Shown: positions 1 through 33,906 of the stretch, one piece after another | How positions within the stretch are numbered: position 1 is the first letter of the stretch | Layout: each line of letters opens with the position of its first letter | Origin: a virus | DNA: 33,906 nt | Reading direction: 5' to 3' (one strand) | Virus record (IMG/VR): IMGVR_UViG_3300046167_000968 | Coordinates: 1 to 33,906 of that record | The notes under the pieces: model-generated | Databases searched by the model: none | Told to the model about the DNA's origin: nothing | The model's input: only the letters and a program-made list of their open reading frames with translations | Translations under genes and position numbers: made by a program

Positions 1-330
1 ATGTGGCAAATCGAAGTGAAATTGGCAAATAATTGGCAAATCGGAGGGGTTCCTTTTGCGATCATCAAACACTCGTTTGACATAATGAATCTAATCCACA
101 CACAGCGATCATGTCCGAGAATGAAACAGGTCCTGACGAGACGCAACTCGGAGGCCGTGGTCCGGAAGCACTATTTGAACCTCAAGACCGTGGAGGAAGC
201 TGATCAGTTTTGGAACATCGTGCCCGAGGGCGAAGCGCTGCCGAAGCTGAAGAAGAAGGACGGGCTGTTCGTGGAGAAGCCCGTGAAGAAGAAACAGACT
301 AAAAAGAAGGCGAAATGCGTGCGTGTCTGA
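1..330 (+). pseudogene. C-terminal remnant of a tyrosine recombinase (integrase)
   Basis: The 109-aa frame contains, at residues 48-75, the pattern NSEAVVRKHYLNL...EEADQFWNIVP. This matches the end of the catalytic domain of tyrosine recombinases, where the nucleophile tyrosine (here Y58, nt 172-174) lies in a 'KHY' context followed by an acidic helix and a 'W.I.P' tail. The Arg-His-Arg box that should lie upstream is absent, and residues 1-45 do not resemble a recombinase. The tail is lysine-rich. I read it as the 3' end of an integrase whose 5' part was lost or lies out of frame before the window. It may mark the left side of the integrated element. The family assignment rests on a short motif. 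Confidence 0.55.
4..43 (+). repeat. Three copies of TGGCAAAT
   Basis: TGGCAAAT occurs at 4-11, 23-30 and 34-41, the first and last extended to TGGCAAATCG. Short direct repeats beside an integrase remnant could be recombinase arm sites or a scar; this is inference only. Confidence 0.35.
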
Positions 331-504
331 TTCCGGTCTGATTGAACTCTAGATGAGGATTGTCGCTTTGTTCAGATGCAGGATTATCACTGTTGGATGC
401 TCTGAGCTATTTGCTATAGCCCGCCCCTAAAAAAGGTGCTGATCTTAAAAAAACTCCCGCTTTTTAGCATAGACAGTGATATAGTTCGTCAATACGTTAG
501 CACA

Positions 505-1698
505 ATGAAAATTCAGCTACCTCTTTTTGTTTTCGTCCTAGTATCTTACACATTCGCAGCGGCGCCCGAAGTTTCGAACATAACCGCCGTTCAAAGGTCG
601 GGAACCAAGCTAGTCGACATCTACTATGATGTGACGGATGCAGAAAACGATTCGCTCACCGTGGCGGTGCAACTTTCATCGAATGCGGGAAGCTCGTGGA
701 ATATCCCCGCGCGCACTTTAACGGGTGACGTGAATTTCAACGTCACACCGGGCACGGGCAATCATATCGTCTGGAACGCAGGAGCGGACTGGAACCGTAA
801 CTACACGACACAGGGAAAGGTTCGTATTCTTGCGGACGATGCGCCCACGACTCCCCCCATCGCTTCCATGGCTTTTGTGCCAGCGGGTTTCTCTAACCCC
901 GGCAAGGAGATCTACACCAGTGCCTTTTTCATGGATAAGACCGAAGTCAGCAAAGCTGAGTGGGATGTGGTTTACAGCTGGGCGATCACCAATGGCTACG
1001 TCTTTGACAATGCAGGGGCAGCAACGGCTTCCGATCACCCCGTAGTGAACATCAACTGGCACGATGCGGTGAAGTGGTGTAACGCGCGCAGCGAGAAGGA
1101 AAGCCTCACACCTTGCTACTATACGGATGCAGGAAAAACGGTCGTGTATCGATCGGGACTTAGCGCACTCGATAATAATTGGGTGGACTGGGATGCGGAT
1201 GGCTATCGTTTGCCGACGCGTGCGGAATGGTTGAAAGCCTATTGGGGTGGAAATGCGGGCAGTAACTTCTATCCATGGCCGAGCAGCGGGGGGAGTTACT
1301 CTGATCACATCAACGGAAGCTTCGGAAATTACAAGTATAGTGACGACCCCTGGGACGATAATGTTGCCAATCCTGATTTTGCATGGGAGACCACACCCGT
1401 GGGCTATTACGATGGAAATCAGACCCCAGTGGGGGTCGATATGGCCAATGGGTTTGGGCTCTATGATGTTTACGGAAACGTAAGTGAATGGTGCTGGGAT
1501 CGCTCTTTTAGCAATTGGTATTATGAGCCTGAAGCACAGGATGATAATTCCAAAGGTCCGAATAGTGGTCTTGGGCGGACTCGCTCAGCCTATGGACGCG
1601 ATTGGAATGACTATACTGGAGACTCTACTGGCAGTACTTACTTGAGCGATACTACGGTGTATACCACCCTAGGCTTCCGCACCGTTCGCAGCCACTAA
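505..1698 (+). CDS. Secreted SUMF1/FGE-sulfatase-domain protein
   Basis: This 397-aa protein starts at the ATG at 505, which gives a clean signal peptide (MKIQLPLFVFVLVSYTFAAA); the frame is open further upstream but without a sensible leader. Residues 21-112 form a beta-rich Ig/fibronectin-like domain (VDIYYDVTDAENDSLTV...). From about 120 to the end lies a SUMF1 (formylglycine-generating-enzyme-like, C-type-lectin fold) domain, shown by MAFVPAG, the EVSKAEWD segment, GNVSEWCWD near residue 324 and the terminal GFRTVR. Enzyme-type catalytic cysteines are not evident, so it is more likely a binding or structural protein than a sulfatase activator. It is probably exported. The next gene follows after 18 nt on the same strand, suggesting an operon. 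Confidence 0.85.
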   Translation: MKIQLPLFVFVLVSYTFAAAPEVSNITAVQRSGTKLVDIYYDVTDAENDSLTVAVQLSSNAGSSWNIPARTLTGDVNFNVTPGTGNHIVWNAGADWNRNYTTQGKVRILADDAPTTPPIASMAFVPAGFSNPGKEIYTSAFFMDKTEVSKAEWDVVYSWAITNGYVFDNAGAATASDHPVVNINWHDAVKWCNARSEKESLTPCYYTDAGKTVVYRSGLSALDNNWVDWDADGYRLPTRAEWLKAYWGGNAGSNFYPWPSSGGSYSDHINGSFGNYKYSDDPWDDNVANPDFAWETTPVGYYDGNQTPVGVDMANGFGLYDVYGNVSEWCWDRSFSNWYYEPEAQDDNSKGPNSGLGRTRSAYGRDWNDYTGDSTGSTYLSDTTVYTTLGFRTVRSH

Positions 1699-1716
1699 CC
1701 CTTAGAGCGCAGCTCC

Positions 1717-2613
1717 TTGAATAAGCGACGTAAAGTCAGCCTGGGTGTCTTGGGACTCACCCTTATTGCGGGGGCGGCGATCTATTACACGGGTGATCAA
1801 GGCAACTCGGTTGCGGTGTCGGGCACGTTTACGATTGATACACGTGATCTGGATTCAGTGGCGCGCCCACACACGCTACGCATCGCTCAGTCGGGGCAGT
1901 TTGTGATCGATACGCGAGACGACGATACAGTTGCGCGACCTTCAGTCTATCTATTGGGCCTCTCTGGTCTGTTTACAATTGATACCCGTGACGACGAAGA
2001 AGCGGCACGGCCTTCGTTGGCGCAATACGAGCTCTCCGGGCTCTTTACGATTGATACGACTGCAGATGGATCGAGTTATGTAACGTCCGGGACATTTACA
2101 ATAGATACGCGTGACCCCGATTCACTCACACGCCCCCTTACCCTACTGACTGCTGTCGGCGGCTTGTTTACGATCGATACCACTGACCCAACGCCGCTGG
2201 ATACGGATAATGACGGGCTGCCGAATGCTTGGGAGCTGGAATACTTTGACGACATCCATGCTGCTAATGGGAGTGCAGATACGGACGGCGACGGACTCTC
2301 CAATCGCTTAGAATTTCTTTATGGGCGTGATCCACTTGTGCCTGACAATTTTGGAATTATCGAGATACTCACAGAGACTCTCGGCAAAGGCACATTCGTG
2401 ATTGGCATTCGCTTGAATCCGGAGGCGCTTGGTGGTTTCAATATTATTCCGCAATACTCGAAGGGGCTCGATACTTGGAAAGAAGGCCTCTTCTATATTG
2501 AGCCCTACGGCATCCCCACGCAAAACACCGACGGCACCGAAACGCATTATTTCAAAGCCAAAGGACCCAAGCCCAAAAAAGCGTTTATGCGAATCGTGAT
2601 TACAGACGAGTAA
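1717..2613 (+). CDS. Secreted FTIDTRD-repeat protein with calcium-binding repeats
   Basis: This 298-aa protein needs a TTG start at 1717; no ATG is available near the 5' end, and this start places a basic-hydrophobic leader (NKRRKVSLGVLGLTLIAGAA) at the N-terminus. Residues 35-157 contain six copies of an SGxFTIDTxD unit, four of them followed by a short acidic stretch and (A/T)RP, spaced about 24 residues (starts near 35, 59, 83, 107, 124, 148). Residues 162-200 hold two thrombospondin-3/EF-like calcium motifs (DTDNDGLPNAWE, DTDGDGLSNRLE). The C-terminal part has an S.GLDTWKEG...YFKAKGP pattern related to the ends of the secreted proteins at 14911-17304 and 21032-22531. It lies 18 nt after the SUMF1 gene and probably works with it at the cell surface. 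The function is unknown. Confidence 0.75.
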   Translation: MNKRRKVSLGVLGLTLIAGAAIYYTGDQGNSVAVSGTFTIDTRDLDSVARPHTLRIAQSGQFVIDTRDDDTVARPSVYLLGLSGLFTIDTRDDEEAARPSLAQYELSGLFTIDTTADGSSYVTSGTFTIDTRDPDSLTRPLTLLTAVGGLFTIDTTDPTPLDTDNDGLPNAWELEYFDDIHAANGSADTDGDGLSNRLEFLYGRDPLVPDNFGIIEILTETLGKGTFVIGIRLNPEALGGFNIIPQYSKGLDTWKEGLFYIEPYGIPTQNTDGTETHYFKAKGPKPKKAFMRIVITDE

Positions 2614-2638
2614 AGGTTTGTTCGTTGTCTATGTTGTT

Positions 2639-2800
2639 TTATTTTCTGAGTTCTCTGCGAATCCGAAGGATCAAATAGACCAGCGTGGCTAGGCCGACTA
2701 GGATGCCGACTACGGTGTTGATGTGATCCAGGGCGACGGTGGCGCCGCCGCCGATCCATGCGGGGCGGAGGTCTAACAGACATTCGTATAGTTTCTTCAT
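2639..2800 (-). CDS. Small single-span membrane protein
   Basis: A 53-aa minus-strand frame opens with an ATG at 2800 and encodes MKKLYECLLDLRPAW, then IGGGATVALDHINTVVG and ILVGLATLVYLILRIRRELRK. One transmembrane helix (about residues 31-47) is followed by a basic tail, so the C-terminus is probably cytoplasmic. It is the last leftward gene of the element, downstream of a lipoprotein, the place where phages often keep holin or other lysis proteins. The length and topology would allow a small holin-like role, but nothing in the sequence proves it. Confidence 0.5.
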   Translation of the reverse strand: MKKLYECLLDLRPAWIGGGATVALDHINTVVGILVGLATLVYLILRIRRELRK

Positions 2801-3138
2801 GGTCTGTTAATGGCGAATGGGTGATGAATGATGGCGGATCTGGAAGCCAGGCCTCGCGGCCTTAGCGATCTAGGCCGGAGGCCGTAGCAATCTGAAAGGG
2901 AGAAAGCGGACGAAGGTCTGCCGGAGATGGCGCAGCAAACACTGAAATGCTGAAAATGGATGTGGGGCTCCCCTGCTAACCGCTTCCCCCTTCTCAGCCA
3001 TCACACTGTGAAAGGGAACGTTTGCTGAAGCTGCACGCTACGCATCCAGATCGATTGGTGATTTGGTCGGGGTTTGGTAGCAGCACTGCTGCGCAGTGAG
3101 TTGAAAGTTGGAATGTTGAAAGTTGAAAGTTGAAAGGT
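2801..3138. other. Intergenic stretch with dispersed and duplicated repeats, no gene
   Basis: No convincing reading frame is present. The stretch holds palindromic words around 2850-2890 (gcctcgcggcc ... ggccggaggc), GAAAGTTGAAAGTTGAAA-type tandem words at 3098-3137, and a copy of the 3' end of the lipoprotein gene: 3049-3077 repeats 3170-3195 (gat.ggtcgg.gtt). The tail copy suggests the gene end was duplicated or extended by slippage. Confidence 0.5.
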
Positions 3139-3678
3139 TTAGCTGGCGCTTTGCGCGGGTGGTTCCAGAGGGATCGGGGATTTGGTCGGAGTTGAATACC
3201 TCTCTAAGAGACGATGAATCTCGTGCTCGACTCTTAGAGCGTTCTGGTGGTCGCGGAGGGTCTTGGTTAGGCGGGCGTCGATCTGCTCGCCTTGTGGGGT
3301 CTGGTCGAGGATGTCGCGAAAGGTGTCGATGCCTTGCACTAGGCTGGCGGTCACCTTGTCGGCGGTTTGCTTTTTCCGGCCCATCCAGATCGCACCGAGG
3401 GCCAGTGCTCCGTTGAGGGCGAGGCTGGCCAAGGGTGCGGCGCCTGGGGCGGGGATGACTGCGGTGGCGGTGTCGATCAGGGGCTTGATCGATGGCTTGG
3501 GGCGGATCAGGCCGAGGGCTTCGGCTTCGGCGAGTGTGATGCCCTGCTCTTGTGCGACTTCGTCGTAAGGCACGGGCTCGTAGAAAGTGTCGCGGACGGT
3601 TTGGCAGCCTGACGTGGCGAGGATCGCCACGAATAGACTGATGGCTAATAGCGAATTGCGAAGTTGGGATAATTTCAT
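3139..3678 (-). CDS. Phage-associated lipoprotein
   Basis: This 179-aa protein has a basic start (MKLSQLRNS), a hydrophobic leader and a lipobox-like LATSGC ending at Cys25, so it is probably lipid-anchored. Residues 26-60 are acidic, residues 78-100 form a second hydrophobic stretch (APLASLALNGALALGAIWMG) and the rest is charged and helical. It lies just downstream of the group IIC intron and before the small membrane protein, so the pair sits where phage lysis or spanin genes are usual; that role is inference. The extreme C-terminus (KSPIPLEPPAQSAS) lies next to repeat DNA and may be a late addition. I do not recognise the family. Confidence 0.65.
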   Translation of the reverse strand: MKLSQLRNSLLAISLFVAILATSGCQTVRDTFYEPVPYDEVAQEQGITLAEAEALGLIRPKPSIKPLIDTATAVIPAPGAAPLASLALNGALALGAIWMGRKKQTADKVTASLVQGIDTFRDILDQTPQGEQIDARLTKTLRDHQNALRVEHEIHRLLERYSTPTKSPIPLEPPAQSAS

Positions 3679-3694
3679 GCCCTTATCTCAGGGC
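3679..3694. repeat. Small inverted repeat at the intron 3' exon
   Basis: GCCCTTATCTCAGGGC (arms GCCC/GGGC) lies exactly between the intron 3' end and the lipoprotein ATG. It could form a weak hairpin over the ribosome entry site. Confidence 0.35.
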
Positions 3695-3730
3695 ATCGAG
3701 TAGCCGGGGGCAGTTGCCCGCCCCAAGCTC

Positions 3731-3771
3731 TCACACCACCGGACGAACGGATCACGTATCACGGCGGTTCC
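3731..3771 (-). ncRNA. Group II intron domain V region
   Basis: The complementary blocks GGAACCGCCGTG and CGGTGGTGTGA flank a short variable stem, the expected catalytic domain V hairpin. The maturase stop codon lies inside it, so coding and ribozyme sequence overlap slightly. Confidence 0.75.
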
Positions 3772-5182
3772 GAAGATAGATTTCGGCTCTCATCAGTTCA
3801 AGCTGATCGTATACAGATAGGAGGTTCATTTTGGTGAAGACTTTGCGTGGCAGTGCTGCGTTCATATGCGAAGCTCCGCTGTTGAACCATGGCCCGCGTC
3901 CGTTGAAGCTACTTTTACGTGCACGTTCGGGGCGAAGCCCGAGCTGCACCAGTTTCTTGTAACGCGTGCGTGGACGTTTCCACTGTCGCCAGATCACACA
4001 CCGCAAGCGATGGCGTAGCCATTCGTCCAGTTCACGGGCGAAGGTTTTCGTCTGGCTCAGGCGGAAGTAGTTCGTCCATCCGCGCAGCACCGGGTTGAGC
4101 GTTTCTTGGATGAAGCGTTGCACGTTGCGCCCCCGTCCCTTGCGGAACAGTTGCTTGAGCTTCGATTTCATCTTTTGAGCGCTCTTAGCCGGGACTCGAA
4201 TACGCGGTTTCTTTCCACTGGTGAAGCTGTAGCCGAGGAAGACTCGACGATTGGGGCGATCCACCGCACTTTTGAGATGGTTCACCTTCAGCTTCAGTTT
4301 GTTTTCCAGATAAGTGGTGATGGACGCGAGCACGCGCTCGCCGCTGCGTTGAGTGGCAACGTAGATGTTGCAATCGTCAGCGTAACGGCAGAAGCAATGT
4401 CCACGCCGCTCCAGCTCCTTATCCAGGTCGTCCAATATTATATTGGACAGTAGTGGTGACAATGGGCCGCCTTGTGGCGTCCCTTTGTCCGTTGGTTCAG
4501 TTTGCCCGTTGATCATCACTCCGGCGTTCAGCCAAGAGCGGATCAGTTTGAGCATCGCTTTGTCTTTCACATGGCGACGCACTCGCGCCATCAGTAGGTC
4601 GTGGTTCACTTCGTCGAAGAAGCTCTTCAAGTCCAGATCCACTACCCAGTTTTTGCCTTCACTCTGATACTTTTGCGCCTGCGTTATCGCCTCGCCTGCG
4701 CTACGTCCGGGACGGAACCCGTAACTGTGAGCGCTGAAGTGAGGTTCAAACAAGGGGCTGAGTATCTGTAACGCCGCTTGTTGCAGCACACGGTCGAGGA
4801 TCGTCGGGACGCCCAGCTTGCGGATTCCGCCGCCAGGTTTCTTGATTTCCACACGCTTAACCGCGTCGGGACGATACGTCCCAGCGATCAATTGCGCTTC
4901 GATCGTTCCCAGGTGTGTGTTTAGATACGCCAGTGTGGCGTCCATATCACGTCCATCGATCCCTGCGCTGCCGCCATTGCGACGCACTTTCTTCCACGCG
5001 GCTTTTAGATTGCCGCGTTCGGTCATCTGTTCGATCAGGTTTTCTCTTTGAGCAACGCGGTTTTCTTCGTCCGATGGTGGAGTTGATACACCCATACGAG
5101 CCCGCCCCGGATTCCGTCCGGTTCTTCCCGAGTGGGCCTGACGAATGTTGTCGTCAGCTTCTGTATCCCTGTCCGTTCTCAT
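3752..5182 (-). CDS. ltrA: Group II intron reverse transcriptase/maturase
   Basis: The 476-aa protein has fingers-palm motifs in order: RKLGVPTILDRVLQQA (121-136), HSYGFRPGRSA (152-162), VVDLDLKSFFD (180-190) with the first catalytic aspartates, TPQGGPLSPLLSNI (235-248) and the active site YADD (267-270). The GIIM maturase domain follows (LNPVLRGWTNYFR, about 350 onward). There is no HNH endonuclease domain, as usual for class C introns, which use single-stranded targets near terminators. The start at 5182 is the longest choice; an internal Met at residue 30 (5095) is equally possible because homology begins near VSTPPSDEEN. The reading frame is intact. Confidence 0.95.
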   Translation of the reverse strand: MRTDRDTEADDNIRQAHSGRTGRNPGRARMGVSTPPSDEENRVAQRENLIEQMTERGNLKAAWKKVRRNGGSAGIDGRDMDATLAYLNTHLGTIEAQLIAGTYRPDAVKRVEIKKPGGGIRKLGVPTILDRVLQQAALQILSPLFEPHFSAHSYGFRPGRSAGEAITQAQKYQSEGKNWVVDLDLKSFFDEVNHDLLMARVRRHVKDKAMLKLIRSWLNAGVMINGQTEPTDKGTPQGGPLSPLLSNIILDDLDKELERRGHCFCRYADDCNIYVATQRSGERVLASITTYLENKLKLKVNHLKSAVDRPNRRVFLGYSFTSGKKPRIRVPAKSAQKMKSKLKQLFRKGRGRNVQRFIQETLNPVLRGWTNYFRLSQTKTFARELDEWLRHRLRCVIWRQWKRPRTRYKKLVQLGLRPERARKSSFNGRGPWFNSGASHMNAALPRKVFTKMNLLSVYDQLELMRAEIYLRNRRDT

Positions 5183-5615
5183 GGTCGCAGGCCTTGTTGT
5201 CGGTCTTCGGTTCGATCCTTCATCCGCGATCGAAACGGACTACTATGATCTCGGCTGACTTCTCCACCTTCCATCGTGATGCATCTCTGCAACACTAGTC
5301 CCTCGCGAGACAGAAGAGGAGACCTCCCCGGGTAATGCGCACCTGCCTTCACACTTATGCCTGCCGCATATACAACCACGCCTTCTGTGCAAGTTTTGGA
5401 CTTTAGAGTTCTGTGCCCCCTCATCCAACGTGACTGCCTAGTATACGGTTCCTGTTCGTCAGGCCAGTGTTTTGCCATAAGCTTCCTCCCCACGCACACC
5501 TCACGATGACGCAGTTGCCTTTCGGCTAACTCTTCCCCTTGCCGGGTGAGTAACAGACTTTTATCAGTTTTCATAATAATCACTGTCAAGCAGGTGCGCC
5601 CTGCCGGGCGCGCAC

Positions 5616-5643
5616 AAAAAAGGCCCTGACTAGCAGGGCCTTT
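5616..5643 (-). terminator. Intrinsic terminator, target of the group IIC intron
   Basis: On the minus strand GGCCCTG, a five-base loop and CAGGGCC are followed by TTTTTT. It ends the transcript of the two small secreted paralogues. The intron begins at the first base after the T-run. Confidence 0.85.
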
Positions 5644-5770
5644 CACGGGAATTCACTGAGTTTGACTGTCAGTTAATGGCGGATCGCTGATGGGAAAGTG
5701 GGAAGGTCAAAAAGTGGCAATGTGAATCTGACGGTGAGGTTTGGATACGGAGAGGCGCTTCGCTTGGACC

Positions 5771-5802
5771 GCTTATTTGCGCTGATATTGCGCTTATTGG
5801 AG
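5771..5802. repeat. Dispersed GCTTATTGGAG-type 3' element
   Basis: A GCTTATTTGCGC...CGCTTATTGGAG block lies about 45 nt past the stop of the 5847-6257 gene. Related blocks lie past the stops of the genes ending at 10929 and 12596. Confidence 0.45.
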
Positions 5803-5846
5803 GCTGATTCTGACACTGCAATAGCCTCTCCCTTAAATGCGCTCAA

Positions 5847-6257
5847 TCATTTCCCTCTCGTTGCAGTGTAGTTGCCCAGAGTTTGATACCACCTCTCATC
5901 CTTTGAAGAATAAACGCCCCAGGGCCGCTTTGTTTCCTTATTGATCCAAAGGTAGATAATATCAGTGAATCCCATTGACCTGATCTGCTTGCCTTCCGTG
6001 CCTTGCCATATGCGATCAGCAGCGGTCTTGACCTGATTCGCATTGGCTTTTCCTCTGTAGCTATAGACCAAGGTATCTATGGCATCAGCATGAAATACAT
6101 CATCCCAGATGACTCCGTTTTCGAGCTTTAGTGGTAGGCTGCTTGAAACTGCCATTTTGTGAGCCCAGTTCGTTCGTATCTGCTTATTCTCAATAGTGCT
6201 GCCAGCCTCACAACTTAGTATTCCGCTAATGAAAAGAATGATGTATATTTTAAACAT
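5847..6257 (-). CDS. Small secreted/lipoprotein-like protein, paralogue of the next upstream gene
   Basis: This 136-aa protein has a hydrophobic leader MFKIYIILFISGILSC that could end in a lipobox cysteine (C16). The mature part contains GVIWDDVFHADAIDTLVYSY, AADRIWQGTEG, SMGFTDIIYLW and GVYSSKDERWY. The neighbouring gene has the same framework (IADVFHA.ENDSLMYCY, AANRYWGSQDG, LGFRDTIYAY, GLYSCAEKKWY), so the two are tandem paralogues that have diverged. They are AT-richer than the capsid genes and end in a strong terminator, as expected of a cargo cassette. I do not recognise the family; a secreted or periplasmic role is likely. Confidence 0.7.
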   Translation of the reverse strand: MFKIYIILFISGILSCEAGSTIENKQIRTNWAHKMAVSSSLPLKLENGVIWDDVFHADAIDTLVYSYRGKANANQVKTAADRIWQGTEGKQIRSMGFTDIIYLWINKETKRPWGVYSSKDERWYQTLGNYTATRGK

Positions 6258-6299
6258 ATTGAGTGTTCGTTCAGTGTTATTCAGTCGACAATCTCAGAT

Positions 6300-6695
6300 T
6301 TATTTCAATCCGTGCGCCACACAGTAAGACGTAACACCAGAATACCATTTCTTTTCGGCGCAAGAATATAGACCATACTCTTTATCTCCCTCGCCGTAGG
6401 CATATATAGTATCGCGAAAACCTAACTTCCTCAGATCTATACCGTCTTGACTACCCCAATAGCGATTCGCCGCTTGAGCTACTGAAATACGATTAGGACG
6501 TCCTATATAGCAATACATCAAACTGTCGTTTTCTTTTGCGTGAAAAACGTCAGCGATTGTTACGTTTCCCATTTTCACGGGAACATGCAAATGTTCTTTG
6601 ATCGAACGTGCATATGCTGATCTGTATTCGTCATTATAAGAATATGCCGATGTGCCTAGCATAAGACTAACTAGAATGAGTGTTATGATTTTCAT
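6300..6695 (-). CDS. Small secreted protein, tandem paralogue
   Basis: This 131-aa protein has a signal peptide (MKIITLILVSLMLGTSAYS) without a lipobox, so it is probably released to the periplasm or outside. The conserved core matches the downstream gene: a VTIADVFHA block, a tyrosine-rich strand, AANRYWGS, LGFRDTIYAY and a final LYSCAEKKWY. Cysteines at the strand ends may form a disulfide that the paralogue lacks. The two genes are 42 nt apart and share the terminator at 5616-5643. The function is unknown. Confidence 0.7.
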   Translation of the reverse strand: MKIITLILVSLMLGTSAYSYNDEYRSAYARSIKEHLHVPVKMGNVTIADVFHAKENDSLMYCYIGRPNRISVAQAANRYWGSQDGIDLRKLGFRDTIYAYGEGDKEYGLYSCAEKKWYSGVTSYCVAHGLK

Positions 6696-7013
6696 ATTAT
6701 GTATCTGCTTTGGTGGTTACAGTTTCCCATGTTCGCATCACGAAGATGCCAATAGGCAGTTTTTAATGATTGATATAGGAATTGACGCGGGCCAGGTGTT
6801 TTTCGTCATTCTGCTTTTTAAGGAATAGCAGGATGCCCGCCCACTGGTTTAGATTGAAAAGAGTAGTTGAGGATATGTCTTGTTGCTTCGCCGCATTTGT
6901 CGATAAAATCAACTTCGATGGCGTGCGCCTATATCAGGGTAAAAATTAAAGCCTGCCGCGCAAGAAGACAAACTAGTCCTTTAGGACTAGTTATCAAACG
7001 CTTTTCATGCTCC
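6696..7013. other. Intergenic stretch with a gene fragment and a palindrome
   Basis: No complete gene is visible. On the minus strand a 38-codon fragment ending at 6818 reads AHAIEVDFIDKCGEATRHI...; it is bounded by an upstream stop and has no start, and may be the end of a lost gene. A near-perfect palindrome lies at 6971-6992. Confidence 0.35.
6971..6992. repeat. Palindrome AACTAGTCCT-TT-AGGACTAGTT
   Basis: Ten-base perfect arms are separated by two bases, 22 nt before the end of the AP2 gene in map terms, so 3' of it in transcription. It has no T-run on the minus strand, so it is a possible operator or weak terminator of the AP2 transcript. Confidence 0.5.
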
Positions 7014-7511
7014 CTACGCCTGCTCGCGCCTGCGGCGTTCTCCGGCTAGTTTGCGGTAGAAGTCTTTGCCGTGGATTTCACGCATGCGGGCGCGGCGGAA
7101 GTCGACGGCCAGTTTGAAGGCTTTCTTCTCGCCATATTTCTTAATGGAAAAGCTGGTGCACTTCTGAACGCCTGGTTCCGGACGCCAACTGACAGAGTAA
7201 TTATCATGTCTGGTGCCGTTGGGGCCCTTCTACACGGTGCGTGAGACGCCGAGCTCGCCGGTGGAGTTGCGGCTGTCACTGACGACGATCCGGCGACGAC
7301 GTGGTTTCTTGGGGATCAGCTCGAGTTCTTCATTCAGTTCGTCGCGGTATGCCTTGGCCATTTTCAGGGCTTTGGCTTTGCCGCCTATCTTACGATCGCT
7401 GAAGAGCTTTGAGTATGTCTTGCCGTTGCGGTAACCGCGAACGAACCATCCATGTGTTGAGCCTGAGTCGATTCGGGATATCCCTGTCATTGCTGTCTTT
7501 TTTCTAGCCAT
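7014..7511 (-). pseudogene. Two-domain AP2-type DNA-binding protein, interrupted by an in-frame amber codon
   Basis: The first 93 codons encode a basic protein with an AP2-like block (GISRIDS..HGWFVRGYRNGKTYSKLFSD...AYRDEL). After SRTV a TAG stop lies at 7230-7232. The same frame continues past it without another stop for 71 codons (KGPNG.RHDNYSVSW...KKYGEKKAFKLAVDFRRARM) to a TAG at 7014-7016. That second part reads as the second AP2-like half normal for such phage proteins. The full length would be 165 codons. Either one nonsense mutation has truncated the gene, or amber is sometimes read through. AP2 proteins of this type are found in phages and near mobile introns. Transcription is leftward like its neighbours. 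Confidence 0.7.
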
Positions 7512-7791
7512 GGCTGTATTCCGTAAGTTTTTTGACTAGCTGTAAAGGGATTAGATAGGGAAGGATGCGGAAGGTTGCGGAAAGAAGCGGAAGGGAGAGG
7601 TGAAAAGCTGAAAAACTGAAAGCTGAAATGCGGAAAGGTGCGCTGCGTTGCAGAGAGTTGTTGGTTGGGGCGGTGTGGCACTGATTGCTTTTCGAAAGGG
7701 TTTGGACATCCAGCACCCCGATCAGCGAACCGAGTATGTGGCCTCGGCGCTGAAGTCGATTGAGGCCGCACTAAACAGCTGTGCGTCCTAA

Positions 7792-7823
7792 TACGAAAAA
7801 GCCCGCAGGGGGCTGCGGGCTTC
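7792..7823. repeat. Left copy of the 32-nt hairpin repeat flanking the protease cargo
   Basis: It matches 9440-9471 at 30 of 32 positions in direct orientation and contains the terminator stem GCCCGCAG/CTGCGGGC. Confidence 0.75.
7796..7822 (-). terminator. Intrinsic terminator after the protease gene
   Basis: On the minus strand the stem GCCCGCAG-CCCC-CTGCGGGC is followed by TTTTT. It lies 50 nt past the stop of the protease gene. Confidence 0.8.
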
Positions 7824-7871
7824 TGCGAAAAATACTCAAAGGTAGATTACCTACCTAAAAATATGCCACAA

Positions 7872-9281
7872 CTAATCAGTGTCCCATCTCTCTGACATTT
7901 TTTCCCACTCGTGATGGTAAATCCGATATAATTTTTTTATGTCTTCTGCTCGACTGGAGCTTAGATTACCAGATCTGCCCGAAACAAACCATTCATATTT
8001 CCAAGGCTGGCTCAGTTCCCGCCAGCGCGCCCCATTAGGTCGAAATGCAACCTCAATATAATCGATAAAACCTTCCAACGATCTGCTTCGTGCGACTGAA
8101 TCCCCCTTCCTTACTGCGGCCGAAAAATCTTTTTCACATTTCCTGTATGCACGCCAAATCCCAGAATCATTGGTCATAAGGTTTTCATCAGTGATTAACG
8201 TACCAGGCTGGTAGTTAGAATCAACCAGTGACGCTATGGCTAATAAAGAATTCATATGGTCGTAGATACGCTCCTTTTCATCCTTCCAAATATGCCAGAC
8301 CAGCGGTTCCCAATTCGACATTTCAATGGTATCTAGGCGAGTGGCATAAGCTCTGATGTCATCTTTGATGGGATTCGTGAGTTTTTCACGAGCAAGTTTA
8401 GTAAACCTATCGTTCGGCACTATTTCGGCCTTCGTTAAAACGCCGATAACTTCACCAGATACCGCGTCAAAAACAGGTCCTCCACTGTTCCCCGAGAATG
8501 CACTGCAGTCCAATTCAAGGAGTTTAGAGCCGATGCCGTCAAGTGTGCCCTCTGATTTACGAAGAACACCACCGCCTAGTGGGTAGCCAAGTAAATAGAT
8601 GGCATCCTTAGGCCGTACCTTTGAAACATCATCACTCACTCTCAAGAATTTCAGCTTCGAATTTTCTTTGAGTTTAAACACACATATATCACGATCTTGA
8701 ACTATATACGCATTACTCAATTCAACAGACACGTTATCCCGTGTCCTTACAGAAATATCAGTTAAAGCATTAGCAGCTTCGATGACGTGTATGTTAGTCA
8801 CTAGGAACTTCACGCCTTTGATCTCACACAGAAACCCTGAGCCAGAAGCCCCCCAAGACGTCGTACTTAATTCATTATTGCTGCTGGGGTGAACTTCTAC
8901 GAGGCATACTGATTCACGATGATCCAAATCCGTAGATTTATCGACAATCTTTGTCGCGCTTTCATTCTTATGAATTACGACATACTGATTCATCGTCACA
9001 TAATGATAATTAGTACCAGATAGCAGTACATTCAGAAGTAGGTCTAAGGTTACATTGCTAAGTGACAGAGACACCTTCTCATTCATATTTAGAGGGTCCT
9101 CGAGCAAAATTAAAAACTCGGGATGACCTTCGCTTTGACTAGAATGTATCTTATTGATTCGATCAACTGCCTCAACTAGTGACACACCCTCGAGCTTGAG
9201 ATCGTCAAAAAAGGGCTGCTTAAAATCAATAGCATTCAGGGTTGCACACAGTGCTAAGAATAAAACAAGGACAGACTTCAT
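7872..9281 (-). CDS. Secreted trypsin-like serine protease with N-terminal STN-like domain
   Basis: This 469-aa protein starts with a signal peptide (MKSVLVLFLALCATLNA). Residues 28-105 resemble a secretin/TonB short N-terminal (STN) fold: LEGVSLVEAVDRINK, then LSLSNVTLDLLLNVLL and a YVVIH strand. Residues 125-290 are a chymotrypsin-fold protease of the HtrA/S1 kind with the complete triad: His165 (VTNIHVIE), Asp198 (DRDICVFKL) and Ser266 (SGNSGGPVFD). No PDZ domain follows; the last 170 residues are helical and unassigned. It probably cleaves proteins in the periplasm or outside. It lies between two near-identical hairpin repeats, directly after the capsid gene, and is AT-richer than the head genes, so it looks like an exchangeable cargo gene. 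Confidence 0.88.
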   Translation of the reverse strand: MKSVLVLFLALCATLNAIDFKQPFFDDLKLEGVSLVEAVDRINKIHSSQSEGHPEFLILLEDPLNMNEKVSLSLSNVTLDLLLNVLLSGTNYHYVTMNQYVVIHKNESATKIVDKSTDLDHRESVCLVEVHPSSNNELSTTSWGASGSGFLCEIKGVKFLVTNIHVIEAANALTDISVRTRDNVSVELSNAYIVQDRDICVFKLKENSKLKFLRVSDDVSKVRPKDAIYLLGYPLGGGVLRKSEGTLDGIGSKLLELDCSAFSGNSGGPVFDAVSGEVIGVLTKAEIVPNDRFTKLAREKLTNPIKDDIRAYATRLDTIEMSNWEPLVWHIWKDEKERIYDHMNSLLAIASLVDSNYQPGTLITDENLMTNDSGIWRAYRKCEKDFSAAVRKGDSVARSRSLEGFIDYIEVAFRPNGARWRELSQPWKYEWFVSGRSGNLSSSRAEDIKKLYRIYHHEWEKMSERWDTD

Positions 9282-9439
9282 GACAAAACAATGAATAGGT
9301 GATTAAAGACAAACAAGTACAAACACGCTATTAATTGCAATATCTTACCCAAGTTAAGACGTCTGTTAATTGACGAATCCGCCTAGAACCAGCGTAAAAT
9401 TAAGGTGTGAAATCTTTATTATTGCAACAAGTAGAAAGG

Positions 9440-9471
9440 TACGAAGAAGCCCGCAGGGGACTGCGGGCTTC
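9440..9471. repeat. Right copy of the 32-nt hairpin repeat flanking the protease cargo
   Basis: This is the direct repeat of 7792-7823 with two mismatches, placed just downstream of the capsid gene. Confidence 0.75.
9446..9471 (-). terminator. Terminator hairpin after the capsid gene
   Basis: An 11-bp stem GAAGCCCGCAG/CTGCGGGCTTC has a four-base loop. The minus-strand tail TTCTTCG is only weakly T-rich. The frameshifted capsid frame runs into this hairpin. Confidence 0.65.
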
Positions 9472-10477
9472 AAGAATTTGGGGCATGGCGACCGGGACGG
9501 TCGCCGCTACCTTTGACACATGCAGGAAGCCAATCGGGAGATTGGCGATCCCGGGTTAGGCGACGGTGATGCGCTTGGCGCTGATACCGGAGGTGACTTT
9601 GATGTCCTTCGGTCCAGTCGACGGCGAGGACGTCGGAGCGGCTGGAGTTCTCGCGGTAGACGCGGACGACGTCCACCCCGCCGCGGCGGGTGCGGAAGGT
9701 CTTCATGAAGCAGGGATCATAAAGCGTCGGCCGTTTGTTGCCGTGGAACAGGTACAGCTCGCTGCCGACGATGTTCTTGGCGCTCTTTTCCTTGCCCCAT
9801 TTGTTTTGGTCGCGCGAGAGGACCCCTACGCGGATGTCGAGATCGGGGTTGAGCAGCAATGAGGCGAACTGTGCGCGGGTGACGCCGATGGAGGCGGCCC
9901 CGGGGAAGCGGGCCACGACTTGCGGGTTGTGGCGGATCATCGCCCAGGCCGGCAGGCCGATGACCATGCGGTTGGGCATCATGCCGGTGTCGGTGGCGAG
10001 GGACTCGATGAGTGAGTCGACCTCGGCCACGGGGTCGTTGGCGTTTTCGGCGCCGCTCCAGGCACCAAGGCCGCCTTCGGCTGCAATACCACCGGCGACG
10101 GCGTCGAAGACTTTGACTTCGTGGGAGGCGACGGCGGAGGAAACGAGGGTCTGCGTCTTGGCCTGTTCGAGGTGGAGGGGGTCGCCCTGCCCTGCTTCGT
10201 CGCGCTCATGATCGTCGATCGGAATTTCGAGCGCCTGGGGCAAGCAGTTGTAGGTAGGATCGCTGGCGGCGAACTCAAGACGACGTGCCGGACCACCGAC
10301 GGCACGGGAGGTGTCGAGGATCTGGAAGGCGTTCTTGTCGTCGAAGTCTTTATACTGGCCGGTGGCGGCGGGTACGATGACTTCGGGCGCGATGAAATCG
10401 GCGAGCGAGGACCGGAGGTCCTGCGCGATGCCGCGGGCGTAGTTAGTTAACGTGACATGGAATTTTGAGCTGCTCAT
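9470..10477 (-). CDS. Major capsid protein (HK97-fold type), C-terminus frameshifted
   Basis: The frame gives 335 aa starting MSSSKFHVTLTNYARGIAQ. Its order after protease, scaffold and decoration genes, its size and the conserved FIAPEVIVP...Y.DFD...F, SDPTYNCLPQALEIPIDD and GMMPNRMVIGLPAWAMIRHNP segments fit a phage major capsid protein. After VDWTE (near 9608) one extra base shifts the frame: the alternative frame reads DIKVTSGISAKRITVA and stops at 9556-9558, giving 306 aa, close to the Mu capsid protein length. The annotated extension (HQSHLRYQRQ...) runs into the terminator and is not protein-like. This is either a real late mutation adding a junk tail or a sequencing error. Confidence 0.8.
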   Translation of the reverse strand: MSSSKFHVTLTNYARGIAQDLRSSLADFIAPEVIVPAATGQYKDFDDKNAFQILDTSRAVGGPARRLEFAASDPTYNCLPQALEIPIDDHERDEAGQGDPLHLEQAKTQTLVSSAVASHEVKVFDAVAGGIAAEGGLGAWSGAENANDPVAEVDSLIESLATDTGMMPNRMVIGLPAWAMIRHNPQVVARFPGAASIGVTRAQFASLLLNPDLDIRVGVLSRDQNKWGKEKSAKNIVGSELYLFHGNKRPTLYDPCFMKTFRTRRGGVDVVRVYRENSSRSDVLAVDWTEGHQSHLRYQRQAHHRRLTRDRQSPDWLPACVKGSGDRPGRHAPNS

Positions 10478-10770
10478 AATTGAATGGGATCGGTTGGGTG
10501 ATTGATTGAGATTTATTTTTGAAAAAGTGACTACGTCAGGGCTGGGGAATCACCCAACCTCGGAGCCACATGCGGCGTGTTCCTCCGTCGTGCCTGCAGT
10601 CACGTAGCTGGCTACGCTCCCTTGGCACTCTGTCGTCAAGCGCCACATCTGATCTCCGTCCCATCCAATTCTGGAACGGTACGGAGTTGTAGATATTGGA
10701 TTTCGTATAAAACGGAGTGGGATCGGATGAATGTGATTAGGTGGTGATTTTTGGGAAGTTTGGCTGACTC

Positions 10771-10801
10771 TGATGCGGACGACACGGAGGTCGTCCCTCC
10801 C
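10771..10801. repeat. REP-type palindrome, copy 1
   Basis: GATGCGGACGACACGGAGG is followed by TCGTCCCTCCC. The core GACGAC...GTCGTC (one arm read on the other strand) forms a short hairpin. Related copies lie at 13494, 19490 and 24053. Confidence 0.65.
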
Positions 10802-10867
10802 ATTTTCTTCTGGAACAGTTCGGAGATGACATAGTGGGAATGCGTGAAGGTTACTTGAGGTTGATGT

Positions 10868-10902
10868 GACTTTGGGCTCTGCTTATTTTACGCTTATTGG
10901 AG
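10868..10902. repeat. Dispersed GGGCTCTGCT/GCTTATTGGAG 3' element
   Basis: GACTTTGGGCTCTGCT and then ACGCTTATTGGAG lie 27 nt past the stop of the decoration gene. The first half recurs at 12549, the second at 5790. Confidence 0.5.
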
Positions 10903-10928
10903 TTGAGCGCGGAGGACTGGTGAAGTTC

Positions 10929-11339
10929 TTAAGGTGCAAGGACCGGGCGAAACAGAATTGCCTCGATTTGCTCACCTGCGACGCCACTCTCTAGTGCGAC
11001 TGCACATAGATATTTCCCGCTGGGGTTTTCTTCGACGGCGTCGGCAAAGCCATGGGTATTACCTGTCGAATCAACATACAACTCATTGCCCGCATAGGCA
11101 GCTGTCTGAAGCTTGAGTTTCACGGTGCCTGCCAGCCCACCCGCCAATGGCACGACGCTTGCTTGATCCGCATCGGCATGAATGACAATTCCGAAGGGGG
11201 TTGCGCCCACTTCGGCTAATGGTTCGATGGTTGGAATATTTTGCGGCAAGCTGAGGCTAACTGCCTCACCAATACGTGAGCGGAGGTCTTCGGTGGTCGG
11301 GAAGGTGAGGATGGCGTTTTCGCGGGTGAGTTTGGACAT
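10929..11339 (-). CDS. Capsid decoration/cement protein (DUF2190-like)
   Basis: This 136-aa protein lies between the scaffold and major capsid genes, where tailed phages and Mu relatives keep a head-stabilising protein. It is rich in glycine, alanine and beta strands (FGIVIHADADQASVVPLAGGLAGTVKLKL, YAGNELYVDSTG) and ends with ENPSGKYLCAVALES..AGEQIEAILFRP, a pattern typical of capsid cement proteins that add to the outer surface after expansion. The start at 11339 (MSKLTRENAILTFPTTEDL) fits. The family name is inferred from pattern and position. Confidence 0.65.
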   Translation of the reverse strand: MSKLTRENAILTFPTTEDLRSRIGEAVSLSLPQNIPTIEPLAEVGATPFGIVIHADADQASVVPLAGGLAGTVKLKLQTAAYAGNELYVDSTGNTHGFADAVEENPSGKYLCAVALESGVAGEQIEAILFRPVLAP

Positions 11340-11386
11340 AAGAATTTAAGTATGAAGGTGGGAAAGTGAAAATGTTTGAAAGTGAT

Positions 11387-11875
11387 TTAGCGGAACAAGT
11401 CCGGGGCCTCGGATTGGGCCTTGGCGAAGACGGCTTGGAAGTCGGCCTGCGGGTTGGCGGCGTGGACTTCGGCGAGCTTCTTTTGCTGCAGGGCCATTTT
11501 GCTGAGTGCCCCTGTCTTGGTGTCGCCCCCGGTCGTGACGGGTTCGAGGACGGGATTTATGGGGAGTGCTTCGAGGGCTTTGACGGCCTTGGGCTCGTCG
11601 CGGATCAGAGCGTCCTGCCAGAAGGCTTTGGCCTCGTCGTCGGCCGGAGGGATGCGGCCGGCTTTGACGGCGGCTTCGACATGCGACTCGGCGCGGGCTT
11701 TGATGGCGGCGGTTTGCTCGGCTTCCAGCTCCACGATGCGGGTGGTGAGTTGCTGGTTGTCGGTTGTTAGTTGGTTGAACTTGGCCTCGATGGCCAGGGC
11801 TGCGGACTCGTCGGAAGCGTCGATGGAGTCGATTAGTTTGAGGGCGTGGAGTTTGGCTTTGATTGCCGTAGGCAT
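11387..11875 (-). CDS. Head scaffolding protein (Mu gpZ-like position)
   Basis: This 162-aa protein begins MPTAIKAKLHALKLID and overlaps the protease gene end by 43 nt in another frame. The middle is a charged coiled coil (NQLTTDNQQLTTRIVELEAEQTAAIKARAE), followed by ESHVEAAVKAGRIPPADDEAKAFW, a segment like the C-terminal part of Mu-type protease/scaffold proteins. A protease-scaffold pair overlapping in this way is usual for capsid assembly, where the scaffold is cleaved out of the prohead. The NQLTTDNQQLTT part coincides with GGTTGT-type dispersed repeat words, so some of it may be repeat-derived. Confidence 0.65.
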   Translation of the reverse strand: MPTAIKAKLHALKLIDSIDASDESAALAIEAKFNQLTTDNQQLTTRIVELEAEQTAAIKARAESHVEAAVKAGRIPPADDEAKAFWQDALIRDEPKAVKALEALPINPVLEPVTTGGDTKTGALSKMALQQKKLAEVHAANPQADFQAVFAKAQSEAPDLFR

Positions 11876-12447
11876 AGGTTGAGGAGTTGAGTGGTTGGGT
11901 TGTTGGGTGGAGTGATTAATGATGACTGATTATCGCCTTTGGCGAAGAGAGGCTGAATACTTTTGAAGGCGGCGCGATTGACTAGGCCGCCCATGTTGGT
12001 TTCGGAGCTGATGACTTTGCCCTGGTCGTCGGGAATGAAGGTGGGGGAAAAGCGGCGGAAGGTCTTTTCCTGCACTGCCGTCTGCCCCGCCCCACTCCAT
12101 TCGATCTTGGCACGGACGCCACCGGTCTTGAGGTCGTCGCCCGCCCAGTAGAATTCAGTGGGCCAAGCGGCGGCCTCGCGGTCTTCGTGGTTGAAGTCGA
12201 AGAATGGCCGGTCGTCGTTGCCTTCGGTGGCCTTGGTGAGCTGCGCCTGCAGAAAGGCGTTGAGCGTATCGGCGGTGGCGGCATCGACGCTAATGTCGAG
12301 CGCGACGGGCTTGCCCGCGCGGGAGGCGTGGATGCGGTGGGTGCCGGGGGGCATGTACTGAATGTCGGACGGACATTCAGTAATGGCGGATTGCGGATGA
12401 GTGATGGCTAACTCAGTGGTGAGTGCGGCTTTGATCGCTTCGGGCAT
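11833..12447 (-). CDS. Prohead maturation protease (Mu gpI-like)
   Basis: This 204-aa protein contains FFDFNHEDREAAAWPTEFY, then LKTGGVRAKIEWSGAGQTAV, FRRFSPTFIPDDQGKV and GGLVNRAAFKSIQPLFAK. This is the order of conserved blocks in Mu gpI-type head proteases, with the histidine in the NHED block the likely catalytic residue. It cleaves scaffold and capsid proteins during prohead maturation. Two starts are possible: 12447 or the Met at 12354 (MPPGTHRIHAS), where homology begins. The extra N-terminus contains ELAITHPQSAITE, a translated copy of a dispersed TGGCGGAT repeat, so the later start may be ancestral. The extreme C-terminus also runs through repeat words. Confidence 0.8.
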   Translation of the reverse strand: MPEAIKAALTTELAITHPQSAITECPSDIQYMPPGTHRIHASRAGKPVALDISVDAATADTLNAFLQAQLTKATEGNDDRPFFDFNHEDREAAAWPTEFYWAGDDLKTGGVRAKIEWSGAGQTAVQEKTFRRFSPTFIPDDQGKVISSETNMGGLVNRAAFKSIQPLFAKGDNQSSLITPPNNPTTQLLNLCLRQSKPNSTPSN

Positions 12448-12548
12448 GGGTCCGAGATTCGAGTCTCGGGATGCGGGATGCGAGGGGTGCGTTTCACTGG
12501 GTTTAACTGCGTTTCACGAAACGCTGAAAAACTGAAATCGGAAACGGA

Positions 12549-12583
12549 GACTTGGGCTCTGCTGTTTCTTTACCGCTAATGGA
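12549..12583. repeat. Dispersed GACTTGGGCTCTGCT 3' element
   Basis: It lies 13 nt past the stop of the 188-aa cargo gene and shares GACTT(T)GGGCTCTGCT with 10868-10902. Confidence 0.5.
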
Positions 12584-12595
12584 CGCTAATTTTCG

Positions 12596-13162
12596 CTAAT
12601 CCAGTTCAATCCAGTCGCCATCCTTGAATACTCTAGCACTCCATCGAACATGCACATCACCCTGTGACTTAAACCCAAGAATCAGAAGAAAACTACTCTC
12701 TTTTGAAATCACCTTAGCTTTACCAGACTGCTCAATAATTCCTGAAAGTTTAGATAGCTCAGGTTCAACCCTATCGTTATGTGGAGGTGGGTAAGTTATA
12801 AGCACACGAAGATCACAATCGAGAAGCAGGAGGTGCCCGACTTCTTTATACAGGCCAGAGAAGAACACATTTTCATGCTCAATCGCAACTCGTGCACGAC
12901 AAAGCCAAGTTTCACTCAGGGGAGCACAATCGAGGATTTTGTCGGCTTTAGGATCAAAGATTATGGCATCCATCGAATAGTATTCGCTATAATGCTTCAA
13001 ACTGAGTGACTCCGCGACATCTGCGATGACTGAATCTTTGTAACCTAAGACTGCTTGGGTGTATGACTTAGCTATATTCCAAACATTAATGAGTTCAGAG
13101 TTTTTAGACCGAACAGACTTTAACCACGCTTCAAAAAAAGCCTTTGAGGATACTCGTTGCAT
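12596..13162 (-). CDS. Unknown 188-aa cargo protein, possibly PD-(D/E)XK-like
   Basis: This soluble protein without a leader is AT-richer than its neighbours. Blocks YYSMDAIIFDPKADKIL, CRARVAIEHENVF and HLLLLDCDLRVLITYPPP alternate strands and helices in the order seen in restriction-endonuclease-like folds (first Asp, then an acidic E.E strand, then a hydrophobic strand). The usual lysine of PD-(D/E)XK is not in place, so nuclease activity is doubtful. It occupies the gap between the gpF remnant and the protease gene, where the gpF-like protein should be, and is followed by a dispersed 3' element. The start at 13162 is the only good one. The function is unknown. Confidence 0.55.
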   Translation of the reverse strand: MQRVSSKAFFEAWLKSVRSKNSELINVWNIAKSYTQAVLGYKDSVIADVAESLSLKHYSEYYSMDAIIFDPKADKILDCAPLSETWLCRARVAIEHENVFFSGLYKEVGHLLLLDCDLRVLITYPPPHNDRVEPELSKLSGIIEQSGKAKVISKESSFLLILGFKSQGDVHVRWSARVFKDGDWIELD

Positions 13163-13201
13163 GAGACCAAAGCTGTCCCGTCAAGAGTTGAGGTCAAACG
13201 G

Positions 13202-13430
13202 CTATTCAGACTTTCTCACCCGCACGCTAATCTCACAGTCGCAGTTGTGGTGGATCGGTGGCGGGGTTGACCAGCCGCCTGGATAGGTGGTGCCGTTAAG
13301 GGGATTGCAGGACGGGCAGTCGCCGCCTGACCAGACTAGGTCGTGGGTCTTCAGGTCAGTGGTTGCCAGGAGGTCGGCGAAGTCGAATGGCGGCTTGGGC
13401 TTTTCTTGCGTTGAAGGAGGCTGTGCTCTC
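13202..13430 (-). pseudogene. C-terminal remnant of Mu gpF-like head morphogenesis protein
   Basis: A minus-strand frame ending in TAG at 13202-13204 reads PPFDFADLLATTDLKTHDL, WSGGDCPSCNPLNGTTY, GGWSTPPPIHHNCDCEIS. The CxxC...PP.HHNC.C pattern is the hallmark of the C-terminal zinc-binding end of gpF/SPP1-gp7-type minor head proteins. The N-terminal two thirds are missing; upstream lies the decayed portal copy 2. So the element once carried the portal-gpF-protease order of Mu. The remnant is directly followed by the cargo gene at 12596-13162, suggesting that cargo insertion or a deletion removed the gene. Confidence 0.7.
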
Positions 13431-13474
13431 GCTTGCGCCGTGAACGCAAGCGGAGGTATGAAGGTGGGAAGGTG

Positions 13475-14800
13475 TTAAAGTTTGAAGGTCTTTAGCGGAC
13501 GACGCGGAGGTCGTCCCTCCCGATGATGCCGATGCGGATGTCGTCCCTCCCGGGGTGAAGAGGTCCTCCTTTGGGCCGGGGGCTGGGACTTTGTGGCGGT
13601 CGTAGAGCCATTGCTTACTGACTGGCAGGCCCATTTCTTGGAAGAGTAGATTTGTCGCGCTGGACCATTTGGTGGTCCTTCTCGGGGCGGTCGAGTTCGA
13701 CTTCTAGGAACGGGAGTTCTTCGGAGTTGCCCCAATTCAGCTCGATGAGGCTGGGGATGAATTGGTTGTTGATGACCGTCGATCACGTAGGCGGCGTAGT
13801 TCTCGTAGAGATCGAGTTCGACTTCGCGGTGGACGTTGCCGAGGGCATAGGAGCCGCTTTTGCCCTCTTCGCTGGTGAGGGTCTGGCCGAGGAAAAGCAG
13901 ATCGCAGGCGCGGTCGGCGATGGACATGAGGCGCTCGGTGGGCTCGGACTTGCCGGCGACGCCGGGTGTGCTGCCGTTGAGGATTTGTAATTCCGTGCCT
14001 TGTGGGAATGCGCCCCAGGCTGCGGTGCCCATGTTGCGGAGCATGTCGGAAATCTGGTCGATCTGTGTCTGCGGGGCGCTGGGATCGTAGGTGGCCCAAC
14101 GGATCGGGAGACCGAAGAGTTCGGCCTTATGCGTCATCCACTCCCAACCGAGCATGCGCCCGAGCCAGAGATGTGCGAGGGCGCGGAGCTGGGCGGTCTC
14201 GGCGATGTGGCCGGACTTGGCGCGGTAGACGCCGACTAGGAATTTGTGGGGGTATTTTTCAAACCGCTTTGGGCTATTCGGATCCCGGTCGGGAAACAAG
14301 CGCAAAGCATTTGAGTTTGAAGGTGGGAAAGTTTGAAGGTGGGAAGGTGTTTCGAAGCCGAGGCAGGTCCACGGAACACGGCGGGTGCCGGTGGGGAAGT
14401 ATTTGCCGTCTTCAATGGTCCAATCGATTTCGAGGACGGAGACGCCACGGGCTACGGCGTCGAGTAGTTCATAGAGGGTGGCTTGGAAATTGTGCTGCCC
14501 TTCCCAGGTGGCAGGCCTTCTGGTTGTGGAGGACGTGTTCGACGAAGGCGGCCTTTTCGAGGGCGGCGGCTGACGGCTCCCTGCCCTTCTCCGTCCAGGG
14601 CTGGAGATTGAACGGGAGTTTGCAGACCGCCTTCTTGATCTTGTTCAGGTTGGAGCGGAGGCGCTCCCAGGTGTCCTCCATCGTGTTGAACAGCTCGTTC
14701 TGGAGCATGAGGTTGCCGCGGCCGCCCTCGTCGAGGATCCAGCCGAGGCGTGTCGGGATCGAAGTCGACCGGGATCGGGGAGAAGTTGCGAATCCTTAGT
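13475..14800 (-). pseudogene. Portal protein copy 2 (DUF935-type), multiply frameshifted
   Basis: The DNA matches portal copy 1 (19482-20834) closely over most of its length, but at least four single-base shifts break it: near 14745 (extra base), around 14505, near 13775 (AAYVID then GHQQP instead of VVNNQ) and near 13652 (extra base in AAATCTACTC). The longest remaining frame covers the LGRMLGWEWMTHKAELFGLPIRWA core. A GAAGGTGGGAAAG repeat lies inside it at 14310-14350, at the same place as a related repeat in copy 1, and REP copies lie at its 3' end. It cannot make a full portal protein. Confidence 0.85.
13494..13551. repeat. REP-type palindrome, copy 2, with a half copy
   Basis: GCGGACGACGCGGAGG is followed by TCGTCCCTCCC, then a degenerate second unit at 13530-13551 (GATGCGGATGTCGTCCCTCC). 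It is translated as part of the 3' end of portal copy 2. Confidence 0.65.
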
Positions 14801-14876
14801 ATGTGAGGCGGATGACCGTGCGTGTCGGAGGCATGCGCTGAAGTCTCACACGGAGACAGCACGACACGGAGGGTAG

Positions 14877-14895
14877 AATTTAACTGGGTTTCACT
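14877..14895. repeat. 19-nt cargo-end repeat, copy 1
   Basis: AATTTAACTGGGTTTCACT lies 16 nt past the stop of the 797-aa cargo gene. An identical copy lies at 21011-21029, just past the other large secreted cargo gene. Confidence 0.7.
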
Positions 14896-14910
14896 GTGAG
14901 CGTGAAGCCC

Positions 14911-17304
14911 CTAATTAGTCTCAGCTGTAATTTTGAAAAATTGAATATCAGGATTCACAGGATTGAGCTTCACATCAAGAGAGCCGCTATCAACTCCCAC
15001 ATCTTCAGCTTGTAAAGTATTAACATCCCAAGTTTCCAAGTCGTCGGAAGTAAGCAAGTTCATCTTCAGATTAAAATCCCCGTTTTCTGCTCGTTGGATC
15101 ACAGGCGAGCCCAATGCGAGGTCGCGCATTTGGTCCGCGGTATAGCCATCCCCTAGTTCCTGCTCTGACACCATAGCCCGCAGACGTGCCCATGCAGCAG
15201 ACGAATCAACATCTGGGTCGAATCCGAAAGGCGCGAGATACGCTTCAACTGGATCAGAAATGCCATCACTGTCGGAATCGGGGCCATTGGGATCTGCCGT
15301 CACATTAAGAGAGGCATTCGCAGATAGCGTATCACCAAAAGAGTTGGATACCCTACAGCTATAATCTGCTTCATCGAAATAGCCGACACCATTAAGAATC
15401 AAGACACTAGAAGTTTGGCCTTCCAATTCTTCGCCGTTCTTGAGCCATTGATAAAGGTAGGGCTGAGGGCCACTTGCAGAAACAGCGAATACCGCTGATG
15501 CTCCTGCAGTTGAACTAGCATTTGATGGATTGGTAAGCATAGATGGTGCCACACCCGTGTATACAATCGAGAATGTGACTGACACATCATCCGCTGCTTC
15601 ATAGTCATCACTACCTGCTTGGCTCGCAGTAAGGACAGCAAGGCCCACACCAGTAAGATAAACAGTATTATCTATCACTGTCACTGGACCAGATTCAACT
15701 GCTACCGTTACGGGAAGACCTGAACTAGAGATGGCATCTGCGGGGAAAGGCAAGGCCCCGAGAACCTGAGCACCTGGATTGTTGAATGTTATCGTTTGAG
15801 ACGTGTTCGCAATCTCGAAAGTAACTTGAGCATCGCCCGTCCCGCCCGAATTAGTTGCCGAAATAGTCACAATGAATGTTCCCGATTCAGAAGGCGTTCC
15901 GACGATTTTTGGCGCGCCAGAGGATGTGTCGAGCGACAAGCCTTGCGGTAGATCCGCTGCACTGTAACTAGTCGGATCGTTAGTGGCAGTTATGATGTAT
16001 TCGAGAGGGACTTGAACCTCACCGCTAACGGTCGTCGAACTCGTAACTGAAGGGGGGGTGTTAATGAAAGGGCTGCCATCGGCATTATAAACTGCCAAAT
16101 AAAAGTCATTAGAAGACGTTGATAACTGGACAACTCGAGAACTTCCGTAAACAGCTAGGTCGGAGGTAAAGACATTAGTTTCAATATCCCCTCCGACACC
16201 GAACGAGGTGATTTTGCTGCCAGATGAGTTTACCTTGCTCAAGGTAGTCCCACAAGAGACATATAGGGAATTATCGGGCATCCATTCAACAACTCCCTTA
16301 AAGTCATCTAAATCGTAAAGGAAGGTATTAGTTCTATCCCGTATAGTTTTGAGTGCGTGAAAGGTATCGTTGATATAAAAGCCTACATCGTATATGGAGT
16401 TGTAACCCCTAGACGGATACCAATTACCGTAAGAAAAGAAAAAAGCTTTGTCTCCTAAACTACTAACACTTATATCTTTTGAAAAATATTGTAATCGGTG
16501 ACTCTCGCCTTGTCCTTGGATCACTACGAACGAATGCGTCTCCGTGATAGCGTCAGATTGAGAGCCATTCGAATACGAGTAAGTTCCAGAATATACCTTA
16601 GAAGTCGAACCGGTCCAAACCCCCAATTCAGTGTAATTAAATATTGTGTCATACCAAGAATCGTCGAAGGCAAAGCCATAAGCTGCAGTTATTGTATCTG
16701 CGCTATTGCCATGAGCAGATAAGTCTCTGAACCCATCACCATCAAAGTTAGTATCTAAAGAACCATTCGATTTGTATCTATGTATGGATGGAGCACCTTT
16801 CCCTTCGAGGACGAAGATTTCACCGGCAGCACCAATAAGCAACTGATATCCTTCGTTGTTAGCACCTTTGTAATCGGTTCTAATCTTGCCTCCACCGGCG
16901 AAGGAAGGGTCGAGACTTCCGTTACTATTAAGGCGGACCAGCGCAACATCAGTTGTAGATGAATTGTATGTAGTTCCTACAATCAGAATCTTCCCATCCG
17001 ACAAGACCTCCAAGTCATTCGCGATACTCCAACCAAGAGGATATTGCACCTTAGCTACACCACCCGTCCCGAAGGAATTATCTAGAGTGCCATTGGCATT
17101 GTAGCGAACAACAACCATATCGTTGTCTGACTGCCCCGCGGCAAGAACTTTGCCGTCAGGTTGTACAACTACGACATTCGCAGTCTCAACTCCCCCGAGA
17201 TCGGTCTGGACAACACCTCCCGTCCCCCAGCCACTAGCGTTGGATATACTCGATAGAGTAAACAAACACGCTATAAAACATAAAATCAAATTTCGGTATT
17301 TCAT
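14911..17304 (-). CDS. Large secreted beta-propeller/Ig-like repeat protein with calcium motif
   Basis: The start at 17304 gives a signal peptide (MKYRNLILCFIACLFTLSS) and overlaps the upstream stop as ATGA, which decides it over 17343; the length is 797 aa. The N-terminal third has delta-60-type propeller repeats (QPDGKVLAAG...VVRYNANGTLDNSFG, LSDGKILIVG...LVRLNSNGSLDPSFA). Next come putative Ig-like domains (LPQGLSLDTSSGAPKIVGTP; an MBG-like segment) and an Ig domain (YQWLKNGEELEGQTSS...DEADYSCRVSN). A calcium motif follows (DSDSDGISDPVEAY), then a C-terminal module FGFDPDVDSSAA...DLETW shared with the protein at 21032-22531. It is likely exported and adhesive. It lies between TerL copy 2 and portal copy 2 and is AT-richer than both. 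Confidence 0.82.
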   Translation of the reverse strand: MKYRNLILCFIACLFTLSSISNASGWGTGGVVQTDLGGVETANVVVVQPDGKVLAAGQSDNDMVVVRYNANGTLDNSFGTGGVAKVQYPLGWSIANDLEVLSDGKILIVGTTYNSSTTDVALVRLNSNGSLDPSFAGGGKIRTDYKGANNEGYQLLIGAAGEIFVLEGKGAPSIHRYKSNGSLDTNFDGDGFRDLSAHGNSADTITAAYGFAFDDSWYDTIFNYTELGVWTGSTSKVYSGTYSYSNGSQSDAITETHSFVVIQGQGESHRLQYFSKDISVSSLGDKAFFFSYGNWYPSRGYNSIYDVGFYINDTFHALKTIRDRTNTFLYDLDDFKGVVEWMPDNSLYVSCGTTLSKVNSSGSKITSFGVGGDIETNVFTSDLAVYGSSRVVQLSTSSNDFYLAVYNADGSPFINTPPSVTSSTTVSGEVQVPLEYIITATNDPTSYSAADLPQGLSLDTSSGAPKIVGTPSESGTFIVTISATNSGGTGDAQVTFEIANTSQTITFNNPGAQVLGALPFPADAISSSGLPVTVAVESGPVTVIDNTVYLTGVGLAVLTASQAGSDDYEAADDVSVTFSIVYTGVAPSMLTNPSNASSTAGASAVFAVSASGPQPYLYQWLKNGEELEGQTSSVLILNGVGYFDEADYSCRVSNSFGDTLSANASLNVTADPNGPDSDSDGISDPVEAYLAPFGFDPDVDSSAAWARLRAMVSEQELGDGYTADQMRDLALGSPVIQRAENGDFNLKMNLLTSDDLETWDVNTLQAEDVGVDSGSLDVKLNPVNPDIQFFKITAETN

Positions 17305-17933
17305 AAATTCTCGTTCTTTTGGTTGTTGAAAAATCTCACCCATTTTGAATTAGACAGTAAAGTGGTTCCATATACTGAAACCTTATCGTCGTCTACAGCA
17401 CATACATTGCGAATGTCATCTTTCACTTTGTTAATTGAAGAATCGCAGATCCAGGGGGAAATATAAATTCGATCTATCATATCACTGGTAAGATCCAGCG
17501 CGATATCATCATGCTCACTAATTACGCGAAACTCCCGTTCGTCCTGAAAGGGTAGTCGCTTGAGAAAAGGCCAAGAATCTGGCTCAGAATAATTTGAGAG
17601 TTGGTCAATCCTGATGTAATCTACAGCACGTCCAATTAGATTCTTTGCTTTAATCTGCTCGGTTATCGCTTCAGTTTTAAGGACGAAGCATAAGCCTTCC
17701 TTAGCATAAATGCTCCAGTGGTGATGTGTCTCGACAGCCTGCGTAAAGCAAACAACACCCAGAGACTTCTCATTAAGTCCACGAGCATGCTCGTAAGCCT
17801 TCAACGCTGATTCTTCACTTCGATCATCCCATCCGATGTAAGATCGAAAGGGGATTTCATTTGTTTCTAAGTATGCTAATCCCACATCTAAAGTGACGTA
17901 TCTCCTCAAATATTTACTTAACTCCACACTCAT
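17301..17933 (-). CDS. DUF2971-like protein
   Basis: This 210-aa soluble protein has GVVCFTQAVETHHHWSIYA and KEGLCFVLKTE, then VDYIR...FLKRLPFQDEREFRVI. This is the order of the conserved blocks in DUF2971 proteins: a strand, a W..YA helix, then a 'K...W..E.E.R' block. The biochemical role of that family is not established. Its stop overlaps the ATG of the large secreted gene by 4 nt (ATGA), so the two are translationally coupled and were probably acquired together. An AT-rich leader with a promoter-like sequence precedes it, suggesting expression independent of the head operon. Confidence 0.6.
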   Translation of the reverse strand: MSVELSKYLRRYVTLDVGLAYLETNEIPFRSYIGWDDRSEESALKAYEHARGLNEKSLGVVCFTQAVETHHHWSIYAKEGLCFVLKTEAITEQIKAKNLIGRAVDYIRIDQLSNYSEPDSWPFLKRLPFQDEREFRVISEHDDIALDLTSDMIDRIYISPWICDSSINKVKDDIRNVCAVDDDKVSVYGTTLLSNSKWVRFFNNQKNENL

Positions 17934-17943
17934 TTATATTAAT

Positions 17944-17970
17944 GTTCTATTTAGTAATCCTAACTGTCAA
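17944..17970 (-). promoter_or_regulatory. Possible promoter of the DUF2971/secreted-protein cargo pair
   Basis: On the minus strand TTGACA (17970-17965) and TAGAAC (17949-17944) are 15 nt apart, just before the ATG at 17933, in an A/T-rich leader with an upstream run of T (about 17980-17990). The -35 is perfect, but the -10 and spacing are poor. Confidence 0.3.
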
Positions 17971-18007
17971 ACGCAAAAAAAAAACAAAATATAAAGTAGG
18001 CTTATTA

Positions 18008-18128
18008 CCGCCAAACCTTAGCAAACCGTGTTCTCATCGGCCGATGCCCTAAGGAATTTTGAAGAGTGAGTAGTGAGTGGTGAATTAGCGCCAAGCCCTC
18101 GAAAATCGTGTTCGCATGAGTCGGTGAG
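18008..18128. repeat. Pair of 41-nt repeats after TerL copy 2
   Basis: Two related units (GCGCCAAGCCCTCGAAAATC... at 18088 and CCGCCAAACCTTAGCAAACC... at 18008) start 80 nt apart. The first begins immediately past the TerL stop in map terms and encodes the tail MRTRFSRAWR. The same arrangement follows TerL copy 1. Confidence 0.7.
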
Positions 18129-19425
18129 CGCGTTTGTTCGCCCCAGCGAGTGCTGGTGAATTTTGACTCAGCCCCATACCTTCGGGGCATTTCTCGGCGG
18201 CGTGCAGGGCTAAGGCCAGTGCGGTGGCGCGGTCGGCGTGGCCGTCTCTGGTGCGTGCGGCGATGAATTTGACCAGGCCCTGCGGAGTGACGATGCGCTG
18301 GATGCTGCCGAGGTCGTCGCGGAGTTGTTGGCTGTTCGGAATGCGGACCGTCTGACTTTGGAAGGCTTTCTTGGCGCGGCTGAACAGTTCGCGCTTGCGA
18401 TCGTTGGTGAAGTTGACGGCGTCGAGCTTGTAGTCCCCTAGCCGCTTGGCCAAGTGCTCGGAAATGGGACCGCCCATGCCCGTCGAATCGATCGCGATGT
18501 AACGGGCGCGAGCGACACGTTCGGCGAGGATCGCTTCTTGTTCTGGGAACGGCGTGTTCTCGAGGACGAGGATTTCCCGAGTCCATAGGATGCCCCCTAC
18601 CCGCTCCAAGGTCCAGGCGACGGTGAGGTCTTTGCGGCGGCCAATGTCGATGCCGACAAATAGCGGATTGGGCGTGCGTGTTTCATAGGGACCGAAGGAT
18701 GCGGCGGGATCTTCGACGGTGCGGATGAGTTCGATGGGAAACACCTGGGCGGCGTGCTCCATGAACGCGCATTCAAACTCTTGCGCCCAGCCATCAGGGT
18801 CAGCGAGGTTGGTCTTGAGTTCGTCAATGTCCAGGCCGAGGCCTTGTTCGACGGCGTCGTACACCGAGGTCTTGTGGCGCTTGAAATCGGGGGCTTCGTT
18901 CCACAGCTCGTAGAACTTGTTGTTCATGCCCGCAGGTGTGGAAATGACGCGGAGCTTTAGCTGTCCGCGCAGCGGATTGGTGATGATCGGATAGACGGCC
19001 CGCCAGATTTCTTCGGGGTTTTCATGGAAGGCAAATTCGTCGAGCACGAGGTTGGCCGAGTAGCCACGGGCGGTGGAGGCGTTGGCTGGCAGTGCTAGAA
19101 TGCGGGCGCCATTGGGAAAGCGAATTTGCGAGGCCTTGGTTTCGGGGATGAAGGGCTGGCCGGTCTCGTGCTCGACTGCCTGTGCAAAAATGCGGGCGAC
19201 GCGATGCACCTTCTCCATGAATTCGAGGGCCTGGCGTTCGCCGGCGGAGAGGATGATCCAGTCGGCTCCGTGGTGGATGGCGTCGGCGACGACTTCGAAG
19301 GAGGCCGCGAGGGAGCCGCCGATCTGGCGCGACTTTAACCAGATCTTGAAGCGTGAGTCGTCCAGCACCCACTGCCGTTGATACGGGAGGAGCAGGTCGT
19401 AGGGGGATGGTTTTGCCTTTGGCAA
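18085..19425 (-). CDS. Terminase large subunit, copy 2 (intact)
   Basis: This 446-aa packaging motor has a Walker-A-like KSRQIGGS (31-38), Walker B LVLDEF (126-131) and coupling motif ISTPAG (161-166). The RuvC-like nuclease has all acidic positions: D260 (FVGIDIGRRKD), D313 (IAIDSTGMGG) and the last motif RDGHADRATALA (D394, D398). It resembles Mu gp28-type terminases. It translocates DNA into the prohead at the portal and cuts it. It follows portal copy 1 by 57 nt, the reverse of the usual order, because the TerL-portal block is duplicated. The last 25 residues (SQNSPALAGANKRAHRLMRTRF) come from a dispersed repeat. This copy is the one likely to be functional. Confidence 0.92.
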   Translation of the reverse strand: MPKAKPSPYDLLLPYQRQWVLDDSRFKIWLKSRQIGGSLAASFEVVADAIHHGADWIILSAGERQALEFMEKVHRVARIFAQAVEHETGQPFIPETKASQIRFPNGARILALPANASTARGYSANLVLDEFAFHENPEEIWRAVYPIITNPLRGQLKLRVISTPAGMNNKFYELWNEAPDFKRHKTSVYDAVEQGLGLDIDELKTNLADPDGWAQEFECAFMEHAAQVFPIELIRTVEDPAASFGPYETRTPNPLFVGIDIGRRKDLTVAWTLERVGGILWTREILVLENTPFPEQEAILAERVARARYIAIDSTGMGGPISEHLAKRLGDYKLDAVNFTNDRKRELFSRAKKAFQSQTVRIPNSQQLRDDLGSIQRIVTPQGLVKFIAARTRDGHADRATALALALHAAEKCPEGMGLSQNSPALAGANKRAHRLMRTRFSRAWR

Positions 19426-19481
19426 AAGTGGGAAGGTTTGAAGGTGGGAAAGTTTGAAAGTTAAGACACTGAAAGCTGAAA

Positions 19482-20834
19482 CTATTCAGATGCGGACGAC
19501 GCGGAGGTCGTCCCTCCCTGAGGTGGGGAGTTTTTATTGGCCGGGGTGAAGAGGTCCTCACTCGGGCCGGGGGCTGGGACTTTGTGGCGGTCGTAGAGCC
19601 ATTGCTTGCTGACGGGCAGGCCCATTTCTTGGAAGAGTAATTTGTCGCGCTGGACCATTTGGTGGTCCTTCTCGGGGCGGTCGAGTTCGACTTCTAGGAA
19701 CGGGAGTTCTTCGGAGTTGCCCCAGTTCAATTCAATGATGCTTGGGATCAACTGATTGTTGACCACGTCGATCACGTAGGCGGCGTAGTTCTCGTAGAGA
19801 TCGAGTTCGACTTCGCGGTGGACGTTGCCGAGGGCATAGGAGCCGCTTTTGCCCTCTTCGCTGGTCAGGGTCTGGCCGAGGAAGAGGAGATCGCAGGCGC
19901 GGTCGGCGATGGACATGAGGCGCTCGGTGGGCTCGGACTTGCCGGCGACGCCGGGTGTGCTGCCGTTGAGAATTTGTAATTCCGTGCCTTGTGGGAATGC
20001 GCCCCAGGCGGCGGTGCCCATGTTGCGGAGCATGTCGGAAATCTGGTCGATCTGGGTCTGCGGGGCGCTGGGATCGTAAGTGGCCCAACGGATCGGGAGG
20101 CCGAAGAGTTCGGCCTTATGCGTCATCCACTCCCAACCAAGCATGCGGCCGAGCCAGAGATGTGCGAGGGCGCGGAGCTGGGCGGTCTCGGCGATGTGGC
20201 CGGACTTGGCGCGGTAGACGCCGACTAGGAATTTGTGGGGATACTTTTCAAAGCGCTTTGGGCTGTTCGGATCCCGGTCGGGAAACAAACGCAAGGCGTT
20301 TGGGTTTGAATGTGGGGAGGTGGGAAAGTGGGAACGTTGAATGTGAGAAGGTAGCTCGAAGCCTAAGCAGGTCCACGGGACGCGGCGGGTGCCGGCGGGG
20401 ACGTATTTGCCGTCTTCAATCGTCCAATCGATTTCGAGGACGGAGACACCGCGGGCGACGGCGTCGAGCAGCTCGTAGATGGTGGCATGGAAATTGTGCT
20501 GCCCTTCCCAAGTGGCGGCCTTCTGGTTGTGGAGGACGTGTTCGACGAAGGCGGCCTTTTCGAGGGCGGCGGCGGACGGCTCCCTGCCCTTCTCGGTCCA
20601 GGGCTGGAGATTGAACGGGAGTTTGCAGACCGCCTTCTTGATCTTGTTCAGGTTGGAGCGCAGGCGTTCCCAAGTGTCCTCCATCGTGTTGAACAGCTCG
20701 TTCTGGAGCATGAGGTTGCCGCGACCGCCTTCGTCGAGAATCCAACCGAGCGTCTCGGGATCGAAGTCGACCGGGATGGGCGACAGTTGGTTGTCGCGAG
20801 GGTGTGGCTTAATAATTCTTCGAGCGGGATTCAT
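19482..20834 (-). CDS. Portal protein, copy 1 (DUF935/Mu gp29-like)
   Basis: This 450-aa portal-like protein has the DUF935 core LFNTMEDTWERLRSNL, FVEHVLHNQKAATWEG, AVARGVSVLEIDWT, LAHLWLGRMLGWEWMTHKA, FGLPIRWATYD and FLGQTLTSEEGKSGSYALG. It forms the ring through which DNA enters the head. Two oddities: at about residues 164-180 an in-frame piece (LPSHIQRSHFPTSPHSNP) is a translated dispersed repeat, and the C-terminus (about residue 430 on) ends in a translated REP palindrome (QGGTTSASSASE), making it shorter than Mu gp29. Portal copy 2 carries related insertions at the same places, so they predate the duplication or were copied with it. The frame is otherwise intact. Confidence 0.85.
   Translation of the reverse strand: MNPARRIIKPHPRDNQLSPIPVDFDPETLGWILDEGGRGNLMLQNELFNTMEDTWERLRSNLNKIKKAVCKLPFNLQPWTEKGREPSAAALEKAAFVEHVLHNQKAATWEGQHNFHATIYELLDAVARGVSVLEIDWTIEDGKYVPAGTRRVPWTCLGFELPSHIQRSHFPTSPHSNPNALRLFPDRDPNSPKRFEKYPHKFLVGVYRAKSGHIAETAQLRALAHLWLGRMLGWEWMTHKAELFGLPIRWATYDPSAPQTQIDQISDMLRNMGTAAWGAFPQGTELQILNGSTPGVAGKSEPTERLMSIADRACDLLFLGQTLTSEEGKSGSYALGNVHREVELDLYENYAAYVIDVVNNQLIPSIIELNWGNSEELPFLEVELDRPEKDHQMVQRDKLLFQEMGLPVSKQWLYDRHKVPAPGPSEDLFTPANKNSPPQGGTTSASSASE
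19490..19518. repeat. REP-type palindrome, copy 3
   Basis: GATGCGGACGACGCGGAGG is followed by TCGTCCCTCC. The hairpin arms are GACGAC/GTCGTC. It is translated as the last residues of portal copy 1. Confidence 0.65.
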
Positions 20835-20843
20835 GGAATATTA

Positions 20844-20925
20844 ACCGCAGAGCGCGCTGAGGCTGGGAGAACTGAACCTGATTTTTTAACCACAGATGGA
20901 CACGGATGGACACAGATAGAGGTGA
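20844..20925. repeat. Dispersed ACCGCAGAG / ACCACAGATGGACACGG repeats
   Basis: TTAACCGCAGAGCGCGC and, 40 nt on, TTAACCACAGATGGACACGG with a second GGATGGACACAGATAGA lie just upstream of portal copy 1. From general knowledge, such words are common intergenic repeats in Verrucomicrobiota and Planctomycetota. Confidence 0.5.
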
Positions 20926-20944
20926 GCCTTTTTCACTGTATACG

Positions 20945-20972
20945 AAAAAGGCCACGCGGATGAGACGTGGCC
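20945..20972 (-). terminator. Intrinsic terminator after the 499-aa cargo gene
   Basis: On the minus strand the stem GGCCACG/CGTGGCC is followed by TTTTT. It shares the TACGAAAAAG context with the terminator at 7796-7822 and should isolate the cargo transcript from portal copy 1. Confidence 0.8.
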
Positions 20973-21010
20973 TGATGATTAGCGCAGAAGCGCAGAATAG
21001 CAGAGGGAAG

Positions 21011-21029
21011 AATTTAACTGGGTTTCACT
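21011..21029. repeat. 19-nt cargo-end repeat, copy 2
   Basis: It is identical to 14877-14895 and lies 3 nt past the stop of the 499-aa secreted cargo gene. Confidence 0.7.
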
Positions 21030-21031
21030 AA

Positions 21032-22531
21032 TTATTCAGGCTTCCTGACGCGAATGAACTTCTTTGTGCCTGATGTATCAAGCGAATGGGTGATCGTATC
21101 AACCGTTGTCCAATCTGAAAGATCTTCGGATTCTTCTATCATAAACTCGAATGAGAATCCACCGCCAGCGCTAGGAGTCAGACTGACTCCACCCAAGCTA
21201 AGTCCCTGCCTCTGTGCATCGGTGAGCACACCAGGTAGCTCTGCTGCTGCTTGTTGAAACTCCAATAGTCGAGCCGCTGACGATACATTGGGATCGAATC
21301 CGAACGTGGCTTGCCTTACTTCGATAGCGTCCAGAATGGAATCACCATCTGAATCAGCATTGTTTGGATTAGTTCCAGTATCAGTTTCACTGACATAGAT
21401 GCCCGTATTAGTCTCGACGGAATCATCAAGCCCATCTCCATCGCGATCAGAAACAACAACAAAATTCTTAAAAGTATTTTCACCGGGGCTAATTGCCACG
21501 TTGTCACTCTCCGCTCCAAGTGAAACCCCGATTGGATCACCATTAATGTAAGATGGTAACTCTGCTACTGAAGACGTGCGTAAATCTATATACTGATTAC
21601 CATCGTAACTATAGGCGCTAGTAAGCTCAGCTGCAGTTGAATCATAGGATAAACGAATGTGAACCGCCTCTACTGGCGAATAAGGAATCGAGTAATCATC
21701 AGCTGCGAGGCTTGAGTCGACTTCGATTCGTTTAACACCATTGTGGTCCTGTAACTTAATTTCTAGGAAATCTGAGTCGTCGTAGATAGTAGCCGCAGTT
21801 GTGAGTAACTGCATCCATATCACGGCCTGGTTAATTGCTTCAATATCACCATCCGTATCAACGCGGGTGCCTCCATCAACTACGTTTACCGAATTAAGCA
21901 TGATGACAGAAATCGTCCAGTCATTTTCCCAACTGAGAGAGTTGATTTCACCAGAATTTGTTACCCACAATGCGTTAACAATACCCCAGGGACTAGAACC
22001 TGACGCGATTACATCGATTTGCTGTGCTGAGAATTCAAGACTCAGGTCACTCGAACTCACACCCTCATTACTCAGCCAAAAACTAGATGTATCTAAAGAG
22101 GCCACACCTAGTTGCTTATGCTTATACTTCGGAAGGATTCCAACATCGATCTGCTCGCCATCTGGCGTTCCGTCGTAATCTAGATCCCATGAAGCATCAT
22201 AAGTTACGAACTCGCCCGAGCCTCCTTCACTGAAAACGAATGTGCCCGTATCGGTGCCCGTGTAGGTATAGTCAAAATGCTCGGCGAAGGTGCTGTCGGT
22301 GAGTCGGCCCGTTCCACTGTTCCATGTGTAGTCGTTTGCTGATCGCTCCTCACTATCTAAAAAAATCAGCTGTGAGCTGGTTTTGTAATAGTGGTATTGA
22401 ACTCCGTAGTTTGGTGCAGAATCACCATCCAAATAAGAAACTCGAATCTTACCTGTAAGATCAGCTGGTTGGGCCGATGTAGTGATAAGTGATAGTAAGA
22501 ATATCGAGGCGAGAGAGCTGAATTTGATCAT
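21032..22531 (-). CDS. Secreted calcium-repeat protein (cargo)
   Basis: This 499-aa protein starts with a signal peptide (MIKFSSLASIFLLSLITTSAQ). The N-terminal region is Tyr/Ser/Asp-rich and beta-like (IRVSYLDGDSAPNYGVQYHYYKTSS). A middle part (about 150-350) reads like a concanavalin-type sugar-binding fold (DFLEIKLQDHNGVKRIEV, HIRLSYDSTAAELTSAYSYD), though this is a weak call. Two thrombospondin-3 motifs follow (DRDGDGLDDSVE, DSDGDSILDAIE), then the C-terminal module FGFDPNVSSAARLLEFQQ...SEDLSDWTTV that also ends the protein at 14911-17304. It lies between TerL copy 1 and portal copy 1, has its own terminator and is AT-richer than its neighbours. It probably acts at the cell surface. Confidence 0.8.
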   Translation of the reverse strand: MIKFSSLASIFLLSLITTSAQPADLTGKIRVSYLDGDSAPNYGVQYHYYKTSSQLIFLDSEERSANDYTWNSGTGRLTDSTFAEHFDYTYTGTDTGTFVFSEGGSGEFVTYDASWDLDYDGTPDGEQIDVGILPKYKHKQLGVASLDTSSFWLSNEGVSSSDLSLEFSAQQIDVIASGSSPWGIVNALWVTNSGEINSLSWENDWTISVIMLNSVNVVDGGTRVDTDGDIEAINQAVIWMQLLTTAATIYDDSDFLEIKLQDHNGVKRIEVDSSLAADDYSIPYSPVEAVHIRLSYDSTAAELTSAYSYDGNQYIDLRTSSVAELPSYINGDPIGVSLGAESDNVAISPGENTFKNFVVVSDRDGDGLDDSVETNTGIYVSETDTGTNPNNADSDGDSILDAIEVRQATFGFDPNVSSAARLLEFQQAAAELPGVLTDAQRQGLSLGGVSLTPSAGGGFSFEFMIEESEDLSDWTTVDTITHSLDTSGTKKFIRVRKPE

Positions 22532-22583
22532 CTAAACACTCGTAATGGTTAGACATAGATTAGACAAGGTTTTAAGAAGATTG

Positions 22584-22704
22584 TCGCCAAGTCTGCGAAA
22601 ACCTCGTCAGCATAGGTCGATGCCCCAAGGAATAGTGAAGAGTGAGCTGTGAAGTGTGAATTACCTCCAAGCCTGAGCGAATCGCGTTCGCATTGGTCGG
22701 TGAG
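22584..22704. repeat. Pair of 41-nt repeats after TerL copy 1
   Basis: The units at 22664 and 22584 again start 80 nt apart and resemble those at 18088 and 18008 (CCAAGCC...GCGAATC.CGTTCGCAT..GTCGGTGAGC). They mark the right end of each cargo slot. Confidence 0.7.
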
Positions 22705-24007
22705 CACGTATGTTCGCTCCTACTAGTGCTGGTGAATTTTGACTCAGTCCCCATACCCTCCGGGAGCTTCTCAGCAGCATGGAGCGCCAGGGCCAGAGCC
22801 GTCGCCCGATCGGCGTGGCCGTCTCGGGTGCGTGCGGCGATGAACTTGACCAAGCCCTGCGGTGTGACGATGCGCTGGATGCTGGCGAGATCGTCGCGGA
22901 GTTTTGCCGCTGGGTGGGATCCTCGACTTTCTGACTTTGGAAAGCCTTCTTGGCGCGGCTGAACAGTTCGCGCTTGCGGTCGTTGGTGAAGTTGACGGCT
23001 TCGAGCTTGTAGTCCCCCAGCCTCTTGGCGAGATGTTCGGAGACCGGGCCGCCGATGCCGGTGGCGTCGATCGCGACGTAACGGGCGCTGGCCACGCGGT
23101 CGGCGAGGATGGCTTCCTGCTCGGGGAACGGGATGTTATCGAGGACGGTGATCTCGCGGGTGATGTAGGTGCTGGCGACGCGCTCCAGGGTCCATGCGAC
23201 GGTGAGGTCCTTGCGGCGGCCGATATCAATGCCGACGAAAAGCGGGTTGGGCGTGCGGGTCTCGTACGGGCCGAAGGATGCGGCGGGGTCTTCGACCGAG
23301 CGGATCAGGCTCATGGGGAAGACCTGTGCGGCGTGCTCCATGAACTGGCACTCGAACTCCTGGGCCCAGCCATCGGGGTCGGCGAGGTTGGCTTTGAGCT
23401 CGTCGATGTTGAGACGGAGGCCCTGCTCGACGGCGTCGTACACGCTGGTTTTGTGGCGTTTGAAATCGGGCGCCTCGTTCCACAGCTCGTAGAATTTGTT
23501 GTTCATCCCGGCGGGGGTGGAGATGACGCGGAGCTTGAGCTTGCCCCTTAACGGGTTGGTGATGATCGGATAGACCGCCCGCCAGATTTCTTCGGGGTTT
23601 TCGTGGAAGGCGAATTCGTCGAGTACGAGATTGGCCGAGTAGCCGCGGGCGGTGGAGGCATTGGCCGGCAGTGCCAGGATGCGGGCGCCGTTTGGGAAGC
23701 GGATTTGTGAGGCTTTGGTTTCGGGAATGAAAGGTTGCCCGGTCTCGTGTTCGACGGCTTGTGCAAAGATCCGTGCGACGCGGTGCACCTTTTCCATAAA
23801 TTCGAGGGCTTGCCGTTCGCCCGCAGACAGGATGATCCAGTCGGATCCCGTGGCGATCGCGTCGGCGACGACTTCGAAGGAGGCCGCGAGGGAGCCGCCG
23901 ATCTGGCGCGACTTGAGCCAGATCTTGAAGCGTGAGGAATCGGCCACCCATTCGCGTTGATATGGGAGGAGCAGGTCGTAGGGACTGGGGGCGTTCGCGT
24001 TGCTCAC
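22661..24007 (-). pseudogene. Terminase large subunit, copy 1, with two compensating frameshifts
   Basis: The 448-aa frame matches TerL copy 2 to about residue 368, including KSRQIGGS, LVLDEF, ISTPAG, FVGIDIGRRKD and IAIDATGIGG. One base change in length near 22901 shifts the frame, and an extra base near 22748 restores it, so about 50 residues (SATISPASSASSHRRAWSSS...) are foreign. The lost stretch contains the last nuclease motif (RDGHADRATALA), which the DNA still encodes in another frame. The ATPase half should fold, but the nuclease should be dead. It is either a decayed duplicate or a retained motor without cleavage; sequencing error is also possible. It follows the small terminase by 33 nt, the ancestral position. 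Confidence 0.75.
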
Positions 24008-24040
24008 AAAGATCAGAAGTCAGAGGACAGAAGCCAGAGA

Positions 24041-24610
24041 TCAGACATTGGCTGATGTGGAGGGCGCGGAGGTCATCCCTCCCGTTGGATCGGGGGCGGC
24101 ACCTAGTTGGACGCGCCAATCGGCTAGGACTTCGGCTTCGGATTTGTTGGTGATGCTGACGTTGGTTTGGACCAGTGCCTGGGGCTTGTCCGCGAAGACT
24201 TCGGGCTTCAGACTTTTGAGCATGAAGATCAAGCAGGCGTCGGAGTAGCGGCGTTTGTCGCCACAGTGGTTGCCCTTGATATCGAAGACAGGCTCGTCCC
24301 AGCCATCGACCCCTCGGCGGTGGAGCTCGGCTTCGGCGGACTCGATCCGTTTGGCGTTGCGGACTTTGTCACGTTGATACTGCGTATCTTTGAACCGGTG
24401 GGCCAGCTCGGGGCGCTTGGTGAGTTCCAAATAGAACAGACTTTTGCTGATCCCCTCTTTCTCGATGGCGGGATGGGTGTCGCTGCCGTGTAGTAGGTTT
24501 TTCACTACACGCTCGAACAGGGCCGTGGAGAACTTGCGCTTGGTGGCTAGGACGGAGGCTTTCTTAGAGGGCTGAGACTTGAGGGCTGAGACTTGAGAGG
24601 GCTGAGGCAT
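24041..24610 (-). CDS. Terminase small subunit-like protein
   Basis: The start at 24610 (MPQPSQVSALK) gives 189 aa; 24646 is possible but adds little. The pattern RKFSTALFERVVKNLLHGSD...AIEKEGISKSLFYLELTKRPELAHRF and RIESAEAELHRRGVDGWDEPVFDIKG, then YSDACLIFMLKSLKPEVF fits phage small terminases: an HTH-like segment, an oligomerisation helix and a C-terminal portal/TerL contact. It recognises the packaging start site. The N-terminal QVSALKSQPSK comes from tandem GGCTGAGACTTGAG repeats, and the C-terminal GGMTSAPS from a degenerate REP copy, so both ends have been rewritten by repeats. TerL copy 1 follows. Confidence 0.75.
   Translation of the reverse strand: MPQPSQVSALKSQPSKKASVLATKRKFSTALFERVVKNLLHGSDTHPAIEKEGISKSLFYLELTKRPELAHRFKDTQYQRDKVRNAKRIESAEAELHRRGVDGWDEPVFDIKGNHCGDKRRYSDACLIFMLKSLKPEVFADKPQALVQTNVSITNKSEAEVLADWRVQLGAAPDPTGGMTSAPSTSANV
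24053..24083. repeat. REP-type palindrome, degenerate copy 4
   Basis: GATGTGGAGGGCGCGGAGG is followed by TCATCCCTCCC. It is related to the copies at 10771, 13494 and 19490 and is translated at the end of the small terminase. Confidence 0.5.
24570..24606. repeat. Tandem GGCTGAGACTTGAG repeat
   Basis: Two full 14-bp units and a partial third lie in the first codons of the small terminase, where the packaging site could also lie. Confidence 0.55.
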
Positions 24611-25339
24611 GGCCCAATTGTGACTTGGGCTTGCTCGGGCAAACAAGGTGCAGGGTTCACTGCGAGTGACTGGGTTTCACCATTTAGGCGCGGGCGTGGA
24701 CCGACTGGACAAATAAAAAACGCGTGTAAGCGGAGCGGGGAACGGGCTTGGGTGAGCGCTTCGCGCTTGGTTGAAGGTTGGAAGGTGGGTGACGCTTCGC
24801 GGACATGGCCGGTCGCGGCCTCAGAGCGACAGTGGCCATTGGAACGAAGTGATGCGTCTAAGCTGAATGGGTTGCTGGTTGTGTGTTGTTCGTTGATTGA
24901 CCCGCTCGGGCTAGGCGTGCGGAATGGGTGAGCTTGCGAATAGGTTAGTTGATGACGCCCGTAGGGCTGGATGGGGCGCGGAGCGCCCTCTCCTGCGCTG
25001 AGTATGCGCGGTCTGCCGCGCTACGCGGAGCGGGCGAAAGCGCGGGGCCACCGCGCAGGGCGGCGGGGGGAAGGCCCCCTTTCTCCCCTGGGGGCCGCCT
25101 GGCGCTGCGGGGACGGCGATGGGAGGAACGACCTTGAGCGGGCTGCGTGCATGGACCGTCGCGAGGGGTGTCCATATTGAAGACCGTCGAGGGCGGGGGT
25201 TGGGGGGCAGACTGTAGCCCCCGAGCAGAGCGAGACGACCTCAGGGAGTGCAGGGGCGTGGCAGTGTGCTGGTTGATGCGGGTAACTAAGCGCCGGGCGT
25301 GGCGGCGCAACGGGTGGTGCTACGGGGAGATGGAGCGAC

Positions 25340-25417
25340 ACTATGTCCATTATGTCGACATAAGGCGTAGCCGTGAGCTAGGAATACGACGCTCTATTCG
25401 GCATAATTCGACATAGT
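25340..25417. promoter_or_regulatory. Cluster of TATGTCGACATA-type palindromes
   Basis: A perfect 14-bp palindrome TTATGTCGACATAA (25350-25363) lies between ACTATGTC (25340-25347) and its inverted copy GACATAGT (25410-25417), with a further ATAATTCGACATAG half-site. This AT-rich patch stands out from the G-rich surroundings and looks like a protein-binding array. Confidence 0.5.
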
Positions 25418-26063
25418 GCGCAGAGTCTCGGGTCCCGTGGCGCTGTGGGTTGAAGGAACGAGGATCGAAGTTCGATCCGAGCTGGTGTTTGGCCGCCGCC
25501 GGAAGCCGTGCGTCGCGCAGGGAGTTTACGACCGGAGTGACGTGTGGGTGACTAGGCGGTTGGTGCGGGTGACTTGCAACCGGGGGTAGCAGTCGGTGAC
25601 GCCTCGGCGCAGTGGAGGCAGAGTGGAGCGCAGTGACCGTAGGTGCGGCGGGAACGGAGGAGCTCTCCATCGGAGGAAGCGAAAACGCCTGGAGCGCGAT
25701 TAAGCGGAGTCGACGGGGCGCGTGGCAAAGATGTGCTTTGCAGATCGCCTGCCATGCGCTCGGTCGACGGAGCCGCGCGGAAGGTGTTGAAGCGCCGATG
25801 GTGGGCTCCGTAGTGGGAGCCGTGCCGGAGGACGCTCGCGGAACGGCGCCGGAACGAAGACGGGGTGGCAGCGTCTGCGGGTGGCGTCCCGTTGGGTAGT
25901 GACCGGAGCGCGGGTGGCGAAGGGAGCCTAAGCGACTGGATGCCATCGGCGCGGAGGGAACGGCGGTTGTCGCGTTGGCGAGGGGTGGGGGTTCGGTTGC
26001 AACGATGGGGAGTGCCGGGTGACGACTAAGGGGACCGACAGGAGCGAAGCCGTTGACTAGAGC

Positions 26064-26149
26064 GAATCCTCGAAGGGAGGAACGAGCGCACGAGGTTGAG
26101 CGGCGGGAATCCTCGAAGGGAGGAACGAGCGCACGAGGTTGAGCGGCGG
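26064..26149. repeat. 43-bp tandem duplication
   Basis: Two exact copies begin at 26064 and 26107 (GAATCCTCGAAGGGAGG ... GAGCGGCGG). Confidence 0.9.
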
Positions 26150-26438
26150 GAATCGGCGCAGCGGATGAGGGCACTGTGGCGGCAGTGGGCACGGGTGGCG
26201 TGCAGGTGGGAGTGACCGGAGCGGTGCATCCGCAGGAAGCCTAGGCGACCGGAGGCTGGTCCGCGGAGGGAACGGCGTTGCGGCGTTGGTGGGAGGTGTC
26301 GATTGGAGACTCGGTAGCAGGTGCGCTGCGTTGGGAGCCTAAGCGACTAAAGCGGTGCTCCTGCGGGTGGATTGAGAGGCGGTTGGGACGTTTAGCGGAG
26401 CGGAGGCGGCCCGGCTGTGCTGGCGGAGGATCTGCTTT

Positions 26439-26678
26439 TTATGGATTACCGAAAAAGATTATTATGTATATATAACCAAGCAGCAACAACCCGGCCAGAA
26501 TCAAGAGAAGATGCATATATTCAATGAACGTTTTACCTGCCTTGGAGGAATTTTCTATCCACCCTTTAATAAAGATGAACGTCACGAGCGATATCGGGAT
26601 CAACGCACCTTTTAACGCACCACCCACAAAACCAGTGCTAAAAGCACTCCAATTAATTTCTGCGAAGATTAACATCAA
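26439..26678 (-). CDS. Small two-span membrane protein
   Basis: This 79-aa protein is AT-rich in contrast to the G-rich island that begins exactly at its end. Helix 1 is about residues 22-38 (GALKGALIPISLVTFIFI) and helix 2 about 55-76 (MHLLLILAGLLLLGYIYII), with a short charged loop KGWIENSSKAGKTFIE between them. It starts at 26678 or the next Met at 26675. It is leftward like its neighbours and follows the HTH gene at 26755. Holin, superinfection-exclusion or unknown cargo roles are all possible; nothing in the sequence decides. Confidence 0.5.
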   Translation of the reverse strand: MMLIFAEINWSAFSTGFVGGALKGALIPISLVTFIFIKGWIENSSKAGKTFIEYMHLLLILAGLLLLGYIYIIIFFGNP

Positions 26679-26754
26679 GCCAACGTGACCAAGAAATTCT
26701 AACCAGCAATAACAAAACTGGGACTAAAGTAAGTGTAAATCGAGCCCCCTGCTC

Positions 26755-26943
26755 TTAGTTGTCCAAAGTCCGACTCCAGTCGGGGTTTTCTTCGAGCCAT
26801 TGGAGGGCGTCTTCGAGGGTGCCACGATAGCCAGGCATCGGAAAACCAGCCTTTTTCATGCGATAGACGTAGTTGGGGTGGCGGTTGAGGCGCCAGGCGA
26901 GTTCCTTGACGGTAAGCAGTTGAGTATCGTTGTATTTTAGCAT
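26755..26943 (-). CDS. Excisionase-type HTH DNA-binding protein
   Basis: This 62-aa protein shows LLTVKELAWRLNRHPNYVYRMKKAGFPMPGYRG, a winged helix-turn-helix of the HTH_17/excisionase kind, followed by LEDALQWLEENPDW, the usual closing helix. It is probably a regulator or directionality factor. It lies 174 nt downstream of the primase-helicase gene. Two other proteins of the same broad type lie at 32941 and 33700. Confidence 0.75.
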   Translation of the reverse strand: MLKYNDTQLLTVKELAWRLNRHPNYVYRMKKAGFPMPGYRGTLEDALQWLEENPDWSRTLDN

Positions 26944-27117
26944 GATGGCGAATAGGTGATGAATGATTGTCGAAATTAATTGCGGCCACTGCGGCCACTT
27001 AGGGGTGGATTTGCCTAACTTCTCTGTAATTTATGGTTTCTAAATGGTTTCTTTACGTAAAAGTTAGGGATTTGGGGGTGAAAGTGGTCGATGTGGTCGT
27101 GCTTTTGTAGGATCCCC

Positions 27118-29547
27118 CTATGCAGTGAGCTGATAGTCGCGAATATGGAGCCCGAGGACGTGGCGTTCTTTGCGATTGCCGGAACGGGATACCTCCCATC
27201 CTTGGTCGCGAAGATAATGCGAAATCTTCTGGTTCGAGCGGTAACGGGGCTCCTCCCCTTCGTCATGGCACCAAGCTTGATAGGTCTCACGAAGTTGGGT
27301 GAGGCTTGAAGTTAACCCCCACTGCTGCTCGGTGCGCTCTTCCATAAATCGGGCGAATTGGTCGGAGTCTTTTTGATATTCCTTGGTGGCATCAATCACC
27401 GCCTCTGGGGGATGCAGGCCGTTTTGATCGATCATGTCGATATAGCCGCGGATCGCCCAGTTGAGGATGCCGGATAGCTCGGCACGAAACTCGGCCAGCA
27501 CTTCATGGCGTGGACGACGTTCGTCTTCGGGCATGGTTTTTAGCCAGGGAACGAGGTGGACACGCCTCCAGATACCGTGATCGGTGCCGGCGATCTTCGG
27601 CTTGTGATTGCCGACGAGCCAGAGCTTATGCGTTGGCGTGAAGACGTAGGGTTTTTCATAAGGACGGCGAGCGGTGATGTCATCCCCTCCGACTAGACTC
27701 TTGATACTGCTTTCATTGAGACGGCGCTCTTCAGGGATCTCATCCGAAACGACGATGCGCTTCCCTTCCATCTGCGCCTTTCGATAGTCGAAGTTGTTAT
27801 CGGAGGCCTTGGCCATGAGTGCTTCAATGGGCACGGTCGTCATTAGATCACCAATCAACATCTTAAGGCCGCTGGTGTAGGTGCTCTTTCCATTGGCCCC
27901 CTTACCATAGAGAAAGAAGAGGATATCTTTATCCACGTAGCCAGTGAGCGAGTAGCCGGTAGCACGAGCGAGGTAGTCTATCAGCGATTGATCCCCCTGC
28001 ATGAAATAGTCTAGGAAACGGGACCAGCGCGGGCTGTCTGCTTCAGGGTTAAAATCGCAAGGCGTCTTGCAGGTCGCTCGATCGGCAGCGCGATGCTCCC
28101 TGAACACGCCATTAGCGAAGTCGAGCACCCCATTATTGACGACGAGAATACCTGGTTGCTGATCGAACTCGGTGGCGACGGTGCCCAGGATCGATTCGGC
28201 AAAGGTCAGGCAACCTGACAGATACCCCATGGAGCGGATCTTCTCGATACGCTTGTGAATCCCCCCTACTTGCGCGAGGCGCGGGTCTTTCTTCGGATCG
28301 GGCGCGGGACTCGCATCGACCTCCTTCAAGATTGTATTGGCCAGACCTTCGTAAGCAGCAGCGACGGAATCGGATGCTTCGACTAAGGTGCCCTGCATCT
28401 CATCGCGTTCCCAGATGCCATCACGATAGGTGCGCCAAACTTTGGCATAGTGATCGTAAAGCTTCTTCCACTCAAAGAGACGTGCCACGAGCGCGGCGTC
28501 TCCACGTTGATTGCGACGGTAACATTTCTCAACAAACTCACGCGTCAGTTCGACCTGCTTCACATGCTTGGCAGGGTCTTCATCAAAATTTTCCATCGCC
28601 TCGCGCGTGGTCGGATCGGCAAACCGAATACGGCCTGCCCATCGCTTGCGCCGAGACGCTTCCCCCGCATCAAACCCACCCTGCTTAGCATACCAAACGA
28701 GCGTTCCGATACCGACTTGATCTAGTTTGTGTTGCCATTTGCCTGGGTATTCCCCCGCCTTCTCTTCAGGCGACCACTCGGCGAGCAGTTGGCAGCCTTC
28801 AGCCATCGGCAAGACAGACCAGACAGCGGATGCGATACGCAGCCAGTCTTCATAAGCCGGACGCTGCGCGACGAATCGCAACATCTCACGGATGTCCTCC
28901 GCAGTGGTTTCGAGAGGCGCTTGCCAAGACTGCGAGGCAGCACCCGCAGCCACCGCCTCGGGGATCCGAATCGAAACTGCGGACTTCCATTGCAGCTCAG
29001 GATCCCAACTGACAAAGCACAGACGCAACGGGTCTTTAGTGGAGCGATCGATCTGAAGACCATATTTATGAAGGAAGTGATCCTCAACCGCGAAGAATGC
29101 CTCACGGTGACGGGAACCGTCAATGCGCACGCCCGCCTTCAGCCCCTTCCCTGAGGGCGAGACAAACACGAAGCCGACGTGCGGATCGTCCATCAGTAAG
29201 GCACGCACGGCATCGAGGTCGTCCAGTTGCGGATTATCCTTCGCATCGAGATCCGCCTGCAACCAATCCGAGTGCCCCGTCATCTTGGCATCGAGCGGCA
29301 CCGCCTTTGCACGCGTGAGGCAACTGGCCGAGAGTGTGAAGGCCGGCAAGGCACGCTTGCTCTCATCATATTTTTGACGAGGGCCTTTTTCGAGACGCTT
29401 ACGAAGGAGACGGATCGGCTCTTGCCACTCATCCGAGCGGATACGTTCCAGCACGCTGCCGAGCGATGGTTGCTCAATCGGCTCTTGAGCGAAGGCATTC
29501 GGAAAGAGACCGACCGATTTAGGAAATTGTTCTTGGAGAGAGTTCAT
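27118..29547 (-). CDS. D5-type primase-helicase with BT4734/VirE-like N-terminal domain
   Basis: In this 809-aa protein, residues about 75-200 match the BT4734/VirE_N-like domain (VGFVFVSPSGKGLKAGVRID, YGLQIDRSTKDPLRLCFVS). Residues about 220-300 look like a PriCT_2-type domain (WLRIASAVWSVLP...LLAEWS). A D5_N-like part follows (GILVVNNGVLDFANG). The SF3 helicase has Walker A FFLYGKGANGKST (about 545-556), Walker B VVSDEIPE (about 597) and a sensor motif LWLVGNHKPKIAGTDHGIWRRV. A C-terminal winged-helix part ends near DYQLTA. It unwinds DNA and probably supplies primer synthesis or loading for element replication. The frame is intact, unlike several neighbours. Confidence 0.92.
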   Translation of the reverse strand: MNSLQEQFPKSVGLFPNAFAQEPIEQPSLGSVLERIRSDEWQEPIRLLRKRLEKGPRQKYDESKRALPAFTLSASCLTRAKAVPLDAKMTGHSDWLQADLDAKDNPQLDDLDAVRALLMDDPHVGFVFVSPSGKGLKAGVRIDGSRHREAFFAVEDHFLHKYGLQIDRSTKDPLRLCFVSWDPELQWKSAVSIRIPEAVAAGAASQSWQAPLETTAEDIREMLRFVAQRPAYEDWLRIASAVWSVLPMAEGCQLLAEWSPEEKAGEYPGKWQHKLDQVGIGTLVWYAKQGGFDAGEASRRKRWAGRIRFADPTTREAMENFDEDPAKHVKQVELTREFVEKCYRRNQRGDAALVARLFEWKKLYDHYAKVWRTYRDGIWERDEMQGTLVEASDSVAAAYEGLANTILKEVDASPAPDPKKDPRLAQVGGIHKRIEKIRSMGYLSGCLTFAESILGTVATEFDQQPGILVVNNGVLDFANGVFREHRAADRATCKTPCDFNPEADSPRWSRFLDYFMQGDQSLIDYLARATGYSLTGYVDKDILFFLYGKGANGKSTYTSGLKMLIGDLMTTVPIEALMAKASDNNFDYRKAQMEGKRIVVSDEIPEERRLNESSIKSLVGGDDITARRPYEKPYVFTPTHKLWLVGNHKPKIAGTDHGIWRRVHLVPWLKTMPEDERRPRHEVLAEFRAELSGILNWAIRGYIDMIDQNGLHPPEAVIDATKEYQKDSDQFARFMEERTEQQWGLTSSLTQLRETYQAWCHDEGEEPRYRSNQKISHYLRDQGWEVSRSGNRKERHVLGLHIRDYQLTA

Positions 29548-29555
29548 GGAAAGTG

Positions 29556-29587
29556 GTTGAGTCGTTGAGTCGTTGAGTTGTTGAGTG
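29556..29587. repeat. Four GTTGAGTN tandem repeats
   Basis: 8-bp units (GTTGAGTC twice, GTTGAGTT, GTTGAGTG) lie about 10 nt before the primase-helicase ATG on the minus strand, occupying its leader and possibly affecting ribosome access. Confidence 0.7.
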
Positions 29588-29641
29588 AGGAACCACCCCG
29601 CCCTTCCGCCTTCACACGGTTACGGCGGGACGAGTCGGGCA

Positions 29642-29662
29642 CCCCTCCTTGGTAAGGAGGGG
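29642..29662. repeat. Palindrome CCCCTCCTT-GGT-AAGGAGGGG
   Basis: Nine-base arms are separated by three bases, just past the helicase stop in transcription. It has no T-run, so it is either a weak terminator or a dispersed palindromic repeat. Confidence 0.55.
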
Positions 29663-29665
29663 AGT

Positions 29666-31007
29666 TTATTGGGGGGTGAGGTTGCGGTAGAATTGGATGG
29701 CTTCGGAGGAGACGAAGATGCCGCTGATCCAGTCTTTGAGGTGCAGGCCACCGAGTCCCCTGAGGCGGGACAATGCGACATAGGCCTGTCCCGGCTCACG
29801 GGCGGCACGAATGTCAATCAATGCCCGATCGAGCGTGAGGCCCTGGCTCTTATGGATCGTCATGGCATAGGCCAGGCGCAGTGGATACTGCGTGATCCGC
29901 CCCGACTCCTGACGCATAGGGATCGAAGTGAAACAGATGGCGGGCAATCTCACGCGTTTGCCCGCTATCGAGACGCACCGCGATGCGGCCATCGAAGGCA
30001 AACGCCTCGACTGTTCCCGTCGCACCATTTGCGGCGATCAACTCCCCTCCCTCCGACAAATTACGCGTGACCATCACCCGCGCCCCACGCTTGAGACGTA
30101 GCTCCCACGGGGTGATCATATTCTTACGCAAGAATTCGACCTCGTTGGCCGGCCCCTCACTGTCAGCCATGAAGACTCGCTCGGCATCTGTCTCAATACA
30201 GCCCAGCGAATAATCATTCCACTTATTGACCTGCGTATTGTGCGTAAAGAGACGGGTAATATCACGATCCGGAAAGCGCGCGATCCGAGCGGCGAGCGTC
30301 TTGGCAGTCGCGCCCCGAATCCGCCCCTCACGAAAGTCGTTGAGGGCGGCGATAAAGTCCGGCTCCTCCTGGCGGTGAATGGTCTCCAGAAAGGCTGAGA
30401 CAAAGCCCGCGCCTTGCCACGCAGCCGATTGAAAGGCCCAATCATACACACCTGTCTTACTGACTGGAGGCAACTGTAAGAAATCACCGACAGCGATCAC
30501 CTGAATGCCACCAAAGGGGCGATCATTCTCCCGAACCTGCCGACAGTGAAAGTCCAGGTAGTCGAGCAAACGCCCAGGCAGCATAGAGATTTCATCAATC
30601 AGCAATGTAGTTGCTTTTCGGATACGGTTGAAGGCCGCACGGCGCGCGGGAAACAGATTGCATTCCAGCCCGCGGAAGAACTCGACAAAGGACTCACTAC
30701 TTTTGGGCCCGATTCCGATACCTGCCCAACGATAGACGGTCATGGTGCGAAGCATCAGGCCCGTTTTACTCAGGAAGCCATCCTGAAGATTGATCGCCGC
30801 GATGCCAGTGGTCGCAGTGACATCGACTGGAGAGAAGGCCGAACCGACAAACTCGCCGACCACTGTGGACTTACCCGTGCCCGCAAGGCCGGAGAGGAAG
30901 ACATTCTTGCCACTACGCATCAGGTCGAGGGCACGACTCTGGGAAGGGTCGAGGTTGAGAATTGTTGGTTGCTTGTTGTTGGTTGTTGGTTGGGAGAGCG
31001 TAGTCAT
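29666..31007 (-). pseudogene. Pif1-like SF1 helicase, broken by one frameshift
   Basis: The start at 31007 (MTTLSQPTTNN) is supported by the ATGA overlap with the upstream frame. The first frame has Walker A GLAGTGKS (40-47), LLIDEISML (about 135-143), VIAVGDFLQLPPV and LFTHNTQVNKWND. Near 29930 (+/-20) a single-base shift occurs. The continuing frame holds QYPLRLAYAMTIHKSQGLTLD and QAYVALSRLRGLGGL, the last Pif1/RecD motifs, and stops at 29666. The unshifted frame ends at 29850 without them, so the annotated product should lack unwinding activity. The intact form would be about 445 aa, normal for phage Pif1-like helicases. N-terminal SQPTTNNKQPT is repeat-derived. Confidence 0.8.
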
Positions 31008-31132
31008 GATGGCAGGGTGGTTCGTCGTTTGGTGCAGATCGGACAGGGAGAGCGGAGCGGGACGGCGCGGCCGTAGCGCGCGCATTCGGGGCAGCAGCCA
31101 GGTTGTGTTTTCGGACTTCGCGCTAAAAAGGG
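31004..31132 (-). other. Zinc-ribbon coding extension, possible -1 frameshift product
   Basis: In the -1 frame relative to the 31123-31509 gene, codons after the slippery heptamer CCCTTTT (31132-31126) encode LARSPKTQPGCCPECARY...PCPICTKRR, with a CxxC...CxxC metal site, ending in TGA at 31004. This stop overlaps the helicase ATG as ATGA, so the frame is probably translated. There is no ATG of its own close by. Confidence 0.5.
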
Positions 31133-31509
31133 TCGCCGGGGCGCGGATGGTTGGCGAGTGGCAGCCGCTTGAGCAGAATGAGCGGAGCGACACGATGGTT
31201 GGGCGGAGCGACAGCCAGCCAAGCGTGTTGGCTCTCCGGCTCGATCCAGATCACCAGATCCCGATCGAGCGCATGGCGTGCTTGCCACCACAGCTTTTCG
31301 TCCGGCGAGGCAGTCTCGGAGGGATAATCCTGCGGGATATCGTCGCCGCTCGTTCGACTGGACTGGAGCTGCCTCCCCTGCTCCTCCGTCTTTGGAGCCA
31401 GGGGCTGCGACTCCCCCGGCTCAGGCGCCGAGGGGTCGCACAGCTTGAGGCCAGACGGAGCGGCTGACGCAGCCGCTTTCTTGGCCATGAGCTCACGTAG
31501 CGAGGGCAT
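31123..31509 (-). CDS. Hypothetical protein of the replication module
   Basis: This 128-aa protein starts at 31509, sharing one base with the exonuclease stop (TAATG), so it is translationally coupled. The N-terminal half is Ala/Ser/Pro/Glu-rich and probably disordered. The C-terminal half has EKLWWQARHALDRDLVIWIEPES and AWLAVAPPNHR, a compact alpha/beta segment. It stops in TAG immediately after a CCT TTT pair. A -1 slip there would add a four-cysteine zinc ribbon (see 31004-31132), giving about 168 aa. I do not recognise the family; position suggests a DNA replication or recombination accessory role. Confidence 0.6.
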   Translation of the reverse strand: MPSLRELMAKKAAASAAPSGLKLCDPSAPEPGESQPLAPKTEEQGRQLQSSRTSGDDIPQDYPSETASPDEKLWWQARHALDRDLVIWIEPESQHAWLAVAPPNHRVAPLILLKRLPLANHPRPGDPF

Positions 31510-32174
31510 TAGTACGCGCCCTCCTTCTCCAGCGGAGCGACGACACCGAGCTTACGCGCCACCGCGACGGTCATCGCGATGTCGTTGCGAAGGTAGTCTA
31601 GCGCAGCGGTACGATCCTCCTGCAACAGCGCAGCAAAGTGCGCGCCATTGCCATTTTTGGCACCAACACCCAAATGCTTCGCCAAACGGTCGAGCGAGAT
31701 CGAGGCCTGAAAGTCACCCAACTTCCAGGCCTCCATCAGGTCAATGAACCGGGCATTCAGATAACGCCCATTCAACGCACCGTAAGGCACGGCGACGCCC
31801 AACTTGTAAGAGCGACGGATCAGAAAGGGAATGTCGAAGCGATTCGAATTGAAGCCGACCAGGTGCCGCCAGATCCCCTCCGGCGCAGCGACCTGCCAGA
31901 ATGCAGTGAGCAGATCGCCCTCGGAGACACCCTGCTCCGCATCGACGACCAACAGCTCGACCACATCATTGAGCATCATACCAATCGCCAGCACCCGCCC
32001 CGTAGTCGCACAGAGCGCAGCGCGCTCGCGCCACGCAGCCCGCTGGGCCTCGATCTTTTCCGCGATCTTCACCGGATCCTTGAAATTCGCGGGAGCGGAA
32101 AACTCAGGCTCCATGGCGCAAAGCACCGCATCGACCTCCGGCCCCGTTTCGATGTCAAATACGAGCGCGTCCAT
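31509..32174 (-). CDS. DnaQ-like DEDDy 3'-5' exonuclease
   Basis: This 221-aa protein carries Exo I (VFDIETGP, D7 and E9), Exo II (LVGFNSNRFDIPFL, N109 and D114) and Exo III (YLRND, Y194 and D198), the DEDDy pattern of polymerase-associated proofreading exonucleases. It probably trims 3' ends during element replication or recombination. The start at 32174 follows the upstream stop (32181-32183) by a few bases, and the stop overlaps the next ATG, so it belongs to a tightly packed operon. The length is normal for a phage exonuclease of this type. The frame is intact. Confidence 0.85.
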   Translation of the reverse strand: MDALVFDIETGPEVDAVLCAMEPEFSAPANFKDPVKIAEKIEAQRAAWRERAALCATTGRVLAIGMMLNDVVELLVVDAEQGVSEGDLLTAFWQVAAPEGIWRHLVGFNSNRFDIPFLIRRSYKLGVAVPYGALNGRYLNARFIDLMEAWKLGDFQASISLDRLAKHLGVGAKNGNGAHFAALLQEDRTAALDYLRNDIAMTVAVARKLGVVAPLEKEGAY

Positions 32175-32180
32175 TAGTAA

Positions 32181-32928
32181 TCAGCCCTCCTCGGAAGCGG
32201 CACTTTCGAGCGCAGGCCTTCGCCCGCTCCAGAGCGGCGGCCAGGCGCTTGTCCGCAGCCTTGGGCTTTGCCATCGTAGCGAAGGTAGGCAGCCACAAGG
32301 TGAGCAACTTCTCGACTGCTTCCGCGTCGAGATCACCGAGTTGGACACCTGCGTGCTTACCGACATGCACCTGCGTAGGTCATCCAATCGTCGCGGCCCA
32401 CTGCCTCGCCCGACTCCGGATCGGCAGGCGTTTCGGCCTTGCGATAGCTCGCCTTCGCGCCTGAGGCCTCCGCAGGCGCCTCGCGATCTTCTTACGAGTG
32501 AACTGTCCCGAAGGCTGGAGCGGCTCACCGTGCGCCTCCTTATGCGGCGTCATCGCAGCGATATTCGCGAAGGTCTCACCATTGTTGCCCTCCGAATGCG
32601 TAATGACCAGAAAGACGGGCCGACCGATCAGCGCTTCGGTATCGAACTCCTGGAGCTCCTGGGCATTGAGATCGCGGCCAAACCATTGCTTCATATCCTT
32701 ACGAAAGGCAGCTTTCTCATGGAGCGAGACGGTATACCCACGCGACCAAACCGCAAAACGGTTGCCATCCTCGCGCAGCGCATCGACCTCGAAGACGAGC
32801 TTGAACTTTTCCTTCGGGCCCCAATCCGTCTGCACGGATTCGGGCGGCGTGACGTCCACGCAGACAGCGCGGCCAGTGTATTCGGGGCAAGGAGTGAAAT
32901 TGCCTGCGGATTTGTAGCTTAGTTTCAT
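32181..32928 (-). pseudogene. ssDNA-binding-like protein with DUF3820-like tail, several frameshifts
   Basis: Frame 1 starts at 32928 (MKLSYKSAGNFTPCPEYTG) and is sound for about 145 residues: FKLVFEVDALREDGNRFAVWSRGYTVSLHEK, then ALIGRPVFLVITHSEGNNGETFANI. This resembles OB-fold phage replication proteins. After FTRKK the sense moves to another frame (EAPAEASGAKASYRKAETPADPESGEAVGRDDWMTY), then near 32375 to a third (VGKHAGVQLGDLDAEAVEKLLTLWLP, like the 'GKH.G..L' tail of DUF3820), and near 32210 again (ESAASEEG, stop 32181-32183). The ancestral protein was about 245 aa. Only the N-terminal 182-aa frame is now open (32380-32928). Confidence 0.65.
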
Positions 32929-32940
32929 GATGTATGTGGG

Positions 32941-33177
32941 TTATTTGTTGTTACGAAGGTAGCGGCGGCTATGCACGGTGCAGTCGTTGCGCAGCGCCTC
33001 ACGGACTTCCTCGACGTCGAAACGCACGAGATGGCCGAGCTTGATATACGGGATCTTACGCTGCGCCTGCATTTGCCGCAGCCAGCGGAGGGAAGGACGA
33101 CTCTCGTCGTCGAAGAGCAGTTCGAGCAGGCGTTCTGCGCGAACCAACTGAGGTAATTGAGCGGTGTTGCTTTCCAT
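32941..33177 (-). CDS. HTH_17/excisionase-like DNA-binding protein
   Basis: This 78-aa protein has LLELLFDDESRPSLRWLRQMQAQRKIPYIKLGHLVRFDVEEVREAL, the HTH plus wing and closing-helix arrangement of excisionase-type proteins (PSLRWLR recognition segment, 'IPYIKLG..VRFD' wing). It lies 12 nt upstream of the ssDNA-binding-like gene, so probably the same transcript. The likely role is regulation or replication-site binding. Confidence 0.75.
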   Translation of the reverse strand: MESNTAQLPQLVRAERLLELLFDDESRPSLRWLRQMQAQRKIPYIKLGHLVRFDVEEVREALRNDCTVHSRRYLRNNK

Positions 33178-33235
33178 AAAAAGTATTGATTAAATCCGCC
33201 TTCGCTCGGAGAGCTACGACGTGACAAGGGATGAG

Positions 33236-33523
33236 TTAGAGACCCGTCAAATCGTCCGAATGAACTAGAATCCAGAAACCTGGACGGCCCTTCTCCGAAA
33301 GACAGACGACGGGGGTTTTGTTCTCGTGATGCGCCAGGCGCTTGGTGTCGTCCCAGAGACGCACCGCGGCGAAGCGCTTGCGCTGCTTGCACTCGATGAA
33401 GAGTTTCGGGTGGAGCGAGTCGGAGCGTGTCAGCTTCGAGTTGCCACCGGAGAGCGCGTTGCGCTCGGTGCCAAAGAAGCGAGCGACGCGGCGCTCGAAG
33501 GCCTTCCAGCATTTATCAGCCAT
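33236..33523 (-). CDS. PD-(D/E)XK nuclease-like protein (VRR-NUC/resolvase type)
   Basis: The start at 33523 (MADKCWKAFERRVARFFG) is chosen over 33619 because homology begins there; the length is 95 aa. The helix WKAFERRVARFFG supplies the first acidic residue. SGGNSKLTRSDSLHPKLFIECKQRKRFA holds the D...ExK-type core (SD, then IECKQ). The rest (PVVCLSEKGRPGFWILVHSDDL) completes a small nuclease fold. Small enzymes of this type cut branched DNA or act as resolvases in phage replication. It lies between two HTH genes. Confidence 0.7.
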   Translation of the reverse strand: MADKCWKAFERRVARFFGTERNALSGGNSKLTRSDSLHPKLFIECKQRKRFAAVRLWDDTKRLAHHENKTPVVCLSEKGRPGFWILVHSDDLTGL

Positions 33524-33699
33524 AGTTATTCGTTGGTGTTGGTGTTTGAGGATGCGAAGACAGGCAAGAATGCCTGTATCACGTTGAAGAAAGTTAAAGA
33601 AATTGATAATTCTGGGCATAGCTCACGCTACATAGGTGCGCGAAACACCTAACAAATGAAGCTAAAGTTAAACTCAGCTAATAGCTCATGTTAGCACCG

Positions 33700-33906
33700 C
33701 TAAACAGGAGGTCGGTCGTTGCCCGAAGTGCAGGCCTTGAGATAGCGGTCCACCGCCTCCTGGGGAACGCGTATGACTCGCTTATTGATCCGATATACCG
33801 GAGCCACTTCACCCCTTTTTATAAGGGAAAGCACCGTTTTAGTACAAAACCCTAACTGTTGGGCGACTTCTTTAGGCGAGAGAGCGGATGCGGCTGGAGC
33901 TGACAT
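33700..33906 (-). CDS. HTH_17/excisionase-like DNA-binding protein at the right edge
   Basis: This 68-aa protein starts with an ATG at the last base of the window (33906-33904). It shows LSPKEVAQQLGFCTKTVLSLIKRGEVAPVYRINKRVIRVPQEAVDRYLKA, a canonical excisionase/MerR-like winged HTH of the helix_turn_helix_17 kind. It is the first leftward gene seen and may be the early regulator or excisionase of the element. Its promoter lies outside the window. Confidence 0.85.
   Translation of the reverse strand: MSAPAASALSPKEVAQQLGFCTKTVLSLIKRGEVAPVYRINKRVIRVPQEAVDRYLKACTSGNDRPPV

Follow-up and report, generated by a model that had tools for sequence, protein, structure and literature searches.

The stretch of DNA analysed here (the window; 33,906 nucleotides) is the 33.9-kb IMG/VR virus record IMGVR_UViG_3300046167_000968. 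On its minus strand lie, in order, a small terminase, TerL1, cargo A, portal1, TerL2, the cargo pair B1 and B2, portal2, a 188-aa ORF, a Mu I-like protease and the major head protein, so that the large terminase (TerL; PF03237) and the Mu-type portal (PF06074) are each present twice (Table 1). The gene order, strand and coordinates of the original prediction are correct apart from a "gpF remnant" after portal2, which belongs to the portal ORF as its C-terminal part; relatives with a single unit have one portal ORF of 525-564 aa. The gap between portal1 and TerL2 is free of cargo, as had been stated, and measures 56 nt rather than 57 nt. TerL is 26-42% identical to its counterparts in Mu, B3 and Alteromonadaceae phage B23. 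The locus shares the Mu-type portal and the Mu I-like protease (PF10123) with the Mu/B3-like head module, but its portal ORF has an extra C-terminal region, MuF-like by eye and without a match in Pfam, and no Mu transposase or other MuA/MuB transposition gene occurs among the proteins scanned, a subset of the ORFs of a record that may be a fragment. The carriers appear to be temperate phages with Mu-type head genes and marine Puniceicoccaceae/Opitutia (Verrucomicrobiota) as hosts, an assignment that forms part of the overall explanation given below and shares its strength.

Table 1. Features of the duplicated TerL-portal region in order of transcription (positions in the window).
Feature	Position	Strand	Remarks
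Decamer-repeat box before small terminase, GTGAAACCCA GTCACTCGCA GTGAAC	24655..24680	-	PWM score 14.6; 34 nt before start
Small terminase	24041..24646	-	phrog_4044, E=2e-17; 3' end is REP (24059-24083)
TerL1	22661..24007	-	PF03237; open frame, ~53 codons scrambled between insertions of net +2 and +1
Scar ahead of cargo A: second TerL 3' tail	22584..22626	-	closest to native TerL tail of L003 (83%)
Cargo A, 499 aa	21032..22531	-	putative signal peptide, TSP3-like repeats; GC 45.7%, GC3 41%
Slot-closing box GTGAAACCCAGTTAAA before portal1	21013..21028	-	
Terminator-like hairpin with T-run, between cargo A and portal1	20949..20973	-	top-scoring of 16 sites; their number does not exceed that in shuffles
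Portal1, 450 aa	19482..20834	-	PF06074, E=4e-69; frame intact; lacks C-terminal ~100 aa of relatives
REP GGGAGGGACGACCTCCGCGTCGTCC, 25 bp, at portal1-TerL2 joint (putative crossover site)	19494..19518	-	
TerL2, intact	18085..19425	-	PF03237; nearest L046 at ends, L003 in middle
Scar ahead of cargo B: second TerL 3' tail	18005..18049	-	
Cargo B1, 210 aa	17301..17933	-	DUF2971-like, under the Pfam threshold; PDC-S31 (candidate defence family) matched weakly
Cargo B2, 810 aa	14911..17343	-	DUF5122/delta-60 repeats and Ig domain; C-terminal region common to cargo A
Slot-closing box GTGAAACCCAGTTAAA before portal2	14879..14894	-	
Portal2 with C-terminal tail (MuF-like by eye)	13202..14800	-	about five +1 shifts
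Pair of REPs separating portal2 body from C-terminal tail	13497..13551	-	13497-13521 exact; 13527-13551 degenerate
188-aa AT-rich ORF, second variable slot (portal tail-protease)	12596..13162	-	
Triple-decamer box	12492..12517	-	70 nt before protease

We set the TerL-portal junction against published definitions of morons and hotspots (PMC4378225, PMC7067206, PMC9122126) within a clade of phages whose TerL is at least about 79% identical. In four members (L004, L009, L037 and L047, the last a MAG prophage) the junction is empty and TerL and portal overlap in an ATGA, whereas the same junction holds mutually unrelated cargo in the window (A and B) and in L003, L006, L007, L008, L010, L033, L055 and L054. 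The cargo is thus inserted between genes that are adjacent in relatives, as morons are, and the slots, of 0.6-3.3 kb and with unrelated content, correspond to the 1-5 kb, high-turnover loci described as hotspots. The proposal that this junction is a cargo slot is borne out by different cargo in at least eight relatives and by an empty junction in four records of the same clade, and the slot is very likely real. Relatives without cargo at the junction, which had been named as a possible objection, are only some of those found, and they represent the slot in its empty state. Outside the clade, a hand tally of about 50 relatives gave cargo-free junction gaps of less than about 300 nt. A second variable slot, between portal tail and protease, is empty in the same four members.

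The cargo is AT-rich, its GC3 of 39.8-41.4% contrasting with 71-78% in the intact flanking head genes, and so has the deviant composition expected of morons. Cargo A has homologues in L010, in the same slot (511 aa, 86%), and in MAG G003 (91%), and the expectation that relatives with a single TerL-cargo-portal unit would carry either cargo therefore holds for cargo A (L010 and contig C201 of G003) and fails for cargo B, which has no relatives in IMG/VR. Elsewhere the slot contains a 673-aa FG-GAP/TSP3 protein (L003), an 864-aa protein with BspA-type LRR (L006), small ORFs (L007), a 158-aa ORF that is HNH-like by eye (L008), a 311-aa ORF (L033), four ORFs (L055) and, in L054, where the portal is lost, a 311-aa protein with an FGE-sulfatase domain and a PEP-CTERM-like end. 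Judging from such sequence features, most cargo is predicted to be exported, surface-type protein with a likely role in lysogenic conversion of the host surface; the AlphaFold models are poor (mean pLDDT of 30 for cargo A and 38 for cargo B1). PADLOC gave a weak PDC-S31 match for B1, a partial STAND_TPR match in L033 and none in the other cargo scanned, so that anti-phage genes do not dominate the content.

Every cargo slot carries AGTGAARCCCAGTTAAA, exact or with one base changed, before the portal, and this box is absent from the empty TerL-portal junctions. Its distance to the portal start is 59-61 nt in seven slots, 194 nt at portal1, 83 nt at portal2 and about 283 nt in L007. Related versions, typically comprising three 10-bp direct repeats (GTKAAACCCA), are found before the protease, at 69-70 nt in almost every member, and before the small terminase, at 34-101 nt. 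An exact scan of IMG/VR returned matches in clade contigs only; a host-wide repeat was considered and rejected, the box being nearly absent from three host MAGs outside the phage loci. The constant distance to the start codons, together with the helical phasing, points to a late-gene control element, and the box probably restarts transcription after the cargo. As a late activator or promoter element it would allow the portal and the downstream head genes to be transcribed despite the cargo that separates them from TerL, and cargo could then be exchanged while head expression is maintained. The C-dependent late promoters of Mu are a comparable case of several control sites dispersed within one late region, one of them before the protease gene; the boxes here are similarly dispersed, again with one before the protease, but their sequence is different and no activator was identified. 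With regard to the promoters and terminators associated with morons, a strong terminator-like hairpin follows cargo A, and such hairpins lie 3' of the box in some loci, while the scan for sigma-70 promoters stayed at chance level (7 found against 7.5 expected).

The box could instead be bound by terminase or serve in recombination, and so direct DNA packaging or cargo insertion, a reading we regard as unlikely. It would agree with the position of the box, which is always at the downstream edge of the cargo and in the cargo A family adjoins the stop codon, with the copy beside the small terminase, where cos- or pac-type sites are often located, and with the two-decamer portal version being far more conserved than the other copies. 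Yet versions of the box keep their fixed spacing before the protease even in L004, L009, L037 and L047, where the portal-protease gap is otherwise empty, the cargo has no recombinase gene alongside it, and 10-bp phased repeats at a constant distance from a start codon would be typical of activator sites.

At the other boundary, a foreign TerL 3' tail, about 45-60 bp long, goes with the cargo, which results in two tails in a row. Both TerLs of the window are followed by a spacer and such a second tail, and L046 is double-tailed as well. The first tails of TerL1, TerL2 and L046 match one another best (75-79%), and the second tails match the native tails of other phages: that of unit A resembles the tail of L003, and that of L046 shares about 42 identical bp with the native tail in contig C201 from the same MAG (G003). 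Positions 5961-7578 of L010 align with the tail, cargo A and box of the window as one block (85%), and C201 carries a tail, the cargo A homologue, the box and a portal start resembling that of portal2. L006, which also has an integrase-like gene (by eye; without a Pfam match), contains a separate TerL-tail-cargo-box-portal-start fragment upstream of its small terminase, and L035, 99.99% identical to L006, holds the box and portal-start part of that fragment. No portal was found in MAG G003 that would order its two units relative to each other. These block matches suggest that cargo moves with its flanks, between phages able to share a genome. Exchange may occur by recombination between related co-resident prophages that uses the TerL 3' end at one edge of the cargo and the box and portal start at the opposite edge.

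Turning to the tandem itself, self-BLAST of the DNA confirmed that the portals are more alike than the TerLs, with 92% identity over 1302 bp (13495-14781 against 19492-20783) compared to 83% over 1402 bp (18009-19404 against 22585-23983), or 113 mismatches in 1333 positions compared to 237 in 1341 (p=2e-12). Identities of 83-92% over more than 1.3 kb rule out chance similarity of the duplicated blocks. The divergence of the portals is patchy (p=8e-16), at 2-3% in some blocks, 9-12% in others and 30% over the opening 100 bp. In the tree, where support is weak except for the portal pair, portal1 and portal2 are sisters (UFBoot 97) and TerL1 and TerL2 are not; TerL2 is a mosaic near L046 and L003. 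A simple duplication of a single unit in tandem, after which one copy exchanged its cargo, could explain the sister portals and the double-tail scar with homologous spacer found after both TerLs. It is distinctly improbable, as TerL2 is closer to L003 and L046 than to TerL1, the divergences of TerL and portal differ, and the double tail of L046 makes the scar older than the tandem.

A 25-bp repeat, REP (GGGAGGGACGACCTCCGCGTCGTCC), is found in the same orientation at the 3' end of the small terminase, at the portal1-TerL2 joint and at the border between portal2 body and tail. Portal1 is cut at the joint and lacks the C-terminal ~100 residues; it ends in GGTTSASSASE before its stop codon, like the small terminase of L046 (GGTTSVSSASE), and the spacer that follows resembles the spacers between small terminase and TerL in L003, L004 and L046. 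Portal1 thus ends in a small-terminase C-terminus, which indicates that a portal REP recombined with a small-terminase REP. The non-sister TerLs and the sister but patchy portals argue for an unequal joining of two different units, made either in vivo or by assembly at REP. If in vivo, the tandem would have arisen from a cargo A unit and a cargo B unit of different phages by unequal crossover at the REP-like repeat, the portal core undergoing conversion later or earlier than the joining. The idea that two elements with different cargo recombined unequally is therefore compatible with the TerLs, the mosaic portals and the REP-by-REP joint, and the comparison along the blocks favours it over one clean duplication; neither a relative with cargo B nor a second record with the joint was found in IMG/VR. 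A search of the literature yielded no relevant reports of terminase or portal duplication.

The frame breaks in TerL1 and portal2 are all insertions. TerL1 has three extra bases, near 22910 and 22755, which garble about 53 codons and with them the DGHADRATA motif before the frame is restored, and portal2 has about five +1 shifts. The single-copy protease and helicase are also frameshifted relative to their relatives, suggesting a decayed prophage or a poor consensus. With these four genes frameshifted, and no complete portal present, the element as assembled looks defective. The original observation of a duplication at these coordinates is sound, although it overlooked that portal1 is truncated and that the outer copies are broken, as well as the additional TerL 3' tail behind either TerL, the joint's REP and the box ahead of either portal.

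The main rival to a real tandem is an assembly chimera, in which two strains in one sample, each with a single unit carrying cargo A or cargo B, were joined by the assembler at their common REP. We consider this quite possible, if short of probable. The joint lies exactly within the multi-copy 25-bp repeat and occurs in no other IMG/VR record (the window's own record was left out of the scan), the two TerLs are of different lineages, and in portal2 and TerL1 several of the inserted bases look like pairs of alternatives that were both retained (GAC[G][C]CTC, AAA[T][C]TAC, GGGG[A][C]TG), a hint, suggestive only, of consensus error over a mixed population. A chimera would, however, leave the frameshifts of protease and helicase to another cause; more than one slot unit per genome is also seen in L006 and MAG G003, and the 97.5% identical portal core fits conversion between copies within one genome. 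The balance tips somewhat towards the tandem being a real molecule.

Overall, we find it moderately probable that the locus is a late-operon moron slot, brought into tandem by unequal crossover at REP, in which the box acts as late control and cargo is exchanged via its flanks. More tentatively, and with some doubt, we hypothesise that the TerL tail and the box-portal start serve as portable homology arms, making the junction a cassette-exchange platform between co-resident prophages: crossovers at REP would build tandem slot arrays with several cargoes per prophage, and each cassette would bring its own late control element, so that head expression is kept.

Morons of lambdoid and Mu-like phages (PMC4378225) are likewise extra genes of deviant composition between genes adjacent in related phages, but here the cargo is bounded by a late-type box that stays constant and by the TerL tail of a donor. 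For the variable regions of P. aeruginosa Mu-like phages no recognisable common flanking sequence was reported, and their mechanism of acquisition was called mysterious (PMC4378225). The hotspots of P2-like and P4-like phages (Rousset 2022, PMC9122126) are also small loci with fast gene turnover between two conserved flanking genes; they adjoin cos, whereas the present slot lies within the packaging genes, and in contrast to their antiviral content the cargo here consists for the most part of surface proteins predicted to be exported and gives a single weak match to a defence candidate (PDC-S31). The slot is thus of the known moron or hotspot kind with an unusually clear boundary, and what is new is that this boundary is constant and portable. 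The entry of morons into late operons without stopping downstream expression has been described as unexplained (PMC4378225). The clade shows one slot empty, filled, scarred and in tandem, with constant boundaries, which makes acquisition and swapping directly testable, and the cargo suggests that phages alter the surface proteins of marine Verrucomicrobiota.

The interval between the portal tail and the protease (12596-13162 in the window) is a second variable slot, which also occurs in the related records L003, L006, L007, L010, L034 and L055. The decamer-repeat box that precedes the protease forms its closing edge, and this slot and the one at the TerL-portal junction are empty in the same phages. 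Elsewhere in the window (table below), the trypsin-like gene probably represents further cargo; in L003, a relative is found on the opposite strand. In L010 and L041, FGE relatives come after the head genes.

Additional features of the window
Feature	Position	Strand	Remarks
FGE-sulfatase-fold protein and TSP3-repeat protein	436-2613	opposite	
Reverse transcriptase, group II intron-type, with maturase domain	3752-5182		RVT_1, GIIM
Additional decamer-repeat box	about 5666	-	directly upstream of 155-aa ORF 5179-5646
Trypsin-like gene	7872-9281		follows major head gene; GC3 41%
Exact 48-bp repeat pair	26064-26154		primase-small terminase stretch

A lone N-terminal portal fragment was observed within a host chromosome (L151:1471-1743), with a PEP-CTERM-like gene beside it and a glutamyl-tRNA synthetase-like gene nearby, and is probably left over from either a phage or a moved slot end. 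Throughout the clade (L003, L004, L010, L013, L043, L047 and L055), a C-terminal tail of the portal ORFs contains Cys/His motifs and resembles, by eye, the MuF minor head protein.
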